Made by a program: the position numbers and the translations under genes. A DNA stretch of 64,000 nucleotides from Renibacterium sp. Lineage in GTDB: Bacteria; Actinomycetota; Actinomycetes; Actinomycetales; Micrococcaceae. The notes below the pieces were generated by a model. It was not told the DNA's origin. It saw nothing but the letters and a program-made list of their open reading frames with translations, and made no database searches. The stretch is from NCBI GenBank assembly GCA_017419405.1, contig JAFOLH010000008.1, positions 186,001-250,000 on the forward strand. The letters run 5' to 3'. Within the stretch, counting starts at the first letter, position 1. Every line of letters starts with the position of its first letter. Positions 1-64,000 of this stretch are shown here, one piece after another.

Positions 1-2
1 CG

Positions 3-368
3 GCAGGGATTTCCAGTGTGATCGGTGCCGCTTTCACCTCGGTGTCCTTCACCTCGGTGTTCAACCGGCGGATCGAGGGCCCGGTTCGCCGGTATGTCAC
101 GGTCGGCTTCATCCTGGCCGGACTGCTGGCCTACTTGCTGCTGGGCACCACCCCGGTGGCGCTGCTGCTCTTCGCCGGCGGGTTCAACGGACTGATCCTG
201 CCGGTCGGCTTCAGCGTGTTCATGTACATCGCCTGGTTCCGCAAAGACCTGCTGCACGGCTACCAGGTTCCGTACTGGCTGCTCATTTCCGGCACGGCGA
301 CCACGCTGCTCACCTGGTACATGGGAGCGATGGCCTTCGGCCGGATTTTCGAATTCCTCGGCAGCTAG
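3..368 (+). CDS. NRAMP-like divalent metal transporter, C-terminal fragment (5' end outside window)
   Basis: The open frame runs in from the left edge, so only about the last 120 residues are present. The fragment opens with a motif like SSVIGAAFTSVSF, typical of late transmembrane helices of NRAMP-like Mn2+/Fe2+ transporters (the YcsG-like branch). Three further hydrophobic helices follow (roughly window bases 100-165, 165-235 and 270-355). A short loop RKDLLHGYQ sits before the last helix, and the protein ends at a TAG codon. It is an inner-membrane protein that would import divalent metal with protons. The metal-binding residues lie upstream and cannot be checked. A GTG at 18 is unlikely to be the true start, because the frame stays open to the edge. 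The family call rests on the conserved C-terminal pattern only. Confidence 0.8.
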   Translation, partial: AGISSVIGAAFTSVSFTSVFNRRIEGPVRRYVTVGFILAGLLAYLLLGTTPVALLLFAGGFNGLILPVGFSVFMYIAWFRKDLLHGYQVPYWLLISGTATTLLTWYMGAMAFGRIFEFLGS

Positions 369-396
369 GCCCGGGCGGGGCTTCGTGGCGCCGGGA

Positions 397-1065
397 TCAG
401 TGGTGGTCGTGCAGCTCCGGTGCGGTGCGCAACCCGGTCAAACCGTGCCAAGCGAGGTTCACCACATGCGCGGCGACGGCTTCTTTGGACGGTTTGCGCA
501 CGTCGAGCCACCACTGACCGGTCATCGCCACCATGCCGACCAGCATTTGGGCGTACATTGCACCGTCGTCCGGAGAGAACCCCCGGCGGGCGAATTCGTC
601 GGTGAAGATGTGCTCCACCCGGGCCACGATCAGCGAGAACAAGGTGGAGAACGCGCCCTCCGCCTGGGCAGGCCCGTCGCGGATCAGGATCCGGAAACCG
701 TCGGTGCGGTCTTCGATGTAGCTCAACAGCGCCAGCGCTGCGCGCTCCACCAGGATGCGGGGCGCAGCTTCTTCGCTGAGCGATCCGGTGATGGTCTGCA
801 GCAGGATCTTGGATTCCTGCTCCACCACCTCGCGGTAGAGGCCTTCCTTGGAACCGAAGTGTTCGTAGATCACCGGTTTGGAGACTCCTGCGGCGACCGC
901 GATCTCTTCGATCGTGGTGCCGTCCAGTCCGCGAATCGCGAACAGCGAACGGCCGACGTCGGTGAGCTGGCTCCGGCGCTGGGCTCGGCTCATCCGGGAC
1001 CGGACGGCGATTTCGCCGATCTCTCCGGCCCCGTCGCTTTCGTCGACGTCCAGCGATAAACCCAT
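397..1065 (-). CDS. TetR/AcrR family transcriptional regulator
   Basis: A protein of up to 222 residues with a classic TetR N-terminal helix-turn-helix: the segment TTIEEIAVAAGVSKPVIYEH is the recognition unit, followed by FGSKEGLYREV. The C-terminal two thirds is the variable ligand-binding and dimerisation domain, and its ligand cannot be predicted. The ATG at 1065 has a weak ribosome-binding site. The MSRAQRR methionine 24 residues in could be the real start, since TetR proteins usually begin about 10-15 residues before the HTH. It is divergent from the tRNA-Gln/glmU block. A TetR gene next to glmU and mfd is also seen in mycobacteria (Rv1019), so the position may be an old syntenic one. 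It may regulate itself or the adjacent metal transporter; that is only inference. Confidence 0.88.
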   Translation of the reverse strand: MGLSLDVDESDGAGEIGEIAVRSRMSRAQRRSQLTDVGRSLFAIRGLDGTTIEEIAVAAGVSKPVIYEHFGSKEGLYREVVEQESKILLQTITGSLSEEAAPRILVERAALALLSYIEDRTDGFRILIRDGPAQAEGAFSTLFSLIVARVEHIFTDEFARRGFSPDDGAMYAQMLVGMVAMTGQWWLDVRKPSKEAVAAHVVNLAWHGLTGLRTAPELHDHH

Positions 1066-1238
1066 TTGCCTATCATGTCAAGATTCTTCCGATCGCCCAA
1101 CTCCGGCCGGCTCCGGCCGGCCGACGGCGATCCGCCCCGGTTTTCGATTCCGCCCCGGGAAAAACCGGCTTCCGGGAACCCGACTCGCGCCGGATGCCGC
1201 AGTCATGGCAAACTAGTTGTTCGTGCCTTCGTGCACAG

Positions 1239-1310
1239 TCCGCTCTGGTGTAATGGCAGCACCCCAGCCTTTGGAGCTGTGGAGTATAGGTTCGAATCCT
1301 ATGGGCGGAA
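1239..1310 (+). tRNA. tRNA-Gln (anticodon TTG)
   Basis: The 72-base sequence folds into a full cloverleaf. The acceptor stem TCCGCTC pairs with GGGCGGA. The D stem GTGT pairs with GCAC. The anticodon loop CTTTGGA gives anticodon TTG, and the T arm ATAGG-TTCGAAT-CCTAT is perfect. The discriminator base is A1310 and the CCA end is not encoded. The base pair at the top of the anticodon stem (27-43) is a C-T mismatch. The gene sits just upstream of glmU, as in other actinobacteria. Confidence 0.95.
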
Positions 1311-1416
1311 CGGCGACGTTTACGGGCGGGTATGCTTGCCCCGTTACCGATGGCCGCTCGGTGATCGCCACCGAGTGGGCCGGAACACGCAGCAAAGAAC
1401 AACAGGAGTGCCTAGG

Positions 1417-2925
1417 TTGAATTCCGTGCCGTCCGAATCATCTGCTGCTCTGACCGTGATCGTGCTCGCAGCCGGAGCCGGGACCCGAATGAAGTCCCGG
1501 ATCCCCAAAATTCTGCATGAAATCGGCGGTCTGCCAATGATCGGGCATGCGCTCGCCGCGGCCCGGGGGGTTTTGGACCGGCACCCGTCGGCCGGCCGGC
1601 TGGCCGCCGTCGTCCGGCACGAACGGGAGCTGGTCGCAGCGAAAATCGCGGAGCTCGATCCGGCTGCGGTGATCGTCGACCAGGACGAAATCCCGGGGAC
1701 CGGTCGCGCCGTGCAGGCCGCGCTCGAGGCGCTCGGCGAAATCACCGGAACCGTTCTGGTCACCTATGGCGATGTGCCTCTGCTCAGTGCGGAATCGCTG
1801 CAGGACCTGGTGTCCGTGCACGAACGGGACGGCAATGCGGTGACCGTGCTGACCACGGTTCTGGACGACGCCGGCAGCTATGGCCGGATCCTGCGCGATG
1901 CGGACGGCTCGGTGCTGGGCATCCGGGAATTCCGGGACGCATCCGCCGAAGAACGGCAGATCCGCGAAATCAATTCCGGAATCTACGCTTTCGACGCCGC
2001 GGCGTTGGCCAGCGCGCTGGACCAGGTCACGGCGGAGAACGCCCAGGGCGAGATGTATCTGACCGATGTGCTCGGCCTGACCCGCCAGACGGGTGGCCGG
2101 GTGGCCGCAGTGGTCACCGATGACCGGTGGGCAGTGGAAGGCGCGAACGACCGGGTCCAGCTTGCCGCGCTCGGCGCCGAGCTCAACCGGCGGATCCTGG
2201 AAGGCTGGATGCGGGCCGGGGTCAGCATCGTGGACCCTTCGAGCACCTGGATCGATGTCCAAGTCCGGTTGGCCGAAGACGTCACCTTGCTGCCGGGCAG
2301 CCAGCTGCACGGCAGTACCACCGTGGAGCGCGACGCCGTCGTCGGTCCGGATTGCACGCTCACCGACGTGCAGATCGGCGAGGCCGCGAAAGTCGTCCGC
2401 ACGCACGGTTCCGGCGCGATCATTTCGGCGCGGGCGTCGGTAGGCCCGTTCAGCTATCTCCGCCCAGGCACGGTGTTGGGCGAAGACGGCAAGATCGGCG
2501 CCTTCTACGAGACCAAAAACGTCCGGATCGGCGCCCGTTCCAAACTCTCCCATCTGGGCTACGCCGGGGATGCCGAGATCGGGACCGACACCAACATCGG
2601 CTGCGGCAACATCACGGCCAACTACGACGGCGAAAAGAAGCACCGCACGATCATCGGCTCCGGTGTCCGGACCGGATCCAATACGGTTTTCGTGGCGCCC
2701 GTGGAAGTCGGCGACGGAGCGTATTCCGGAGCCGGGGCAGTGATCCGGAAATTCGTGCCGCCGGGAGCCCTGGCGTTGACCATCGCCGCCCAACGGAATG
2801 CCGAAGGCTGGGTCCTGGGCCATCGCCCGGGCTCGGTTTCCGCCGGCTTGGCGCAATCCGCGCTTGACCAAGACCTCAACGAACAGTCGATCGAAGCCCG
2901 AGCAGAAGAAGGCAAACAGTCATGA
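1417..2925 (+). CDS. glmU: Bifunctional UDP-N-acetylglucosamine pyrophosphorylase / glucosamine-1-phosphate N-acetyltransferase
   Basis: GlmU makes UDP-GlcNAc for peptidoglycan in two cytosolic steps: acetylation of glucosamine-1-phosphate, then uridylylation. The 502-residue protein has the uridyltransferase signature LAAGAGTRMKS at residues 17-27, GTGRAVQAAL, and TYGDVPLL with the metal-binding Asp. The C-terminal half is a left-handed beta-helix with hexapeptide repeats and carries SHLGYAGDAEIG; its His (about residue 379) matches the catalytic His of the acetyltransferase. The frame is open far upstream through the tRNA. The TTG at 1417 is chosen because AGGAG (1404-1408) lies 8 bases before it and the conserved N-terminus starts about 12 residues later. 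The stop overlaps the next start by 4 bases (ATGA), so glmU and prs are translationally coupled. Confidence 0.96.
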   Translation: MNSVPSESSAALTVIVLAAGAGTRMKSRIPKILHEIGGLPMIGHALAAARGVLDRHPSAGRLAAVVRHERELVAAKIAELDPAAVIVDQDEIPGTGRAVQAALEALGEITGTVLVTYGDVPLLSAESLQDLVSVHERDGNAVTVLTTVLDDAGSYGRILRDADGSVLGIREFRDASAEERQIREINSGIYAFDAAALASALDQVTAENAQGEMYLTDVLGLTRQTGGRVAAVVTDDRWAVEGANDRVQLAALGAELNRRILEGWMRAGVSIVDPSSTWIDVQVRLAEDVTLLPGSQLHGSTTVERDAVVGPDCTLTDVQIGEAAKVVRTHGSGAIISARASVGPFSYLRPGTVLGEDGKIGAFYETKNVRIGARSKLSHLGYAGDAEIGTDTNIGCGNITANYDGEKKHRTIIGSGVRTGSNTVFVAPVEVGDGAYSGAGAVIRKFVPPGALALTIAAQRNAEGWVLGHRPGSVSAGLAQSALDQDLNEQSIEARAEEGKQS

Positions 2926-3902
2926 GCGCAATAACCTCGCACGGTGAGAAGAAGTTGTTGCTGGCCTCCGGGCGGGCGCACCCGGAGCTGGCACAGGAGA
3001 TCGCCGCGGAGTTGGACACCGAGCTCCTGCCGATCGACGCCTATGACTTCGCCAATGGCGAGATCTACGTCCGTTCGGCGCAAAGCGTGCGCGGCACCGA
3101 CGTTTTCGTCTTGCAGGCGCACCCGGCACCGCTGAACAACTGGCTGATGGAACAGCTGATCCTGGTCGACTCACTCAAGCGCGCTTCGGCCAAACGGATT
3201 ACCGTGGTGTCCCCGTTCTACCCCTATGCCCGGCAGGACAAGAAGGGCCGTGGCCGGGAACCGATTTCGGCCCGTCTGGTGGCCGACTTGTACAAGACCG
3301 CCGGTGCCGACCGCTTGATGAGCGTGGACTTGCACACCGCGCAGATCCAGGGCTTCTTCGACGGCCCGGTGGACCACTTGATGGCGATTCCGCTGCTGGC
3401 CGACTACATCCGGACCAAGGTCAATGTGGATGAGATCACCGTGGTTTCCCCGGACACCGGACGGGTCCGGGTCGCGGAGCAGTGGGCGGACCGCCTGGGC
3501 GGAGCGCCCTTGGCCTTCGTGCACAAGAGCCGGGATCTGACCGTGCCCAACCAGGCCGTGTCAAAGCAGGTGGTCGGTCAGATCGAAGGCCGTACCTGTG
3601 TCCTGATCGACGACATGATCGACACCGGCGGGACCATCGCCGGCGCGGTCCAGGTGCTCAAGGACGCCGGCGCGCGCGATGTGATCATCGCCGCGACGCA
3701 CGCGGTGTTCTCCGATCCGGCGGCCGAGCGGTTGGCCAATTGCGGGGCCAACGAAGTCGTGGTCACCAATACTTTGCCGATCCCGGAATCGAAGCGGTTC
3801 GAAACCTTGACCGTGCTCTCGATCGCCCCGTTGATCGCCCGGGCGATCCGCGAAGTGTTCGAAGACGGTTCGGTGACTTCGCTGTTCGACGGCCAAGCCT
3901 GA
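2922..3902 (+). CDS. prs: Ribose-phosphate pyrophosphokinase
   Basis: PRPP synthetase transfers pyrophosphate from ATP to ribose-5-phosphate, feeding purine, pyrimidine, NAD, His and Trp synthesis. The 326-residue length fits class I enzymes. Visible motifs are FANGEIYVR, the ATP-binding segment YPYARQDKKGRGREP, DLHTAQIQGFF, and the PRPP-binding loop VLIDDMIDTGGTIAGA. The ATG overlaps the glmU stop (ATGA), and the AGAAGAAGG just upstream inside glmU can serve as ribosome-binding site. The glmU-prs-rplY-pth order is conserved in actinobacteria. A 226-base gap follows before rplY. Confidence 0.97.
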   Translation: MSAITSHGEKKLLLASGRAHPELAQEIAAELDTELLPIDAYDFANGEIYVRSAQSVRGTDVFVLQAHPAPLNNWLMEQLILVDSLKRASAKRITVVSPFYPYARQDKKGRGREPISARLVADLYKTAGADRLMSVDLHTAQIQGFFDGPVDHLMAIPLLADYIRTKVNVDEITVVSPDTGRVRVAEQWADRLGGAPLAFVHKSRDLTVPNQAVSKQVVGQIEGRTCVLIDDMIDTGGTIAGAVQVLKDAGARDVIIAATHAVFSDPAAERLANCGANEVVVTNTLPIPESKRFETLTVLSIAPLIARAIREVFEDGSVTSLFDGQA

Positions 3903-4002
3903 CCGAACCGCCGCATCGGACGGGCCTGGTCACAGGTGCTGCGGAGGCGGCGGTCGGTTTGCGCCTGCCCGGGCTGGTAGACTTGGTCAGTACCTTGGCG
4001 AG

Positions 4003-4021
4003 GGAAGAGTGCAGCTCTTCC
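4003..4021 (+). promoter_or_regulatory. Hairpin in the leader upstream of rplY
   Basis: A perfect 7-bp stem, GGAAGAG/CTCTTCC, closes a 5-base loop (TGCAG). It sits about 110 bases before the rplY start in the 226-base prs-rplY gap. A -10-like TAGACT lies at 3978-3983 just upstream. It could be an RNA structure in the rplY leader or an attenuator. There is no T-tract after it, so a simple intrinsic terminator is less likely. Confidence 0.35.
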
Positions 4022-4128
4022 GTGATCGACATGGTCTGAAATCCTCTGGTGGTGCCGTTGAACCGGTCCGGCCGTGGAGAAAAGGCCCCAGTCGTCCTTG
4101 CATCCCACACCAGAAGGAGCCACTCATC

Positions 4129-4743
4129 ATGAGCGAAACCAAACTCGCAGCCCAGCTGCGCACCGAATTCGGCAAAGGCGCGGCGCGCCGCGCCCGCCGG
4201 GCCAACCAGATCCCCGCGGTGATCTACGGCCACGGCGCAGAGCCGATCCACATCGCCCTGCCGGAGCGCGAAACCGTTCGCGCAGCCCGCGGCGCCAACG
4301 CCCTGCTGACCCTGGACATCAACGGCGAGGAGCACTTGGCCCTGGTCAAGGACATCCAGCGCGATCCGGTACTGCAGATCATCGAGCACATCGACCTGTT
4401 GACGGTTCGCCGCGGCGAAAAAGTCACCGTGGACATCCCGGTCGTGCTGACCGGTGAAGTCGCTCCGGGCGCCGTCGTCAACCAGGACGCCAATACGATC
4501 AACGTCGAAGCCGAGGCGACCCACTTGCCGTCCAGCCTCGAGGTCAGCATCGAAGGCCGCACCCCGGGCCAGCACGTCTTCGCTTCCGACATCGTGCTGC
4601 CGGCCGGCGTCACGCTGCTCGCCGATGCCGAGACCCTGATCGCGAACATCTCCGAGCCGGAAGAGCAGGATCTGGGCGAAGAGGCTGAGGTCGCACCGGT
4701 TTCGGTCGGTTCGAGCGATTCCGCCGCAGAAGCCGCCGAGTAG
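4129..4743 (+). CDS. rplY: 50S ribosomal protein L25/general stress protein Ctc
   Basis: L25 binds 5S rRNA in the large ribosomal subunit. This 204-residue form is the long Ctc/TL5 type. The N-terminal L25 barrel (about residues 5-93) includes [20 protein letters not shown]. It is followed by the beta-domain (about 100-185) and an acidic Glu/Ala/Ser-rich tail. The ATG at 4129 is chosen because AGAAGGAG lies 10 bases upstream and MSETKLAA is the usual start; the frame is open 120 bases further upstream without a better signal. It is 11 bases ahead of pth, with which it is probably co-transcribed. Confidence 0.95.
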
Positions 4744-4754
4744 TCTTCGGCACC

Positions 4755-5339
4755 ATGGGCAACACCTGGCTGGTAGTCGGGCTCGGCAATCCCGGGCCCG
4801 ACTACAGTCATACCCGGCACAATGTCGGGTTCATGGTCGTCGAAGAATTGGCCGCCCGGATCGGCGCGAGCTTCAAAAGCCACAAGTCCCGGGCGCACAT
4901 CGCCGAGGGCCGGCTCGGACTGGGCGGGCCGAAGCTGGTGCTCGCCAAACCGCAAACCTTCATGAACCTCAGCGGCGGGCCGACCTCGGCCTTGGCGAAA
5001 TTCTATGACCTGGCCGCGGACCACGTGATTGCGGTGCAGGACGAAATCGATATCCCGTTCAACACCCTCAAGCTGAAAATCGGCGGCGGCGAAGGCGGGC
5101 ACAACGGCCTGCGGGATATCAGCAAGGCCCTGGGCAGCAAAGACTATTACCGGGTGCGCGTCGGCGTCGGCCGCCCGCCGGGTGGGCACGGCGACGCGGC
5201 AAGCCACGTGCTCAAAGGTTTCTCTGCCGCGGAAAAGAAAGAACTCCCGTTCCTGATCCAGGACGCGGCAGACGCCGTCGAACTGCTGGTCGGGCAAGGC
5301 CTGCTTGCCGCGCAGCAGAAATTCCACCCGGCGAAATAG
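4755..5339 (+). CDS. pth: Peptidyl-tRNA hydrolase
   Basis: Pth cleaves the ester bond of peptidyl-tRNA released from stalled ribosomes. The 194-residue protein begins with [18 protein letters not shown], containing the conserved Asn12 and catalytic His22. It also has [10 protein letters not shown], the QDEIDIPF segment with the catalytic Asp region, and [13 protein letters not shown]. The length is typical. It starts 11 bases after rplY with no obvious Shine-Dalgarno sequence, so translation may depend on coupling to rplY. It is convergent with the UDP-glucose dehydrogenase gene, whose stop lies 22 bases away. Confidence 0.96.
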
Positions 5340-5361
5340 CCGGTTGCGCCAAGCCCCGGGT

Positions 5362-6696
5362 TCAGGGGCGCCCGACGCCCCGATAGGTCCAGCCCGCTGC
5401 CCGCCATACCCGGGGATCGAGGACGTTGCGACCGTCGACGATGGATTTCGCGCTCACTTTTTCGGCCAGCGCGAGCGGGTCCAGATTCCGATAGGCAGGC
5501 CACTCGGTGAGCAGCACGACGACGTGCGCCCGCTCCAGCGCCGCGTCCAGATCGGATTCGAAGGCCAGCGTCGGGAAACGGCCGGCAGCGTTCTTGAGCG
5601 CTTCCGGATCGGTGACGGTCACCGTGGCGCCTTGCAACTGCAATTGCGCCGCGACGTTGAGCGCCGGGGAATCCCGGACATCGTCGCTGTCCGGTTTGAA
5701 GGCGGCGCCCAGCACCGTGATCCGTTTGCCGATCAATGACCCGGCAGACTGCGGATCGAGTTCCGTGCAGGCCGAGCGAACCAGTTCCACGAGCTTGGTG
5801 CGCTGCCGCATGTTGATCGAATCGACCTCCTTGAGGAAGGTCAGAGCCTGGTCCGCCCCCAGCTCGCCGGCCCGGGCCATGAAGGCGCGGATGTCTTTGG
5901 GCAGGCAACCGCCGCCGAAGCCCAAGCCGGCATTGAGGAACTTCCGGCCGATCCGTTCGTCCATGCCGATCGCATCGGCGAGCACCGTGACATCGGCTCC
6001 GGCAGCTTCGCAGACCTCGGCCATCGCGTTGATGAAGGAAATTTTGGTGGCCAGAAAGGAATTGGCGGCCGCCTTGACCAGTTCCGCGGTGGCGTAGTTC
6101 ATCACCAGGCGCGGGGTTCCGCCGGAAATCGGAGCGTGGTAGACCTGGTCCAGCAATGCGGTGGCCAACTCTCCGGGCGCGCCGTCCGGGACCCCGTAGA
6201 CCAGCCGATCAGGTGAAATCGTGTCTTGCACCGCGTGCCCTTCGCGCAGGAATTCCGGATTCCAGGCAAGCACCGCTTCTGGAGCGGTGACCGCGAGTTC
6301 GGCGGCGATCCGGCCGGCGGTGCCCACCGGGACGGTGGATTTGCAGACCGCGATGTCGCCGGGGGCCAGGAACTCGGCGAGTCCGGCGAAGGCTGCGTCG
6401 ACGTAGCTCAGATCGGCCGCGTAATCGCCTTTGCGCTGCGGGGTGCCGACGCAGACGAAGTGCACGGCACTGCCGGCGGCATCGGCCATATCGGTGCTGA
6501 AGCGCAGCGTGCCTCCGGCGATCGCTTCGCCCAGCAGCTCGGGCAGGCCCGGTTCGAAGAACGGGGCAATCCCGGCGGAGAGTTCCTCGATCTTGCGGGC
6601 GTCGACGTCGATGCCGATGACCTCATGCCCCATCTTCGCCAGACAGCTCGCATGGACCGCACCAAGATAACCGCACCCGATCACCGATATCCGCAC
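5362..6696 (-). CDS. UDP-glucose 6-dehydrogenase
   Basis: This NAD-dependent enzyme oxidises UDP-glucose to UDP-glucuronate, a precursor for capsule, teichuronic or other surface polysaccharides. The 444 residues contain the Rossmann motif VIGCGYLG at the N-terminus and STVPVGT. The central domain has NPEFLREGHAV and GLGFGGGCLPKD, whose Cys264 is the catalytic thiol. The C-terminal UDP-binding domain includes AFKPDSDDVRDSP. GDP-mannose dehydrogenase is the main alternative within the family, but motif spacing fits UDP-glucose dehydrogenase better. No polysaccharide cluster surrounds it. It is divergent from sufS. Confidence 0.92.
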   Translation of the reverse strand: MRISVIGCGYLGAVHASCLAKMGHEVIGIDVDARKIEELSAGIAPFFEPGLPELLGEAIAGGTLRFSTDMADAAGSAVHFVCVGTPQRKGDYAADLSYVDAAFAGLAEFLAPGDIAVCKSTVPVGTAGRIAAELAVTAPEAVLAWNPEFLREGHAVQDTISPDRLVYGVPDGAPGELATALLDQVYHAPISGGTPRLVMNYATAELVKAAANSFLATKISFINAMAEVCEAAGADVTVLADAIGMDERIGRKFLNAGLGFGGGCLPKDIRAFMARAGELGADQALTFLKEVDSINMRQRTKLVELVRSACTELDPQSAGSLIGKRITVLGAAFKPDSDDVRDSPALNVAAQLQLQGATVTVTDPEALKNAAGRFPTLAFESDLDAALERAHVVVLLTEWPAYRNLDPLALAEKVSAKSIVDGRNVLDPRVWRAAGWTYRGVGRP

Positions 6697-6884
6697 TTAA
6701 AAATCCCCCTGAATGCTTCGAATTCGACTGCGCGCGGCTTACACCCAGCCAGCATCAAGTATAGGTGCAACCGGGTCGAGGGACGTGGCGAGGCCTTTCT
6801 CACAAACCAATGTCAGGTGAACCGTGGGAGAATTATCGGGTTCGTCTTCCGGCCCACCGACCAAGGGCCTCAGCAAGGAGCATC
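6697..6884. promoter_or_regulatory. Divergent intergenic region between UDP-glucose dehydrogenase and sufS
   Basis: This 188-base spacer must hold both divergent promoters. On the minus strand TATACT (6758-6763) is a good -10 candidate for the dehydrogenase. On the plus strand TATAGG (6760-6765) with CTTACA (6738-6743, spacing 16) is a possible sufS promoter, which would leave a leader of about 110 bases. The two candidates overlap, so only one may be used at a time. Neither has a strong -35. Confidence 0.3.
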
Positions 6885-8192
6885 GTGACTGAATCACCGT
6901 CGTCCGAGATTTCGTTGACTGCGAAAGAAGTGCTGCATATCCGCAACGACTTCCCGATTCTGGACCAAGCCGTCAACGGCCACCCTTTGGCCTATTTGGA
7001 CTCGGGGGCGACGTCGCAGAAGCCGCTCAGCGTGCTCGAATCAGAACAGGAATTCTACGAGCAACGCAATGCCGCGGTGCATCGCGGGGCGCATTGGTTG
7101 GCGGTGGAGGCAACCGACGCGTTCGAAGCAGCCCGGGGCCAGCTGGCCGCATTCATCGGCGCCGGCGAGGCCGAAGTGGTCTGGACCTCCAACGCGACCG
7201 AGGCCTTGAACCTGCTGGCCTATTCGTTCTCGAACGCCAGCGTCGGCACGGTCGCCCCGGAAGCGCAGGCTTTCGCGCTCCGGCCCGGCGACGAGTTGCT
7301 GGTGACCGAGATGGAGCACCATGCGAATTTGATCCCCTGGCAGGAACTGGCGCGGCGTACCGGTGCGGTGCTCAAATACGTGCCGATCACCGATGCCGGG
7401 GCATTGGACATGGATCGCGCAGCGGCCTTACTCAACGACCGGACCAAAGTCTTCGCGTTCAGCCATGCCTCGAATGTGCTCGGCACCGTTAACCCGGTGG
7501 CGCAGTTGGTCGCGTTGGCCCGCCGGGTAGGCGCGCTGACCGTGCTGGACGCCTGCCAATCGGTGCCGCACCTGCCGGTGGACGTCAAGGCCTTGGGCGT
7601 GGACTTCGCGGTGTTCTCCGGCCACAAAATGCTCGCGCCGACTGGAATCGGCGTGCTTTACGGCCGTTCCGAACTGCTCGATGCGATGCCGCCGTTCCTG
7701 ACCGGCGGTTCCATGATCACCTCGGTGTCCATGGAACAGGCCGGCTACTTGCCGGCCCCGCAACGTTTCGAAGCCGGAACGCAACGAATTTCGCAGGCGA
7801 TCGCGCTGGCGGTGGCGGCGAATTACCTTTCCGAAACCGGAATGGCGAAGATCGCCGGTTGGGAGGCCAAACTCGGCCAGCAGCTGGTGCGCGGGTTGAG
7901 CGGGCTGCCCGGCATCCGGGTGCTCGGGCCGGAGGCGGGGGTCGAGCGCTTGGGCCTGGCAGCCTTCGACGTCGCCGGCGTGCACGCGCACGACGTCGGC
8001 CAATTCCTGGACGATCGCGGGATCGCGGTCCGGGTGGGCCACCATTGTGCGCAGCCGCTGCACCGGCGGCTGGGGCTGACCGCGAGCACCCGGGCCAGCA
8101 CTTACCTCTACAACACCGAAGCCGAGGTCGACCGTTTCCTGCAAGCGGTTTCCGAAGTGCGCGGATACTTCGGCGTTTCCGGGGTCCGCTGA
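6885..8192 (+). CDS. sufS: SufS-type cysteine desulfurase
   Basis: SufS removes sulfur from cysteine with pyridoxal phosphate and passes it to SufU for Fe-S cluster building. The 435-residue protein has the group II layout. The PLP lysine is in FSGHKMLAP (Lys248), EMEHHANLIPW is in the substrate domain, and the catalytic persulfide cysteine is in VGHHCAQP (Cys388). The GTG at 6885 follows AAGGAG by only 4 bases, a tight spacing, but no better start fits the conserved N-terminus DFPILDQ. The frame is open upstream to 6765. The stop overlaps the sufU start by one base (TGATG). The other suf genes are not in this window. Confidence 0.93.
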   Translation: MTESPSSEISLTAKEVLHIRNDFPILDQAVNGHPLAYLDSGATSQKPLSVLESEQEFYEQRNAAVHRGAHWLAVEATDAFEAARGQLAAFIGAGEAEVVWTSNATEALNLLAYSFSNASVGTVAPEAQAFALRPGDELLVTEMEHHANLIPWQELARRTGAVLKYVPITDAGALDMDRAAALLNDRTKVFAFSHASNVLGTVNPVAQLVALARRVGALTVLDACQSVPHLPVDVKALGVDFAVFSGHKMLAPTGIGVLYGRSELLDAMPPFLTGGSMITSVSMEQAGYLPAPQRFEAGTQRISQAIALAVAANYLSETGMAKIAGWEAKLGQQLVRGLSGLPGIRVLGPEAGVERLGLAAFDVAGVHAHDVGQFLDDRGIAVRVGHHCAQPLHRRLGLTASTRASTYLYNTEAEVDRFLQAVSEVRGYFGVSGVR

Positions 8193-8644
8193 TGAGCGCG
8201 CTGGATTCGCTGTACCAAGACATCATCCTGGAGCACGCCAAGGCCCGGCACGGTTCCGGGCTGGCCGCGCACCCGGCGCCGGAGGGCGCGCACAGTGCCG
8301 AATCGCACCAGCTCAACCCGGTCTGCGGCGACGAGATCACGGTGCGGGTGGACCTGGCGGCAGAGCGCATCATCGGGGTGCACTGGGACGGTGCCGGCTG
8401 TGCGATTTCGATGGCTTCCGCGTCGGTGCTGAGCGGTCTGCTCACCGGGATGGATCGGGCTGCGGCCCAAGAGCTGATCGGCCAGTTCCGCGAGATGCTG
8501 CGCTCCCGGGGGCAGATCGAAGCGGACGAAGAGATTTTCGGCGATGCGGCGGCATTCTCCGGAGTTTCCCGGTATGCCGCCCGGGTGAAATGCGCGATGC
8601 TGGGCTGGGTCGCCGCGGAGGACGCTTTGACCAAAGCATTGTAG
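8192..8644 (+). CDS. sufU: Fe-S cluster assembly sulfur-relay protein SufU
   Basis: SufU is a zinc-bound sulfur acceptor that activates SufS. The 150 residues show the expected metal and sulfur ligands: Cys45 and Asp47 in NPVCGDEIT, Cys70 in GAGCAISMASAS, and Cys134 in VKCAMLGW. The DLYQDIILEHAK-like N-terminus is typical, here LYQDIILEHAK. The ATG shares one base with the sufS stop, so the pair is translationally coupled. The frame is open upstream inside sufS, but the overlap start matches the family N-terminus exactly. Confidence 0.93.
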   Translation: MSALDSLYQDIILEHAKARHGSGLAAHPAPEGAHSAESHQLNPVCGDEITVRVDLAAERIIGVHWDGAGCAISMASASVLSGLLTGMDRAAAQELIGQFREMLRSRGQIEADEEIFGDAAAFSGVSRYAARVKCAMLGWVAAEDALTKAL

Positions 8645-8648
8645 TCAC

Positions 8649-8669
8649 CCGGCTAGCCGAAGTAGCCGG
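8649..8669 (+). terminator. Hairpin after sufU, possible terminator
   Basis: A 7-bp perfect stem, CCGGCTA/TAGCCGG, with a 7-base loop starts 4 bases after the sufU stop codon. There is no T-tract behind it, which is common in high-GC actinobacteria, so terminator function is only probable. Confidence 0.45.
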
Positions 8670-8715
8670 TCGTAGGATGGTGCGAAAACACTAAGCAGGC
8701 GTATCTTCTAAGTGA

Positions 8716-8738
8716 TGCTTTCGGGGGGAAGCAGATAC
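8716..8738 (+). promoter_or_regulatory. GGGG-loop hairpin followed by GATAC, upstream of the SipW-type operon
   Basis: A 7-bp stem (TGCTTTC/GGAAGCA with one T-G pair) closes a GGGG loop and is followed directly by GATAC. The same architecture occurs at 31923-31945 upstream of an MFS transporter with a different but compensating stem sequence. It ends 15 bases before the ATG of the first operon gene. Its role is unknown; an RNA leader structure or a protein-binding site is possible. Confidence 0.4.
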
Positions 8739-8753
8739 AGTGAGGATCCGAAA

Positions 8754-9320
8754 ATGAACAAAATCGCAAAAGCCGGTATTGCCGCCGGCATTGCGGGTTT
8801 GCTCCTGCTGGGGGGTGGAACCACCTGGGCCCTGTGGCAGGACAACAAGACCATAGACGCCGGCCAGGTAGCCACCGGCCAGCTCAAACTCGCACTTGGC
8901 GCCGCTGGCACCTGGAAAGACGTCTCGGCTGACGTCACCGGGGCCCCGACCATCGACATGAGCACTTTCAAGCTCGTCCCCGGGGATACCGTGAAGTTCA
9001 CCCAGAACGTCACGATCACCGCGGATGGAAAGAACCTCAAGGGTTCGCTGACGATCGATCCGACGTCGGTGAATGCCGCAATTCCGGCTGCCTGGCAGCC
9101 CTACGTCACCGTGACCATCGTGCCGGAGAACATTCCCGCAGGCCTGACCAACACCGGAGGGGTGCTCAGTTTCGCCGCACCGGGCAGTTACAGCTTCGGG
9201 GTGGGCGTCACGGTCGCCTTCGCGAAAGGGACCGGAGCTTCCGGGACGGACGACGAAACCATCGAGAACCAGAACGCCAATCTCAGTGGCCTGGTCCTCA
9301 CGCTTGTCCAGACCCGCTAG
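8754..9320 (+). CDS. Exported protein with SipW-dependent-type signal peptide (TasA/CalY-like)
   Basis: The 188-residue protein begins with a short positive stretch (MNKIAKAG), a hydrophobic core of about 18 residues, and then ALWQDNKTIDAGQVATGQL. This is the alternate-type (SipW-dependent) signal peptide pattern seen in TasA/camelysin-like proteins. The rest is a beta-rich domain with TVKFTQNVTITADGKNLKG, likely a fibre or surface protein. The ATG at 8754 is preferred because GAGGA lies 7 bases before it and Lys residues directly precede the core; a GTG at 8712 is in frame but has no clear ribosome-binding site. It is first in an operon with two further substrates and two signal peptidases. 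The exact function, for example fibre subunit, is inference. Confidence 0.85.
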   Translation: MNKIAKAGIAAGIAGLLLLGGGTTWALWQDNKTIDAGQVATGQLKLALGAAGTWKDVSADVTGAPTIDMSTFKLVPGDTVKFTQNVTITADGKNLKGSLTIDPTSVNAAIPAAWQPYVTVTIVPENIPAGLTNTGGVLSFAAPGSYSFGVGVTVAFAKGTGASGTDDETIENQNANLSGLVLTLVQTR

Positions 9321-9340
9321 TCCTCCGGAGCCGTCGGGCT

Positions 9341-9916
9341 ATGCGCAAGCGTTGGATTTTTGCCTCGGTAGCGGCTGTTTCGGGGTTCCTGATCGCAGGG
9401 ACCGCCGGAACGGCCGCTCTTTGGCGTGACCAAGGCACGATCAACCCGGGCACCGTGAGCATCGGTTCATTGGTCTTGCTCAACGGGGACCAGACCAGCC
9501 AGGTCAAGAATTTCCAACTCGACGCCTTCGGTTCGACGGCGCTCGCCCCGGGTACCGGGCGGCAAGCCCCGGTGGTGGTGAAGAACGGGGGCAGCACGCC
9601 GTTCAGTTTGGATATGAGCGGCATTTCCGCAACCCCTACCGGACAGGGATCATTGCTGCTGGGTTCGTTCACGGTGACGGTCGCGCAAGTCGACTCGGTC
9701 ACCAGCTGTCCGGCGGGAGTAGCGAGTCCGGTGGGGCAGCAGCTCTATCAGGGGCCGCAGCAGAGCAGCGCCCGGTTCAGCAGCCAGCCGCGGCTGGCTG
9801 CCGGAGCCTCGTTGGTGCTCTGCCTGCAAGGGAGCTTGGGCAGCAATGCGCCGCAGGCCTCCGGTGGCTCCGGGTTCCAGTTGTCCTTCGGCTTCCGAGC
9901 GGACCAAGTCCGATGA
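9341..9916 (+). CDS. Exported protein with SipW-dependent-type signal peptide, second paralogue-like substrate
   Basis: The 191-residue protein starts MRKRWIFASVAAVSGFLIAG followed by TAALWRDQGTINPGTVSIGS. It thus repeats the W-x-D then G-x4-G pattern of the first gene's signal region. The mature part is Ser/Gly/Gln-rich with two Cys (VTSCPAG and LVLCLQG) that could form a disulfide. It starts 20 bases after the previous gene. Its last four bases overlap the start of the signal peptidase gene (ATGA), which suggests coupled synthesis of substrate and processing enzyme. The mature domain has no recognised enzymatic motif and is presumably structural. Confidence 0.82.
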   Translation: MRKRWIFASVAAVSGFLIAGTAGTAALWRDQGTINPGTVSIGSLVLLNGDQTSQVKNFQLDAFGSTALAPGTGRQAPVVVKNGGSTPFSLDMSGISATPTGQGSLLLGSFTVTVAQVDSVTSCPAGVASPVGQQLYQGPQQSSARFSSQPRLAAGASLVLCLQGSLGSNAPQASGGSGFQLSFGFRADQVR

Positions 9917-10545
9917 CCGCGGTCGAACTGCGTCGCCGGGCGCTGCGGGGCCGGCCGGAGCCGGCTGGCGCTGCGGGACCGGGTACCGGCCGGCATCGGC
10001 GGGCCGCCGGGGCCGGGATGTTCTGGTGGATCGGCCAGATTGCTTCCTGGCTGTTCTTGTTCCTGGTCCTGGCCGTGCTCGCGGTGCTCATCGTGGTGCC
10101 CCGGGTGGCCGGGGCGGAGAGCTACACCGTGCTCACCGGTTCGATGTCGCCGGGCATCCAGCCCGGTGACCTGGTGGTGGTCAAGCCGGTTGCCGCGGAT
10201 CAAGTGGCGATCGGTTCGGTGGTGACTTACCAACTGGTTTCCGGGCAATCCGAGGTGGTGACCCACCGGGTCGTCGGGATGTCGATCGGCACTGACGGGA
10301 GCCAGCGGTTCGTCACCCAGGGCGATGCCAACAACGCCCCGGACGCCGAGCCGGTGCGGCCGGTGCAATTGCGCGGGGTGCTCTGGTACACCGTGCCGTT
10401 GCTGGGCTACCTGAACACGGTGATCAACGGGCAACTGCACATGGTGCTCCTGGTCCTGGCGGTCACCGCATTATTGGGCTACGCGGCGGCAATGCTGTTC
10501 GGTGCTTGGCGCGACTGGCGCCGACGGCACGAGGTGCTGCGATGA
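9913..10545 (+). CDS. Signal peptidase I, ER/SipW type
   Basis: The 210-residue membrane protease has a basic, Ala/Gly-rich N-terminal tail, one helix at about residues 38-62, and then the catalytic Ser77 in LTGSMSPGI. His118 in VVTHRVV replaces the Lys of bacterial-type enzymes, which defines the S26B (SipW/ER) group. Asp138 follows in QGDANNAPD. A second helix lies near the C-terminus (about 170-195), followed by a basic end. It should cleave the alternate signal peptides of the neighbouring secreted proteins at the outer face of the membrane. It overlaps the preceding and following genes by 4 bases each (ATGA). Confidence 0.93.
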   Translation: MTAVELRRRALRGRPEPAGAAGPGTGRHRRAAGAGMFWWIGQIASWLFLFLVLAVLAVLIVVPRVAGAESYTVLTGSMSPGIQPGDLVVVKPVAADQVAIGSVVTYQLVSGQSEVVTHRVVGMSIGTDGSQRFVTQGDANNAPDAEPVRPVQLRGVLWYTVPLLGYLNTVINGQLHMVLLVLAVTALLGYAAAMLFGAWRDWRRRHEVLR

Positions 10546-11306
10546 TCCGCCGGGTATTGCGGCCGTTGGCCGTGCTTTCCCTCGTGTTCGGCAGCTTGAT
10601 CGGCGGATTCGTCCCGGCGGCACAGGCCGCCGGGGAACTCGAGTTGAGCGCCGACGGGGTCCACTGGGGGCAGGATCTGCCGGCGTCGATTTTCGATCTG
10701 AGCCAGAAGCTGGTCCCCGGGGAGAGCCATAGCGCCGAGCTCTGGGTCCGCAACGGCGGGCAGTCCGCGGCAGAACTCAGTGCCAAGGTGACTGCGCCGA
10801 GTTGGCAGGGCTTGATCGCCGACGGCACGGTGCAGTTGCGCGCTTCGACCGCCGACGGCGACCGTTTGCTGGGCAGCGCCGGTACGGTTCTGTTCCCGCT
10901 TCCGGCAGGGCAGAGCAAACATTTCACCTTGAAGATCGCGCTCACCGCCGGTGCCGGGAACCAGGCCGAGCTGCAGAGTTTCCCGGCGGGGTTCGAGCTG
11001 AGTCTGCGGCAGAGCGCTGCCGGCCCCAACGCGAACGCCGAGGCCAAAGCGAACGCCGATGCCAAAGCGAATGCCGATGCCAGCTCGAACGCGAATGCGA
11101 GCGTGAACGCGGCGGCTGCGTCGAACGCCGCAGTCAGCGGCGCCGATTCCCGCGGCCTGCCGGGTGCGGAAGGGCCGCAACTGCCGACCACCGGCTTCCC
11201 CGCGATCGGCCTGTCGATCCTGGTCCTGGCGGCGATCATGGTTGCTGCGGGCAGCGGGATGCAGCTTCTGGGCCGACGGAACAAACCCCTTGAGAGGACC
11301 GAATGA
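10542..11306 (+). CDS. LPxTG-type cell-wall-anchored protein with Ala/Asn-rich stalk
   Basis: The 254-residue protein has a conventional signal peptide (about residues 1-29, ending in AQA). A beta-sandwich-like ectodomain with VPGESHSAELWVRNGG follows. Then comes a low-complexity stretch (about 160-195) of repeats like KANADA and SSNANAS, and LPTTG at about 214-218. A hydrophobic helix and a short basic tail complete a sortase sorting signal. It would be linked covalently to peptidoglycan. The ATG at 10542 overlaps the signal peptidase stop. Lying between two SipW-type units, it may serve as the wall anchor for the exported proteins; that role is inference. The stalk DNA shows short imperfect tandem repeats (about 11030-11110). 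Confidence 0.85.
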   Translation: MIRRVLRPLAVLSLVFGSLIGGFVPAAQAAGELELSADGVHWGQDLPASIFDLSQKLVPGESHSAELWVRNGGQSAAELSAKVTAPSWQGLIADGTVQLRASTADGDRLLGSAGTVLFPLPAGQSKHFTLKIALTAGAGNQAELQSFPAGFELSLRQSAAGPNANAEAKANADAKANADASSNANASVNAAAASNAAVSGADSRGLPGAEGPQLPTTGFPAIGLSILVLAAIMVAAGSGMQLLGRRNKPLERTE

Positions 11307-11902
11307 GCAAGCACGTCTCGCCGACAACACCCTGGTACCGCGGCCTGTCCGCCAGGGTGCGGGCACTGCTCGCCTTGGGCATGGTGCTGGGTCTGGGCGT
11401 GGTCGGGACGTTGGCCGCCTGGCAGGACACCAGCGCAGTGACATCCGGGACTTTCGTGGCGGGGTCCGTGGATCTCTCGCTGCGCCAGGGATCAGCCAGC
11501 AGTGATGGCGCCGTGGGCACGAACACCGCTTACTCGTTCAGCGATTTCAACGGCACCGGAATCGCCCCCGGCGGCGTCGGGGTATTCAAACCGCTGCTGG
11601 TCCGGAACAACGGCACGCTCAACTTCGGTTACCAGATCGCGGTGACCGGGACCGGGACCCTGGTCGAAGACCCGGCCGGGCTGAACATCGGAATCTACGT
11701 CAGTCCGACCTGCACCGCGACCACGACCGCCGGGCAGATCTACAGCGGGAAGATCGGCGGAGCCGCGACTGCGGTCCGTTCGCTGGCCGCCGCCGGTACC
11801 GAGCAACTCTGCGTCCGTGGCTGGCTGGACGCCGCAGCGCCGAGCACGCTGCAGAACCAGACCGGTGTGATCGTCTTCAACTTCAGCGCAGTGCAGAATT
11901 GA
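11303..11902 (+). CDS. Exported protein with SipW-dependent-type signal peptide, third substrate
   Basis: The 199-residue protein has a longer N-terminal cytosolic part (about 24 residues) and a hydrophobic core VRALLALGMVLGLGVVG. The cleavage-region signature TLAAWQDTSAVTSGTFVAGS follows. The mature domain is beta-rich with two Cys (SPTCTATTT and EQLCVRGW). It is the third protein with this signal type in the operon, and most like the second. Its ATG overlaps the LPxTG gene stop and its own stop overlaps the next start (ATTGA). It is likely a fibre-like surface subunit, as for TasA/camelysin relatives. Confidence 0.82.
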   Translation: MSKHVSPTTPWYRGLSARVRALLALGMVLGLGVVGTLAAWQDTSAVTSGTFVAGSVDLSLRQGSASSDGAVGTNTAYSFSDFNGTGIAPGGVGVFKPLLVRNNGTLNFGYQIAVTGTGTLVEDPAGLNIGIYVSPTCTATTTAGQIYSGKIGGAATAVRSLAAAGTEQLCVRGWLDAAAPSTLQNQTGVIVFNFSAVQN

Positions 11903-13014
11903 CCGGAACGCCTGCAATGCACCCGGATTCCACGATCCTCCAGGGCCGCCGCAGCACGGCCGGGGCCAGGCCGCGCCGGGCCGGGATGGCTGCGGGCCGG
12001 AGACTCCGGGAGGTCCTGCTCACCGCCGGGGCAGCGGCCGGTCTGCTGTGCCTGCTTGCGGCTGCGGCGGCGATGCTGTTCGGCATCACACCGGTGATTT
12101 TCCGTTCCGGCTCGATGGCTCCCGCGATCGACACCGGTGCTCTTGCGTTGACCCGTCCCGTGCCGGTGGCCGAGATCCGGCCCGGCGACGTGGTCAGCGT
12201 CTTCAACTCCGGCGGGCAGCGGATCACGCACCGGATGGTCGAGGTGGTTGCCGCGCCGCCCGGCTCCACCCGGCAGTTGATCCTCAAGGGCGATGCGAAT
12301 GCGTTGCCCGACCCGCAGCCGTATTCGGCCGAAAAGGTGGACCGGGTGTTCTTCGCGGTCAACGGACTCGGCTATCCGGTGGCCTTCCTGCAGACCCCTT
12401 GGGCAATCTTCGCCGGCGGACTGATCGCCGGAGGGCTGATCTTCATCGCGTTCCGGCCGGTGCGGAAAACGCCGGCGGCAACCACCGGGGCCCTGGTGCT
12501 CCTGCTGGTTCCGCTGGCGGCATTCTGCTTCAGCGGCTCCGGCCAGGCCACCTTGGCCGCATTCACCGATTCCAGCGTGGCCACTGGCGGAACGCTGCGC
12601 AGCGCCAGGCTTCTGGACATCACCGGAGGCATCGGCTGCACCGAGACCACCCCGAACGCCACGATCACTTGGAACCCGGCGCCGTTCCTGCCGCCGGAAG
12701 GCAGCTATGCGCTGCAAATCGTCCGGTTGAAGACCGATGGGACGACGGAAGTGATGGGCTATGCGGGCACCGCCGCCGGGATCACCAATTACACGTTCAC
12801 CCCGGCCGGCGCGTTGCTGGGCCTGCTGAGCGGACCGACCACCTTCCGGATCAACATCTTCTCAGTGCTGGTCTCCGGCGGTGGACTGGTCAACTCGGCC
12901 GGATCCAACATCCTCTGGTCCTCGCCGGTCGCCACGGTGGGCAACCGGACGATCCTCAATTATCCCGGGATTCTGCTCGGCCTCGCCGCGCACGTCGCCT
13001 GCAACCCGAACTGA
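11899..13014 (+). CDS. Signal peptidase I (ER/SipW type) fused to a substrate-like exported domain
   Basis: The 371-residue protein has a peptidase half with Ser72 in RSGSMAPAI, His111 in RITHRMV and Asp132 in KGDANALPD, and helices at about 40-62 and 165-187. A third hydrophobic stretch (about 195-212) follows and runs into ATLAAFTDSSVATGGTLRS. This resembles the signal-peptide boundary of the upstream substrate (TLAAWQDTSAVTSGTF). About 150 residues of beta-rich sequence then end in two Cys-containing segments (GIGCTETT and HVACNPN). The TTG at 11899 overlaps the previous stop; an ATG at 11917 is an alternative. The enzyme call is firm, while the idea that the tail is a fused or self-processed substrate is inference. 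Confidence 0.85.
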   Translation: MTGTPAMHPDSTILQGRRSTAGARPRRAGMAAGRRLREVLLTAGAAAGLLCLLAAAAAMLFGITPVIFRSGSMAPAIDTGALALTRPVPVAEIRPGDVVSVFNSGGQRITHRMVEVVAAPPGSTRQLILKGDANALPDPQPYSAEKVDRVFFAVNGLGYPVAFLQTPWAIFAGGLIAGGLIFIAFRPVRKTPAATTGALVLLLVPLAAFCFSGSGQATLAAFTDSSVATGGTLRSARLLDITGGIGCTETTPNATITWNPAPFLPPEGSYALQIVRLKTDGTTEVMGYAGTAAGITNYTFTPAGALLGLLSGPTTFRINIFSVLVSGGGLVNSAGSNILWSSPVATVGNRTILNYPGILLGLAAHVACNPN

Positions 13015-13049
13015 ACTGCAACCCGAACTGAGCTGCATCCCGAACTGAA
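12999..13049 (+). repeat. Three 17-bp direct repeats across the stop codon of the fused signal peptidase
   Basis: The unit CTGCAACCCGAACTGAA occurs at 12999-13015, 13016-13032 (last base G) and 13033-13049 (A to T at position 6). The first copy contains the TGA stop of the gene. A partial fourth copy (CTGAAC) follows. This is a small tandem duplication, possibly formed by replication slippage, in the 64-base spacer before the nhaA stop. Confidence 0.85.
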
Positions 13050-13078
13050 CTGAACGCCGTCGGCCCGGGCAACCGGGT

Positions 13079-14389
13079 TCAGTCGTCCTTTTCGTTGAAC
13101 ACGTCCGGGATCCCGTCGCCGTCGGCGTCGACCGACTCCAACTCTTCGAGCTTCCGGTAGTGCTTGTTGCGCAATCGGAGGATCACCGTGGCGATCAGTG
13201 CGGCCAACAGCGAACCGGTCAGGATCGCCACCTTGGCGTGGTCATTGTGCGGCGAATCCGCACCGAAGGCGAGCTCGCTGATCAACAGCGAAACCGTGAA
13301 ACCGATGCCGGCCAGGATCGCCAGCCCGAGCACATCGATCCAGGACAAGCCGTCGCCGAGCGTGCACCTGGTGAACTTGGTGATCAGGAAGGTGGCACCG
13401 AAAATGCCGATCGCCTTGCCCAGAATCAGCGCTGTGACGATGCCGATCGAGACCGAGTCGGTCAGCGAGGCGGTGAAACCCGACCAGCCGCCGATCGCCA
13501 CGCCGGCGGAGAAGAAGGCGAAGATCGGCACTGCTATGCCGGCCGAAACCGGTCGGATCCGATGCTCGAAATGCTCGGCCAGACCGGGCCCGTTTTCCGG
13601 CGTCCGGTCCTTGCGCAGCACCGGAACCGCGAAGGCCAGCAGCACCCCGGCCACCGTGGCGTGCACTCCGGATTCGTGCACCAGCACCCAGGTGATGATC
13701 GCCAGCGGCACCAGCAAGTACCAGCTGCGGATCCGCTTCTGCACCAACCAGGTGAACAGCGCCAACGGGATCAATGCCATCGCCAGGTACTGCGGTTGGA
13801 GGTTGTGCGGGTAGAAGACCGCGATGATCGTGATCGCGATCAGATCGTCGACCACGGCCAGGGTCAGCAGGAAGGTACGCAGCGCGGAGGGCAGATGCGT
13901 GCTGATCACCGCGAGCACGGCCAGTGCGAAGGCGATGTCGGTGGCGGTCGGGATCGCCCAGCCGTTGAGCACTTCGGCGCCGCCGTTGAAGTTGATCACC
14001 ACATAGATCAACGCCGGAACCAGCACGCCGCCGATCGCCGCGGCAATCGGCACCAGAGCCCGGTCGAATTTGCGGAGATCGCCGGCGACGAATTCGCGTT
14101 TGAGCTCCAAACCGGCGACGAAGAAGAAGATCGCGAGCAGCCCGTCCGAGGCCCATTTGCCCAAACTCAAGGTCAGGTTCAAACCGAAAAGGTCGAAGCC
14201 GACCTTTGCATCCCGGAGCGCGAAGTAGCCTTCGGCCGCGGGAGAGTTCGCCCAGATCAGCGCGGCAACGGTGGCCAACAGCAGCAATGCACCGCCGACG
14301 GTTTCCTTGCGGAGGATCGCGGTGACGCGCAAATGCTCCGGGTAGGAGTTACGTCGGAAGATGTGGAAGCTGGGACGGGATGCGATCAT
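13079..14389 (-). CDS. nhaA: Na+/H+ antiporter NhaA
   Basis: NhaA is an inner-membrane antiporter that exports Na+ in exchange for protons. The 436 residues have about 12 hydrophobic segments. Family motifs are present: [30 protein letters not shown] with the ion-site Asp, and [10 protein letters not shown] with the paired Asp residues needed for transport. The C-terminus is an Asp-rich tail ([19 protein letters not shown]) that resembles a calcium-binding or thrombospondin type 3-like motif and is unusual for NhaA. It is transcribed towards the signal peptidase operon. Confidence 0.94.
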
Positions 14390-14546
14390 GGAAGATCCTC
14401 ACAGAAGACACGGCAGAAGCGATCAGAACAATGGCTGCCATCGCAGCCATGCCGACCAGACTTCCCGGCACACCGGAATCCATTTTACCCGGTTTCCCCG
14501 GGGCCGTGTGCCGCCCCCGGATCCGCGCCCGGCTGGCTGGGCCGGT
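14390..14546. other. Intergenic spacer upstream of nhaA
   Basis: This 157-base gap lies between the nhaA start and the stop of the SCO4848-like gene, both on the minus strand. It contains a C/G-rich stretch (about 14495-14535) but I see no clear promoter or hairpin. The nhaA promoter must lie here. Confidence 0.4.
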
Positions 14547-14768
14547 TCAGCCGAACAGGCTGCGAATGCCGATCACCAACGTCGCGATGCCGAGGATCAT
14601 CGAAATGCTCACCAGCATGATGTGCACCGTGAGGAACTTCGTCGGTTTGCCGGACTCGTCCCGGGCCCGGGGGTCTTTGAGCACCCGGCGCAGGAACGGC
14701 GGCCAGACGATGAGCGACCAGAGGCCGGCCAGAATCAGCACCCAGCTCAGTGCGGTGGGCAGGCTCAT
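14547..14768 (-). CDS. Small membrane protein, SCO4848 family
   Basis: The 73-residue protein has two predicted membrane helices (about residues 5-23 and 47-71) joined by a charged loop, KDPRARDESGKPTKF. The pattern WPPFLRRVLKDPRA plus a second helix with TLVIGIRSLFG matches an actinobacterial family of unknown function named after Streptomyces SCO4848. The chosen ATG overlaps the stop of the upstream DUF2505 gene by 4 bases, making a coupled pair. The longer open frame (to 15365) overlaps that gene and is rejected. Function unknown. Confidence 0.8.
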   Translation of the reverse strand: MSLPTALSWVLILAGLWSLIVWPPFLRRVLKDPRARDESGKPTKFLTVHIMLVSISMILGIATLVIGIRSLFG

Positions 14769-15259
14769 GCGTCCAGCACCTTCCGGGCTTCGCTGACCTG
14801 CAGGTTCAGCGCTTTGCCGATGGCCGGCTCCGCTGCGCTGGCGATCTTCTCGCCGAAGAACGGGATGTTGGAACTGACCGTGCCTTGCATTTCGATCGTG
14901 GTCTGCGCACCGTCCGCAGTCAGCGTCTGCACGATGCTCGCCTCCACCGGAGCCCCGGAAATCCGGGCGGTGATGGAGACCGTGCGGGAGCCGTCGGCTG
15001 CCGGGGCGGACCAGCTTTCCTGCTGATTCATGGTGAGCGTGGCGCCGACGAACTTCCGGGCGAAATCCGGCAGCCGGTCGCTGGGCACCGAGCGGGCGGC
15101 CTGAGTCTCGAACGCACCGGACAGTTCTCCGGTGAGCTGGTAGGAGACCAGGGTCCCGCCAGCTGCTTCGCTGACCTGACGGACGAAATCTTCGCTGCAG
15201 AACAGCGCGACGACGCGGTCGACGGGAGCGGGCAGGGAAGCAGTGGAGGTCAGAGCCAT
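14765..15259 (-). CDS. DUF2505 family protein (SRPBCC/START-like fold)
   Basis: The 164-residue soluble protein begins MALTSTASLPAPVDRVVALF and continues with an alternating beta pattern and a long C-terminal helix (ASAAEPAIGKALNLQVSEAR). This matches the actinobacterial DUF2505 family, which has a START/polyketide-cyclase-like ligand-binding fold. The ATG at 15259 is preceded by GAGGAG at good spacing, so the longer frame to 15307 is not needed. It is divergent from mfd and overlaps the next small membrane gene by 4 bases. The ligand is unknown. Confidence 0.82.
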   Translation of the reverse strand: MALTSTASLPAPVDRVVALFCSEDFVRQVSEAAGGTLVSYQLTGELSGAFETQAARSVPSDRLPDFARKFVGATLTMNQQESWSAPAADGSRTVSITARISGAPVEASIVQTLTADGAQTTIEMQGTVSSNIPFFGEKIASAAEPAIGKALNLQVSEARKVLDA

Positions 15260-15388
15260 GGTTCTCCTCGATAGGGATCTTCTTCCGAACCATCTTACGT
15301 GCCGCACCGCCGACGGGGGATAGGATGGGAATCATCACCCCCGGAGTTCTTGGAACTTCGGGCATTTGTGCTGTCTTTGGAGGGTTCG

Positions 15389-18300
15389 ATGGGTCTGAAC
15401 GGTTTGCGAGCGGCGATCAGCCAGGAGCCGAGCATTGTCCGGGTCCGCGCCCAGGCTGCCCAAGCGCACGCCCAGCGCAGCGAAGACTTGCAAATCGGCG
15501 CTCCCAATGGACTCCGTGCTCCGCTGCTGGCCGAAATCGCCGAAGGGCTGGCCCAGGCGCCGGCGCTGGACGGCGGCCCCGGCGTCGTGCTCGCAGTCAC
15601 CGCGACCAGCCGGGAAAGCGAAGACCTGGTGGCCGCCTTGCGCGCCTACTTGCCCGATGACGCGGTCGCCGACTTCCCCAGTTGGGAGACCTTGCCGCAT
15701 GAACGGCTCTCCCCGCGATCGGACACCGTGGGCCGCAGGCTTTCGGTGCTGCGCCGGCTGAAACACGGCGTGCAGTCCGGTCCGGGCGCGCTGCGCGTCG
15801 TGGTGGCGCCGGTCCGGGCGGTGGTGCAGCCGATCGTGGCGGGTCTGGCCGATTTGGCCCCGGTGGAATTGGCCGTGGGCCAGCTGATCCGGTTCGACGA
15901 TGTGGTCCGCCGGTTGGCGGATGCCGCTTACGCCCGGGTGGACATGGTGACCCACCGCGGTGAGTTCGCGGTCCGCGGCGGCATCATCGACGTTTTCCCG
16001 CCCACCGACGCGCACCCGGTCCGGATCGAATTCTTCGGCGACGAAGTCGAGTCGATGCGTTGGTTCTCGGTGGCCGACCAGCGCACCTTGACCAGCGTCA
16101 GCGGAACCATCGAACACCCGAAGGAGTTGCACGCGCCGCCGTGCCGGGAACTGCTGATCACCCCGGAGGTGCAGTCGAAAGCCGCGAAGCTCAAGGATTC
16201 GTTTCCGGCTGCCGCGGCGATGCTGGAGAAGATCGCCGGCGGCATCGCGGTGGAGGGCATGGAATCACTGACCCCGGTACTGGTGGATTCGATGGTGCCC
16301 GTGGTCGCGGAATTCCCGCCGGGCTCGATCGCCGTGGTGCTCGAGCCGGAACGGGTGCGGGGCCGGGCCCACGATTTGGAGGCGACCAACGAAGAGTTCC
16401 TGGAGGCCGCATGGTCGACCGCGTCCGACGGCGGTGCGGCGCCGCTGGACGTCTCGGCGAGCCTGGCCTCGGCCAGCTTCGCCTCATTGGGCGAAACCCG
16501 CAGCGCGGCGCTGCGCGCCGGGGTCAGCTGGTGGGCGGTCTCCGCACTGGGCCTGGACGACGAAACGGCACCGGAACTCGACGTGCTCAGCATCCCCGCC
16601 CGGGCGCCCCGGGGCTACCAGGGCAATGTCGCGGAGATGCTGGAGTTCATCGGCTCCCGGGTGCGCGGCGCCGATGGCCAGGGCCAATGGCGGGTAGTGG
16701 TGGCCACCGACGGTCCGGGACCGGCGCAGCGCTTGGCCGAGCTGTTCCACGACGCGGATATCCCGGCAGCCCGGATCGACTCCCTCGATGCGGAACCGCA
16801 AGCCGGGATCATCGAGGTGACCACGGCCGCCGTCGGGCACGGGTTCGTCCTGGACGGGCTCAAGCTCGGGCTGCTGACCGAAGCGGATCTGCTCGGCAGG
16901 TCCTCCGCGGCCGGGACCAAAGACATGCGGAAGATGCCGTCCAAGCGCCGGAATGCGGTGGACCCGTTGCAGCTGCGGGCCGGCGATTTCGTGGTGCACG
17001 AGCAGCACGGCATCGGCCGGTTCATCGAACTGATCCAGCGCAAGGTGATCGGGACCGACGGCAGCCGGGAATACCTGGTGCTCGAATACGCACCGGCGAA
17101 ACGCGGTGCACCCGGGGACCGGCTCTTCGTGCCCACGGATCAGCTCGACCAGATCACCGCCTATGTGGGCGGCGATGCGCCGGCCTTGTCCAAGATGGGC
17201 GGTTCCGATTGGGCCTCCACCAAGAACAAAGCGCGCAAAGCGGTCAAGGAGATCGCCGGTGAACTGATCCGGCTGTATTCGGCCCGGATGGCTTCGCGCG
17301 GATTCTCCTTCAGCGCGGACACGCCGTGGCAACGCGAGCTCGAGGAAGCCTTCCCGTACGTGGAAACCCCGGACCAGCTGACCACGATCAACGAGGTCAA
17401 AGCCGATATGGAGCGCGAAATCCCGATGGACCGCCTGGTCTCCGGCGATGTCGGTTACGGGAAGACCGAAATCGCGGTGCGCGCCGCCTTCAAAGCCGTG
17501 CAAGACGGGAAACAGGTCGCCGTGCTGGTACCGACCACCTTGCTCGCGCAGCAGCACTACGAGACCTTCAGCGAACGTTTCTCCGGGTTCCCGGTGCGGG
17601 TCAAACCGCTGTCCCGGTTCCAGAGCGGGAAGGAAGCCAAAGAGACCGCGGAGGGCGTGGCGAACGGCTCGGTCGACGTGGTGATCGGCACGCACCGGCT
17701 GCTGTCCAAGGAGTTCGCCTTCAAAGACCTGGGCTTGGTAATCGTCGACGAAGAGCAGCGATTCGGCGTGGAACACAAAGAGCAGCTCAAGAAGATGCGC
17801 ACCAATGTCGATGTGCTGGCGATGAGCGCCACGCCGATTCCGCGGACCTTGGAAATGTCGCTGACCGGGATCCGGGAGACGTCGACCCTGGCGACGCCGC
17901 CCGAGGAACGGCATCCGGTGCTGACTTACGTGGGCCCGTACACCGACAAGCAGGCATCGGCGGCGATCCGCCGCGAGCTGATGCGCGAGGGCCAGGTTTT
18001 CTTCGTGCACAACCGGGTCTCGTCGATCGAACGGATCGCCGCGCACGTGCAGCAGCTGGTTCCGGAGGCCCGGATCGCGGTGGCGCACGGCCAGATGAGC
18101 GAATCCAGGTTGGAGCAGATCATCGTGGACTTCTGGGAGAAGCGCTTCGACGTCCTGGTCTGCACCACGATCATCGAGACCGGGCTGGACATTTCGAATG
18201 CGAACACCTTGATCGTGGACGGCGCGGACAAATACGGGCTGTCCCAGCTGCATCAGTTGCGCGGCCGGGTCGGCCGTGGCCGGGAACGCGCCTACGCCTA

Positions 18301-19006
18301 CTTCCTGTACCCCGCGGAGAAACCGTTGGGCGAAGTGGCGCTGGAGCGGCTCAAGGCAGTGGCCGCGCACAACGAACTCGGCGCCGGGATGCAGCTGGCT
18401 CTGAAAGACCTGGAAATCCGCGGCGCGGGGAACCTGCTCGGCGGCGAACAATCCGGGCACATCGCCGGAGTCGGCTTCGACCTGTACATCCGCCTGGTGG
18501 GCGAAGCGGTGGCGAATTTCCGCGGCGAAGCCGAGGAGAAGGCGGCCGAAATGAAGATCGAGCTGCCGGTGAATGCGCATTTGCCGCATGATTATGTGCC
18601 CGGCGAGCGGCTCCGTCTGGAGGCCTACCGGAAGCTCGCGGCGGCGGCCAGCCCGGAGGCGATCGACGAAGTGCTCGAAGAGTTGGTGGACCGTTACGGC
18701 GAACCGCCTGCCGCCGTGCAGAACTTGGTCGCGGTGGCCCGGTTCCGGGTGGCCGCCCGGGAGCTCGGCCTGACCGATGTGGCGGTGCAGGGCAACTTCG
18801 TCAAATTCGCGCCCGCGGAGTTGCCGGAGTCCCGGCAACTGCGGCTGCAACGGATGTATCCGGGATCCCTGGTCAAACCGGCGCTCAGCCAGATCCTGGT
18901 GCCCAAACCCAAAACCGCCCGGATCGGCGGCCGGGATCTGGTGGATGCGCAGATCCTGGAATGGGCGCAGCAGGTGCTCAGCGCGATTTTCGCGCCGGAG
19001 GCTTAG
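15389..19006 (+). CDS. mfd: Transcription-repair coupling factor Mfd
   Basis: Mfd is a DNA translocase that displaces stalled RNA polymerase at lesions and recruits UvrA. The 1205-residue protein has the N-terminal UvrB-like region and a CarD-like RNA polymerase interaction domain near residue 528 (LRAGDFVVHEQHGIGRF). The RecG-like ATPase follows with GDVGYGKTE (Walker A, about residue 686), DEEQRFGVEH (about 787), SATPIPRTL, and HQLRGRVGRGRERAYAY. The C-terminal TRCF domain ends the protein. The ATG at 15389 is chosen because GGAGGG lies about 5 bases upstream; an in-frame extension reaches 15299. It is convergent with the dehydrogenase gene at 19038. Confidence 0.97.
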   Translation: MGLNGLRAAISQEPSIVRVRAQAAQAHAQRSEDLQIGAPNGLRAPLLAEIAEGLAQAPALDGGPGVVLAVTATSRESEDLVAALRAYLPDDAVADFPSWETLPHERLSPRSDTVGRRLSVLRRLKHGVQSGPGALRVVVAPVRAVVQPIVAGLADLAPVELAVGQLIRFDDVVRRLADAAYARVDMVTHRGEFAVRGGIIDVFPPTDAHPVRIEFFGDEVESMRWFSVADQRTLTSVSGTIEHPKELHAPPCRELLITPEVQSKAAKLKDSFPAAAAMLEKIAGGIAVEGMESLTPVLVDSMVPVVAEFPPGSIAVVLEPERVRGRAHDLEATNEEFLEAAWSTASDGGAAPLDVSASLASASFASLGETRSAALRAGVSWWAVSALGLDDETAPELDVLSIPARAPRGYQGNVAEMLEFIGSRVRGADGQGQWRVVVATDGPGPAQRLAELFHDADIPAARIDSLDAEPQAGIIEVTTAAVGHGFVLDGLKLGLLTEADLLGRSSAAGTKDMRKMPSKRRNAVDPLQLRAGDFVVHEQHGIGRFIELIQRKVIGTDGSREYLVLEYAPAKRGAPGDRLFVPTDQLDQITAYVGGDAPALSKMGGSDWASTKNKARKAVKEIAGELIRLYSARMASRGFSFSADTPWQRELEEAFPYVETPDQLTTINEVKADMEREIPMDRLVSGDVGYGKTEIAVRAAFKAVQDGKQVAVLVPTTLLAQQHYETFSERFSGFPVRVKPLSRFQSGKEAKETAEGVANGSVDVVIGTHRLLSKEFAFKDLGLVIVDEEQRFGVEHKEQLKKMRTNVDVLAMSATPIPRTLEMSLTGIRETSTLATPPEERHPVLTYVGPYTDKQASAAIRRELMREGQVFFVHNRVSSIERIAAHVQQLVPEARIAVAHGQMSESRLEQIIVDFWEKRFDVLVCTTIIETGLDISNANTLIVDGADKYGLSQLHQLRGRVGRGRERAYAYFLYPAEKPLGEVALERLKAVAAHNELGAGMQLALKDLEIRGAGNLLGGEQSGHIAGVGFDLYIRLVGEAVANFRGEAEEKAAEMKIELPVNAHLPHDYVPGERLRLEAYRKLAAAASPEAIDEVLEELVDRYGEPPAAVQNLVAVARFRVAARELGLTDVAVQGNFVKFAPAELPESRQLRLQRMYPGSLVKPALSQILVPKPKTARIGGRDLVDAQILEWAQQVLSAIFAPEA

Positions 19007-19007
19007 T

Positions 19008-19026
19008 CCCGGACGCTGCTTCCGGG
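19008..19026. terminator. Short hairpin between convergent mfd and dehydrogenase genes
   Basis: A 6-bp stem CCCGGA/TCCGGG with a 7-base loop lies 2 bases after the mfd stop in the 31-base convergent gap. It could act as a weak bidirectional terminator; no T-tract is visible on either side. Confidence 0.3.
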
Positions 19027-19037
19027 GCAACCCATGC

Positions 19038-19940
19038 TCAGGGCGTGTAGCCGCGCACCGTGCCGTCGGGGGATACCTGTTTGACCATGAGCGAGCAGTC
19101 TTTGTCCGCGAGGCCTTCGGCGATCAGCGCATCGAAATGCCCCCGGGCCAATTCGGCTGCGGGCAGCTTCACGCCGGTGCGCTCACCCGCCTCGAGGGCC
19201 AGGCCGATGTCCTTGCGGGCCAAATCCACGCGGAAAGTGGCCTCGAAGTTGTGGTTCGCCGCCGAACTCGGCACGACGTCCGGTACCGGATACCAGGTCT
19301 GCTGGGCCCAAGACCGTCCGGAGGAAACCGAGGCGATCTCCCAGAAGACCTGCGGGTCCAAGCCGAGGTGCTCGGCCAGCTGCGAACCCTCGGAGGCCGC
19401 CATCAAGTCGATGAACAACATCATGTTGTTGCAGATTTTCGCCGCGATGCCGGCGGTCGGCCCACCGGCTGCAATGGTCTTCCCGGACATCGGTTCCACG
19501 AATCCGGCCGCGGCCTGGACCGCATCGGCCTCGCCGCCGAGCATGAAACACAGGCTGGCCGCCGCCGCACCGCTGATCCCACCGGAGACCGGGGCGTCGA
19601 CGAATCGGAATCCGGCCGCGGCCGCCGATTCATGGCAGTGTTTCGACGTCTCGATGTCCACCGTGGAGCTGTCCAGCAGCAGGGCTGAAGGATCTGCCGC
19701 GGCCAGTACCTCGGCGAAAACCGCCCGGACGTGCTCGCCCTTGGGCAACATGGTGAATACCGCATCGGCGCCTTCGACGGCCTGGGCCACCGACCCGGCA
19801 ATCTGGACGCCGCCCGCTGCGGCAGCGGCACGGGCACCCGGGTCGAGATCCACGCCGCGGACCGAGTGCCCCGCCTCGACCAGGTTCCGGGTCATCGGCC
19901 CGCCCATGTTGCCCAGCCCGATCCACGCATATACCGCCAT
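19038..19940 (-). CDS. 3-hydroxyisobutyrate dehydrogenase family protein (beta-hydroxyacid dehydrogenase)
   Basis: The 300-residue NAD(P)-dependent enzyme has the Rossmann motif WIGLGNMGGPM at the N-terminus. The substrate motif DAPVSGGISGA lies near residue 115, and the catalytic lysine region GIAAKICNN gives Lys168. The C-terminal helical dimerisation domain contains RVDLARKDIGLAL. 3-hydroxyisobutyrate dehydrogenase (valine breakdown) is the best fit; tartronate semialdehyde or another beta-hydroxyacid reductase is possible. It lies 97 bases downstream of an MFS transporter on the same strand, which may import its substrate. No other valine-pathway genes are nearby. Confidence 0.85.
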   Translation of the reverse strand: MAVYAWIGLGNMGGPMTRNLVEAGHSVRGVDLDPGARAAAAAGGVQIAGSVAQAVEGADAVFTMLPKGEHVRAVFAEVLAAADPSALLLDSSTVDIETSKHCHESAAAAGFRFVDAPVSGGISGAAAASLCFMLGGEADAVQAAAGFVEPMSGKTIAAGGPTAGIAAKICNNMMLFIDLMAASEGSQLAEHLGLDPQVFWEIASVSSGRSWAQQTWYPVPDVVPSSAANHNFEATFRVDLARKDIGLALEAGERTGVKLPAAELARGHFDALIAEGLADKDCSLMVKQVSPDGTVRGYTP

Positions 19941-20037
19941 CAGAAGCTCCCTCGATCGTCGTTGATGCCCTCACTCTAAGGGCTTCCGCCGGGGCGCAGC
20001 AACGCGCCGGAAACGGGGCGGACCTGGCCGGGGATGG

Positions 20038-21399
20038 TCAGGCCGGATGCCGCTGCCGGTCCAGTTCGTCCAGCTCCTGCAGCGAGCTGCCCCGGGTCTC
20101 CCGCAAGAAGTAGACGGCCACCAAAGTGATCGCCGCAGCCACCGTCATGTAGATCGCAACCGGGACCCAGGAGCCGAACCGGTCCAGGAGCGAGGCCGCA
20201 ATCACGGGGGCGAGCGAGCCGGCCACGATCGAGGTCACCTGATAGCCCAGGGACACCCCCGAATAGCGCATCCGGGTGGGGAACATCTCCGCCATGATCG
20301 CCGGCTGCCCGGCGTACATCAACGAGTGCACCAGCAGACCGAGGCAGACGGTGAGCAGGATGATCCCGTTGTTCTTCGTGTCGAACAGCGGGAAGCTCGC
20401 GAAAGCCCAAACGATCATCAGCACGGCGCCGAGCGCGTAGAGCGGCCGCCGGCCCACGCGGTCGGTCAACCGCCCGACGATCGGCACGACCACGAACTGC
20501 AGCAGGTGCGCGCCCAGCAAAAGCACCAGGATCACCGAGGTGTCCATTTTCAGCTGCGTCTTCAAATAGGTGATCGAGAAGGTGACCACCATGTAATAAA
20601 GGATGTTTTCGCCCACCCGCAGCCCCATGGCGGTGAACACGCCCCGGGGGTATCTGCGGAAGACCTCGACGACCCCGTAGCCGGCGCTCTTGTTCTGTTC
20701 CAGCTCCCGCTTGGCTTCTTGGAAAATCGGCGCATCGGTGATCCGGGACCGGATGTAGTAGCCGATCACCACGATCACCACGGAGAGCCAGAAGCCGATT
20801 CGCCAGCCCCAGGACAGGAACGCCTCGGGGGACAGCGCCCAGGAGAGCACCAGCAACACCACGGTGGCCAGCAGATTCCCTGCCGGGACTGCGGCTTGCG
20901 GCCAGCTGGACCAGAATCCCCGTTCCTTGTCCGGGGAGTGCTCCGCGACCAGAAGCACCGCGCCGCCCCATTCGCCGCCCACGGCGAACCCCTGGAGGAA
21001 GCGCAGGACTACCAGCAGGATCGGTGCCAGGTACCCGGCCTGGGCGAAGCTGGGCAGGCAGCCCATCAAAAAGGTGGTCGCCCCGACCAGGATGATCGCG
21101 AGCTGCAGCAAGTGTTTGCGGCCGTACTTGTCGCCGAAATGGCCGAACACGATGCCGCCGATGGGTCTGGCCACGAAGCCGACGGCGTAGGTCAGGAAGG
21201 CTTTGATGATCCCGTCCAGCTCATTTCCGGTATCCGGGAAAAAGACCTTCCCGAAGACCAGGGTCGCAGCCGTGGCGTAGAGGAAGAATTCGTACCATTC
21301 GACGACCGTGCCGGCCATCGAGGCGGCGACGACTTGCCGGAGCCCGCGATTCTTCTGCTGCCCGGACGCCGGGCCCGGTTTCTGGACGGATGAATGCAC
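20038..21399 (-). CDS. MFS transporter, metabolite:H+ symporter (MHS) subfamily
   Basis: The 453-residue protein has about 12 membrane helices. MHS signatures are clear: GTVVEWYEFFLYATAA in helix 1, ARPIGGIVFGHFGDKYGRK in the loop after helix 2, and GFAVGGEWGGAVLL in helix 5. Members carry organic acids, betaines or shikimate with protons; substrate cannot be assigned. The GTG start is preceded by AGGAGGTAG on the minus strand. It lies just upstream of the 3-hydroxyisobutyrate dehydrogenase family gene, with which it probably forms a transport and catabolism pair. Confidence 0.9.
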   Translation of the reverse strand: MHSSVQKPGPASGQQKNRGLRQVVAASMAGTVVEWYEFFLYATAATLVFGKVFFPDTGNELDGIIKAFLTYAVGFVARPIGGIVFGHFGDKYGRKHLLQLAIILVGATTFLMGCLPSFAQAGYLAPILLVVLRFLQGFAVGGEWGGAVLLVAEHSPDKERGFWSSWPQAAVPAGNLLATVVLLVLSWALSPEAFLSWGWRIGFWLSVVIVVIGYYIRSRITDAPIFQEAKRELEQNKSAGYGVVEVFRRYPRGVFTAMGLRVGENILYYMVVTFSITYLKTQLKMDTSVILVLLLGAHLLQFVVVPIVGRLTDRVGRRPLYALGAVLMIVWAFASFPLFDTKNNGIILLTVCLGLLVHSLMYAGQPAIMAEMFPTRMRYSGVSLGYQVTSIVAGSLAPVIAASLLDRFGSWVPVAIYMTVAAAITLVAVYFLRETRGSSLQELDELDRQRHPA

Positions 21400-21559
21400 C
21401 GACTACCTCCTTGTAGTTGCGAGTGCCCGTAGCGGCCCGGTTCCCCTGGCCGGCGCTTTGGCGCAAGACTCTTGGAGAGAGTATCCCGGTAATGCCGCCG
21501 GCCTTCAAGCCGCATCGGTGCGGCGCCGCAGTGGACCAATCCGCAGCCCGCAGGCGCGG

Positions 21560-23002
21560 CTACAGCGGATCGTCGGAGCGGCTCGCCAAATCCAGTCCGA
21601 GGACCGCGTTTTCGACCACTTCGGTCAGCGCCGGATGGATCCAGTACTGGCCGCGGCTGAACTCGCGCAGATCGGTGCCGAACGCCAGGGCCTGGACTAG
21701 GGGCTGGATCAGCATCGAAGCCTCGGGGCCCACGATATGCGCCCCGAGCAGGCGCCGGGAGCCGCGTTCGGCAATTACCTTGGCCACCGAGGTGCGGTCT
21801 TCCATCGCCCAACCGTAAGCGGTGCCGCCGAAGTCCTGGACGTATTCGACGACCTCGACTCCGCTCTCGGCCGCATGGGTGGCGGCCTCGGTGCCGGTCA
21901 TGCCGACCGTCGCGATCTGCGGATAGGAAAACACCGCTTCGGGCACTGCCCGGTGGTTGGCGGCACGCAGATCGTCCGGATGCGCCGCATTGTGCGCGAC
22001 GATCCGGGCCTCGTGGTTGGCCACGTGTTTGAGCTGGTAGTCGTTGGCGACATCGCCCAGCGCCCACACGCCCGGGACCGGTTGCCCGGCACTGAGCACG
22101 CGCTGGAATTCGTCGACCAGCAGAATCCCGCTCGGACCGGTATCGAATCCGGCGGCAGCGACGTCCAAGCCCGCAGTTGCGGCCTTGCGTCCGATCGCGA
22201 CCAGCACCAGGTCGAAGTCCTCCTCGAGCCCTGGACCGCCGGTTTGCCGGGCGGTCCGCACACGGACCGCCCGGCCGGCTCCGTCCGGCCCGTGGCTTGC
22301 CGTGATCGAGTGCAATTCCTGTCCGGTCTCCAGCCGCCACTGCTGCCGGGCGGCTTCGGTGAATTTCTCCGAGACGATCCGGTCCTTGGCCCGCAACAAG
22401 GCATTTCCGCGGACCAGCTGGGTGACTGCGGCGCCGAATCCGGCGAACAGCGAGGCGAACTCGGCGGCCACCACTCCGCCGCCGACCACCAGCACCCGCT
22501 CCGGCAGGTCATCGATCCGCATCACGGTGTCCGAGGTGTGCACTTGGGGCAGCTCGATTCCGGGGACCTGCGGAAGTTGCGCTGCGGAGCCTGCGGCGAT
22601 CACGATCTGCTCCGCGGTGAGCACCGAACCGCGGTCCGTGACCAGGGTTTTGGGGCCGGTGAACCGGACCCGCTCCTCGATCAGGGTGACGTTTTCAGCA
22701 TTGGCGCGGTAATCGCGTCCACCGGCGGAGATCGGGTCGATCCGACCGAAGATGCGGTCCCGGAGCTGGGCCCATTGCACGCCGTCGAACCGGGTGCGCA
22801 CGCCCAGCGGAGGCCCTTCGACGCCGGCCTGCCAGGCCAGCAGCGACGGGTAGACGTACATCTTGGTCGGGATGCAGCCCATATTCAGACAGGTGCCGCC
22901 GAAGACCCCGGCTTCGACGATGGCGACTTTTTTGCCCTGCCAGTCCGGCGTCAAAATGCTGTTGCCGGACCCGGAGCCGATCACGATGAGATCGAAATGC
23001 AT
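21560..23002 (-). CDS. mtr: Mycothione reductase
   Basis: Mtr uses NADPH and FAD to reduce mycothione (oxidised mycothiol), keeping the thiol pool of actinobacteria reduced. The 480 residues have an FAD motif VIGSGSGN and the redox-active disulfide GGTCLNMGCIPTK (Cys38 and Cys43). An NADPH motif VVGGGVVAAEFA and a C-terminal dimerisation domain with the IHPALTEV catalytic His-Glu segment follow. Dihydrolipoamide or mercuric reductases are close relatives. The SGSGNSILTPD start and MGCIPTKM favour mycothione reductase. The ATG at 23002 is chosen over an extension to 23200, because the conserved N-terminus begins here. Confidence 0.9.
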   Translation of the reverse strand: MHFDLIVIGSGSGNSILTPDWQGKKVAIVEAGVFGGTCLNMGCIPTKMYVYPSLLAWQAGVEGPPLGVRTRFDGVQWAQLRDRIFGRIDPISAGGRDYRANAENVTLIEERVRFTGPKTLVTDRGSVLTAEQIVIAAGSAAQLPQVPGIELPQVHTSDTVMRIDDLPERVLVVGGGVVAAEFASLFAGFGAAVTQLVRGNALLRAKDRIVSEKFTEAARQQWRLETGQELHSITASHGPDGAGRAVRVRTARQTGGPGLEEDFDLVLVAIGRKAATAGLDVAAAGFDTGPSGILLVDEFQRVLSAGQPVPGVWALGDVANDYQLKHVANHEARIVAHNAAHPDDLRAANHRAVPEAVFSYPQIATVGMTGTEAATHAAESGVEVVEYVQDFGGTAYGWAMEDRTSVAKVIAERGSRRLLGAHIVGPEASMLIQPLVQALAFGTDLREFSRGQYWIHPALTEVVENAVLGLDLASRSDDPL

Positions 23003-23063
23003 GGTGCTGCCTCGCCGGCTCGAAGGTTTCCCGGATTCCGTGGTCCGGCCCGGGATCGGGAGA

Positions 23064-23318
23064 TCAGTGGCTGCGTACCGGCTTGCGGTGCTCCGTGGCG
23101 ACTTCAGCATCGCTTCCGGTATCCGAACGGCCCATGAAGGTCTGCGGAATCCAGACTGAGAGGAAGAACAAGGCGATGCCGATCGCGAACGGCCAGACAT
23201 TGTGCAGGCTGCCGAAGGAGAAGGCGAAAACGCCGCCGAGGAAAATGGCGAAGAAGACGATGAAAAGGATCACCGATTGGGTCAAACTGTTTTCGCGCTC
23301 GGGTTCGTTACCGGACAT
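23064..23318 (-). CDS. Small hypothetical membrane protein
   Basis: The 84-residue protein has a charged N-terminus (MSGNEPERENSLTQ) and two hydrophobic helices (about residues 15-33 and 40-58, with GVFAFSFGSLHNVWPFAIG between). A hydrophilic, charged C-terminal tail follows. The ATG at 23318 follows AGGAGG at good spacing; the extension to 23360 is not needed. I do not recognise the family. It lies 61 bases upstream of mtr on the same strand and may be co-transcribed with it, but a functional link is unsupported. Confidence 0.75.
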   Translation of the reverse strand: MSGNEPERENSLTQSVILFIVFFAIFLGGVFAFSFGSLHNVWPFAIGIALFFLSVWIPQTFMGRSDTGSDAEVATEHRKPVRSH

Positions 23319-23382
23319 GGTTTCCTCCTGGGTTCGGGGTCGGAACAATTCTAAAGCCAAATCCGCATCGCCGCGGGACGGA

Positions 23383-24057
23383 TCAGTACGAGCTGGTCCC
23401 GGTGCCGCCGGAGACGATCGCGATGCCGGAACTTGCCCCGATCCGGTTCGCGCCGGCCGCGATCATGCTCTCGGCGTCTTCCCGGCTGCGGACGCCACCC
23501 GAGGCTTTGACCCCCACCGATGGTCCGACGGTGGCCCGCATCAGCTCGACGTCGGCCGCAGTCGCGCCGCCGCCATTGAAGCCGGTGGAGGTTTTCACGA
23601 AATCGGCACCGGCCTCGACTGCGGCCTGGCAGGCCAGCACTTTCTGCTCGTCGTCGAGCAGCGAGGTCTCGATGATCACCTTCAGGATCGCGCCGCCGGC
23701 ATGCACGGCCTCGGCCACCGCGGCAATGTCGTCCACGAGCGCGCCGCGGTCGCCGGCCCGGGCATTGGCGATGTTGAGCACCATGTCGACTTCGTCCGCG
23801 CCGTCCAGGGTCGCGCCACGGGCTTCGAAGACTTTGACGTCGGTCGGCGTGGCGCCGAGCGGGAAGCCGACGACCGAGCAGGTCAGGACTGCGGATTCGC
23901 GCAGCGCCCGGTGCACGGTTTTGACCCAGACCGGGTTGACGCACACCGACTTGAAACCGTATTGCACGGCTTCGGCGCAGACCCGGAGCACATCGGCCTC
24001 CGAAGCTTCCGGCTTGAGCAGAGTGTGGTCGATGAAGCTGGCAATGTTCTCGGTCAT
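23383..24057 (-). CDS. deoC: Deoxyribose-phosphate aldolase
   Basis: DeoC splits 2-deoxyribose-5-phosphate into glyceraldehyde-3-phosphate and acetaldehyde during deoxynucleoside catabolism. The 224-residue TIM barrel contains SFIDHTLLKPEAS at the N-terminus. VCVNPVWVKTVHRAL and the Schiff-base segment GADFVKTSTGF (catalytic Lys) follow, then VKASGGVRSREDA. Length is typical. It sits downstream of a phosphohexomutase-family gene and a purine nucleoside phosphorylase on the same strand, a nucleoside salvage group common in actinobacteria. Confidence 0.95.
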   Translation of the reverse strand: MTENIASFIDHTLLKPEASEADVLRVCAEAVQYGFKSVCVNPVWVKTVHRALRESAVLTCSVVGFPLGATPTDVKVFEARGATLDGADEVDMVLNIANARAGDRGALVDDIAAVAEAVHAGGAILKVIIETSLLDDEQKVLACQAAVEAGADFVKTSTGFNGGGATAADVELMRATVGPSVGVKASGGVRSREDAESMIAAGANRIGASSGIAIVSGGTGTSSY

Positions 24058-24120
24058 GGGTTCATTCTTCCAGATGTTTGCCGCCGCGGATCCGCGATCG
24101 GGCCGGGCGCGGCCGCCGGC

Positions 24121-25878
24121 TCAGAGGCCCAGGGCTTCCCGGACGTCTTCCAGCACCGCGTCCAAGGCGGTCCGGGCCCGCTGCCTGGCCTCGGCGAGAT
24201 CAGCTGCGGAGTCCACCGGCACGATCACCTCGAGGTAGCACTTCAGCTTCGGCTCGGTGCCGCTTGGCCGGATGATCACCCGGGTGTTGTCCTTGGTCAG
24301 GTAGAGCAAGCCGTCGGTGGGCGGCAGCTGGCCCGAGCCGATCGCGAGGTCAACTGCGGTCTCCACCGGAGAGCCGCCGAAGCTGTCCGGCCCGTGCTCC
24401 CGCAACCGGTTCATCATCGCGCCCAACAGGCCCAAGTCCGCGACCCGCACGCTGAGCTGGTCCGAAACGTGCAAGCCGAAGCGGGCGGCCAGATCGTCCA
24501 GCACGTCGAACAGCGTCCGACCCTCGGCTTTGGCCTGCGCGGCCAGCTCGGCGATCAGCAAAGCCGCGGAAATCCCGTCTTTGTCCCGGACCAGGCCGGG
24601 CGCTACGCAATAGCCCAGAGCCTCCTCGTAGCCGTAGTCCAAGCCGGGCACCCGGGAAATCCATTTGAATCCGGTGAGCGTTTCCACGTGCGCGAAGCCG
24701 TTGGCGGCGGCGATTTTCGCCAGCAACCGGGAGGAGACGATCGAGTTCGCGAAGACCCCGCGCGGTGCTTCACCGGACTCCGTGCCGGCTCGGGCCACCA
24801 GGTGCGCGCCGAGCAGTGCGCCCACTTCGTCGCCGCGGAGCATCCGCCATTGCCCGGTGAGCGGATCGAGCGCAGCCACCGCCGCGCGATCGGCGTCGGG
24901 GTCGTTCGCGATCACCAGGTCGGCGTCGACTTCCGAGGCGGTCTGCAGGGCCAGGTCGAGCGCCCCCGGTTCCTCCGGATTGGGGAAGGACACCGTCGGG
25001 AAGCTCGGATCCGGGGCTGCTTGGGCGGCGACCAGCAGCACCTCGGCGAAGCCTCCGGCCTGCAGGACCTGGACCGCGGTTTCGCCACCCACGCCGTGCA
25101 TCGGGGTCAACACGATGTTCAGGTCGCGGGCGGGGAACTGGGCCGGCTGCAGCAGCTCGACCAGGCCCTGCCGGTAGGCCGCGATGATTTCCGGGGCCAC
25201 CGGGGCCCAGCCGGATTCGGCCAGCGGAATCGACTCGAGCGGTCCGACCGCCGCGATCCGTTCGGCGATCAGCGTGTCGAAGGGCGCGACGATCTGGGCG
25301 CCCCGGCCGGCGTCGTCCACCGCACGGCCGCCCAGGTACACCTTGTAGCCGTTGTCCTGCGGCGGGTTGTGGCTGGCGGTCACCATGACCCCGCCTTCGC
25401 AACCGAGCGCGCGTACCGCGAAAGCCAGCAACGGAGTGGGCAGCGCCGCGGGCATCAGGAAGGTTTCGATTCCGGCCGCGGTGAGGATCGCGGCGGTTTC
25501 CCGGGCGAAGACATCGGAATTGTGCCGTGCATCGAAGCCGACGACGGCGCGCGGCCGGTACGGTTCCGACGCCGCGGCAGCGGTGTCCAGCAAGAATGCG
25601 GCGAAACCGGCGGCAGCCCGGCGAACCACGACCCGGTTCATCCGATTGGGGCCCGGTCCCAGGGCGGCACGCAATCCTGCGGTGCCGAATTGCAAGGTGC
25701 CACTGAAGGCGTCGGCCAGTTCCTGCCGGGCCTGGGCGATCACGGCGGCATCAGCGTCGGCGTCCTCGAGCACTGCCGCTTCGAGCAACGCGTCGAGCTC
25801 TGCCGCGGTGGCTGGATCCGGGTCGCTGGCCGCCCAATCGCGGGCACGGGCGAGCAACTCTGGGCTGATCGGGCTCAT
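24121..25878 (-). CDS. Phospho-sugar mutase (phosphomannomutase/phosphoglucomutase family; possible phosphopentomutase role)
   Basis: The 585-residue enzyme has four alpha-D-phosphohexomutase domains. The phosphoserine site is in VTASHNPPQDNGYKVYL, the metal loop is NDPDADRAAV, and the C-terminal phosphate-binding motif is RPSGTEPKLKCY. The family interconverts 1- and 6-phosphates of hexoses. Related proteins convert ribose-1-phosphate or deoxyribose-1-phosphate to the 5-phosphate. Its position between the purine nucleoside phosphorylase and deoC suggests that phosphopentomutase activity is used here, since those two enzymes need exactly that link. This is inference from context; biochemical specificity cannot be read from the sequence. 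Confidence 0.88.
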   Translation of the reverse strand: MSPISPELLARARDWAASDPDPATAAELDALLEAAVLEDADADAAVIAQARQELADAFSGTLQFGTAGLRAALGPGPNRMNRVVVRRAAAGFAAFLLDTAAAASEPYRPRAVVGFDARHNSDVFARETAAILTAAGIETFLMPAALPTPLLAFAVRALGCEGGVMVTASHNPPQDNGYKVYLGGRAVDDAGRGAQIVAPFDTLIAERIAAVGPLESIPLAESGWAPVAPEIIAAYRQGLVELLQPAQFPARDLNIVLTPMHGVGGETAVQVLQAGGFAEVLLVAAQAAPDPSFPTVSFPNPEEPGALDLALQTASEVDADLVIANDPDADRAAVAALDPLTGQWRMLRGDEVGALLGAHLVARAGTESGEAPRGVFANSIVSSRLLAKIAAANGFAHVETLTGFKWISRVPGLDYGYEEALGYCVAPGLVRDKDGISAALLIAELAAQAKAEGRTLFDVLDDLAARFGLHVSDQLSVRVADLGLLGAMMNRLREHGPDSFGGSPVETAVDLAIGSGQLPPTDGLLYLTKDNTRVIIRPSGTEPKLKCYLEVIVPVDSAADLAEARQRARTALDAVLEDVREALGL

Positions 25879-25956
25879 GGGTTCAACCTACCGTTCGGTC
25901 AAGGTGCTGCGGGGGCTGGATGTTCGCTTGGTTGGCTGCCGGCCGGTTCCGAAGGC

Positions 25957-26781
25957 TCAGAGCTTGCCGATGATCTCGGCGAGCAGCTTGGAAATCCGCG
26001 GGCCCGCGGCCTGGCCGGCCTCGATCACTTCGGCATGGCTCAAAGGCACTGGGGAGATTCCGGCCGCCAGGTTGGTCACCAGTGAGATGCCGAAGACCTC
26101 CATGCCGGCATGCCGGGCGGCAATCGCCTCCAGCGCGGTGGACATGCCGATCAGATCGGCGCCGATCCGTTTGGCGTACTGGACTTCCGCCGGGGTTTCG
26201 TAGTGCGGGCCGGTGAACTGGGCGTAAACGCCCTCCGCCAGACTCGGATCGACGGCCTTGGCGATGCCGCGCAACCGGGCCGAGTACAGATCGGTCAGAT
26301 CGACGAAGGTGGCGCCTTCCAAAGGGGAGGCCGCGGTGAGGTTGAGGTGGTCGCTGATCAAGACCGGGGTGCCGGGCTGCCAATCGGGATTGACCCCGCC
26401 GCAGCCGTTGGTGAGCACCAGGGTCTTGGCGCCGGCGGCAGCCGCGGTCCGCACGCCGTGCACTACGGCGCGCACGCCTTTGCCTTCGTAGTAATGCGTC
26501 CTGGCGCCGAGCACCAAAGCCCGTTTGCCCTGGGCAGTGAGCACCGAGCGGATGGTGCCCACGTGGCCGGCCACTGCGGGAGCGGAGAAGCCGGCGATGT
26601 CGCTCGCCTGCAGCGTCGCGGTGGTCTCGCCGATCAATTCGGCGGCTTCGCCCCAGCCGGATCCGAGAACCAGGGCCACGTCGTGTTGCGCGACTCCGGT
26701 CTGTTCCGCGATCTGGGCGGCAGCGGCCGCTGCGAGGGCGAAAGGATCGGTCTGTTCGAGGTCTGGATTGAGATTGCTCAC
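25957..26781 (-). CDS. punA: Purine-nucleoside phosphorylase
   Basis: This enzyme phosphorolyses (deoxy)inosine and (deoxy)guanosine to base and pentose-1-phosphate. The 274-residue length and motifs fit the trimeric PNP/MTAP family: ALVLGSGWGEAAE, a phosphate-binding region with TRTHYYEGKGV-like GARTHYYEGKG, and the base-site segment LTNGCGGVNPDWQPG with SDHLNLT. MTA phosphorylase is the main alternative, but the GCGG and ISDHLNLT context supports PNP. It is first in the punA, mutase and deoC series and is divergent from lpdA. An in-frame extension to 26815 in another frame is a shadow. Confidence 0.93.
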   Translation of the reverse strand: MSNLNPDLEQTDPFALAAAAAAQIAEQTGVAQHDVALVLGSGWGEAAELIGETTATLQASDIAGFSAPAVAGHVGTIRSVLTAQGKRALVLGARTHYYEGKGVRAVVHGVRTAAAAGAKTLVLTNGCGGVNPDWQPGTPVLISDHLNLTAASPLEGATFVDLTDLYSARLRGIAKAVDPSLAEGVYAQFTGPHYETPAEVQYAKRIGADLIGMSTALEAIAARHAGMEVFGISLVTNLAAGISPVPLSHAEVIEAGQAAGPRISKLLAEIIGKL

Positions 26782-26892
26782 GGTGCAAACTTACCCGTTC
26801 CCGGCCGCTGGGCACATCCGGACCGGCCGGTGGCGCCGACTTTGGTTCGGCTCACTTGGTCGCGGCAACCGGATAGGCGAGAATGGGGGACT

Positions 26893-28308
26893 GTGACGAC
26901 ACCTAGCGATATGAATGTTCCGTCCCTGGCGATTCTTGGCGGTGGCCCGGGCGGATACGAAGCTGCGATGGTGGCCGCGGCGCTGGGCGCCCAGGTGACG
27001 ATCGTCGAACGCAATGGTTTGGGCGGCTCCGCCGTCCTGACCGATGTGGTTCCGTCGAAAACCTTGATCGCGACCGCAGACGTGATGAACCGCTTCGAAG
27101 GCGCGACCGACCTCGGCGTGCGCTTCGACGTCGACGGCGGGGACTGCGTACCGTTGATGCGCGCGGACCTGAAGCAGGTCAACGACCGGCTGCTCGGCTT
27201 GGCCCGGGAACAGTCGGCGGACATCAAAGCCGGCCTGGAGCACGCAGGGGTCCGGATCATCATCGGCCAAGGCACGATGCTGGACCACCATACGATCGAG
27301 GTGACCACGGAAGACGGCGTCGAGCGGATCACCGCGGACGCGATCCTGCTCGCGGTCGGCGCGCATCCGCGCGAGCTGCCGACGGCGAAGCCGGACGGCG
27401 AACGGATCCTGAACTGGGCGCAGATCTACGGATTGACCGAACTCCCGCGCGAACTGATCGTGGTGGGTTCCGGGGTCACCGGGGCCGAATTTGCCTCAGC
27501 CTACAACGGCCTGGGCTCGCGGGTGACCTTGATTTCATCGCGCGACCAGGTGCTGCCCGGTGAGGACTCGGATGCCGCCGAAGTGCTGGAGGACGTCTTC
27601 GAGCGCCGCGGCATGACGGTGCTTTCCCAGTCCCGGGCCGAGTCGGTGGAACGCACCGAAGACGGGGTGCTGGTCACGCTTTCCGACGGCCGCCAAATCA
27701 GCGGAACGCACTGCTTGGTCTGCGTCGGCTCGATTCCGAATACCGAGGGCATCGGCCTGGAGGCCGCCGGGGTGGCGCTCACCGAGTCGGGCCACATCAA
27801 GGTCGACGGGGTTTCCCGAACCTCGGCACCACATATTTACGCGGCCGGCGATTGCACCGGGGTGCTGGCTTTGGCCTCGGTGGCCGCAATGCAGGGAAGG
27901 ATCGCAATGGCGCACCTGCTCGGTGACGGATTGCGCCCGCTCAAGCTGACCCAGGTGGCGTCGAATATCTTCACCTCGCCGGAAATCGCTTCGGTTGGCA
28001 TCTCGGAAGCGGATCTGGAGTCCGGCCGATACCAGGGCGATGTGGTCAAACTGCCGCTGCAGACCAACGCCCGCGCGAAAATGCGCAATGCGAAAGACGG
28101 GTTCATCAAGATCATCGCCCGCAAGGGGTCCGGCACCGTGATCGGCGGCGTGGTGGTCGGCGCAAATGCCTCGGAACTGATTTTCCCGATCGCCATCGCG
28201 GTGACGCAGAAATTGCACGTGGACGATTTGGCCAACACCTTCACGGTTTACCCGTCGTTGTCCGGCTCGATCTCCGAAGCCGCGCGGCGGTTGCACGTGC
28301 ACATGTAA
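26893..28308 (+). CDS. lpdA: NAD(P)H-quinone dehydrogenase, LpdA type (dihydrolipoamide dehydrogenase homologue without redox cysteines)
   Basis: The 471-residue flavoprotein resembles Mycobacterium tuberculosis Rv3303c. It has the FAD motif LGGGPGGYEAA and an NADH motif VVGSGVTGAEFASA. The usual disulfide motif CLNVGC is replaced by GGSAVLTDVVPSKT, so no redox-active cysteine pair exists. The C-terminal HxHP catalytic segment of lipoamide dehydrogenases is replaced by FTVYPSLSGS. It therefore cannot act as a lipoamide dehydrogenase and probably reduces quinones. The GTG at 26893 is tentatively used, with GGGGGA only 2 bases upstream; an ATG at 26911 is an alternative. Confidence 0.9.
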   Translation: MTTPSDMNVPSLAILGGGPGGYEAAMVAAALGAQVTIVERNGLGGSAVLTDVVPSKTLIATADVMNRFEGATDLGVRFDVDGGDCVPLMRADLKQVNDRLLGLAREQSADIKAGLEHAGVRIIIGQGTMLDHHTIEVTTEDGVERITADAILLAVGAHPRELPTAKPDGERILNWAQIYGLTELPRELIVVGSGVTGAEFASAYNGLGSRVTLISSRDQVLPGEDSDAAEVLEDVFERRGMTVLSQSRAESVERTEDGVLVTLSDGRQISGTHCLVCVGSIPNTEGIGLEAAGVALTESGHIKVDGVSRTSAPHIYAAGDCTGVLALASVAAMQGRIAMAHLLGDGLRPLKLTQVASNIFTSPEIASVGISEADLESGRYQGDVVKLPLQTNARAKMRNAKDGFIKIIARKGSGTVIGGVVVGANASELIFPIAIAVTQKLHVDDLANTFTVYPSLSGSISEAARRLHVHM

Positions 28309-28337
28309 AACCGGGAGACACCGAAAGGACTTCACTG

Positions 28338-28994
28338 ATGCAGGAAATCTTGGTACACCGCGACGGAATCGCTTTCCTGGCCTTGGGAACCGATGAGAAC
28401 CGTTTCACCGAGGCCTGGCTCACCGCCGTCGAGGCCGCGCTCGAAGAAGTCGTCAGCAGCGACTCCTCGGTTCTGGTGACCAGCGGTGCCGGGAAGTTCT
28501 TCTCGAACGGCCTGGATCTGGAATGGGTGCAGCAGCATCTGGACCAGTTCAACGACTATGCGGCCCGGGTCCAGGTGTTGTTGGCCCGCTTGCTCACCTT
28601 GCCGGTGCCGACCGTCGCCTTGGTCAACGGACATGCTTTCGGCGCCGGTGCCATGCTGGCTTTGGCCCACGACTTCCGGATCATGCGGGCGGACCGCGGC
28701 TACTTCTGTTTCCCGGAAGTCGACATCAAGATCCCCTTCACCCCCGGGATGACAGCGCTGATCCAGGCGAAACTGACCCCGCAGGCGGCGGTGGCCTCGA
28801 TGGTCACCGGACAGCGGATCTCCGGTGCCGATGCGGTGCATTGGGGAATCGTGGACCGGGCGGTTTCCGAAACCGAGCTGGCAGCCGCAGGGCAAGAACT
28901 GGCGGCTTCGCTGCTGGGCAAAGACCAGGACACCCTGGGCACGATCAAGTCCAGGCTGTTCGAATCCGCGGCGGCTTCGCTGCGCAACTTCTGA
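28338..28994 (+). CDS. Enoyl-CoA hydratase/isomerase family protein
   Basis: The 218-residue crotonase-fold protein has GKFFSNGLDLEWVQQ (the oxyanion-hole residues) and NGHAFGAGAMLALAHDFRIM (second oxyanion-hole glycine). FPEVDIKIPFTPGMTALI and a short C-terminus SLRNF follow. It is shorter than standard EchA proteins (about 260) and resembles plant and actinobacterial delta3,delta2-enoyl-CoA isomerases, which move a double bond during unsaturated fatty acid oxidation. The ATG at 28338 follows GAAAGGAC. It lies 29 bases after lpdA and may share its transcript. Confidence 0.82.
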   Translation: MQEILVHRDGIAFLALGTDENRFTEAWLTAVEAALEEVVSSDSSVLVTSGAGKFFSNGLDLEWVQQHLDQFNDYAARVQVLLARLLTLPVPTVALVNGHAFGAGAMLALAHDFRIMRADRGYFCFPEVDIKIPFTPGMTALIQAKLTPQAAVASMVTGQRISGADAVHWGIVDRAVSETELAAAGQELAASLLGKDQDTLGTIKSRLFESAAASLRNF

Positions 28995-29011
28995 GCAGGG
29001 TTCGGTTCCCC

Positions 29012-29060
29012 GGGGCAGGTTGCCCCTTCGGGTAGTCCTTGGTGCGGGGTCCGGGCAACC
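29012..29060 (+). terminator. Overlapping hairpins between the isomerase and glycosyltransferase genes
   Basis: A tight hairpin GGGGCA-GGT-TGCCCC lies at 29012-29026, 17 bases after the isomerase stop. The overlapping segment GGTTGCCC (29018-29025) can also pair with GGGCAACC (29053-29060). The two pairings are mutually exclusive, as in attenuators, but a plain terminator is the simpler reading. Confidence 0.35.
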
Positions 29061-29145
29061 AAAAGGCAAATCGCCTTCGGGGGCCGGTCGTCGTTGGTAG
29101 ATTCCAGGAACCGAATTCCAGGAGTCCACCGAGGAGCAGCCACCG

Positions 29146-30405
29146 ATGACTGAATCTGCCAGCGCATCCACCCCGCACATTCTGATGGCTTCGGTGCCGG
29201 CAGCCGGCCATGTCTACCCCCATCTGGAAGTGATTCGGGGCTTGGTGGGTGCGGGCTACCGGGTCAGCTATCTGATGGGCGACGCGTTCCGGGACGCCGT
29301 GCAAAGCACCGGGGCGGACTTCCTCGAATACGACAGTGTTTTTCCCCGGTTGGGCGGGGCCAGCAAACGGAACGGGCCGGAAACCGGGCCGGCGGACCAA
29401 CTCGATGTGCGGGATTTGGGGCCGCTCGGTGGCCTCGCGCTGTTCTCCCGGGATGCCGCCAAGATGCTGCCGGTGCTGAAGACGTTGTTGGAAACCGACC
29501 GGCCGGACCTGGTGCTCCATGACACGGGAGCCCCGGTTGCCGGGTTCTACGCCGAAAAGCTGGGGATCCCGGCGATAGCGCTGGAAGCCGCGTTCGCGTT
29601 CTGGGACGGTGCCGAACAAGAACTGCTCCAGCAGATGGGCGGCTTCGACCTCGCCGATCCCCGGGTCGCGGAGTTGCGCGCGGCGCAACGGCAGATGTTG
29701 GGCGAATACGGCCTCGAAGCCTGGAGCGAGCGGTTCAGCTTCGATTCCCGGCCCAAGAAATCGCTGTTGTTCATTCCGGAGGCTTTGCAGCCGCAACCGG
29801 AAAAACTGGATCGCAGCGTCTACCACTTTGCGGGCGTTGCGATCAGCACGTCGCAGAGCGAGCTGGCCTGGGCCGCGCCGGCCGGCAAGAAACTCATGCT
29901 GATTTCCCTCGGCTCCATCGTGACCCAGAACGCTCCGTTCTACCGGGCGTGCATGGAGGCTTTCGGCGGGCTCGCGGAATGGCATGTGGTGCTGCAGATC
30001 GGGCCGCTCACCACGGTCGAGGAACTGGGTGAGATACCGGCGAACTTCGAAGTGCATTCCTGGGTTCCGCAGGTGGCGATCCTGAAGACTGCGGACCTGT
30101 TCCTGACCCACGCCGGGATGGGCGGGGCGCGGGAAGGACTGAGTCTGGGCGTGCCGATGATCGCGGCTCCGCAAGCCGCGGACCAGTTCGTCAATGCGGA
30201 TTCCTTGGTGGCCGCGGGGGTGGCCGTGCGAGTCGATGGTGCAACCGCGACCGCGGCGGAACTGCTGACTGCTTTCGACTTGGTGCAACGGCCCGAAGTC
30301 CGGGAGCGATCCGCGCAGATTGCGCGTGAGATGGCAGCGCAGGATGGCGTCCAGTACAGCCTCGCCTTCATCGCCGAGTTGCTGGGCCGCGAGGTTCCGG
30401 CCTGA
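29146..30405 (+). CDS. Macrolide-type (GT1/MGT) glycosyltransferase, copy 1
   Basis: The 419-residue GT-B fold enzyme begins with ILMASVPAAGHVYPHLEVIR, the acceptor-side N-domain start of UGT/MGT enzymes. It ends with the nucleotide-sugar site, FLTHAGMGGAREGLSLGVPM followed by IAAPQAADQFVNAD. Such enzymes transfer a sugar from a nucleotide donor to small lipophilic acceptors such as macrolides, terpenoids or carotenoids; the acceptor here is unknown. The ATG at 29146 follows GAGGAG at 10 bases, shared with copy 2. Copy 2 starts 141 bases after its stop and is a close paralogue. Confidence 0.88.
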   Translation: MTESASASTPHILMASVPAAGHVYPHLEVIRGLVGAGYRVSYLMGDAFRDAVQSTGADFLEYDSVFPRLGGASKRNGPETGPADQLDVRDLGPLGGLALFSRDAAKMLPVLKTLLETDRPDLVLHDTGAPVAGFYAEKLGIPAIALEAAFAFWDGAEQELLQQMGGFDLADPRVAELRAAQRQMLGEYGLEAWSERFSFDSRPKKSLLFIPEALQPQPEKLDRSVYHFAGVAISTSQSELAWAAPAGKKLMLISLGSIVTQNAPFYRACMEAFGGLAEWHVVLQIGPLTTVEELGEIPANFEVHSWVPQVAILKTADLFLTHAGMGGAREGLSLGVPMIAAPQAADQFVNADSLVAAGVAVRVDGATATAAELLTAFDLVQRPEVRERSAQIAREMAAQDGVQYSLAFIAELLGREVPA

Positions 30406-30475
30406 GCCCCGCCCGCCGCCGTCGGGCTTGCTGCTGCAGGGTCAGGGGGGATTCGCTTCGGGCATCCAGGAAGTT

Positions 30476-30507
30476 TTGAAGTTCGCAGATTATTTTGGTG
30501 CTATAGG
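30476..30507 (+). promoter_or_regulatory. Candidate promoter of glycosyltransferase copy 2
   Basis: An extended -10 element TGCTATAGG (30499-30507) lies in an AT-rich patch about 40 bases before the start of copy 2. The nearest -35-like hexamer, TTGAAG (30476-30481), is 20 bases away, longer than the usual 17, which the extended -10 could compensate. The equivalent position upstream of copy 1 has a different sequence (TTGGTAGATTCC). Confidence 0.35.
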
Positions 30508-30546
30508 CAACCAATATTCATGGACTTCACCGAGGAGCAGCCACCG

Positions 30547-31812
30547 ATGACCGAAATCGCCAGCCCGACCGCCCCGCACATCCTGATGGCATCGATGCCC
30601 GCGGCGGGCCACGTGTATCCGCATTTGGAAGTGATTCGTGCCCTGGTCGCGGCCGGGTACCGGGTCACCTATCTGATCGGTGCGGGTTTCAAAGAGGTCG
30701 TCGAAGCCACGGGTGCCGATTTCCTGGGCTACGACAGCGCATTTCCCCGGCTGGGCGGCGCCACCAAGGCGGCGGACGATTCGGCCGGGGCGGCACCGGA
30801 ACTCGCGGCGGACTTGCAGAAACTCAACCCGGCGCTGGGCATGGTGTTCATGGCCAATGACACTGCGGCGATGCTGCCGGTGCTCAAGGAACTCTTCGAA
30901 TCGGATCGGCCGGATCTGGTGCTTTTCGGTTCGGGCGCACCGGCTGCCGGGATCTTCGCCGAGAAAATGGGCGCACCGGCAGTTGCCATGGTTCCCGCCT
31001 TCGCCTCCTGGGACGGCGCGGAAGCGGAGATGCTCAAGCGGATGGGCGGCGTCGACATGAGCGATCCCCGGTTGCTCGAGGCAAAGGAGCGTCTGCAACA
31101 GAGTTTGGACGGCTACGGGTTGGGCGAATTCAGCCACCGGATTGGCTTCAACTCCAATCCGGACCAGGCGCTGGTGTTCATTCCGGAAGCATTGCAGCCG
31201 CATCCGGAGAAGGTCGACCGAAGCGTCTACCATTTTGCGGGGGCGGCGATCAGTGATTCGCAGAGCGATGCGGATTGGGATCTGCCGTCCGGGCAGAAGA
31301 TCATGTTGATTTCGTTGGGTTCCACGTTCACTCGGAACGTGCCGTTTTACCGGGCGTGCATGGAGGCGTTCGGCGGGCTGGCCGGATGGCATGTGGTGCT
31401 GCAGATCGGGCCGCTCACCACGGTCGAGGAGCTGGGCGAGATACCGGCGAACGTCGAAGTGCATCATTGGCTGCCGCAAGTGGCGATCCTGAAGCGGGCC
31501 GATGTTTTCCTCACCCACGCCGGGATGGGCGGTTCGCGTGAGGGGCTCGCTTTGGGCGTGCCGATGATCGCGGCGCCGCAAGCCGTGGACCAGTTCCAGA
31601 ATGCGGACTCCCTGGTCGCTGCCGGAGTCGCGGTCAAGGTCGACGGATTCGAGGTGACTGCCTCCGAGTTGCGCGCCGCTTTGGCCGCGGTGCAGCAGCC
31701 GGCGATCCGCGAACGCTCGCGGGAGATCGCCCGGGAGATGGCAGAGCAGGACGGCGTCCGATTCAGCCTGGAGTTCATCGCCTCGCTGCTGGCTGACAAA
31801 GTAGCGGTCTAG
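30547..31812 (+). CDS. Macrolide-type (GT1/MGT) glycosyltransferase, copy 2
   Basis: The 421-residue paralogue of the preceding gene has the same N-terminus (ILMASMPAAGHVYPHLEVIR). The donor-site segment is LTHAGMGGSREGLALGVPM, followed by IAAPQAVDQFQNAD. The acceptor domain (about residues 55-150) is the most diverged part, so the copies may act on different acceptors. The ATG at 30547 is chosen over 30520 because the 20 bases before it, including GAGGAGCAGCCACCG, match those before copy 1. A tandem duplication is evident. Confidence 0.88.
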   Translation: MTEIASPTAPHILMASMPAAGHVYPHLEVIRALVAAGYRVTYLIGAGFKEVVEATGADFLGYDSAFPRLGGATKAADDSAGAAPELAADLQKLNPALGMVFMANDTAAMLPVLKELFESDRPDLVLFGSGAPAAGIFAEKMGAPAVAMVPAFASWDGAEAEMLKRMGGVDMSDPRLLEAKERLQQSLDGYGLGEFSHRIGFNSNPDQALVFIPEALQPHPEKVDRSVYHFAGAAISDSQSDADWDLPSGQKIMLISLGSTFTRNVPFYRACMEAFGGLAGWHVVLQIGPLTTVEELGEIPANVEVHHWLPQVAILKRADVFLTHAGMGGSREGLALGVPMIAAPQAVDQFQNADSLVAAGVAVKVDGFEVTASELRAALAAVQQPAIRERSREIAREMAEQDGVRFSLEFIASLLADKVAV

Positions 31813-31922
31813 CGTCGCCCACGGCGTCCAAATAATGGACATGCCGTCCGAGGGTTGGAAGTTTCCGGTGCCCACGGGTCTACGATGACTAGATCATTGA
31901 GGACGCGGCAGCCTCGCAGCAT

Positions 31923-31945
31923 GGATTCCGGGGGGAGTCCGATAC
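31923..31945 (+). promoter_or_regulatory. GGGG-loop hairpin followed by GATAC, upstream of an MFS gene
   Basis: A 7-bp stem (GGATTCC/GGAGTCC with one T-G pair) closes a GGGG loop and is followed directly by GATAC. The structure matches the element at 8716-8738, while most stem bases differ but still pair, so the hairpin shape rather than the stem sequence is shared. It lies 35 bases before the chosen MFS start. A GTG at 31950 is only 4 bases after it. Confidence 0.4.
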
Positions 31946-31979
31946 GCGCGTGGCTGTCTTTAGTGGAAAGCTCGCAGCC

Positions 31980-33377
31980 ATGTCGACAGCAAAAACCGAA
32001 ATACCCCAGGCGAACACACGAGGGCGTGTGATCGTAGCAAGTCTGATCGGAACCTCGATCGAGTTTTACGACTTTTACGTCTACGCGACCGCTGCAGTTC
32101 TGGTGTTCCCCAAGCTGTTCTTCCCCAATGCCGACGACGTCACGCAACTGCTCAGTTCCTTCGCGGTGTTCGGCGTGGCCTTCGTGGCCCGGCCACTGGG
32201 CTCGATCCTGTTCGGCCACTTCGGCGACCGGTTCGGACGCAAGGGGACCTTGGTCGCGTCACTGCTCACCATGGGCGTGGCGACGTTCCTGATCGGCTGT
32301 CTGCCGACCGCGCAGGTTCCGGGCTGGGAATTCTGGGCCCCGGCCCTGCTCGTGGTATTCCGCTTCGCCCAGGGCTTGGCGCTGGGCGGCGAGTGGAGCG
32401 GTGCGGCCTTGCTGGCCACGGAAAACGCGCCGCGGAACAAGCGTGCGATCTACGGCACTTTCCCGCAGCTCGGCGCGCCGATCGGTTTCATCCTGGCGAA
32501 TCTGTTGTTCCTGGTGCTCAACGTCACGCTGCCGGCGGACGCTTTCGCGGCTTGGGGCTGGCGGATTCCGTTCCTGGCCAGCGCAGTGATGGTGGTGATC
32601 GGCCTCTACGTCCGGCTCAAATTGGTGGAGACGCCGGCCTTCCAAAAAGTCGTCGACCAAGGCGAAGTCTCCAAGCTTCCGATCGGCCGGGTTTTCCGGA
32701 CCAGCTGGTGGCAGGTCATCCTCGGCACCTTCATCATGCTGGCGACCTATGTGCTGTTCTACCTGATGACGACCTTCACCCTGACCTTCGGCACCACCGC
32801 GGCCAGCCTGGATGCGGCCAAGGCGGCGGCAGAGAAGGCCGGCAAACCGATGAGCCAAACCGCGATTGAAGCCTTCGTGCCGGGTCTGGGCTACAGCCGC
32901 AACGACTTCCTGCTGATGTTGATCATCGGCGTGGTGTTCTTCGGCATCTTCACCTTGGTCGCCGGGCCGATGGCGGAAAAGTACGGGCGCCGCAAGTCGC
33001 TTCTGGTGGTCACCGGGTTGATCTTCCTGTTCGGGCTCTGTTTCGTGCCCTTGGTGGCAGGCGGCTTCGTCGGTGCGATGGCCTGGCTGATCATCGGGTT
33101 CACCCTGATGGGGCTGACCTTCGGCCCGATGGGCGCGTTCCTACCGGAACTCTTCCCGACCAATGTGCGCTATACCGGTTCTGCGGTGAGCTACAACCTC
33201 GCCAGCATTCTGGGTGCCGCCGTCGCCCCGTTCATCGCGGTGGCCCTGTGGCAAGCAGCGCAGGGGAGTACCTGGCTGGTCGGCGTGTATCTGAGTTCGA
33301 TGGCGGTGCTGACCCTGATTGCGCTCTACCTGTCCAAGGAGACCAAGGACGCCGACCTGGTGGCGCAGTCCAGCTAG
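31980..33377 (+). CDS. MFS transporter, metabolite:H+ symporter (MHS) subfamily
   Basis: The 465-residue protein has about 12 helices and MHS signatures: GTSIEFYDFYVYATAAVLVF, ARPLGSILFGHFGDRFGRK and GLALGGEWSGAALLATENAP. A larger than usual hydrophilic insertion lies in the second half (DAAKAAAEKAGKPMSQ), on the loop before helix 8. Members import organic acids or osmolytes with protons; the substrate is unknown. The ATG at 31980 is preceded by GGAAAG at 9 bases; a GTG at 31950 would add ten residues. It is convergent with the acyl-CoA carboxylase alpha gene. Confidence 0.9.
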   Translation: MSTAKTEIPQANTRGRVIVASLIGTSIEFYDFYVYATAAVLVFPKLFFPNADDVTQLLSSFAVFGVAFVARPLGSILFGHFGDRFGRKGTLVASLLTMGVATFLIGCLPTAQVPGWEFWAPALLVVFRFAQGLALGGEWSGAALLATENAPRNKRAIYGTFPQLGAPIGFILANLLFLVLNVTLPADAFAAWGWRIPFLASAVMVVIGLYVRLKLVETPAFQKVVDQGEVSKLPIGRVFRTSWWQVILGTFIMLATYVLFYLMTTFTLTFGTTAASLDAAKAAAEKAGKPMSQTAIEAFVPGLGYSRNDFLLMLIIGVVFFGIFTLVAGPMAEKYGRRKSLLVVTGLIFLFGLCFVPLVAGGFVGAMAWLIIGFTLMGLTFGPMGAFLPELFPTNVRYTGSAVSYNLASILGAAVAPFIAVALWQAAQGSTWLVGVYLSSMAVLTLIALYLSKETKDADLVAQSS

Positions 33378-33430
33378 CCGACTTCCCCGGAAAAGGCGCG
33401 GGGTCGGTGGAGTGCTTCCGGTGCGCCGGG

Positions 33431-35194
33431 TCAGTCTTCGATGGTGGCGATGACCGAGCCGGCGGAGACCGTGTCGCCAGCTGAGGCGGAGAGGCCGTGA
33501 ACCGTGCCGGCGCGGTGCGCGGTGAGCGGCTGTTCCATCTTCATCGCCTCGAGCACCACGATCAAATCGCCTTCGGCGACCGCATCGCCATCGGCCACCG
33601 CGACCTTGACGATGGTGCCCTGCATCGGCGAAGTCAGGGCATCGCCGTCGGCGTTGCTCGCGGTCGCGCCCCGGGCCCGGCCCGATTTTTTGGGCTTGGC
33701 CTTGGCCGCCGAGGCGCGTCCGGCTGCGGCCAGCGAGGCGGGCAGGACCACCTCGAGCCGTTTGCCGCCCACCTCGACCGTGACGCGTTGCCGCTCGCCG
33801 TCGTCGTCCGTTTCGGCCGGCGCGCCCGGTACGAAGGCGGGCAGATCGTTCACGAACTCGGTCTCGATCCAGCGGGTGTGCACACTGAACGGTTCGCTCG
33901 TGAAAGCCGGATCGCTGACCACCGCGCGGTGGAACGGCAGCACCGTGGGCATGCCGAGGATCTCCATCTCGGCCAGGGCGCGGCGCGAACGTTCGAGCGC
34001 CTGTTGCCGGGTCGCTCCGGTGATGATCAACTTGGCCAGCATCGAGTCGAAATTGCCGCCGATCACCTCGCCGGCTTCGATCCCGGAATCCACCCGGACG
34101 CCCGGACCGGTGGGCAGTTTCAGGGTCTCCACGGTGCCCGGGGCGGGCATGAAATTCCGTCCCGGATCCTCTCCGTTGATCCGGAACTCGAGTGAATGGC
34201 CGCGTACTTGCGGATCGCCGTAACCCAACTCCTCGCCGCGGGCCAGCCGGAACTGTTCGCGGACCAGGTCCAGGCCGGTGACTTCTTCGGAGACCGGGTG
34301 TTCCACTTGCAGCCGGGTGTTCACCTCGAGGAACGAAATCACCCCGTCCTGGCCGACCAGGAACTCGCAGGTTCCGGCGCCTTGGTACTCGGCTTCTTTC
34401 AAGATGGCCTTGGACGCGGCGTACAGGCGCGCGTTCTGCTCTTCGCTCAGGAAAGGCGCCGGTGCCTCCTCGACGAGCTTTTGGTTCCGACGCTGCAACG
34501 AGCAATCCCGGGTGGAGACCACCACGACATTTCCATGCGCATCGGCCAGGCACTGGGTTTCCACGTGCCGGGGCGAGTCCAGGAAGCGTTCCACGAAGCA
34601 TTCGCCGCGGCCGAAGGCGGCTACTGCCTCGCGCACGGCGGATTCGTAGGATTCCGCGATGTCCGCCCGGTCCCGGACCACTTTGATACCGCGTCCGCCG
34701 CCGCCGTAGGCGGCTTTGATCGCCAAGGGGAGACCGAATTCGTCGGCGAAGTCGAGGACTTCCTGGGTGTTCTGCACCGGGTCCTTGGTGCCCGGCACCA
34801 AGGGTGCGCCGACCTTTTCCGCGATATGCCGGGCCTGGACTTTATCGCCCAATTTCGAAATCGCGGCAGGCGGCGGGCCGATCCAGGTCAGGCCAGCATC
34901 GATCACCCGTTGCGCGAACTCGGCGTTCTCCGACAAGAAGCCGTAACCCGGGTGCACGGCATCGGCACCGGAGCGCCGTGCGGCGTCGAGGATTTTGTCC
35001 ATCACCAGATACGATTCGGCGGCGCTCTGCCCACCCAGGGCCCACGCCTCATCGGCCAGTCGGACGTGCAGGGCATCGCGGTCAGGCTCGGCATAGACCG
35101 CGACCGAGGCGATGCCTTCGTCCCGGGCGGCACGGATGACGCGGACGGCGATTTCGCCGCGATTGGCGATCAAGACCTTGGTGATAGTGGGCAC
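33431..35194 (-). CDS. accA: Acyl-CoA carboxylase alpha subunit (biotin carboxylase plus biotin carboxyl carrier domain)
   Basis: The 587-residue protein has a biotin carboxylase part, [20 protein letters not shown] at the start, then [11 protein letters not shown] (ATP grasp) and [16 protein letters not shown]. An Ala/Lys-rich linker ([17 protein letters not shown]) follows. The C-terminal BCCP domain has biotinylation motif EAMKMEQP (Lys552). It carboxylates its own biotin using ATP and bicarbonate and feeds the AccD carboxyltransferase to make malonyl-CoA or propionyl-derived products. The GTG start follows AAGGAG. Its partner beta and epsilon genes are at 39935-41763, and an inverted repeat of the same shape lies upstream of both. 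Confidence 0.95.
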
Positions 35195-35422
35195 AAAGAC
35201 TCCTTCTTCTCACCCTGGAGCCTATCGGTTTTGGGAGGGTCTCGCGCATAGACCATGCTCATTCTGCGGGTTATTCCCGGGTTTTTTGTAGGGAGTCTAC
35301 AAAAGCCCGGAAATCCTCCAGATCAATCGGAGTGCGCTGCCGGTTCGAACCCGTCGACCAACCCGGACTGGACCAGAAAACCTACCCCGTCCGGGGCCTT
35401 CACCGGGAACCCGCTGCCCTGT
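35195..35422. promoter_or_regulatory. Intergenic region upstream of acyl-CoA carboxylase alpha
   Basis: The 228-base spacer separates the carboxylase alpha start from the maf stop (both minus strand). It holds the TGTAG-N5-CTACA inverted repeat listed separately, set within a longer imperfect dyad (CCGGG on one side, GCCCGG on the other). The carboxylase promoter must lie here. Confidence 0.5.
35284..35304. promoter_or_regulatory. Inverted repeat (TTTTGTAG-N5-CTACAAAA), candidate operator
   Basis: An 8-bp perfect inverted repeat with 5-base spacer, extended by an outer CCGGG/CCCGG arm, lies 90 bases upstream of the carboxylase alpha start. The same core, TGTAG-N5-CTACA, occurs at 41852-41866 upstream of the beta gene. 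A TetR-like regulator of fatty-acid synthesis is a plausible binder. Because the extended arms are hairpin-like, a maf terminator role is the alternative. Confidence 0.5.
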
Positions 35423-36058
35423 CTAGCCGACGGTTGCGGGCCGCGGCCAGAACTCCGTGATGCTCATCCCGTGCTGCGCCAGCAGCTCGCGCAGGGTCGA
35501 AACCGACAAGCCGACGACGGCGTGCGGATCGCCGTCGACTCCGGTGACGAACGCGCCGCCCAAACTGTCGATGGTGAACGAGCCGGCCACCTCCAACGGT
35601 TCGCCGGTGGCGACATAAGCGTCGATTTCGGCTTCGGACATCGGGGCGAAATGCACCGTGGCCGAGGCCAGCGCACCCACGCCGGCACCGCCGACGCCGC
35701 TGCGGTTGTCCACCAGCCAGTGCCCGGTGTGCAGCACCCCGGAACGGCCGCTCAGCTCGGTGATCCGCTGCTTCGCCACCGCGGCGAGGTGCGGTTTGCC
35801 GTACGCGACGCCGTCGAATTCGAACACCGAATCACAGCCCAGGACCAGGGCCCCGGCGGCCTCCGGCAGTGCGGACACGGCTTCGGCCTTGGCCCGGGCC
35901 AGGAGCAGGGCGGTTTCCTGCGGGCTGGGCTCTCCGGCTGCCGCAGTCGCCGCGTCTTCGTCCACCGCAGAGACCATGACCGTGTGCTGGATCCCGGCCT
36001 GGCCGAGCAGCGCGGTGCGCGCCGGGGAGGCCGAGCCGAGGATCAATCGCGCAGTCAC
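35423..36058 (-). CDS. maf: Maf/Ham1-like nucleoside triphosphate pyrophosphatase
   Basis: The 211-residue protein begins with ILGSASPARTALL, the Maf signature. It contains LVLGCDSVFEFDGVAYGKP and a late ATVHFAPMSEAEIDAYVATG segment. Maf proteins hydrolyse non-canonical or m5U/pseudo-UTP nucleotides and may slow septum formation. The GTG at 36058 overlaps the YbjQ-family stop by 4 bases. In actinobacteria maf often lies near acyl-CoA carboxylase genes, as here. Confidence 0.93.
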   Translation of the reverse strand: MTARLILGSASPARTALLGQAGIQHTVMVSAVDEDAATAAAGEPSPQETALLLARAKAEAVSALPEAAGALVLGCDSVFEFDGVAYGKPHLAAVAKQRITELSGRSGVLHTGHWLVDNRSGVGGAGVGALASATVHFAPMSEAEIDAYVATGEPLEVAGSFTIDSLGGAFVTGVDGDPHAVVGLSVSTLRELLAQHGMSITEFWPRPATVG

Positions 36059-36486
36059 CAGGCTTGTTGCACGTTCTGCGGCATGGCCGGAGCCTGCGGT
36101 TGTTGCGGTGTCTGCGGGTTCGCGGCCAGATAGGCGGATTGGCCGGTGGCCCCGGGCTCGCCTTCGGCGAGCGGGATCACATAGGCGGCGGTTCCGTACG
36201 CGCAGACCTCGGTCCAGGTCTGCCCCATCTCGGACGTGTCGAATCGCATCGCGATGATCGCGTTGGCACCCTTTTGCTGAGCCTCCGCAACCATCCGGTT
36301 CATCACTTCGTGGCGGCTTTCGTAGAGCGCCTTGGTCATTTCCGGCAATTCACCGCCGCCCAGTGAGCGGAAGCCGGCGGTGATGTTCGCGCCGATGTTC
36401 CTGGCCCGGACGGTCAAGCCCATCACTTCGCCGAAAATCGCATCGATTTTGTAGCCTGGAACGTCATTGCTGGTGACGATGATCAT
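36055..36486 (-). CDS. YbjQ/UPF0145 family protein (DUF74)
   Basis: The 143-residue protein begins IIVTSNDVPGYKIDAIFGEV and contains GANAIIAMRFDTSE and WTEVCAYGTAAYV, the pattern of the small YbjQ (heavy-metal-binding-like) family. Function is unknown; members form homopentamers in structures. The C-terminal 35 residues are Pro/Gln/Ala-rich (PQTPQQPQAPAMPQNVQQ) and look like an unstructured tail not usual in the family. It overlaps maf by 4 bases. Confidence 0.88.
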   Translation of the reverse strand: MIIVTSNDVPGYKIDAIFGEVMGLTVRARNIGANITAGFRSLGGGELPEMTKALYESRHEVMNRMVAEAQQKGANAIIAMRFDTSEMGQTWTEVCAYGTAAYVIPLAEGEPGATGQSAYLAANPQTPQQPQAPAMPQNVQQAW

Positions 36487-36579
36487 GGATGCCCCTTTGA
36501 ACGTGGAAAACCTCGCAAGTCAGCGTATCCCAGGGCCGCCGCGATGCCCTAGGAAATTTTCCGGGTCCAGGCTGTGCGG

Positions 36580-37989
36580 TTACTGTTGGTGTCCGGGCGC
36601 CACCGGTTCGGCCGCGTGGCTGCGGGCCTCGTCGCTGCGGTCGTCATCCGCGAACGGGGTGCCGGTGCGTGGTGCGTTGTACAGTGCCAGATCCAGGATG
36701 CCTTGGCGTTTGGCCACCAGAGTCGGGACCAGCGCCTGGCCTGCGACGTTGACCGCGGTGCGGCCCATGTCCAGGATCGGATCGATCGCCAGCAGCAAGC
36801 CGACGCCGGCCAACGGCAGCCCCAGGGTGGACAAGGTCAGGGTGAGCATCACCACGGCCCCGGTAGTGCCGGCGGTGGCTGCGGAGCCCAGAACCGAGAC
36901 CAGCACGATCAGCAGATACTGCCCGAAGTCCAGGTTGATGCCGAAGAATTGCGCCACGAAGATCGCCGATATGGCCGGATAAATCGCCGCGCAGCCGTCC
37001 ATCTTGGTGGTCGAACCGAGCGGCACCGCGAACGAGGCGTAACCGCTGGGCACACCGAGATTGCGCTCGGTGACCCGCTGGGTCAGCGGCATGGTGCCCA
37101 CTGAGGAGCGTGAGACGAAGCCCAGTTGCACGGCGGGCCAGACGCCGGAGAAGTATTGTTTGATGCTCAGGCCGTGGCCGCGCACCAGGACCGGGTAGAC
37201 CACGAAGAGCACCAAGGCCAAGCCGAGGTAGATCGCGACGGTGAATTTGCCCAGGGATCCGATGGTGTCCCAGCCGTAGCTCACCACTGCGTTGCCGATC
37301 AGCCCGACGGTGCCCAGGGGCGCCAGCCGGATGATCCACCAGAGTACTTTCTGGATCACGGCGAGTGCCGAGGCCGTGAAATTCAAGAACGGTTCGGCTT
37401 TGGCGCCGACTTTCAGCGCGGCGATGCCGATCGCGATCGCGATGACCAGGATCTGCAGGACATTGAAGCTGACCGAGGTGCTGACTGCGCCGCCGTCGGA
37501 CACGGAGGACGAAGCGCCCAGGCCCAGGAAGTTCTTCGGCACCAGGCCGGTCAGGAAGGACCACCAGTCGCCGGTCTTGCCTTTGTAATCGGCGGGGGCC
37601 TGCTGTCCGGTACCGGATCCCGGCTGGAACAGCACGCCCAAGGCGATGCCGATGAGCACCGCGATGAACGAGGTGATCGCAAACCAGACCAGGGTGTTCC
37701 AGGCCAGCCGTGCGGCGTTGGAGACCTGGCGCAGATTCGCGATGGAGCTGACCACCGCGGTGAACACCAATGGCACGACGGCGGCTTGCAGCAGGTAGAC
37801 GTAGTTGCTGCCGAGTGTGGCCAGGGTGCTGGAGAGCCCGTTCGGCGAGGACTTGCTGGCGCCGAGCGAACGGGCCAGCAGGCCCAGGACCAATCCGAGG
37901 ATCAGGGCGGCGATGATTTGGAAACCGAAAGACGAGGCCCAACGGGGCAGTCTCCAGCCGGATGCGATGCGATGCGGGGCGGTAGTCAC
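36580..37989 (-). CDS. Dicarboxylate/amino acid:cation symporter (DAACS family)
   Basis: The 469-residue membrane protein is of the GltP/DctA type. Signatures include QAAVVPLVFTAVVSSIANL (HP1 region start), RSSVGTMPLTQRV, PLGSTTKMDGCAAIYPAISA, and GTTGAVVMLTLTLSTLGLPL with LAIDPILDMGRTAVNVAGQA for the substrate and sodium site. It imports C4-dicarboxylates, glutamate or aspartate with Na+ or protons. The Ser-rich SSVSDGGA stretch in the extracellular loop is longer than usual. It ends in a charged His-rich tail (SDEARSHAAEPVAPGHQQ). Substrate class cannot be fixed. Confidence 0.9.
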   Translation of the reverse strand: MTTAPHRIASGWRLPRWASSFGFQIIAALILGLVLGLLARSLGASKSSPNGLSSTLATLGSNYVYLLQAAVVPLVFTAVVSSIANLRQVSNAARLAWNTLVWFAITSFIAVLIGIALGVLFQPGSGTGQQAPADYKGKTGDWWSFLTGLVPKNFLGLGASSSVSDGGAVSTSVSFNVLQILVIAIAIGIAALKVGAKAEPFLNFTASALAVIQKVLWWIIRLAPLGTVGLIGNAVVSYGWDTIGSLGKFTVAIYLGLALVLFVVYPVLVRGHGLSIKQYFSGVWPAVQLGFVSRSSVGTMPLTQRVTERNLGVPSGYASFAVPLGSTTKMDGCAAIYPAISAIFVAQFFGINLDFGQYLLIVLVSVLGSAATAGTTGAVVMLTLTLSTLGLPLAGVGLLLAIDPILDMGRTAVNVAGQALVPTLVAKRQGILDLALYNAPRTGTPFADDDRSDEARSHAAEPVAPGHQQ

Positions 37990-38063
37990 CAGGAAACGGT
38001 AGGCGGGGCGATTCCTGAATGCCAGCTGTGATTGCGGAATATGACGTTTCCGCGTTCGGGATA

Positions 38064-38126
38064 CGTCGAGTGGCCAGTTCTGCAGGCTATTCGGGCTTCG
38101 AAGCCTGCAGAACTGGCCACTCGACG
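38064..38126. repeat. Perfect 25-bp inverted repeat with 13-base loop
   Basis: Arms at 38064-38088 and 38102-38126 are exactly complementary over 25 bases; the loop is ATTCGGGCTTCGA. It lies 7 bases beyond the DUF885 gene stop and 75 bases upstream of the symporter start, both on the minus strand. It could be a terminator for the DUF885 gene (no T-tract seen) or a member of a dispersed palindromic repeat family. The motif GTCGAGTGGCCAGTTCTGCA occurs only here in the window as far as I read. Confidence 0.85.
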
Positions 38127-38133
38127 CGGGGGC

Positions 38134-39807
38134 TCAGCCGAGCAGCGCCTGCTTGAGCACATCCAGCGGCAGACCGCCCAGGTTCAGTGCTTCAGTGTGG
38201 AACGCCTTTACGTCGAAAGCCTCGCCTTCGCGCTTTTCCCGCTCGGCGCGGATTTCCTCCCAGAGCTTTTGGCCGACCTTGTACGACGGCGCCTGGCCCG
38301 GCCAGCCGAGGTAGCGCAAGTACTCGAAGTTGAGCTGGCCTTCGGACATGTCGAGATTGGCTTGCAGGAATTCCCGACCGCTTTCCGGGGTCCAGGTGCC
38401 GGTGCCCCAGCGTTCCGGGATTTCCAGTTCCAGGTGCACGCCGATGTCGAAGACCACCCGGGCGGCGCGGGTGCGCTGCCCGTCCAGCATGCCCATTTTG
38501 TCGCCCGGATCGGCGAGGTAGCCGAGCTCGTCCATCAGCCGTTCGGCGTACAGCGCCCAGCCTTCGCCGTGCCCGGAGACCCAGCAGAGGTTGCGCCGCC
38601 ACATGTTCAGCAACCCGCTCTGGTACGCGGCCGTGGCGCACTGCAAGTGGTGGCCGGGCACGCCTTCGTGGTAAACCGTGCTGACCTCGCCCCACGTGGT
38701 GAAGGAGTCTTCGCCTTCCGGTACGGACCACCACATCCGGCCCGGACGGGAGAAGTCGTCACTGGGCGGGGTGTAGTAGACGCCGCCGTCCTGGGTCGGT
38801 GCAATCATGCATTCGAGCTTTTTCATGATTTCCGGGATCTCGAAATGCACGTCGGCGAGTTCCCGCACCGCAGTATCGGAGAGCTCCTGCATCCAGGACT
38901 GCAGGGCGTCCGTGCCGTGCAGCTGGCGGGCCGGGTCGTGGTTCAGGATCGCTTTGGCTTCGGCGATGCTTGCGCCGGGCTTGATCTGCTCGGCCACCGC
39001 TTCCTGCTCGGCGATCAGCCGGTCGAGTTCGGCGACGCCCCAACGATAGGTCTCTTCCAGGTCCACGGTCGCGCCGAGGAAACTGCGCGAGGCGAGCGCA
39101 TAGCGTTCGCGTCCTACGGCGTCCTTCTCCGGCGCTGCCGGGAGCAGCTCGGTTTCCAGGAAGTTGGCCAGTTTGCGGTAGCCGGCTTTGGCTTTTTCCG
39201 CACCTTCGTGCAGATCGCCGCGCAGTTCGTCTCCCACTCCGGTGCCGGCAACCAGCTGGTCGAAGAAGCCGCCGTCTTCGGCGTAGCGATTGGCTTGTTC
39301 GATGACGATCTTGACCTGCCGGGCGGCGGCGACCTTGCCGTCGGCCCGGGCCGCGGAGAGGGATTCGAGATATCCCCCGATCGCCGCTGGGACGTTGGCC
39401 AACCGGCCCGCAATGTGCCCCCATTGTTCTGCGGTCTCGGTGGGCATCAGATCGAAGATCGCCCGGATCTCCTGGGTCGGTGAGGCGATGTTGTTCAGAT
39501 CGGCTAGCGTCCAGCCGGTTTCATACGTCTCGATTTCCAGGCCGAGCCGTTCGCGCATGGCGGCCAGGGTCACCCGGTCGACGTCGTCGACGGGCTGCAG
39601 CGTGGCGAGCCGGGCCAGCGTCTGTTCGGCCAGCGCGTGCAGGGCGGCCAGTCCTACGGGGGAGTAGTCGTGGTATTCGGTTTCATGGCCCGGGATACCA
39701 AGGGTGGTGGCGAGATCCGGGAGCAAGTCGAAGAGTTGCCGGCTGTATGCTTCGGCGGCTTCATCGATGGCGGACGGGGTGCGAGTTGGTTTGGTGTTCT
39801 CAGTCAC
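38134..39807 (-). CDS. DUF885 domain-containing protein (putative metallopeptidase-like)
   Basis: The 557-residue protein is in the DUF885 family. It has VYHEGVPGHHLQCATA, a conserved HExxGHH-like cluster that may bind zinc, plus WVSGHGEGWALYAERLMDEL and a C-terminal conserved region GWPGQAPSYKVGQK. Members are thought to be secreted or cytosolic peptidases; this one has no signal peptide and is probably cytosolic. The ATG at 39807 follows no strong Shine-Dalgarno sequence. It lies 127 bases downstream of the accE stop on the same strand. Confidence 0.87.
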   Translation of the reverse strand: MTENTKPTRTPSAIDEAAEAYSRQLFDLLPDLATTLGIPGHETEYHDYSPVGLAALHALAEQTLARLATLQPVDDVDRVTLAAMRERLGLEIETYETGWTLADLNNIASPTQEIRAIFDLMPTETAEQWGHIAGRLANVPAAIGGYLESLSAARADGKVAAARQVKIVIEQANRYAEDGGFFDQLVAGTGVGDELRGDLHEGAEKAKAGYRKLANFLETELLPAAPEKDAVGRERYALASRSFLGATVDLEETYRWGVAELDRLIAEQEAVAEQIKPGASIAEAKAILNHDPARQLHGTDALQSWMQELSDTAVRELADVHFEIPEIMKKLECMIAPTQDGGVYYTPPSDDFSRPGRMWWSVPEGEDSFTTWGEVSTVYHEGVPGHHLQCATAAYQSGLLNMWRRNLCWVSGHGEGWALYAERLMDELGYLADPGDKMGMLDGQRTRAARVVFDIGVHLELEIPERWGTGTWTPESGREFLQANLDMSEGQLNFEYLRYLGWPGQAPSYKVGQKLWEEIRAEREKREGEAFDVKAFHTEALNLGGLPLDVLKQALLG

Positions 39808-39852
39808 ACTGCGAGCATATTCGGCACCGCCGGTTTGAGATAGTCAGACGGC

Positions 39853-39912
39853 TTTCGGATAGCCGTTTGGCGGCCAAGCGGCTATCCGAAACGCAAGACG
39901 CTATCCGAAACG
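39853..39912. repeat. Long hairpin plus a third direct copy of its arm
   Basis: Arms TTTCGGATAGCCG (39853-39865) and CGGCTATCCGAAA (39879-39891) are complementary. The inner TTGG-CGG-CCAA extends the stem across one T/G position. A third copy, GCTATCCGAAACG, lies at 39900-39912. It fills the accE-DUF885 spacer and could be a terminator for accE or an operator of three half-sites. Confidence 0.75.
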
Positions 39913-39934
39913 GTGTCTCGGTTGGGGCGTCTGC

Positions 39935-40195
39935 TTAGCGCCAGGCGCTGCGGCGCCAGGACCCGGGGCCGGGGGCCGGTGCCAACCGCAACCGATTGCG
40001 GCGAGCCCAGCTGCGTCCGGAGCTCGCCGAGCCGGCGTCGTCGTCGGATTCGGACTCCGGGCCGCCGGCCAAAGCGAGTACGACGGCGGTCAGCGCCGCG
40101 AGTTCGACGGCATCCGGATCGCCTTTCGCCACCTGGAACAGCGGCGTATCGGGGGCGTCCTCAAGCAGCGAAGGTTGGGATGGGCTGGGGATCAT
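39935..40195 (-). CDS. accE: Acyl-CoA carboxylase epsilon subunit
   Basis: The 86-residue protein has [20 protein letters not shown] and ends with [15 protein letters not shown] and GSWRRSAWR, the signature of actinobacterial AccE. The protein is a small helical subunit that joins the alpha and beta subunits of acyl-CoA carboxylase. It overlaps accD by 4 bases (ATGA on the minus strand), so it is translationally coupled. Acidic and Ser residues in the middle ([15 protein letters not shown]) form a flexible linker. Confidence 0.9.
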
Positions 40196-41763
40196 AGCGG
40201 AATGTTCCCGTGTTTCTTGGCCGGCAGCGCGGCACGCTTGTCACGCAATGCGCGCAAGCCGCGGATCAGTTTCAGCCGGGTCTCCGAAGGCGCGATCACC
40301 GCGTCGACGTAGCCGAGTTGCGCGGCCTGGTACGGGTTGAGCAATTCTTCTTCGTACTGCTGGATCAGCTCGGCGCGCAGTGCTTCGGCGTCGTCGGCGG
40401 CGGCCAGTTCCCGGCGGTACAGGATGTTCACCGCGCCCTGGGCGCCCATCACGCCGATCTGCGCGGTGGGCCAGGCCAGGTTCAAGTCGGCACCGAGTTT
40501 CTTCGAGCCCATCACGATGTAGGCGCCGCCGTAGGCTTTGCGGGTGATCACGGTCAACTTGGGCACCGTGGCTTCGGCGTAGGCGTAGAGCAGCTTCGCG
40601 CCGCGGCGGATGATGCCCTGGAACTCCTGGTCCTTTCCGGGCAGGAACCCGGGCACATCGACCAAGGTCAGGATCGGGATGTTGAAGGCGTCGCAGTGCC
40701 GCACGAAGCGCGCGGCCTTTTCCGAGGCGTTGATGTCCAGGGTTCCGGCGAACTGCATCGGCTGGTTCGCCACCACGCCCACGGTCTGCCCTTCGACCCG
40801 GCCGTAGCCGATCATCACGTTCGGCGCGTACAACGACTGCATCTCCAGGAAATGCCCGTCGTCGACGATGCTTTCGACCAGGGTGCGCATGTCGTAGGGC
40901 TGATTCGCCGAATCCGGGATCAGCGTGTCCAAGGCGAGGTCGGCCTCGTCGAGTTCGAGTTCCTGGTCGTGTTCGGTGGGCGGCGCTTCGGAAAGGTTGT
41001 TCGAGGGCAGGAAGTCGAGCAGCTCGCGGACGAATTCGATGGCGTCGGTTTCGTCCGCGGCCAAGTAGGTCGACGTGCCCGTGGTGGCATTGTGCTGGCG
41101 CGCGCCGCCGAGCGTCTCCATGTCCACGTCTTCGCCGGTGACGGTTTTGATCACATCGGGTCCGGTGATGAACATGTGCGAGGTCTTGTCCACCATCACC
41201 ACGTAATCGGTGAGCGCGGGCGAGTAGGCCGCACCGCCGGCCGAAGGCCCCATGATGATCGAAATCTGCGGCACTACGCCCGAGGCATGCACGTTGTTGC
41301 GGAAAATATCCGCGAACATCGCCAGCGAGGCCACGCCTTCCTGGATCCGGGCGCCGCCGCCGTCCAGAATGCCGACCACCGGGCAGCCGTTGCGCAAGGC
41401 GAATTCCTGGACTTTGACGATTTTCTCGCCGTTGACCTGGCTGAGCGATCCGCCGTATACCGAGAAATCCTGGCTGTAGACGGCGACCAGACGACCGTCC
41501 ACGGTGCCGTAGCCGGAGACCAGACCATCACCGAGCGGCTTCTTCTTCTCCATCCCGAAGGCGCTGGAGCGGTGCACGGCCAAGGCGTCGAACTCGACGA
41601 AGGAATCGGGGTCCATCAAAAGCTCGATGCGTTCGCGCGCGGTGTGCTTGCCCCGGGCGTGCTGTTTCTCGATCGCTTCCGGACCTGAAGGCTGGGCCGC
41701 CTGCGCGATCCGATCACGGAAATCGGCGATCTTGCCCGCGGTGGTGGTCAGGTCATGGCTCAT
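40192..41763 (-). CDS. accD: Acyl-CoA carboxylase carboxyltransferase beta subunit
   Basis: The 523-residue protein is a carboxyltransferase with two crotonase-like halves. It starts with [19 protein letters not shown] and has [40 protein letters not shown] is the N-half CoA site, and [20 protein letters not shown] with [20 protein letters not shown] is the C-half. It transfers the carboxyl group from biotin to acetyl- or propionyl-CoA. Together with the alpha gene at 33431 it makes malonyl-CoA; the exact substrate (AccD1, D4 or D5-like) cannot be read. The start is at 41763. Confidence 0.94.
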
Positions 41764-42049
41764 GCGTTCGGTTCCGCCTCGTGATCGACTCGAATTTAGC
41801 TGTTTCCTCTAAATCAAACCCTAGTTTAGTCAGCCGCCGATTGGGGGCAGATGTAGAAAACCTACAAAAATACGAAGCACATCATGGCAAGTTACTGGGC
41901 GGTAACGCATTCGCAATATCCGGTTTACCCTGAAACCGCGCCCGGACACCGAGTCTCCGGTGCAACACCCGGGCGGCGTGCTCCGAGCCGCGCATCACCG
42001 CGCCGGCCCGGTCCGCAGCTCCACAACCGCGCCCAGATAGGATCGAGGC
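41764..42049. promoter_or_regulatory. Divergent region between accD and birA
   Basis: The 286-base spacer carries the promoters of accD (minus) and birA (plus). Besides the inverted repeat at 41852-41866, it holds a looser dyad CTAAA...TTTAG (about 41809-41829) close to accD. The right part (41890-42040) is a C/G-rich stretch with no clear element. I see no gene in it. Confidence 0.45.
41852..41866. promoter_or_regulatory. Inverted repeat TGTAG-N5-CTACA, candidate operator
   Basis: This dyad matches the core of the one at 35287-35301 upstream of the alpha subunit gene, with the same 5-base spacer but a different spacer sequence (AAAAC against GGAGT). It lies 89 bases upstream of the accD start. 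Shared sites at both carboxylase genes suggest one repressor controls them. Confidence 0.5.
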
Positions 42050-42943
42050 ATGAATCTTCCGGCCCAGGAATCGCGGCAAGCCCTTGACGCCGAACGGCTG
42101 CGGGCGGAACTCACTGCGCCGCGCGGCCCGTTGGGCCGGTTCGAATGGGCGGCGCAGACCGGTTCGACCAACACCGACCTGGCCGAGGCCGCCAGCCGCG
42201 ACCCCGATGCCTGGCCGGATTTGAGCCTGCTCACCGTCGAAGCCCAGCAATCCGGCAAGGGCCGTTTGGAGCGGCCCTGGAAGACCCCGGTAGGCGGCGC
42301 CCTGGCGATCAGCCTGGTACTCCGGCCGAGCGGGGTTCCGGTGGACTCTTTGGCCTGGCTCTCCATGCTGAGTGCGGTCGCAGTCTGCCGCACGCTCCGG
42401 CCGGCCGGCGTCGACGCGTGGATCAAGTGGCCCAACGACGTGCTCGCCGTCGATGCGGCCGGCCAGGCCAAGAAGATCTGCGGCATCCTGGCGCAGTTGG
42501 TGCTGCTGCCCGGACGGGATCCGGCGGTGGTCCTGGGCACCGGGATCAACGTTTCGCAGGATCGGGCGGAATTGCCCACGGAAACCTCGACCTCCTTGCT
42601 GGTCGAAGGAAGCCGGATTCTGGACCGGAATATCCTGTTGCAGGAATATGTCCGGAACTTCACGGCCGGCTATCAGCGTTTCGTCGCGGCCGGCGGAAAT
42701 CCGCAACGCCAGTCCGAAGGCTTCCCGGCGTTGGCGCAAGAAGTCGCTTCGATGATGCTCACGCTGGGCCAACAGGTACGCGCCGAGCTGCCGGACGGCA
42801 GCTACCGCTATGGCCGGGCCAGCGGAATCGATGCCCAGGGGGCGCTGCTGATCACCGATCCCGAGGGTACCAGCGTGGCGGTTTCCGCAGCCGATGTGGT
42901 GCACTTGCGCCGGGCTGACGCGCAAGGCATCGGTTATGCGTAA
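42050..42943 (+). CDS. birA: Biotin--[acetyl-CoA-carboxylase] ligase
   Basis: BirA makes biotinyl-AMP and attaches biotin to the BCCP lysine of the carboxylase. The 297-residue protein has QTGSTNTDLAEAA, QQSGKGRLERPWKTPVGG (the RGRxxRxW-like loop), and the catalytic KWPNDVLAV. The C-terminal SH3-like domain contains DGSYRYGRASGIDAQGALLI. The first 40 residues hold no helix-turn-helix, so this is the monofunctional class that cannot act as a repressor. The ATG at 42050 has a weak GAGG just upstream. It is divergent from accD and overlaps the PH-domain gene by 8 bases. Confidence 0.93.
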   Translation: MNLPAQESRQALDAERLRAELTAPRGPLGRFEWAAQTGSTNTDLAEAASRDPDAWPDLSLLTVEAQQSGKGRLERPWKTPVGGALAISLVLRPSGVPVDSLAWLSMLSAVAVCRTLRPAGVDAWIKWPNDVLAVDAAGQAKKICGILAQLVLLPGRDPAVVLGTGINVSQDRAELPTETSTSLLVEGSRILDRNILLQEYVRNFTAGYQRFVAAGGNPQRQSEGFPALAQEVASMMLTLGQQVRAELPDGSYRYGRASGIDAQGALLITDPEGTSVAVSAADVVHLRRADAQGIGYA

Positions 42944-43604
42944 TTGGCTGGTGCCCGGCGAGCAGGTGATCGTGCTCAGCCGGCCGCAGGCCAAGCGGCT
43001 CGCCTGGCCGGCCGTGGTCATGATCCTGCTGCCCACGGTCTTGGGCGTGGCGTCCGCCTGGTTGAGCCGGGCCCGTTGGGCTCCCGGCTGGGAACCGTGG
43101 CGGCCCACGGTGAGCCTGCTCGCGGGCCTCGTGGTGCTGGTGATCCTGCTGTTCTACCCGGTTCGCAAGTATCTGCAGTGGCTGGCCACCAAATACATCC
43201 TCACCAGCCGCCGGTTGGTGCTGCGCAGCGGGATCCTGGTCCGCAGGCATCAGGACATCCCGTTGTTCTCGGTGCGAACGCTCAGCGTTCGCCAAGGCGT
43301 CCTGCAGCGAATATTTCGCTCCGGGAATATAACCTTGGTTTCGGGGATCGACGACGCGGTCCGGGTCCGGGACGTGCCCGAAGTCCTGAAGTTCAAAAAC
43401 CTGGCGCTCGAGGCGATCGCGGAGCTGCCGCATTCGGCGCTGCTCGGCGATGATGCGCGGGCTCCTGACCCGGCGGCAGGCCAGTATCCGGGCGAACCGC
43501 GTCCGGCCGACCGCTACCGGATTGATCCGTTCGCCGGCGACGCCGGACGAACCAGGGATGCAGAAGGAGGGGAACGTTTTGGAACCGAGCCATACGGGCG
43601 CTGA
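42936..43604 (+). CDS. Membrane protein with bacterial PH domain (bPH2)
   Basis: The 222-residue protein starts MRNWLVPGEQVIVLSRPQAK and has two membrane helices (about residues 21-40 and 52-72). A bPH2-type domain with KYILTSRRLVLRSGILVRR and SVRTLSVRQGVLQRIF follows. Its C-terminal 50 residues are polar, Asp/Arg/Gly-rich and probably disordered. bPH2 proteins are membrane-associated, and their role is unknown. The ATG overlaps the birA stop by 8 bases, and its stop overlaps the cyclase start by 26 bases, a strongly coupled set. Confidence 0.85.
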   Translation: MRNWLVPGEQVIVLSRPQAKRLAWPAVVMILLPTVLGVASAWLSRARWAPGWEPWRPTVSLLAGLVVLVILLFYPVRKYLQWLATKYILTSRRLVLRSGILVRRHQDIPLFSVRTLSVRQGVLQRIFRSGNITLVSGIDDAVRVRDVPEVLKFKNLALEAIAELPHSALLGDDARAPDPAAGQYPGEPRPADRYRIDPFAGDAGRTRDAEGGERFGTEPYGR

Positions 43605-44766
43605 GCCGGCCGATGCGTTCCTGCCGCAGAATCTGAGCGGGCCGGAGGACGCACCGGCCGATGCCGAGGAACCGGCCGCCGCGCCGAGCCTCGCGGAACA
43701 GACGCCCCCGGACGGTGCGGTGCCCAGCGCGCTGCGGCGCGACGTCCGGGCGTTGGAGGCGCAACTGCTCGGCGGCGAGCGCAGTTTGCACCGGCGCGAG
43801 GTGGCCGCCTCCGCGGGGGTCTCGCTGCTCTCCGCCCGGAAGATCTGGCGCGCTCTGGGTTTCCCCAACCTCGGTGATGCGGACAAGGCCTTCACCCCGA
43901 ATGACGAAGTGGCCTTGCGCCGGATCATCGACTTGGTCCGGGCCGGCAAACTGACCGAGGATGCGGCGATTTCGCTCACCCGCGCGGTCGGCCAGATGAC
44001 CGATCGGATCGTGGTCTGGCAGGTCGAAGCGATGGTGGAGGACCTGGTGGCGGCCCGCGGGCTCAGCGATGCCCAGGCGAGGCAGGAACTGGTCACGATC
44101 CTGCCCGAGCTGGTCGAACCGCTGCAGGAGATGCTGGTCTACGCCTGGCGGCGCCAGCTCGCCGCGGGAGTGCAGCGGATGGCGGTCCGGGCGCAGTCCG
44201 GATTGGATGCGAGCGAAGAGGGCCGCGACGGCGACGAAGACGATGCGCCGTTGCCGTTGGCCCGGGCCGTCGGTTTCGCGGATCTGGTCAGCTACACCGC
44301 ACTGTCCCGGCGGATGAACGAAAAGACGCTCGCCCAATTGGTGCAGCGCTTCGAGAACAAATGCGCGGAGATCATTTCGGTGGGCGGCGGCCGGCTGATC
44401 AAGACCATCGGCGACGAAGTCCTGTACACCGCGGAGACCCCGGTGGCCGGCGCGGAGATCTCGCTCGCCTTGGCCCAGGCCTTCGACGACGACGAGTTGC
44501 TTCCGCAAGCCAGGGTGTCGATGGTCTGGGGCCGGATCCTGTCCCGACTGGGCGACATCTACGGGCCCACCGTCAATTTGGCCGCGCGGTTGACTGCGTT
44601 GGCGGAGCCCGGCACGGTGCTGGTCGACGACGTCACGGCGGCTTCGCTGGCCGACGACGACAGATACGTGTGCCAGCCCCTGCCGGAGCAGAACATCCGC
44701 GGTTTCGGCGACGTCCGGCCGATTCTGCTCAGCCGTGGCCGCGGCACCGGTTTGGTCCTGGACTGA
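43579..44766 (+). CDS. Class III adenylate cyclase with N-terminal regulatory domain (Rv1264-like)
   Basis: The 395-residue protein has a helical N-terminal domain (about 50-215), REVAASAGVSLLSARKIWRA then DRIVVWQVEAMVEDLV, as in Rv1264-type cyclases where it acts as an autoinhibitory pH sensor. The catalytic domain has metal Asp in VGFADLVSYTALS, the Lys-Asp pair in LIKTIGDEVLYTA, and transition-state residues in YGPTVNLAARL. All key residues appear present, so it should make cAMP. The TTG at 43579 is chosen because AAGGAGG ends 8 bases upstream; an ATG at 43558 is an alternative. It is cytosolic and directly precedes the giant surface-protein gene. Confidence 0.9.
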   Translation: MEPSHTGAEPADAFLPQNLSGPEDAPADAEEPAAAPSLAEQTPPDGAVPSALRRDVRALEAQLLGGERSLHRREVAASAGVSLLSARKIWRALGFPNLGDADKAFTPNDEVALRRIIDLVRAGKLTEDAAISLTRAVGQMTDRIVVWQVEAMVEDLVAARGLSDAQARQELVTILPELVEPLQEMLVYAWRRQLAAGVQRMAVRAQSGLDASEEGRDGDEDDAPLPLARAVGFADLVSYTALSRRMNEKTLAQLVQRFENKCAEIISVGGGRLIKTIGDEVLYTAETPVAGAEISLALAQAFDDDELLPQARVSMVWGRILSRLGDIYGPTVNLAARLTALAEPGTVLVDDVTAASLADDDRYVCQPLPEQNIRGFGDVRPILLSRGRGTGLVLD

Positions 44767-44808
44767 GCTTCCCGCGCCGGGAGGCGTTCCCGGCCGCCGG
44801 ACGGGCCG

Positions 44809-44852
44809 ATGGGGAGTTGTCCCCATTGCACCGAACCTGCCCTTGGGGGCAG
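44809..44852 (+). promoter_or_regulatory. Two hairpins in the gap before the giant surface protein
   Basis: ATGGGGA-GTTG-TCCCCAT (44809-44826) is a perfect 7-bp stem with 4-base loop. CTGCCC-TTGG-GGGCAG (44837-44852) is a perfect 6-bp stem. They lie 43 bases after the cyclase stop and about 85 bases before the next start. A -10-like TATAGG is at 44878-44883. They may form a cyclase terminator or an operator upstream of the surface-protein locus. Confidence 0.45.
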
Positions 44853-44937
44853 ACTGGTAGCCGGTGTTAGTCCAAGGTATAGGCGAACCTTGGCCGAGCA
44901 CCACGGGGCAAGCAATCCGAGGAAGTTCTGACCTGAT

Positions 44938-47900
44938 ATGACATTGGCGAGTATTTCGAAGAGTTTGAAGGGGCGTTCCCGGCTCATCACGGCGAGTTCG
45001 CTGACCGTGGCCGGCGCCGTCGTGGTGGCCGGCGCGGTGATCTATCCGGGATTCACCACTGCCGATGTCAATCTCAACGACGGCGGGATCTGGGTCACCA
45101 ACCGGAGCAAGAACCTGGTCGGGCACCTGAACTACCAGTCGAAAACGCTCGACGGCGGGTTCACCGCGACCTCGCAGGGCTTCGACGTGTTGCAGCAGGC
45201 CAGCAACGTTTTCATGGACAATGACTCGGGTTCGGTGCTGGCCGGCGTGGACGTGCCGGAGATGGCCTTGCAACCGGAGACCAAGCTCGGCGGCAGCAAA
45301 CAGGTGACACTCGGCACCGGCGTGCTCGCCCTGGTGGACAAGAGCAAGAAGCGGGTCTGGGCGACCAATGCGGCCACCGCCGGGTCTTTCGACGACAAGA
45401 ACAGCAAACCGTTGTTGGACAATCTGGCCAATCCGGCCGCCGTCGTCGGATTCGACGACACGGTGTATGCGGTGGACGGCAAGGGCGGCAAGCTCACCAC
45501 CGCGACCCTGGACGCCAACGGCGCGGTGCAGGAACAACGAACCAGCACCATCGAGGGGCTGGACACCGACGCGAACCTGCAGATCACCGTGGTCGGCGGC
45601 AAACCGGTGGTTTTCGACGCCAGTGCGGCGAAGCTGTACCTGCCCGGGAACAAGACGGTATCCGTGGACCAGGCCAGGGGCGCGCTCTTGCAGCAACGCG
45701 GCGCGGACGCCCCGTTCGTGGCGATCGGCACCGCGAAGGGGCTGATCGAACAACCGCTGGACGGCTCCGCCGCGAGGACTTTCGAGCTGCCGGCCACCGG
45801 TACGCCGGCAGCCCCGGTGCAGCAGTCCGGCTGCGTGCACATGGCCTGGGGCGGGGCCAACAAATACCTGCGTTACTGCGAAGGCAGCGACAACCAACTG
45901 CAGGATGTGCCCAAGACCGTACCCGGCGCGCAATTCGCCTTCCGGCAGAACCGGGACATCGTGGTGCTCAACGACGTCACGGCCGGCACCGTCTGGCTGG
46001 TCAACAAGTCGATGGTCATCGTGGACAATTGGCAGGATCTGGAGACCCAGACCAAAAACAGCCTCGACGCGCAGAAGGATTCTGCGGATCCGAATTTCGT
46101 GAACACGTTGCCGGACCGGTCCAAACCGAACCGGCCGCCGAATGCGGTCGCGGACGAATTCGGCGTCCGGGCCGGCAAGACCACGCTGTTGCCGGTGCTC
46201 TACAACGATTCGGACCCCGACGGCGACCTGCTCACCGTGGAGCCGCCCAAAGAGCAACCCGCGATCGGCCAGCTGCAGACCGTTTACGGCGGCACCGGGC
46301 TGCAGCTGACCGTACCCGCGAACACCGGCATCGGCTCCGGGCAATTCGGCTACACGGCGGTCGACGGGCGGGGCGGCACCGCAGTGGCCCCGGTGTCGAT
46401 CCGGGTGGTCCCGGACGCGGAGAATTCCCCGCCGGAACTCAAACGCGCCACGACGCTGGTGCTGGAGCAGGGCCAATCGATGACGCAGAACATCCTCAGC
46501 GACTGGCTGGATCCGGACGGCGACGACATCTTCTTGACCGCGGCCACCTCCGACGACGGCTCGGCCCAACTGAAGACCACGCCGGACGGCGTGCTGACGT
46601 ACTCGGATCTGGGCCAGGGCGCCGGGATCAAGACCATCACGGTGACGGTTTCCGACAGCCGGGCGCAGACCCAGAAACAGCTCACGGTCAACGTGAAACC
46701 GGCCGGTTCGGTGCCGCCGATCGCCAACGCGGACTTCGTCCGGACCACCGTGGGCCAGGAAATCACCATCGCCCCGCTCAAAAACGACATCGATCCTTCC
46801 GGCCAGGGTTTGCGGCTGAGCAGCATCGAGCGGACCAATACCGCGGAGATCTCGAATCCGGCGGACAACGGCACCTTCACCTTCAAGAGCAACACCGCGG
46901 GCCAGATCTACCTGGTCTACCAGGTCAGCAACGGCCCGCAGAGTTCCACCGGACTGATCCGGGTCGACGTCGCCGAAGCGCAGGACCAGAGCCCGCCGAT
47001 CGCGGTCAAGGATTTGGCGTTGCTGCCCTCCGGCGGTTCGACGCTGGTCGACGTGCTCGGCAACGATACCGATCCGGGCGGCGGAGTCCTGGTGGTCAAA
47101 TCGGTCACCGCGCCGAAGGGCGCCGCGATTTCGGCGACCGTGCTCGATCACAATGTGGTCAAAATAGTGGATTTGCGCGGTCTGACCGGAACCGCGGAAC
47201 TCAGTTACGTGGTCTCCAACGCCTACGGTTCCAGTACCGGCCAGATCAGCGTGCTGCCGATTCCCAAGCCGGCGAAACTCGCGCCGCCGGTGACCAAACC
47301 GGATGAAGCCACGGTGCGGGTGGGCGATGTCGTGAACATCCCGGTGCTCGCTAACGATTTCGACCCCAATGGGCAACCGCTCAAATCGCCGCAGATCGTC
47401 CAGGCGCCGGACGCCGCGAGCGGCAAGTTGTTCGTGGACCAGGACCAGCTGCGCTTCGTCGCAGGCGAGGCCCCGGGGACCGTGAACGCGGTGTACAAGG
47501 TCTACAACGGACTGGACAGCGGCTCTCCGCAGTTCGACTCGAGCACGGTCACGATCCGGATTCTGCCCGCGGACGGCGGGCGCAATCAGGCTCCGGTGCC
47601 CAAAGCGCTCACCGGCCGCGTGATCGCCGGTTCCACGGCGAAGATCCAAGTCCCGCTGGACGGCATCGATCCGGACGGCGACTCGGTGCAATTGGTCGGC
47701 GTGGAGCAGGCGCCGAAGCTGGGCACCGCGCTGCTCGGCAGCAATTACCTGCAATACAGTGCGGCGGCCAGCTCGGCCGGCACCGATGTGTTCAGCTACC
47801 GGGTCCGGGACCGGCTCGGTGCTGAAGCCGTCGCGACGGTGCGGGTGGGCGTCGCCCCGGCCGAGGTGCAGAACCACCCGCCGGTGGCCGCTGACGACGT

Positions 47901-50900
47901 GATTTCGATGCGCCCTGGCCGCAACGTCTCACTCGACGTGCTGCTCAACGACTCCGATCCGGACGGAAACGCGCTGCGCGTCGATCCGGACCGCTTCGAA
48001 GGCCCCCAGGAGATGAATCCGCGGATGAGCGAACAGGGCCGGGTGATCCTGACCTCGCCGAAAGATCCTGGCATCTACACGATGAACTACACGATCACCG
48101 ACGGCGCCGCGACGTCGAACGCCAATATCAAGATGACGGTGAGCCCGGAGGCCCCGTTGAAAGCTCCGATCGCCCGCGACGACCACGTCACGGAGCAGGA
48201 GACCCTCGGCAAAACGGCGGTAGACGTTCCGGTGCTCAAAAACGACGAGGATCCGGACGGTACCGTCGAAGAACTCAAACTCGAGGTCGATCCGGGCAAC
48301 CCGACTGCCACGGTCACCGGTACCCGCACGATCAAGGTCGATCTGGCCCAGGACGCCCAGGTGATCCCGTACACGGTCACCGATGTGGACAACAACAAGG
48401 CCACCGCGCTGATCTGGGTGCCGGGGTTGGGCAAGCAGTACCCCGCGCTCGCAGACAGCACACCGTTGGAAGTCGTCGCGGGCAACAGCGTGAGCCTGGA
48501 CCTCAACCGCTATGTCAAAGTACGCCAAGGCCGCTCGCCCCGGATCACCCAGCTCGACCGGGTGGCGCTGATCGGTGCGCCCAGCGGGGGAGCGGCGTCG
48601 GAGAGCGGCACCTCGATCGAGTACAAGTCCGATGCGGCGTTCTACGGCCTCGGCTCGATCACCTTCGAAGTGACCGATGGCAACGGGCCCAACGATCCGG
48701 AAGGCTTGAAGTCGACATTGACCGTGATGGTCGACGTCAAGCCCAACCCGAACAACAACCGGCCGCCGATGTTCAACGGGAGCACTGTCGAGGTGGCCAA
48801 GGGCGACCCCGTGGAGCTGGGGCTGGGCAATCTGGCCAAGGACCCGGACCCGGACGACAATGCCAAGCTCGCCTTCGATTTCGACGGCGACCGGCCGAAG
48901 AACTTCGATGTCTCGTTGAGCGGGCAGACCCTGAAGGTCTCCGTGAAAGGCGACGTCGCCCCGGGCAGCACCGAAGCCCTGCCGATGAAGGTCTCCGACG
49001 GCAGCAACCCGGCGGTCAAGGCGACGCTCACCCTGGTGGCGACGTCCACCAACAAACCGCTTGCCGTGGCCAACGACGACATCGTGCCGGATGCGCTCGC
49101 GGGCCGGAGCCAAGACCTGAGCGTGCTCGCCAATGACGTGAACCCGTTCCCGGAGACCGCCTTGAAGATCATCGGCGTCGCGGTCGAATCCGGCGGGGGC
49201 GCGGTGCAGACGAGCACCGACGGCAACAAAGTCACGGTGGGCACTGATGAGAACTTCAAAGGCAACGCCGTGGTCCGCTACACCGTGGCGGATGCCACCA
49301 ACGACAGTGCCCGCCAAGTCACCGGACGGGTCCGGATGAACGTCAAGGGCAAGCCGGAGGCTCCGGCGACCCCCCGGGTGAACGAGGTCAAGGACCACGC
49401 GGTGCTGCTGAACTGGGCGCCCTCGGCGGACAACGGGTCGCCGATCACCAGTTATACGGTGCGCAACTCCGGTGGAGCCGCCGAGCAGCAGTGCGCCGCC
49501 AATACCTGCCTGATCACCGGGCTCAGCAACGGCACGTCCTACACGTTCACGGTCGTGGCGAACAACGCGGTGGGTGCCTCCCCGGCGTCGCCGGCTTCCG
49601 CTCCGGCGATCCCGAACCGGGCGCCGGACACCCCGAATCCACCGGCAGCGGTGTTCGGCGACAAGCAGATCACGGTGAATTGGAGCACCCCCACCGGTGA
49701 TTTCACCCCGGTGAGCAAATTCGACCTGGAGATCTCGCCGGCCCCGAGCGGACAGAACGGGCAGAAGAGCGGGATCGCCGGGAACAGCGTGGTCTGGAGC
49801 GGGCTGAGCAACGGCACCGCGTACACCTTCCGGATCCGGGCGATCAACTCCGCCCCGGAGCCCTCGCAGTGGAGCGCGTACTCCGCCCCGGAAACGCCGG
49901 CCGGCGTGCCCGCCGCACCCGGCGCGCCGAGCGCCCAGCCCGGGCAGCGGGTGGCCGGAAACACCACGTTCTCGGTGTCCTGGAACAAGGCCGACGGCAA
50001 TGGCGACAACAATCTGAGCTACACGCTCAACGTGCTGCAGAAGGGCGCCGTGGTCCGCACGCTGCCGCCGCAGACGCCCACCACCGCAGTCGTGGAGCTG
50101 CCGTATTCCGCGGACACCTACACCTTCACGGTGACCGCGACGAACAAGGCCGGCAATTCGCCGGCCAGTGCGCCCTCGGCTCCGCAGCGTTCGGTCAGCA
50201 AGCCCGGGCAAATGGCGGCGCCGTCGATCAAGGCGGCGAACACCGGCGGCTCCGGCGGCCAGGTGCAGGTGTTCTTCACCCCGTTGGACGCGAGCCAGCT
50301 GAACGGTTCTTCGCCGAACGAAATCAGCTACTACGCCAATGTGCTCAATGGCGGCAGCGTGGTGAAGCAAGGAGTGCCGCTGGCCAAATCCGGGGACACC
50401 GTGCCCGCGGCCAATGGTTCGGACGCCTCGGTGTCGGTGTATGCGAGTTCCCGGGCGTATCCGGACGCCGGCGACGCTTCGGCGCCATCGAACCGGCTGC
50501 AGCCTTATGGCCAGCCGGGCACCCCGGCGGTGAGCGGCAACGACGGTCCGGAAGGTTCCACCAATGTGACCTTCAACTGGTCCCCGCCGGGCAACGCCGA
50601 CGTGGAGCGCTTGGAAATCAGCATCGACGGCGGCGGTTGGGAAAACGTCGGCCGGGGCAGCGGCAGCCGCACCGTGGGCGACGGCAACAACCAGACGCAC
50701 ACGATCAACGTGCGCAGCATCAACTCGGTGGGCACCGCGGGGCCGGTGGCGTCGCAATCCGCACGCACCGGGGCGCCCAAGCCGACCGGCGCGGTGATCC
50801 AGACCGCACCCGGAACGGTGAACACCTGTCTCGAGGAGCGCAGCGGAAACGGAGTGAGCAACAACTTCTCGGACCCGCCGCCGGTCTGCCGCTCGAAATG

Positions 50901-51063
50901 GCTGCCGGAGAACACCCCGGTCACCGTGGGTTGTTTCATCACCACGGGCAGCGCACGGGTCTGGTACCGGATTGACAGCCCCGCCGAATACGCCGGGCGG
51001 TTCCGTTGGGTCCGCGCGGACACCACGACGAAGCCGAATCCGGCCGGTCTGCCGGCGTGCTGA
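44938..51063 (+). CDS. Giant surface protein of bacterial Ig-like and fibronectin III repeats
   Basis: The 2041-residue protein has a short basic N-terminus and a membrane helix (about 17-36). A beta-rich N-terminal region (about 40-385) may be a propeller-like domain. About ten Ig-like repeats begin near residues 398, 494, 591, 685, 781, 882, 978, 1074, 1273 and 1372, and most carry a calcium-type loop such as NDSDPDGDLL. Five fibronectin III domains follow (about 1471-1950), and the C-terminal 85 residues carry three Cys and an SH3-like stretch. It should be anchored by its N-terminus and extend outside the cell. The ATG has GAGGAAG 12 bases upstream. MoxR, DUF58 and the transglutaminase-like genes follow, a common set in actinobacteria. 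Confidence 0.88.
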   Translation: MTLASISKSLKGRSRLITASSLTVAGAVVVAGAVIYPGFTTADVNLNDGGIWVTNRSKNLVGHLNYQSKTLDGGFTATSQGFDVLQQASNVFMDNDSGSVLAGVDVPEMALQPETKLGGSKQVTLGTGVLALVDKSKKRVWATNAATAGSFDDKNSKPLLDNLANPAAVVGFDDTVYAVDGKGGKLTTATLDANGAVQEQRTSTIEGLDTDANLQITVVGGKPVVFDASAAKLYLPGNKTVSVDQARGALLQQRGADAPFVAIGTAKGLIEQPLDGSAARTFELPATGTPAAPVQQSGCVHMAWGGANKYLRYCEGSDNQLQDVPKTVPGAQFAFRQNRDIVVLNDVTAGTVWLVNKSMVIVDNWQDLETQTKNSLDAQKDSADPNFVNTLPDRSKPNRPPNAVADEFGVRAGKTTLLPVLYNDSDPDGDLLTVEPPKEQPAIGQLQTVYGGTGLQLTVPANTGIGSGQFGYTAVDGRGGTAVAPVSIRVVPDAENSPPELKRATTLVLEQGQSMTQNILSDWLDPDGDDIFLTAATSDDGSAQLKTTPDGVLTYSDLGQGAGIKTITVTVSDSRAQTQKQLTVNVKPAGSVPPIANADFVRTTVGQEITIAPLKNDIDPSGQGLRLSSIERTNTAEISNPADNGTFTFKSNTAGQIYLVYQVSNGPQSSTGLIRVDVAEAQDQSPPIAVKDLALLPSGGSTLVDVLGNDTDPGGGVLVVKSVTAPKGAAISATVLDHNVVKIVDLRGLTGTAELSYVVSNAYGSSTGQISVLPIPKPAKLAPPVTKPDEATVRVGDVVNIPVLANDFDPNGQPLKSPQIVQAPDAASGKLFVDQDQLRFVAGEAPGTVNAVYKVYNGLDSGSPQFDSSTVTIRILPADGGRNQAPVPKALTGRVIAGSTAKIQVPLDGIDPDGDSVQLVGVEQAPKLGTALLGSNYLQYSAAASSAGTDVFSYRVRDRLGAEAVATVRVGVAPAEVQNHPPVAADDVISMRPGRNVSLDVLLNDSDPDGNALRVDPDRFEGPQEMNPRMSEQGRVILTSPKDPGIYTMNYTITDGAATSNANIKMTVSPEAPLKAPIARDDHVTEQETLGKTAVDVPVLKNDEDPDGTVEELKLEVDPGNPTATVTGTRTIKVDLAQDAQVIPYTVTDVDNNKATALIWVPGLGKQYPALADSTPLEVVAGNSVSLDLNRYVKVRQGRSPRITQLDRVALIGAPSGGAASESGTSIEYKSDAAFYGLGSITFEVTDGNGPNDPEGLKSTLTVMVDVKPNPNNNRPPMFNGSTVEVAKGDPVELGLGNLAKDPDPDDNAKLAFDFDGDRPKNFDVSLSGQTLKVSVKGDVAPGSTEALPMKVSDGSNPAVKATLTLVATSTNKPLAVANDDIVPDALAGRSQDLSVLANDVNPFPETALKIIGVAVESGGGAVQTSTDGNKVTVGTDENFKGNAVVRYTVADATNDSARQVTGRVRMNVKGKPEAPATPRVNEVKDHAVLLNWAPSADNGSPITSYTVRNSGGAAEQQCAANTCLITGLSNGTSYTFTVVANNAVGASPASPASAPAIPNRAPDTPNPPAAVFGDKQITVNWSTPTGDFTPVSKFDLEISPAPSGQNGQKSGIAGNSVVWSGLSNGTAYTFRIRAINSAPEPSQWSAYSAPETPAGVPAAPGAPSAQPGQRVAGNTTFSVSWNKADGNGDNNLSYTLNVLQKGAVVRTLPPQTPTTAVVELPYSADTYTFTVTATNKAGNSPASAPSAPQRSVSKPGQMAAPSIKAANTGGSGGQVQVFFTPLDASQLNGSSPNEISYYANVLNGGSVVKQGVPLAKSGDTVPAANGSDASVSVYASSRAYPDAGDASAPSNRLQPYGQPGTPAVSGNDGPEGSTNVTFNWSPPGNADVERLEISIDGGGWENVGRGSGSRTVGDGNNQTHTINVRSINSVGTAGPVASQSARTGAPKPTGAVIQTAPGTVNTCLEERSGNGVSNNFSDPPPVCRSKWLPENTPVTVGCFITTGSARVWYRIDSPAEYAGRFRWVRADTTTKPNPAGLPAC

Positions 51064-51163
51064 GCCGCAGCACCGCCGCAGGCCGGGTGCTTGGCAGGCC
51101 CGAAGATCATTGCAAGAATCAGTCCAATAACCGTGACTATGAATTTACTGTGAGGAACCACCG

Positions 51164-52135
51164 ATGACGATGACCGCGGAGCAGGCCAGCTGGTTTGCCG
51201 GTACTTTCGACAAACTCGTGGCGAATGTCGGCCAAGCCGTGCTGGGCAAGTCGCAGGTGGTCCGGCTGACCCTGACCGCGATGCTCGCCGAAGGCCACAT
51301 CCTGTTCGAGGATGCCCCCGGCACCGGCAAAACCATGCTCGCCCGGGCACTCGCGGCCACCGTGCAAGGCAGCAACTCACGGATCCAGTTCACCCCGGAC
51401 CTGCTGCCCTCGGACGTCACCGGGGTGACCATCTACGACCAGAAAACCCAGAAGTTCGAATTCCACAAGGGCCCGATCTTCGCCACCATCGTGCTCGCCG
51501 ACGAAATCAACCGGGCCTCGCCGAAGACCCAGTCCGCGCTGCTCGAAGTGATGGAGGAGTCCCGGGTGACCGTGGACGGCGCCAGTTACGAGGCCGGCCG
51601 GCCGTTCATGGTGTTGGCCACGCAGAACCCGATCGAACAAGCCGGCACCTACCGGCTGCCGGAAGCGCAGTTGGACCGGTTCCTGATCAAGACTTCGATC
51701 GGCTACCCGGACCACGCCTCCACGGTGCAGTTGCTCTCCGGCTCCGGCCAGCGCGACCGGACCTCGACGCTGCAAGCGATCATCACCACCTCCGCGGTCG
51801 CCGAAATGGCGGATCTGGCCGCCACCACGCATACCGACCCGGCAGTGCTGGAATACATTTCACGGCTCTGCGAAGAGACCCGGAATGCCTCGGAGACCCG
51901 GCTGGGGGTCAGCGTCCGCGGGGCCATCGCGATGGTGCGCGCGGCGAAAGTCTGGGCGGCATCGCAAGGCCGCAACTTCGTGCTCCCGGACGATGTCAAA
52001 GAGCTGGCGCCGGTGGTCTGGACGCACCGTTTCGTGATGGACCCGGAAGCGGAGTTCGCCGGAGCCACTCCCGAGGTGGTGCTCAAACGCGTGCTGGCCG
52101 ACGTCGCAGCGCCGCAACAGCGTGCCAGCGCCTGA
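51164..52135 (+). CDS. MoxR-family AAA ATPase
   Basis: MoxR ATPases act as chaperones that help mature or insert partner complexes, often with von Willebrand or DUF58 proteins. The 323 residues have Walker A in EDAPGTGKTMLARAL, Walker B in VLADEINRASPKTQSALL, sensor 1 in ATQNPIEQAGTYRLPEAQLD, and the C-terminal lid. The ATG at 51164 follows GAGGAACC; a second ATG lies at 51170. It is 100 bases after the giant surface gene, with an AT-rich patch (about 51105-51150) that may hold a promoter. It precedes the DUF58 gene by 28 bases. Confidence 0.93.
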   Translation: MTMTAEQASWFAGTFDKLVANVGQAVLGKSQVVRLTLTAMLAEGHILFEDAPGTGKTMLARALAATVQGSNSRIQFTPDLLPSDVTGVTIYDQKTQKFEFHKGPIFATIVLADEINRASPKTQSALLEVMEESRVTVDGASYEAGRPFMVLATQNPIEQAGTYRLPEAQLDRFLIKTSIGYPDHASTVQLLSGSGQRDRTSTLQAIITTSAVAEMADLAATTHTDPAVLEYISRLCEETRNASETRLGVSVRGAIAMVRAAKVWAASQGRNFVLPDDVKELAPVVWTHRFVMDPEAEFAGATPEVVLKRVLADVAAPQQRASA

Positions 52136-52163
52136 GCCGGCGCGGAGGAGATCCGACCGGACC

Positions 52164-53480
52164 ATGTCACTCCGTTCCCCAGCCGCGATGAAGCGGCCGT
52201 TCCGGCGCAACGGCAGCCGCACCCGATTGCACCCGGCATCGATTTTCGCCGAGGCCGGCCGGGTCGGCGGAATGCTCTTGCTCCCGTGGTGGGCCAAGGC
52301 GCGGGCCTGGCTCGGCAGATACCTGGGCCCGGTGTTCGGCCCGGTCAGCCCTCTGGGCTGGATGCTGCTCGTGTTGGTGCTGCTGCTATGGGGCTTCGGC
52401 GGGGTCTTCGGTTGGGCGGAGGCCAAAACCGTGGCTTTGCTGGGCAGCGTGCTGCTGCTCGCCGCCGTCGGCTTCGTGCTCGGCCGATCCGCCTACGGCG
52501 TGGAACTCGACCTGGCCCGGACCCGGGTCGCGGTGGGCGAGCATGCGGTGGGCAGCGTTTCGGTCACCAACACCTCGAACCGGCCGTTGTTGCCGGCCAC
52601 CCTGGAATTGCCGGTGGGCGGCAACCTGGCCTCCTTCCAGTTGCCCCGGATGAAGCCGGGCCACGTGCACGAAGACCTGTTCACGATCCCGACTGCGAAA
52701 CGCGCCGTGATCGTGGTGGGTCCGGTGCGCTCGGTCCGCGCCGACCCGTTGCGCCTGCTCCGGAGGCAGGTGTACTGGACCGAGGCCACGGACCTGTTCG
52801 TGCATCCGCGGACCACGCCGCTGATCGGTTCGGCCGCCGGATTCCTCAAAGATCTGGAGGGCATGCCGACGACCGAGCTCTCCAGTGCAGACGTGTCGTT
52901 CCACGCGCTGCGCGACTACATCCCGGGCGACGACCGCCGGCACATCCACTGGAAGACCACCGCGCGGACCGCCAAGCTCATGGTCCGGCAATTCGAAGAG
53001 ACCCGCCGGGCGCACATCGCGGTGGCCTTGAGCATCAACACCTCGGAGTACCAGGCCCCGGAAGACCTCGAGCTGGCGATCTCCACCGCGGCGTCGATCG
53101 GCCGGCAGGCAATCCGGGAACAACGAGAGTTGAGCGTGCATGACCAACGCGGCCCGCTGCGCTGCGCGACCGGCCGGACGCTGCTGGACGATATGACCCG
53201 GATCGAAGGCAGCAGCAAGCTCGACGGCACCGCGGCGCTCGCCCGGAGCGTCGCCGACGCGGTGCCGGGTGCGTCCGTGGTGTTCTTCGTCGTCGGCTCC
53301 TTGGTCAGTCCCGCGCAGCTGCGGGCCGCGGCTGCGGCGATCCCGCCCGGCATCCGCTGCTTCGCCATCCGTTGCCTGACCGGCGCCGGGGCCAGCCGGA
53401 ACAACATCGCCGACCTCGCGGTGCTCACCCTGGGCGATTTGGCGGATCTCGCCGCGGTGCTCCGGAAGGCCGCGGCATGA
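52164..53480 (+). CDS. DUF58 domain-containing membrane protein
   Basis: The 438-residue protein has two membrane helices (about residues 60-80 and 88-108) and then the DUF58 signature FHALRDYIPGDDRRHIHWKT followed by RTAKLMVRQFEE. DUF58 proteins, with a von Willebrand-like fold, are typical partners of MoxR ATPases; their role is unknown. The ATG at 52164 follows GGAGGAG at 13 bases; an ATG at 52188 is an alternative. It overlaps the transglutaminase-like gene by 4 bases (ATGA). Confidence 0.9.
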   Translation: MSLRSPAAMKRPFRRNGSRTRLHPASIFAEAGRVGGMLLLPWWAKARAWLGRYLGPVFGPVSPLGWMLLVLVLLLWGFGGVFGWAEAKTVALLGSVLLLAAVGFVLGRSAYGVELDLARTRVAVGEHAVGSVSVTNTSNRPLLPATLELPVGGNLASFQLPRMKPGHVHEDLFTIPTAKRAVIVVGPVRSVRADPLRLLRRQVYWTEATDLFVHPRTTPLIGSAAGFLKDLEGMPTTELSSADVSFHALRDYIPGDDRRHIHWKTTARTAKLMVRQFEETRRAHIAVALSINTSEYQAPEDLELAISTAASIGRQAIREQRELSVHDQRGPLRCATGRTLLDDMTRIEGSSKLDGTAALARSVADAVPGASVVFFVVGSLVSPAQLRAAAAAIPPGIRCFAIRCLTGAGASRNNIADLAVLTLGDLADLAAVLRKAAA

Positions 53481-55933
53481 GCCGGATGTCGTTGTTCTCC
53501 GGCCGGCCGGCCTGGCATTTCGTACTCGATGCCGGGGTACTGTTCCTGTTGCTCGGACTGGCGGTGCTCGGTTTCGCGCCGACCTTCGGAGCCGACCCCT
53601 ATTATTTGGTCGCCGGGTTGGGCGGGGTGCTGCTGGGCTTGGTGATCGCCGCCGCCGGGGCGCATTGGCGTTGGGGACTGCTGGTGATGACCGCGGTGGT
53701 GCTGCTCGGCTACCTGCTCTTCGGCAATGCGCTGGCCGCACCGGGCGAATCGTTGTTCGGTTTCTTCCCCACTGGCGGATCGCTGCGCGGGCTGCTCCTC
53801 GGCGTGGTCTTCGGCTGGAAACAATTGCTGACCATCGCGGCGCCGGTCGGCACTTCGGTGGACGTGCTGGTGGTACCTTTCCTGTCCGCGTTGTTCTGCT
53901 CGGTGCTCGCCGGGACTCTAGCCTGGCGGGTGCGCCGGGCCTATTGGACCATGCTCCCGGTGCTCGCCCTGTTCATCGCGAGCATCGTCTTCGGCACGGA
54001 CGAGCCGTTCTTGCCGACGCTGCGCGGGATCTTGCTCGGCATCGCCGCGATCTGCTGGCTGGCCTACCGGAGGGAGCTGCTCAGCCGGGGGATGGTGCAC
54101 TCCGGCCGCGCGGGAGCCATGGACCGGCCGGAAGGTGCAGCACCGCCACTTGCCGCAGCCGCCGCGAACCGCTCCCGTCGTTTGCTGGCCGGGGCCGTGG
54201 TGGTGGTTTTGGCCGGCGGCCTGACGGCTGCGGCGATGCCGATGTTTCGTGCCGGGGAGGACCGCAAGGTGCTGCGCGATGTGGTGATCCCGCCCTTGGA
54301 TCCGCACAATCTACCCTCGCCACTCACCGACTTCCGCCGCTACGTCGGCGACGAGGCGGAGCAGACCTTGTTCTCGGTCTCCGGCCTGCCCCGGGACGCT
54401 CGGGTCCGGCTGGCTGCCCTGGACTCCTATGACGGCATCGTCTTCAACGTGGATTCGGCGAGTTCCGGGGCGTTCGCCCCGATCGGCGACCCCAAATCCG
54501 CGAACCGCGCCACGGAGGGGGACACCAGCACGCTGGGATTCCAGATCGAAGACTACGCCGGGGCCTACATCCCCGGGGCCAGCGCGATCCGCTCGCTGCA
54601 GTACCAAGCGGCCGACGGCGGGCAAGGGCTGCTGTACCTGAACCAGGATTCGGACACCGCGGTGAAGCTGGACGGCGTCCGGAACAACGACGCCTACCGG
54701 GTCAATGTGGCGTTCCCGCCGAAGCGCGATGAGAAGCAACTGGAGGCGGCCGGCTTCGCCGATCTCAGCATGCCGAAGTTGGCGAACGTGCCCCAGGCGG
54801 TCGGGGCCAAAGCGGTGCAGATCGCCGGCGACAAGACTTCCGACTACGCCAAGGTGAAGGCGCTCGCCGACTACTTCCGGCTGGCCGGAAAATACAGCAA
54901 CGGGATCAAAGGCCAGGTGGCCAGTCTGCCCGGCCACAGCGCGGCCCGGATCGCGAAGTTCCTCTCCGGCAAGGAAATCGTCGGCGACGATGAACAGTAT
55001 GCGGTGACCATGGCCTTGATGGCGCGGTACCTGGGGATTCCGGCCCGGGTAGTGATGGGTTTCTATCCGGACCCCAAGGGCGAGCTCAACGGGGCGCCGA
55101 ATGTGCAGATCAAGGGGTCCGATGTGCACGCCTGGGTCGAAGCGGATTTCAGCGGGATCGGCTGGGTGCCCTTCGATCCGACGCCGGACAAAGACCATGT
55201 GCCCAACCCGCCGGATCCGCAAAACGCGTCCTCGCCCAAACCCCAGGTCCTGCAGCCGCCGCCTCCGCCGCAGGAACAAGCCGAGCTGCCGCCGGACAGC
55301 TCGCCCGACGCACTGGACAACGACAAGAAAAAGCAGGACTTCTGGGCAGTGCTGGGCCAGATCCTGACGGTACTGGGCTTGGCCGCGATTCCGGTGGCGG
55401 TGATCGTGCTCCCCTTGTCGGCAATCGCCCTGGTCAAGCGCCGGCGCCGGAAAAGGCGATTCAGCGAAGGTGCTCCGGCCCAGCGGGTGGGCGGTGGCTG
55501 GAGCGAACTGCTGGCTTTGGCCACCGACCTCGGCGCTGCGGTCAATCCGAAACAGACCCGGCGGGAAACCGCGGGCACACTGGCGGGCGCGTTCCCGGCC
55601 AGCGGCGGAAGCACGACCGCACTGGCCGAGCGCGCGGACTCAGCGATTTTCGGCGTCGGCGAACCGAGCGAAGCCGAGGTCGCCGCCTTCTGGTCCGAGG
55701 TGGACGGATCGCTCGAGAAGATGAATGAATCAGTGGGATTCTGGCATCGGATGCGGGCCCGATTCTCGCCGCGTTCGCTGCTCGGCGACCTGAGCCTGGC
55801 CATGGCGCAACGGCCCGGGTCCGCAGGCTATTTCCGCAAGAAACCCCAGTCGCAACCGGTTGAGCCGCCGGTCTTCGGCCAGGGGAGCGCCGCGCAGACC
55901 GGCCACCCGGCGTCGGAACGGGGCAACGAATGA
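53477..55933 (+). CDS. Transglutaminase-like membrane protein, catalytic Cys missing
   Basis: The 818-residue protein has about seven membrane helices in the first third. An extracellular region with a transglutaminase-core follows (about 480-575): the helix-loop EIVGDDEQYAVTMALMARYL, GIPARVVMGF, the His segment SDVHAWVEADF and the Asp segment FDPTP. The usual core is GxCEQFA; here the Cys position is Asp (GDDEQYA), so the Cys-His-Asp triad is broken while His and Asp remain. A Pro-rich linker, a further helix and a polar tail follow. It may be a structural or binding relative. It overlaps both neighbours by 4 bases. Confidence 0.88.
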   Translation: MSRMSLFSGRPAWHFVLDAGVLFLLLGLAVLGFAPTFGADPYYLVAGLGGVLLGLVIAAAGAHWRWGLLVMTAVVLLGYLLFGNALAAPGESLFGFFPTGGSLRGLLLGVVFGWKQLLTIAAPVGTSVDVLVVPFLSALFCSVLAGTLAWRVRRAYWTMLPVLALFIASIVFGTDEPFLPTLRGILLGIAAICWLAYRRELLSRGMVHSGRAGAMDRPEGAAPPLAAAAANRSRRLLAGAVVVVLAGGLTAAAMPMFRAGEDRKVLRDVVIPPLDPHNLPSPLTDFRRYVGDEAEQTLFSVSGLPRDARVRLAALDSYDGIVFNVDSASSGAFAPIGDPKSANRATEGDTSTLGFQIEDYAGAYIPGASAIRSLQYQAADGGQGLLYLNQDSDTAVKLDGVRNNDAYRVNVAFPPKRDEKQLEAAGFADLSMPKLANVPQAVGAKAVQIAGDKTSDYAKVKALADYFRLAGKYSNGIKGQVASLPGHSAARIAKFLSGKEIVGDDEQYAVTMALMARYLGIPARVVMGFYPDPKGELNGAPNVQIKGSDVHAWVEADFSGIGWVPFDPTPDKDHVPNPPDPQNASSPKPQVLQPPPPPQEQAELPPDSSPDALDNDKKKQDFWAVLGQILTVLGLAAIPVAVIVLPLSAIALVKRRRRKRRFSEGAPAQRVGGGWSELLALATDLGAAVNPKQTRRETAGTLAGAFPASGGSTTALAERADSAIFGVGEPSEAEVAAFWSEVDGSLEKMNESVGFWHRMRARFSPRSLLGDLSLAMAQRPGSAGYFRKKPQSQPVEPPVFGQGSAAQTGHPASERGNE

Positions 55934-57315
55934 ACCCGGGCACCTCGAATTGCCGGAATTGCGGTGCCGCGCTGCCGCCCGGAGCGTCGTTCTGCACCTT
56001 GTGCGGTGCCGCCGTCTACAACCGGGCCGGCCGGACGGCGCCGGCCGCAGCTTCGGAGCCGAGTGCGCCGGAAAACCCCCGCAAGGTCCAGATTCCGGGT
56101 ATCATCCCGGTTACGCCCTTCAGCCGAGGGCCGGTCGTGGCACCGAAAATCGACGACGGAGAAGACATGGCAGCGCGGTTGGACCTGGTCAATGCCGGCG
56201 CCGGGAAACGGCTCGCTGCGAAGCTGCTCGACATGGTGGCCCCGGCCATCGGTTTCGCGATCGGATCCGGGGTCGGTGCGACGACCATTGTCAGCACCCG
56301 GGTCAACGCCCAGGTGATCACCTTGGACTTGTTCTGGTTCAGCGTGTGGACCGGAGCCGCAGCTTTGCTGGCCCTGGCTTATTGGATTGTGCTTTGGGGC
56401 TGGGAAGCGAGGACTGGGAAAACCATCGGCAATCTGCTGCTGGGCATCCGGACCACCGGGATGCAGGGTTTCGCCGCGGGCTGGTTGGCGATCCTGGTCC
56501 GGAACGTGATCATCACGATCGGCTTCGGGCTGGCCTTCGTGGGCGGTGTGCTGGTGCTGATTTCAAATCTCTGGGACCGGAACGGGCAACGCCAGAGTTG
56601 GCCGGACAAAGCCGCGCACACCCTGGTCTTCGATGTGAAGGCCGGCCGGGATCCGCTCACCAGCGGCGGAATCGACGGGCCTTCGTCGTTCGCCCCGGTC
56701 GAATTGCCGCCGATGCTGCCGGTGCAGTCTCCGGTGGCCGGGACGGCTGCGCCCGGCCTGCCGACCTCCGCAGCGCCGCCGTCGGCCGGGATTCCGGGCT
56801 TCGAACCGGCCGAACCGGCCCCGGGCCGGCGGCACGACCCGAATCAGTGGCAGCCCCCGGCCAGCCCCGGGGTCCGGCCGGAAACGGTCCATCCGGATGA
56901 AGCGGCGGGTGAAACCAGATACCGCTCCGCAGCGCAACCGGATCCGGTCCCGGCGGCCGTCGATCCGGCCCCGGCGGTGCAACGGCCGAGCGTGCGGATG
57001 CAGTTCGACGACGGTCGCGAAGTCCGGCTGGCCGGAGCGGCGCTGATCGGACGCAATCCCTCTGGATACGATGGGGAAGTGATTGAACAGCTCATCGATG
57101 TGCCGGATCCTTCGCGCTCCGTGTCCAAAACGCATGTCCACGTCCGGGCGAGCTCCGAAGGGCTGTGGGTCACGGACCGGAATTCGACCAATGGCAGTGC
57201 GCTCAGCGGACCCGACGGAGTTCGCCGGCCACTGGTCGCCGGCAGCCCGGAACTGGCCGGCTTCGGTGCCACCGTGCACTTCGGCGACCGCAGCTTCCTA
57301 GTGGCCCGCGCATGA
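55930..57315 (+). CDS. Zinc-ribbon, RDD and FHA domain protein
   Basis: The 461-residue protein has an N-terminal zinc ribbon (Cys8, Cys11, Cys22, Cys25 in CRNCGA...CTLCGA), and an RDD membrane domain (about residues 85-235) with several helices and GNLLLGIRTTGMQGFAAGW. A Pro/Ala-rich linker follows. The C-terminal FHA domain (about 355-455) has ALIGRNPSG, SVSKTHVHV and NSTNGSAL. The FHA domain recognises phosphothreonine peptides. The adjacent kinase and phosphatase suggest it is a phospho-regulated membrane scaffold. It overlaps its neighbours by 4 bases. Confidence 0.9.
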   Translation: MNPGTSNCRNCGAALPPGASFCTLCGAAVYNRAGRTAPAAASEPSAPENPRKVQIPGIIPVTPFSRGPVVAPKIDDGEDMAARLDLVNAGAGKRLAAKLLDMVAPAIGFAIGSGVGATTIVSTRVNAQVITLDLFWFSVWTGAAALLALAYWIVLWGWEARTGKTIGNLLLGIRTTGMQGFAAGWLAILVRNVIITIGFGLAFVGGVLVLISNLWDRNGQRQSWPDKAAHTLVFDVKAGRDPLTSGGIDGPSSFAPVELPPMLPVQSPVAGTAAPGLPTSAAPPSAGIPGFEPAEPAPGRRHDPNQWQPPASPGVRPETVHPDEAAGETRYRSAAQPDPVPAAVDPAPAVQRPSVRMQFDDGREVRLAGAALIGRNPSGYDGEVIEQLIDVPDPSRSVSKTHVHVRASSEGLWVTDRNSTNGSALSGPDGVRRPLVAGSPELAGFGATVHFGDRSFLVARA

Positions 57316-58319
57316 ACGAGCGACCTGCCACGCCGGCGGAGGCAGCGGCACCGCATCGGATCACGCTCAGCTGGGGATCGAACACGGATCGCGGTTTGCG
57401 CCGGGAACTGAACGAAGATTCGTTCCTGGCTGCGGATCCGATCTTCGCGGTGGCCGACGGGATGGGCGGACACGAAGCCGGCGAAGTGGCCTCGCGCGAA
57501 TGCATCCGGGCGTTGCGCGAGGCTGCCGCGCTCGCCCCGGGATCGCGGACCGCCAGCGCCTTGGACGTGCAGCAGGCCCTGCTCCAAGCCGATGCCAAGA
57601 TCCGCGAGCTCACCGACTCCCGAGCCGGCACCACGGCAACCGGAGTGGTCCTGGTCGAGGAGGCGGGGAATCCCTACTGGCTGGTTTTCAACGTCGGGGA
57701 TTCCCGGACCTACCGGCTGAGCCAGGGGAAATTCGAACAGATCAGCGTGGACCATTCGGAGGTCCAGGAACTCGTCGACGCCGGGCACATCACCAGCGAC
57801 CAGGCGCTGGTGCACCCGCGCAGGCATGTGGTGACCCGGGCCCTGGGCACCGGAGACGATACCGAGGCCGACTACTGGCTGATCCCGGTGGAAGACGGCG
57901 ACCGCTATCTGGTCTGCTCGGACGGATTGACCGGGGAGCTTTCCGATCTGCAGATATCCCAGGTGGTCGCCAGCGTGGCGCAGCCGCAGGCTGCCGTGGA
58001 CGCCCTGCTCGAAGCGGCACTGCGATCAGGCGGCCGGGACAATGTCACGGTCCTGATCGTCGACGCCGAAGACGTGGTGCAGGCCGCGGACCGGTTGACC
58101 ACGGCACCCCGTCCGCTCGCCGAGGAAGACACCTTGCCGGGCGGTCTGCCGGTGGTGACCGAGGTCCAGCGGGCCCCTGCTGCCGAGAGTCCTGCTGCGG
58201 AGAGTCCCGCGGCCGGCCCGGTGCCGGACTCCGCCGAGCCGGGAGCGGACGCCCTTGGCGTCATCGAAGACCTTTTGGCCGAATCCCGGGGAACGGAGGG
58301 CGATCGTGACGGAGCTTAG
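57312..58319 (+). CDS. PP2C-type serine/threonine protein phosphatase
   Basis: The 335-residue protein has the PPM fold with metal-binding motifs: LNEDSFLA, VADGMGGHEAGEVAS, FNVGDSRTYRLSQG, VCSDGLTGEL and GGRDNVTVLIVDAED. It is cytosolic, with no helix, and ends in a repetitive Ala/Pro/Glu tail (ESPAAESPAAGP). It should reverse phosphorylation by the kinase at 59862 on FHA ligands. The ATG at 57312 overlaps the previous stop by 4 bases; the frame is open upstream, but the overlap start fits. Its stop overlaps the next gene by 14 bases. Confidence 0.93.
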   Translation: MNERPATPAEAAAPHRITLSWGSNTDRGLRRELNEDSFLAADPIFAVADGMGGHEAGEVASRECIRALREAAALAPGSRTASALDVQQALLQADAKIRELTDSRAGTTATGVVLVEEAGNPYWLVFNVGDSRTYRLSQGKFEQISVDHSEVQELVDAGHITSDQALVHPRRHVVTRALGTGDDTEADYWLIPVEDGDRYLVCSDGLTGELSDLQISQVVASVAQPQAAVDALLEAALRSGGRDNVTVLIVDAEDVVQAADRLTTAPRPLAEEDTLPGGLPVVTEVQRAPAAESPAAESPAAGPVPDSAEPGADALGVIEDLLAESRGTEGDRDGA

Positions 58320-59865
58320 CTACGGCCCCGGGAATTGGCTCGGTGTGGTGCGCGCCAATACCGTGATCGTGCTCGATGAACGGACCGGGACCCGGCTGAT
58401 CGCGGAGCTTTGGGATTTTCTGGCCGGGAGACCGCAGGTCGACGAAGTGCTCAACCGGGTCACCTCCGGATTCGGCACCGAGCTGACCGGAATGCCGGCT
58501 TTCGGGATCATCACCTTCGGCGAGCGCCCCCGGGCGATCCTGCGCGGGGAGATGACGCTGACCGCGAGCGCCGGAAACACCCGGTTGGAGGTCTCCGGGC
58601 GCGAAGTGACCACCTGGAGCGAACGGTCGTTGCCGGACGCGGAAGTCTTCGAACTCCGCTTGGCGGACGACGGCGCGGAACCGGTGCTGCCCTTGTCCGA
58701 AGGCGTGGTGCGGCTCTCCAGGCTGCTGGTCGGCACTGCCCCGCAGACCGATCAGCCGGAACCCGATTTGAGCCACACCTTGGTGAGCAGCGAGTTCACC
58801 GAATCCGCGCCCGCGCCCGATTGGCCGGCGGTTGAGCCGGAACCGGCAGCCGAACCTGACGCTGAGCCGGCTGTGCTGAATCCGGCCGTGCCGGAACCCG
58901 TTTCAGAGCCGGTTGCGGAGCCTGCCGGCGAGCCGCCGAGCAGCCCGGCCGCAAGCGAACCGCTGGAGAGCACTTCGAGTTACGACCACCTTTGGGACCG
59001 GACGATCGCCCGGTCCGTGGAGGACGCGGCCATCCGGGTCCCCGGAGAAGCGGACGACGTCGAACCGCCGGCACCGGCCCGCAATGCCGACCCGGAGGGT
59101 GCAGTCCAGCCGGCCGGCACCGGAGCGGCCACCATCGCGGAGGCCGCCGCACCGGTCCCCGCCGCGCCGCTTCCGGCGGTACCGTTTCCGGCGGTACCGC
59201 CGGCCGGAGGCGGCTTGATCGAGTCCGTGCCGTGGCTCAGCCCCGCATCGCCCGCCGAACCCGAGACCGCCGCCGAACCCGAGACCGCCGGCGAGCCGGA
59301 ACCGGGCGACCCGGACCACGACGGGCACACGGTGCTGCGCAGCGGTCTGGCCCCGGCAGCGCTGCCCGAGCGGGCGCCGGAGCCGGGCGCTGGTCCGTCG
59401 GCCACCGGCCCGATGGTGCTCGCCAGGCTCTGCCCGGCGGGACACGCCAACCCGCCGACGTCCGCGCGCTGCTCGGTCTGCGGCCAGGCCGTGGCCGGGG
59501 ATGCCCGGCAAGTCCGCCGTCCGGTGTTGGGCCGGATGCGGATTTCGTCCGGTGAGGTGGTCGACTTGGACCGTTCGCTCGTCGTCGGCCGCCAGCCGTC
59601 GGTGTCCCGGGTGCACGGCGACGGGATGCCGAAGCTGGTCCAAGTAGGCAGCCGGGCCGGGGACATCTCGCGATCGCATGTCGAGGTCCGGTTGGAAGGC
59701 TGGGACGTGATCCTGGTGGATCTCAAGGCGACCAACGGCACGGTGCTGGTGCGCGAAGGACAGCTGCCGCGGCGGCTGGGCCAAGGCGAGCAGGCGATGC
59801 TGCTCGATGGGGACATCGCGGAACTGGGCGAGGACGTTTCACTGCGTTTCGAGGGGCTCCGGTGA
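58306..59865 (+). CDS. FHA-domain protein with Pro/Glu/Ala-rich linker
   Basis: The 519-residue protein has an N-terminal region (about 1-150) with a beta-rich fold, and a long low-complexity linker (about 150-370) rich in Glu, Pro and Ala. A CxxxH...CxxC zinc-ribbon-like motif (CPAGH near residue 376 to CSVCGQ) follows. The C-terminal FHA domain (about 420-515) has SLVVGRQPSVS, DISRSHVEVRLE and KATNGTVL. Tandem 18-bp repeats in the linker DNA (59254-59289) code EP-ET-AA. The GTG at 58306 is preceded by GGAGGG at 5 bases. It is cytosolic and probably links the kinase to the secretion ATPase. Confidence 0.88.
   Translation: MTELSYGPGNWLGVVRANTVIVLDERTGTRLIAELWDFLAGRPQVDEVLNRVTSGFGTELTGMPAFGIITFGERPRAILRGEMTLTASAGNTRLEVSGREVTTWSERSLPDAEVFELRLADDGAEPVLPLSEGVVRLSRLLVGTAPQTDQPEPDLSHTLVSSEFTESAPAPDWPAVEPEPAAEPDAEPAVLNPAVPEPVSEPVAEPAGEPPSSPAASEPLESTSSYDHLWDRTIARSVEDAAIRVPGEADDVEPPAPARNADPEGAVQPAGTGAATIAEAAAPVPAAPLPAVPFPAVPPAGGGLIESVPWLSPASPAEPETAAEPETAGEPEPGDPDHDGHTVLRSGLAPAALPERAPEPGAGPSATGPMVLARLCPAGHANPPTSARCSVCGQAVAGDARQVRRPVLGRMRISSGEVVDLDRSLVVGRQPSVSRVHGDGMPKLVQVGSRAGDISRSHVEVRLEGWDVILVDLKATNGTVLVREGQLPRRLGQGEQAMLLDGDIAELGEDVSLRFEGLR
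59254..59289 (+). repeat. Two exact 18-bp tandem repeats in the FHA linker
   Basis: The unit GCCGAACCCGAGACCGCC is at 59254-59271 and 59272-59289, in frame, coding Ala-Glu-Pro-Glu-Thr-Ala twice. A shorter repeat of TTTCCGGCGGTACCG occurs nearby (about 59168-59200). Both make a flexible linker. Confidence 0.8.
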
Positions 59866-61589
59866 GCCAGAAACGGCCACCCGCGCCGCCGCCGGACATC
59901 CCCGGATACAACTACCTGGCGTTGCTGGGTTCCGGGGGGTTCTCCGATGTCTTCCTGTACGAACAGGACCGGCCACGCCGCAAAGTCGCGGTCAAGGTGC
60001 TGATTTCCGATTTGAAAACGGAGAGCGCCCGCCGGCGTTTCGAATCCGAAGCGAATTTGATGGCCCAGCTGTCCAGCCACCCCTACATCGTGACGATCTA
60101 CGAAGCCGAGGTCACCGCAGGCGGGCATTCGTATCTCGCCATGGAGTACTGTTCCCGGCCGAGCCTCGATGTCAGGTACCGGCGCGCCCGGTTCAGCGTC
60201 GACGAAGTCCTGGCCGTGGGCGTCCAGGTCGCTTCCGCCGTGGAAACCGCGCATCGGGCCGGAATCGCGCACCGGGACATCAAACCGGCGAACATCCTGG
60301 TCACCGATTACAACCGCCCGGCGCTGACCGACTTCGGGATTTCCGGGACCATGGACGCCACTGCCGACGAAGACGCCGGAATGTCGATTCCCTGGTCCCC
60401 GCCGGAATCGTTCACCGGGCAGAACGCCGACGGCGTGAAAGTCGATGTCTGGGCGCTCGGTGCCACGCTCTACACCCTGTTGGCCGGGCGCTCGCCTTTT
60501 GTGCTCCCCGGCGCGGACAACTCGCAACGCGAATTGATCGCGCGGATCGGCACCGCCGCCTTGCCGCCGCTGGGCCGGGCCGATGTCCCGGAATCGCTCG
60601 AACTGGTGCTGGCCACCGCGATGGCGAAATCCCCGGAATCACGCTATGCCTCAGCCCAGGATTTCGCCCGCGCACTGCAACGGATCCAGAACGAATTGGG
60701 CTTTTCAGTCACCCCGTTCGAGGTGCAGGAAGAAACGCCGCACGAAGAGTCCGCACCGCCCGACGGCGAAGCCGAAGAAACCCGGGTACGCAACATCATC
60801 TCGATCGATCCGGACAGCACCACCGGGAGCAGCAAATCCAGATTTCCGGCGATGGACCGCAGCGTGCCCCTGGCCGCGCCCGACGCCGGGACGGGACCCG
60901 GTGCAGCTGCCGGCACGGTGCAGCGCCCCGACGATTTCACCGTGCCCGGCGCCGCTGCGCCGCAGAGCAGTCCGGTGCCGCAGGTCAGTTCGGTACCGGG
61001 GGTGAATCCGGCCCGCGCCGACCAGGGGTTCAGTACCGCGCCGCGTGGTTGGACCCCGGGAAGCGGGACTCCGGAGGCGCCGGAAGATTCGCTCGCCGCC
61101 ACGGTGGCCAGGCCGCGGCCGATCGAGCCCGAAAGCCTGCGGCCGGGCGGCAAGGCCAAAGGCAAACCCAGCGCCGGATCGCTCTGGGCCGGAGCGATCA
61201 GCGTCCTGGTGCTGGTCGCAGCGGTGGTGCTGGTGCTGGTTCTGGTCAACGCCAATTCCGGGGCGGCGCCTTCCGCGACGCCTACCGCCGGCAGCAAAAC
61301 CCCGCCACCCCCGGTGGATTTGGGCCTGCTGGTGCCGCAAGTCGCGGATCTGACCGCGGTCGCCGGCGACGGCGGGGCGAACTGGAGTTGGCGGAATCCG
61401 GACCCGCAGCCCGGCGACAGTTTCCAGTGGGCTCCGGTGGACGCGATCAAAACCGGCGACTTCAAAGGCACTGGAACCCCGAACGTCTTCGTCGCGAACA
61501 ATGCGCAGAACGTTTCCTGTATTTCGGTGATCCTGGTCCGGGCCAACGGCAAGGCCTCGGACGAGGAGAAGAAATGTTTCCCGCAATGA
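59862..61589 (+). CDS. Serine/threonine protein kinase, transmembrane, PknB-like catalytic domain
   Basis: The 575-residue protein has a kinase domain (about 15-280): LLGSGGFSDVF (glycine loop), VAVKVL (Lys45), HRDIKPANIL (catalytic Asp139) and DFGIS (Asp157). IPWSPPE replaces the usual APE. A Ser/Pro/Ala linker follows, then one membrane helix (about 441-465) and an extracellular C-terminal region with WSWRNPDPQPGDSFQW and two Cys. It has no PASTA repeats, so it is not a standard PknB sensor. It would phosphorylate Thr residues recognised by the locus FHA domains. The GTG overlaps the previous stop by 4 bases. Confidence 0.92.
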   Translation: MSQKRPPAPPPDIPGYNYLALLGSGGFSDVFLYEQDRPRRKVAVKVLISDLKTESARRRFESEANLMAQLSSHPYIVTIYEAEVTAGGHSYLAMEYCSRPSLDVRYRRARFSVDEVLAVGVQVASAVETAHRAGIAHRDIKPANILVTDYNRPALTDFGISGTMDATADEDAGMSIPWSPPESFTGQNADGVKVDVWALGATLYTLLAGRSPFVLPGADNSQRELIARIGTAALPPLGRADVPESLELVLATAMAKSPESRYASAQDFARALQRIQNELGFSVTPFEVQEETPHEESAPPDGEAEETRVRNIISIDPDSTTGSSKSRFPAMDRSVPLAAPDAGTGPGAAAGTVQRPDDFTVPGAAAPQSSPVPQVSSVPGVNPARADQGFSTAPRGWTPGSGTPEAPEDSLAATVARPRPIEPESLRPGGKAKGKPSAGSLWAGAISVLVLVAAVVLVLVLVNANSGAAPSATPTAGSKTPPPPVDLGLLVPQVADLTAVAGDGGANWSWRNPDPQPGDSFQWAPVDAIKTGDFKGTGTPNVFVANNAQNVSCISVILVRANGKASDEEKKCFPQ

Positions 61590-61649
61590 GCGCCGGGACC
61601 AGCCGGGGGACCGGCTGTCGAGCAGGAGCGACCCGCGCAGGAGGTTGGC

Positions 61650-62360
61650 ATGGCCGGATCTGAACTCAGCATCGATTTCTGCGGCGAATGGTACGAGCCG
61701 GCGAAGACCGAGGCGTTCAACATCGGCCGGGAGGGCGACCTGGAGGTCGACGACAACCCTTACCTGCATCGGAAGTTCTTGCAGATCGCGCACTACGACG
61801 GGATCTGGTGGCTCTCCAACGTGGGCAGCATCCTGTCCGCGACGGTGGCCGATGCGGGCGGCGGCATGCAGGCCTGGTTGGCGCCCGGGGCCCGGATCCC
61901 GCTGGTGTTCGGCCAGACCAACGTGGTCTTCACCGCCGGGCCGACCACCTATGACTTCTCCGTGCACCTGAAATCCCCGTCCTTCAAATACCAGAGCAAC
62001 GAGTTCGACGCGGTGGGCGACACCACGATCGGTCCGGTGGTCTTCACGGATTCGCAGAAAGCGATCATCGTGGCCCTCGCCGAACCGATGCTGCGCCGCG
62101 AGGGCACCGGGTTCGCCGCGATCCCGTCTTCGGCCGAGGCCGCGCGGAAACTGGGCTGGGCCCTGACCAGGTTCAACCGGAAGCTGGACAACGTCTGCGA
62201 CAAGTTGGACCGGGTGGGCGTGGTGGGCCTGCGCGGCGGCGGCGGGAAGCTGGCCACCAACCGCCGGGCGCGCCTGGTGGAGCACGCGATCACCTCGCAT
62301 CTGGTGACCCCGGACGATTTGCCCCTGCTGGAGACGATGAAAGGCCTCGACGACGCATGA
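61650..62360 (+). CDS. Small FHA-like protein with C-terminal helical DNA-binding-like region
   Basis: The 236-residue protein starts with an FHA-like fold (about residues 5-105: IGREGDLEVDDNPYLHRKFL, WLSNVG in place of NSxNG). The conserved Ser of FHA domains is replaced, so phosphate binding is unsure. The C-terminal part (about 130-225) is helical and resembles a winged-helix: AEAARKLGWALTRFNRKLDN and VEHAITSHLV. The ATG at 61650 follows AGGAGG at 5 bases. It overlaps the EssC-type gene by 4 bases, suggesting a partner of that ATPase. Confidence 0.8.
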   Translation: MAGSELSIDFCGEWYEPAKTEAFNIGREGDLEVDDNPYLHRKFLQIAHYDGIWWLSNVGSILSATVADAGGGMQAWLAPGARIPLVFGQTNVVFTAGPTTYDFSVHLKSPSFKYQSNEFDAVGDTTIGPVVFTDSQKAIIVALAEPMLRREGTGFAAIPSSAEAARKLGWALTRFNRKLDNVCDKLDRVGVVGLRGGGGKLATNRRARLVEHAITSHLVTPDDLPLLETMKGLDDA

Positions 62361-64000
62361 GGATCAGATTGACGCTCCGGCGGGATCCCGAGCCGAAGGA
62401 CCTGGCGGTCACCGTCGACGGCCTGGCCACCGTCGGGGACATCGCGGCGGAACTCTTCGCGGCCGATCCGAACCGCCGGGGCACTGCGATTCCGGAAAAC
62501 CTCACCCTGCAGGTCGACCAGGCACCGATGGCCGGCGGCAATGTGCAAGGGCGCGCATTGGACCCGGCGGGGAACCTGCTGGAGTCCGGGTTGCGGCCCG
62601 GGTCCACGGTTTCACTCACCCGGTTGAGCCGGGATTTCACCGCGCCCGGGCAGGACCGCGGCCCGGCTGCGGCGACTTTGCGGGTGCTCGACGGGCCCGA
62701 TGCCGGCCGGGAGTTCTCGCTGCCGCTGGGCACCAGCTACATCGGCCGCGACCGCAACGCGGACATCCGGCTCAGCGACCCGATGATGTCCAAACGGCAT
62801 GCCCGGATCACCGTGGCGGACAGCATCGAGATCGCAGACACGAACTCCGCGAACGGCTTGGTCATGGACGGCTCGCCGGTGGGCCGGGCGGTGCTGGGCC
62901 CCAACGACGAGATCAGCTTGGGCGACACCAGGATCAGCGTGCTCGCGATCGGCCGGACCGGCGGCGACGCCTTGGCCGGTCCGTTGGTCGAATTCAACCG
63001 TTCGCCCCGGGTGGTGCCGCATTTCGGACCGGCCGAGCAGAAGATCCCGGAAGGCCCGCAGCGGCCGCAGCCGCAACGGTTCCCCGCGGTGATGCTGGTC
63101 TCGCCGTTGTTGATGGGCGGCATCATGTTCGCGGTGACGCAGAGCATCTTCAGCCTGGTCTTCGTGATCATGATGCCCTTGATGCTGATGGCGACCTGGC
63201 TCGATCAGCGGATGCAGGCGAAGAAACTCCTGGCCCTGGGCTCGGAGCAGTTTTACGGATCGCTGGAGGTCTTCCACGAACAAGTGGGCACCTTGCAGCA
63301 GGTGGAGCGCGCGGTCCGCAGCGCGGAGAGCCCCTCGGTCGCCGAGACCGTGGACGCGATCTACAAACTCGGTCCGTTGCTCTGGACGCACCGGCCGGAG
63401 CACCCGGCCTTCCTTTCCCTGCGGTTCGGGCTGGGCCGGCAACCGAGCCGGATCCCGATCAATGCGCCGACCATGAACAACACGGTTCCCGAATTCCAAA
63501 AAATCATCGACGACACCGCGAACGAGTACGCCTTCATCGAGGCGGTCCCGGTGGTTTCCCAGTTGCGCAGCGCCGGGGCCCTGGGCTTGGCCGGACGCCG
63601 GGAAGTGCTCGACGACGTGGCCCGGGGCATCGTGCTCCAAGCGGTGGGCCTGCATTCGCCGTCGGAACTCGTGGTCGCCGCGCTGGTCGGCACCGAGTCG
63701 CGGGAACGCTGGAACTGGTTGCAGTGGCTGCCGCACGTGGGCTCCCCGCATTCGCCGTTGGCCGGAGACCACTTGGCTGCCGGATCGGGGGCCGGAGCGA
63801 TCCTGCTGGCCAAACTCGAGGACCTCCTGGTCGCCCGGGGCGGAAACCTGGCGGCGAATTCGGCCGCCCTGCGCGGGCCGGTGGAGAATCCAGCCAAAGC
63901 CCGGCCGGGGGAGCGCACCGCCGCCGATCCGGGGAAGCGGCTTCCGGCCCCGGTTCTGCCTTCGGTGCTGGTGCTCATCGAGGACGACGCCAAGGTCGAT
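62357..64000 (+). CDS. FHA-containing FtsK/EssC-type ATPase, 5' part (type VII-like secretion motor), runs off window
   Basis: The open frame is 548 codons long and continues past the window end, so the ATPase motifs are not visible. The first 90 residues form a beta-rich ubiquitin/YukD-like domain as in EssC. An FHA domain follows (about 105-190) with SYIGRDRNADIRLSD, MSKRHARIT and NSANGLVM. Two adjacent membrane helices (about 241-282) and the start of the FtsK-like cytosolic region follow (QVERAVRSAESPSVAETV). EssC and EccC proteins drive type VII secretion of WXG100 proteins. It has the intact FHA Ser/Asn residues. It overlaps the previous gene by 4 bases. Confidence 0.82.
   Translation, partial: MRIRLTLRRDPEPKDLAVTVDGLATVGDIAAELFAADPNRRGTAIPENLTLQVDQAPMAGGNVQGRALDPAGNLLESGLRPGSTVSLTRLSRDFTAPGQDRGPAAATLRVLDGPDAGREFSLPLGTSYIGRDRNADIRLSDPMMSKRHARITVADSIEIADTNSANGLVMDGSPVGRAVLGPNDEISLGDTRISVLAIGRTGGDALAGPLVEFNRSPRVVPHFGPAEQKIPEGPQRPQPQRFPAVMLVSPLLMGGIMFAVTQSIFSLVFVIMMPLMLMATWLDQRMQAKKLLALGSEQFYGSLEVFHEQVGTLQQVERAVRSAESPSVAETVDAIYKLGPLLWTHRPEHPAFLSLRFGLGRQPSRIPINAPTMNNTVPEFQKIIDDTANEYAFIEAVPVVSQLRSAGALGLAGRREVLDDVARGIVLQAVGLHSPSELVVAALVGTESRERWNWLQWLPHVGSPHSPLAGDHLAAGSGAGAILLAKLEDLLVARGGNLAANSAALRGPVENPAKARPGERTAADPGKRLPAPVLPSVLVLIEDDAKVD

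Follow-up and report, generated by a model that had tools for sequence, protein, structure and literature searches.

A candidate type VII secretion variant wired by Ser/Thr phosphorylation and its relation to the bifidobacterial PFNA operon

The locus at the end of the 64,000-nucleotide stretch of DNA analysed here (the window) is best explained as a Micrococcales variant of the type VII secretion system (T7SS) that would be wired by Ser/Thr phosphorylation, with the PFNA operon of Bifidobacterium representing this module in a setting that lacks neighbouring secretion genes; judging from sequence comparisons, we give this reading a probability of roughly 0.55. The locus outlined in a preliminary description of this DNA was confirmed as real, and in its logic it is most likely related to T7SSd.

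In the window, all genes of the locus lie on the + strand. A giant surface protein of 2041 aa (44938..51063), characterised by Pfam, hydropathy and phmmer searches with its regions, is followed by a MoxR AAA+ ATPase (51164..52135; Pfam AAA_3, 3.5e-62), a DUF58 protein with TM-like hydrophobic segments at its N-terminus (52122..53480; Pfam, hydropathy) and a membrane protein with TgpA_N, transglutaminase-core and DUF4129 regions (TGM, 53477..55933; Pfam, alignment to TgpA 6g49). Downstream lie a protein combining a zinc ribbon, an RDD membrane domain and a C-terminal FHA domain (RDD-FHA, 55930..57315; Pfam Zn_Ribbon_1 and RDD), a PP2C-type Ser/Thr phosphatase (57312..58319; Pfam PP2C_2/PP2C), an FHA protein with zinc-ribbon-like Cys pairs recognised by eye (ZnFHA, 58306..59865; Pfam FHA), a Ser/Thr protein kinase with one TM segment (59862..61589; Pfam Pkinase, 1.6e-41, and hydropathy) and a protein with an FHA fold and a C-terminal GerE/LuxR-like HTH (FHAx, 61650..62360; AlphaFold and fold searches). 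FHAx overlaps by four bases with the gene for an EssC-like ATPase, whose N-terminal part (62357..64000, continuing beyond the window) contains an FHA domain at residues 109-193 and two hydrophobic TM segments.

The preliminary description had predicted the gene at 62357 to be EssC-like, and its continuation bears this out: the gene ends at C4:252835 (window-equivalent 66835), and the full product of 1492 aa carries FtsK/SpoIIIE domains (FtsK_SpoIIIE, 2.2e-54 in a profile search) and three Walker A-like motifs. The EssC/EccC models are its nearest (TIGR03928, 519.6 bits, cut-off 778; EccCa, 345 bits, cut-off 509), and by sequence its homology to EssC/EccC is clear, although under the equivalog cut-offs. 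WXG100 genes had been expected past the window and, about 160 bases 3' of the ATPase gene, we found a WXG100-like ORF of 93 aa (window-equivalent 66998-67270) that bears a WNG motif and scores under the curated cut-offs (TIGR03930, E 6.3e-5, 23.1 bits, cut-off 44.9; PF06013, 19.9 bits, cut-off 27.3). The general T7SS features present at the locus are thus an EccC/EssC-type FtsK ATPase and an adjoining WXG100-like gene, and the outcome that the preliminary description had named as refuting its reading did not occur. A mycosin-like gene, also sought past position 64000, did not appear among the nine downstream ORFs scanned, and none of EccD, EccE and mycosin was seen among the ORFs scanned in the window and these nine. 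Searches of the own genome gave no match for EccB, as was also the case in control genomes, and none at E 0.01 for the YukC/EssB pseudokinase or the YukD/EsaB ubiquitin-like protein, for both of which the B. subtilis control was positive; membership of T7SSb was rejected on the lack of YukC and YukD at this threshold.

Three of the four FHA proteins named in the preliminary description, namely RDD-FHA, ZnFHA and the ATPase, retain their phosphothreonine (pThr)-binding residues across relatives (96-99 of 99 rows for RDD-FHA, these 99 having been found out of 102; 96-98 of 98 for ZnFHA; 49-52 of 53 for the ATPase), whereas the fourth, FHAx at 61650, has lost the usual pThr-binding residues and is an FHA protein by predicted fold only. 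From its modelled fold, FHAx is predicted to be a DNA-binding regulator. Pfam gave no FHA domain for RDD-FHA, in whose sequence the FHA motif is present, and no TM segment was found in ZnFHA. The phosphatase matches the NCBIfam Stp1-like model with 197 bits (cut-off 230). The kinase has a hydrophobic TM segment at residues 444-462 (hydropathy) and a short extracytoplasmic part, and its catalytic residues are retained in 124-125 of 126 relatives. Its juxtamembrane region contains the motif EETRVR (residues 305-310), the class of which recurs in the tails of 64 of the 127 kinases compared, 125 of them distinct; 92 sites were counted, where shuffled sequences gave 7.4 on average and at most 16, for a motif that was picked after inspecting the window proteins and with related sequences counting repeatedly.

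The envelope part of the locus has two unusual members. In TGM, the catalytic Cys position of TgpA (6g49) is occupied by Asp (D505); no Cys is found there in any of 128 aligned cluster relatives, two further relatives being gapped, and the catalytic His occurs in 63 of the 128. Lacking the Cys-His-Asp set of the active transglutaminase TgpA, the protein is predicted to be a pseudo-enzyme. TGM and its lost Cys were absent from the preliminary description. The order MoxR-DUF58-transglutaminase is common to the window locus and to triads of the TgpA type, and in five such triads whose stretch contains neither EssC nor the giant nor the kinase, the catalytic position holds Cys in two (L222, L223) and Ala in three (L212, L213, L215); loss of the Cys is therefore not confined to this cluster, within which it is without exception. 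The giant protein has an N-terminal hydrophobic segment (17-35, hydropathy), nine Big_9 stretches, cadherin-like domains and three FN3 stretches (Pfam), and no C-terminal TM segment by a simple hydropathy scan. Relatives of it are found in all 19 named Bifidobacterium loci and in 58 of 61 other named loci; when its regions were searched separately against the former with phmmer, the N-terminal 450 aa matched in 19/19, the FN3 region in 18/19 and the C-terminal 280 aa in 0/19.

In many genera the module is conserved next to EssC genes of this type. We fetched 53 EssC-orthologue loci and scored eight partner genes within the fetched stretch: the MoxR-DUF58-TGM triad stands near 32, FHAx in 34, the kinase in 33 and the phosphatase in 31; six or more partners occur in 30 loci, all eight in 21 and none in 14. 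A WXG100 relative was found in 24 of the 53 loci. Named loci of Arthrobacter, Promicromonospora, Cellulosimicrobium and Microbacterium contain the block as well, and the triad is in addition located close to divergent EssC genes that fall outside the clade of this EssC type. This conservation supports the earlier suggestion of a distinct actinobacterial variant. Among 198 genomes scored for FHAx and an EssC orthologue (at a cut-off of 800 bits, set by us), 47 have both, 8 EssC only, 27 FHAx only and 116 neither. The two genes are at most 400 bases apart in 29 of the 47, and distant or on different contigs in 9. Correspondingly, 27 of the 74 genomes with FHAx lack an EssC orthologue reaching 800 bits, and one of the genomes (G002) gave no EssC match at E 1e-20. 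Partnerless EssC loci, distant pairs and FHAx-only genomes together indicate that the module can exist without an adjacent EssC gene and speak against a fixed unit; the limited occurrence of WXG100 relatives, the low score of the WXG100-like ORF at the window locus and the triads near divergent EssC genes likewise count against our reading.

Such a case is probably offered by the PFNA operon, which comprises pkb2, fn3, aaa-atp, duf58 and tgm, followed in some species by prpC, a hypothetical gene and fha, and which published accounts describe as restricted or unique to bifidobacteria (PMC10688814, PMC8430577). It has been studied as a bifidobacterial sensor of host immunity, and a eukaryotic origin of its FN3 domains has been proposed. 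Pkb2 is reported to phosphorylate the PFNA MoxR ATPase (PMC8430577). The giant, MoxR, DUF58, TGM and kinase of the window are relatives of the five PFNA core genes, and relatives of all five occur in each of the 19 named Bifidobacterium loci; for B. saguini the eight-gene order has been published, tgm there occupying two ORFs. Both systems have a TGM without the catalytic Cys as well as PP2C and FHA genes, and the giants match in the N-terminal 450 aa, the Ig region and the FN3 region. The kinase gene comes first in PFNA, whereas in the window it lies downstream of PP2C and ZnFHA; the pkb2-fn3-aaa-atp-duf58-tgm order is absent there, but Bifidobacterium shows it and so do L107-L110, genomes of f9, a family whose identification as Bifidobacterium was dropped on G+C content. 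The locus has RDD-FHA, ZnFHA, the FHA-HTH protein, EssC and WXG100 in addition to the PFNA set. The preliminary description did not include the PFNA link.

A separate arrangement, in which a PFNA-type phospho-signalling and envelope module and an EssC/WXG100 secretion core are independent units sharing a site, perhaps transcripts, but no functional coupling, seems to us rather unlikely. It would accommodate the absence of EssC from the stretch in Bifidobacterium (0/19) and the five genomes in which FHAx and DUF58 stand together yet far from EssC (G031, G047, G119, G083 and G167, the last having a second triad by EssC, L073); it sits poorly with the four-base FHAx/EssC overlap, the strong co-occurrence and close spacing of these genes, and the pThr-competent FHA domain on the ATPase itself. 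We give still less credence to a surface-assembly system in which MoxR, DUF58, the pseudo-transglutaminase and the kinase build a giant Ig/FN3 adhesin that EssC exports or anchors, WXG100 being accessory. The wide occurrence of the giant and the presence of WXG100 at fewer than half of the EssC loci fit this idea, but Bifidobacterium loci have the giant without an adjacent EssC, and the N-terminal hydrophobic segment makes ordinary Sec export a simpler route.

It is similarly improbable that the locus is a plain member of the published T7SSd (TsdA, TsdC, TsdD, TsdH and TsdI of Olsenella and Bifidobacterium; Garrett et al. 2024, PMC11217815) with accidental neighbours. The two share WXG100, an ATPase with a pThr-competent FHA domain, a transmembrane kinase and a giant Ig-like protein, and in neither was a ubiquitin-like (YukD) gene found. 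However, the window has an extra PP2C, three further FHA-fold proteins, MoxR, DUF58 and TGM; these extra genes are conserved, and the main text of PMC11217815 makes no reference to the last three. TsdI has a signal peptide and a C-terminal TM segment, unlike the window giant, for which hydropathy gave only the hydrophobic N-terminus. Moreover, a separate T7SSd-like locus (L117/L119, assigned by gene content only) is present in G138 and G082, whose family (f4) was taken as Bifidobacteriaceae because of how the top DUF58 matches are named. The ATPases of this locus fall outside the 29-row clade of the window EssC type (SH-aLRT 100, in a tree without Olsenella uli TsdC), and its giant has no phmmer match to that of the window. 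In G138 this locus lies about 14 kb from the PFNA operon, with 21 kb separating the latter from the ATPase gene, and has a G+C content of 57% against 66% (two 20-kb stretches); an identity of T7SSd with PFNA was rejected on the separate position of this T7SSd-like locus. T7SSe of Bacillota shares a kinase, PP2C, a separate FHA protein, an ATPase with a pThr FHA and a giant with the window, but differs in possessing a second WXG100, a DUF6382-FHA protein and TseB, a ubiquitin-like protein (PMC11217815), whereas the window genome gave no YukD match.

Returning to the proposed phosphorylation-wired secretion variant, the PFNA operon probably originated within a secretion machine and not as a host sensor, since a secretion ATPase and its WXG100-like partner share a cluster with the PFNA genes, kinase, phosphatase and phosphate-reading proteins. 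The actinobacterial genera carrying the locus mostly live without a host. With slightly less than even confidence, we propose that PFNA descends from a phosphorylation-gated type VII locus of such mostly host-free actinobacteria, that its giant FN3 protein originally belonged to the envelope part of that machine, that its TGM is a dead enzyme retained for scaffolding, and that the locus represents a T7SS subtype not described so far, in which the FHA domain of the ATPase controls assembly and the FHA-HTH protein controls transcription. FN3 would thereby acquire an ancestral role independent of any host, and gating of secretion by Thr phosphorylation could be tested in genera that have laboratory strains. 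The proposal also links two literatures, on the 2024 T7SS variants and on PFNA, in which the papers examined do not mention one another's subject; the term 'type VII secretion' is absent from PMC8430577, PMC6803598, PMC10688814 and PMC12607495.

In a mechanism of this kind, the transmembrane kinase would sense an envelope cue and phosphorylate its own tail (EETRVR) and its partners, upon which the FHA domains of the EssC, RDD and zinc-ribbon proteins would bind pThr and bring the ATPase together in an active complex that PP2C would release. MoxR/DUF58 could act as an assembly chaperone for the envelope part, consisting of the pseudo-transglutaminase and the giant Ig/FN3 protein, which may function as a scaffold, a conduit or an adhesin. 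Through the FHA-HTH protein, the state of the system would be reported to transcription. Transcription factors of the EmbR type, which combine FHA and HTH domains, are regulated by Ser/Thr kinases; FHAx differs from these in its domain order, its GerE-like type of HTH and its loss of the pThr residues.

All genes listed in the preliminary description were found in the window, which belongs to a 3.76-Mb genome, and all lie on the plus strand. The giant Ig/FN3 gene begins at 44938 (+), upstream of the locus start given there, and a TgpA-like transglutaminase membrane protein (TGM; 53477–55933, +) had been missed. The proposed overlaps held from MoxR to the last gene, with 7 of 8 junctions sharing 4 or 14 bases under the start codons chosen here; the sole non-overlapping junction is a 60-base gap between the kinase and the following FHA gene (FHAx, a predicted FHA fold with a C-terminal GerE/LuxR-like HTH). 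In the predicted proteins, pThr sites are intact in the FHA domains of EssC, the RDD protein and the zinc-ribbon protein (zinc-FHA), the kinase carries catalytic residues, PP2C is assigned to the phosphatase family, and TGM, whose closest named loci are in Pseudarthrobacter, Paenarthrobacter and Arthrobacter (~50% identity), has no catalytic nucleophile. Immediately upstream of the giant, on the same strand, lies an adenylate/guanylate cyclase-like gene (43450–44766; Pfam Guanylate_cyc).

Past the window edge, the gene at 62357 proved to encode a 1492-residue ATPase with the anticipated FtsK/SpoIIIE domains, an FHA domain (residues 109–193) and two hydrophobic segments; among NCBIfam models it is nearest EssC (519.6 bits) and also matches EccC, at scores below both curated cut-offs. 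The WXG100 gene expected there appeared as a 93-residue WXG100-like ORF downstream of the ATPase (TIGR03930, E 6.3e-5, below the curated cut-off), followed by ligA and then genes of other kinds. At E 0.01 this genome has just one further PF06013 match, on a different contig: an ORF of 550 codons whose N-terminal domain is of the WXG100 type (G000:C16:14464–16113, equivalent to L207:130–1779, minus strand) and which is a candidate substrate of the locus. YukD and YukC were not found in this genome by searches whose positive controls were detected.

The locus is real and conserved. Among 198 genomes of the order, 55, including this one, carry an EssC orthologue at our own cut-off of at least 800 bits, and 53 EssC loci (6 in stretches below 19 kb) were examined with the window proteins and profiles built on relatives, leaving out this genome and G030, where the EssC gene is split across contigs. 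The RDD/FHA profile matched in 42 loci, FHAx in 34, kinase and zinc-FHA in 33 each, MoxR, DUF58 and TGM in 32 each, PP2C in 31 and the giant in 29, with all eight partners in 21. Partners were absent from 7 of 7 control loci of more distant ATPases, a result that carries a reservation. A quick phylogeny of 40 ATPases, rooted at its midpoint and built without bootstrap, placed the EssC type in a single clade of 29 rows (SH-aLRT 100).

Judged from sequence, the locus is most likely a phospho-wired variant of type VII secretion, its novelty lying at the level of variant, not kind. That the EssC secretion half and a module of the type known from the Bifidobacterium PFNA operon are mere neighbours, which we consider less likely, would fit the 27 of 198 genomes with the module (FHAx) but without this EssC type, the 9 more in which the two are distant, and the 14 of 53 EssC loci with no partner in the stretch; however, FHAx, present in 74 of 198 genomes, accompanies an EssC orthologue in 47 (Fisher p 3.3e-18, uncorrected for relatedness), at most 400 bases away in 29 of these, within 20 kb in 9, and farther or on another contig in 9. 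Also counted against the main reading are WXG100 genes in under half of EssC loci (24 of 53), and the MoxR-DUF58-TGM triad beside divergent EssC genes of other branches (L209, L220 and L221). The TGM catalytic position in these three loci is Pro, Ser or Arg. DUF58 relatives occur in 116 of 198 genomes at E 1e-15. One genome without an EssC match at E 1e-20 (G002) has clustered relatives of FHAx, kinase and PP2C (L097), a case of the regulator module lacking any recognised secretion ATPase.

Our strongest claim on the phospho-wired locus is that the PFNA operon is most likely the same module minus the secretion genes. A scan of named genomes, made with a DUF58 alignment headed by a family-f4 sequence and no census, gave 586 confirmed matches, of which the best 80 were kept: 19 Bifidobacterium loci and 61 others, including a short Bifidobacteriaceae MAG contig (L182). 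Relatives of the kinase, giant, MoxR, DUF58 and TGM occur in all 19 Bifidobacterium loci and PP2C in 14, with FHAx, zinc-FHA and EssC in none within the stretch. In B. saguini (L136) the order runs kinase, 1997-codon giant, MoxR, DUF58, TGM, PP2C, unnamed ORF and FHA gene, and PMC8430577 gives this same eight-gene order for PFNA; the B. saguini tgm (L136:11206–13721) is split over two overlapping ORFs. The first 450 residues of the window giant match in 19 of these 19 loci (97–121 bits for the eight with listed scores), the FN3 region of the protein in 18 and its last 280 residues in none, and by these alignments it is related to the PFNA giant beyond repeats. Among the 61 others, FHAx was found in 47 and EssC in 45, the 10-kb flank often covering just the EssC start; cluster genera among the matches listed include Arthrobacter, Paenarthrobacter, Pseudarthrobacter, Isoptericola, Promicromonospora, Cellulosimicrobium, Microbacterium, Herbiconiux and Georgenia. 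PMC8430577 calls the PFNA cluster unique to bifidobacteria and PMC12067865 remarks on likeness to a mycobacterial moxR operon; we found no link between PFNA and type VII secretion in open-access main texts without supplements, including the available parts of PMC11217815 and PMC6803598.

In the proposed mechanism, the phosphorylated kinase tail would recruit EssC and the FHA adaptors, and PP2C would undo this phosphorylation. MoxR and DUF58 may assemble the envelope part, and FHAx could pass the signal to transcription. The PFNA MoxR is phosphorylated by Pkb2, according to PMC8430577.

Family f4 was taken as Bifidobacteriaceae because the top 17 of the best 80 of 586 DUF58 matches are all Bifidobacterium. 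Two genomes of this family, G138 (L117 and L118) and G082 (L119), carry a locus resembling T7SSd, the type VII variant of PMC11217815, with a kinase, a 1799-codon Ig-like giant, an ATPase and an FHA gene at 57% G+C; in the same 40-ATPase tree, the ATPases of these two genomes fall outside the EssC-type clade. In G138 this locus lies ~14 kb from a PFNA operon, and the difference in composition (57% versus 66% G+C in the operon) suggests that the two arrived separately.
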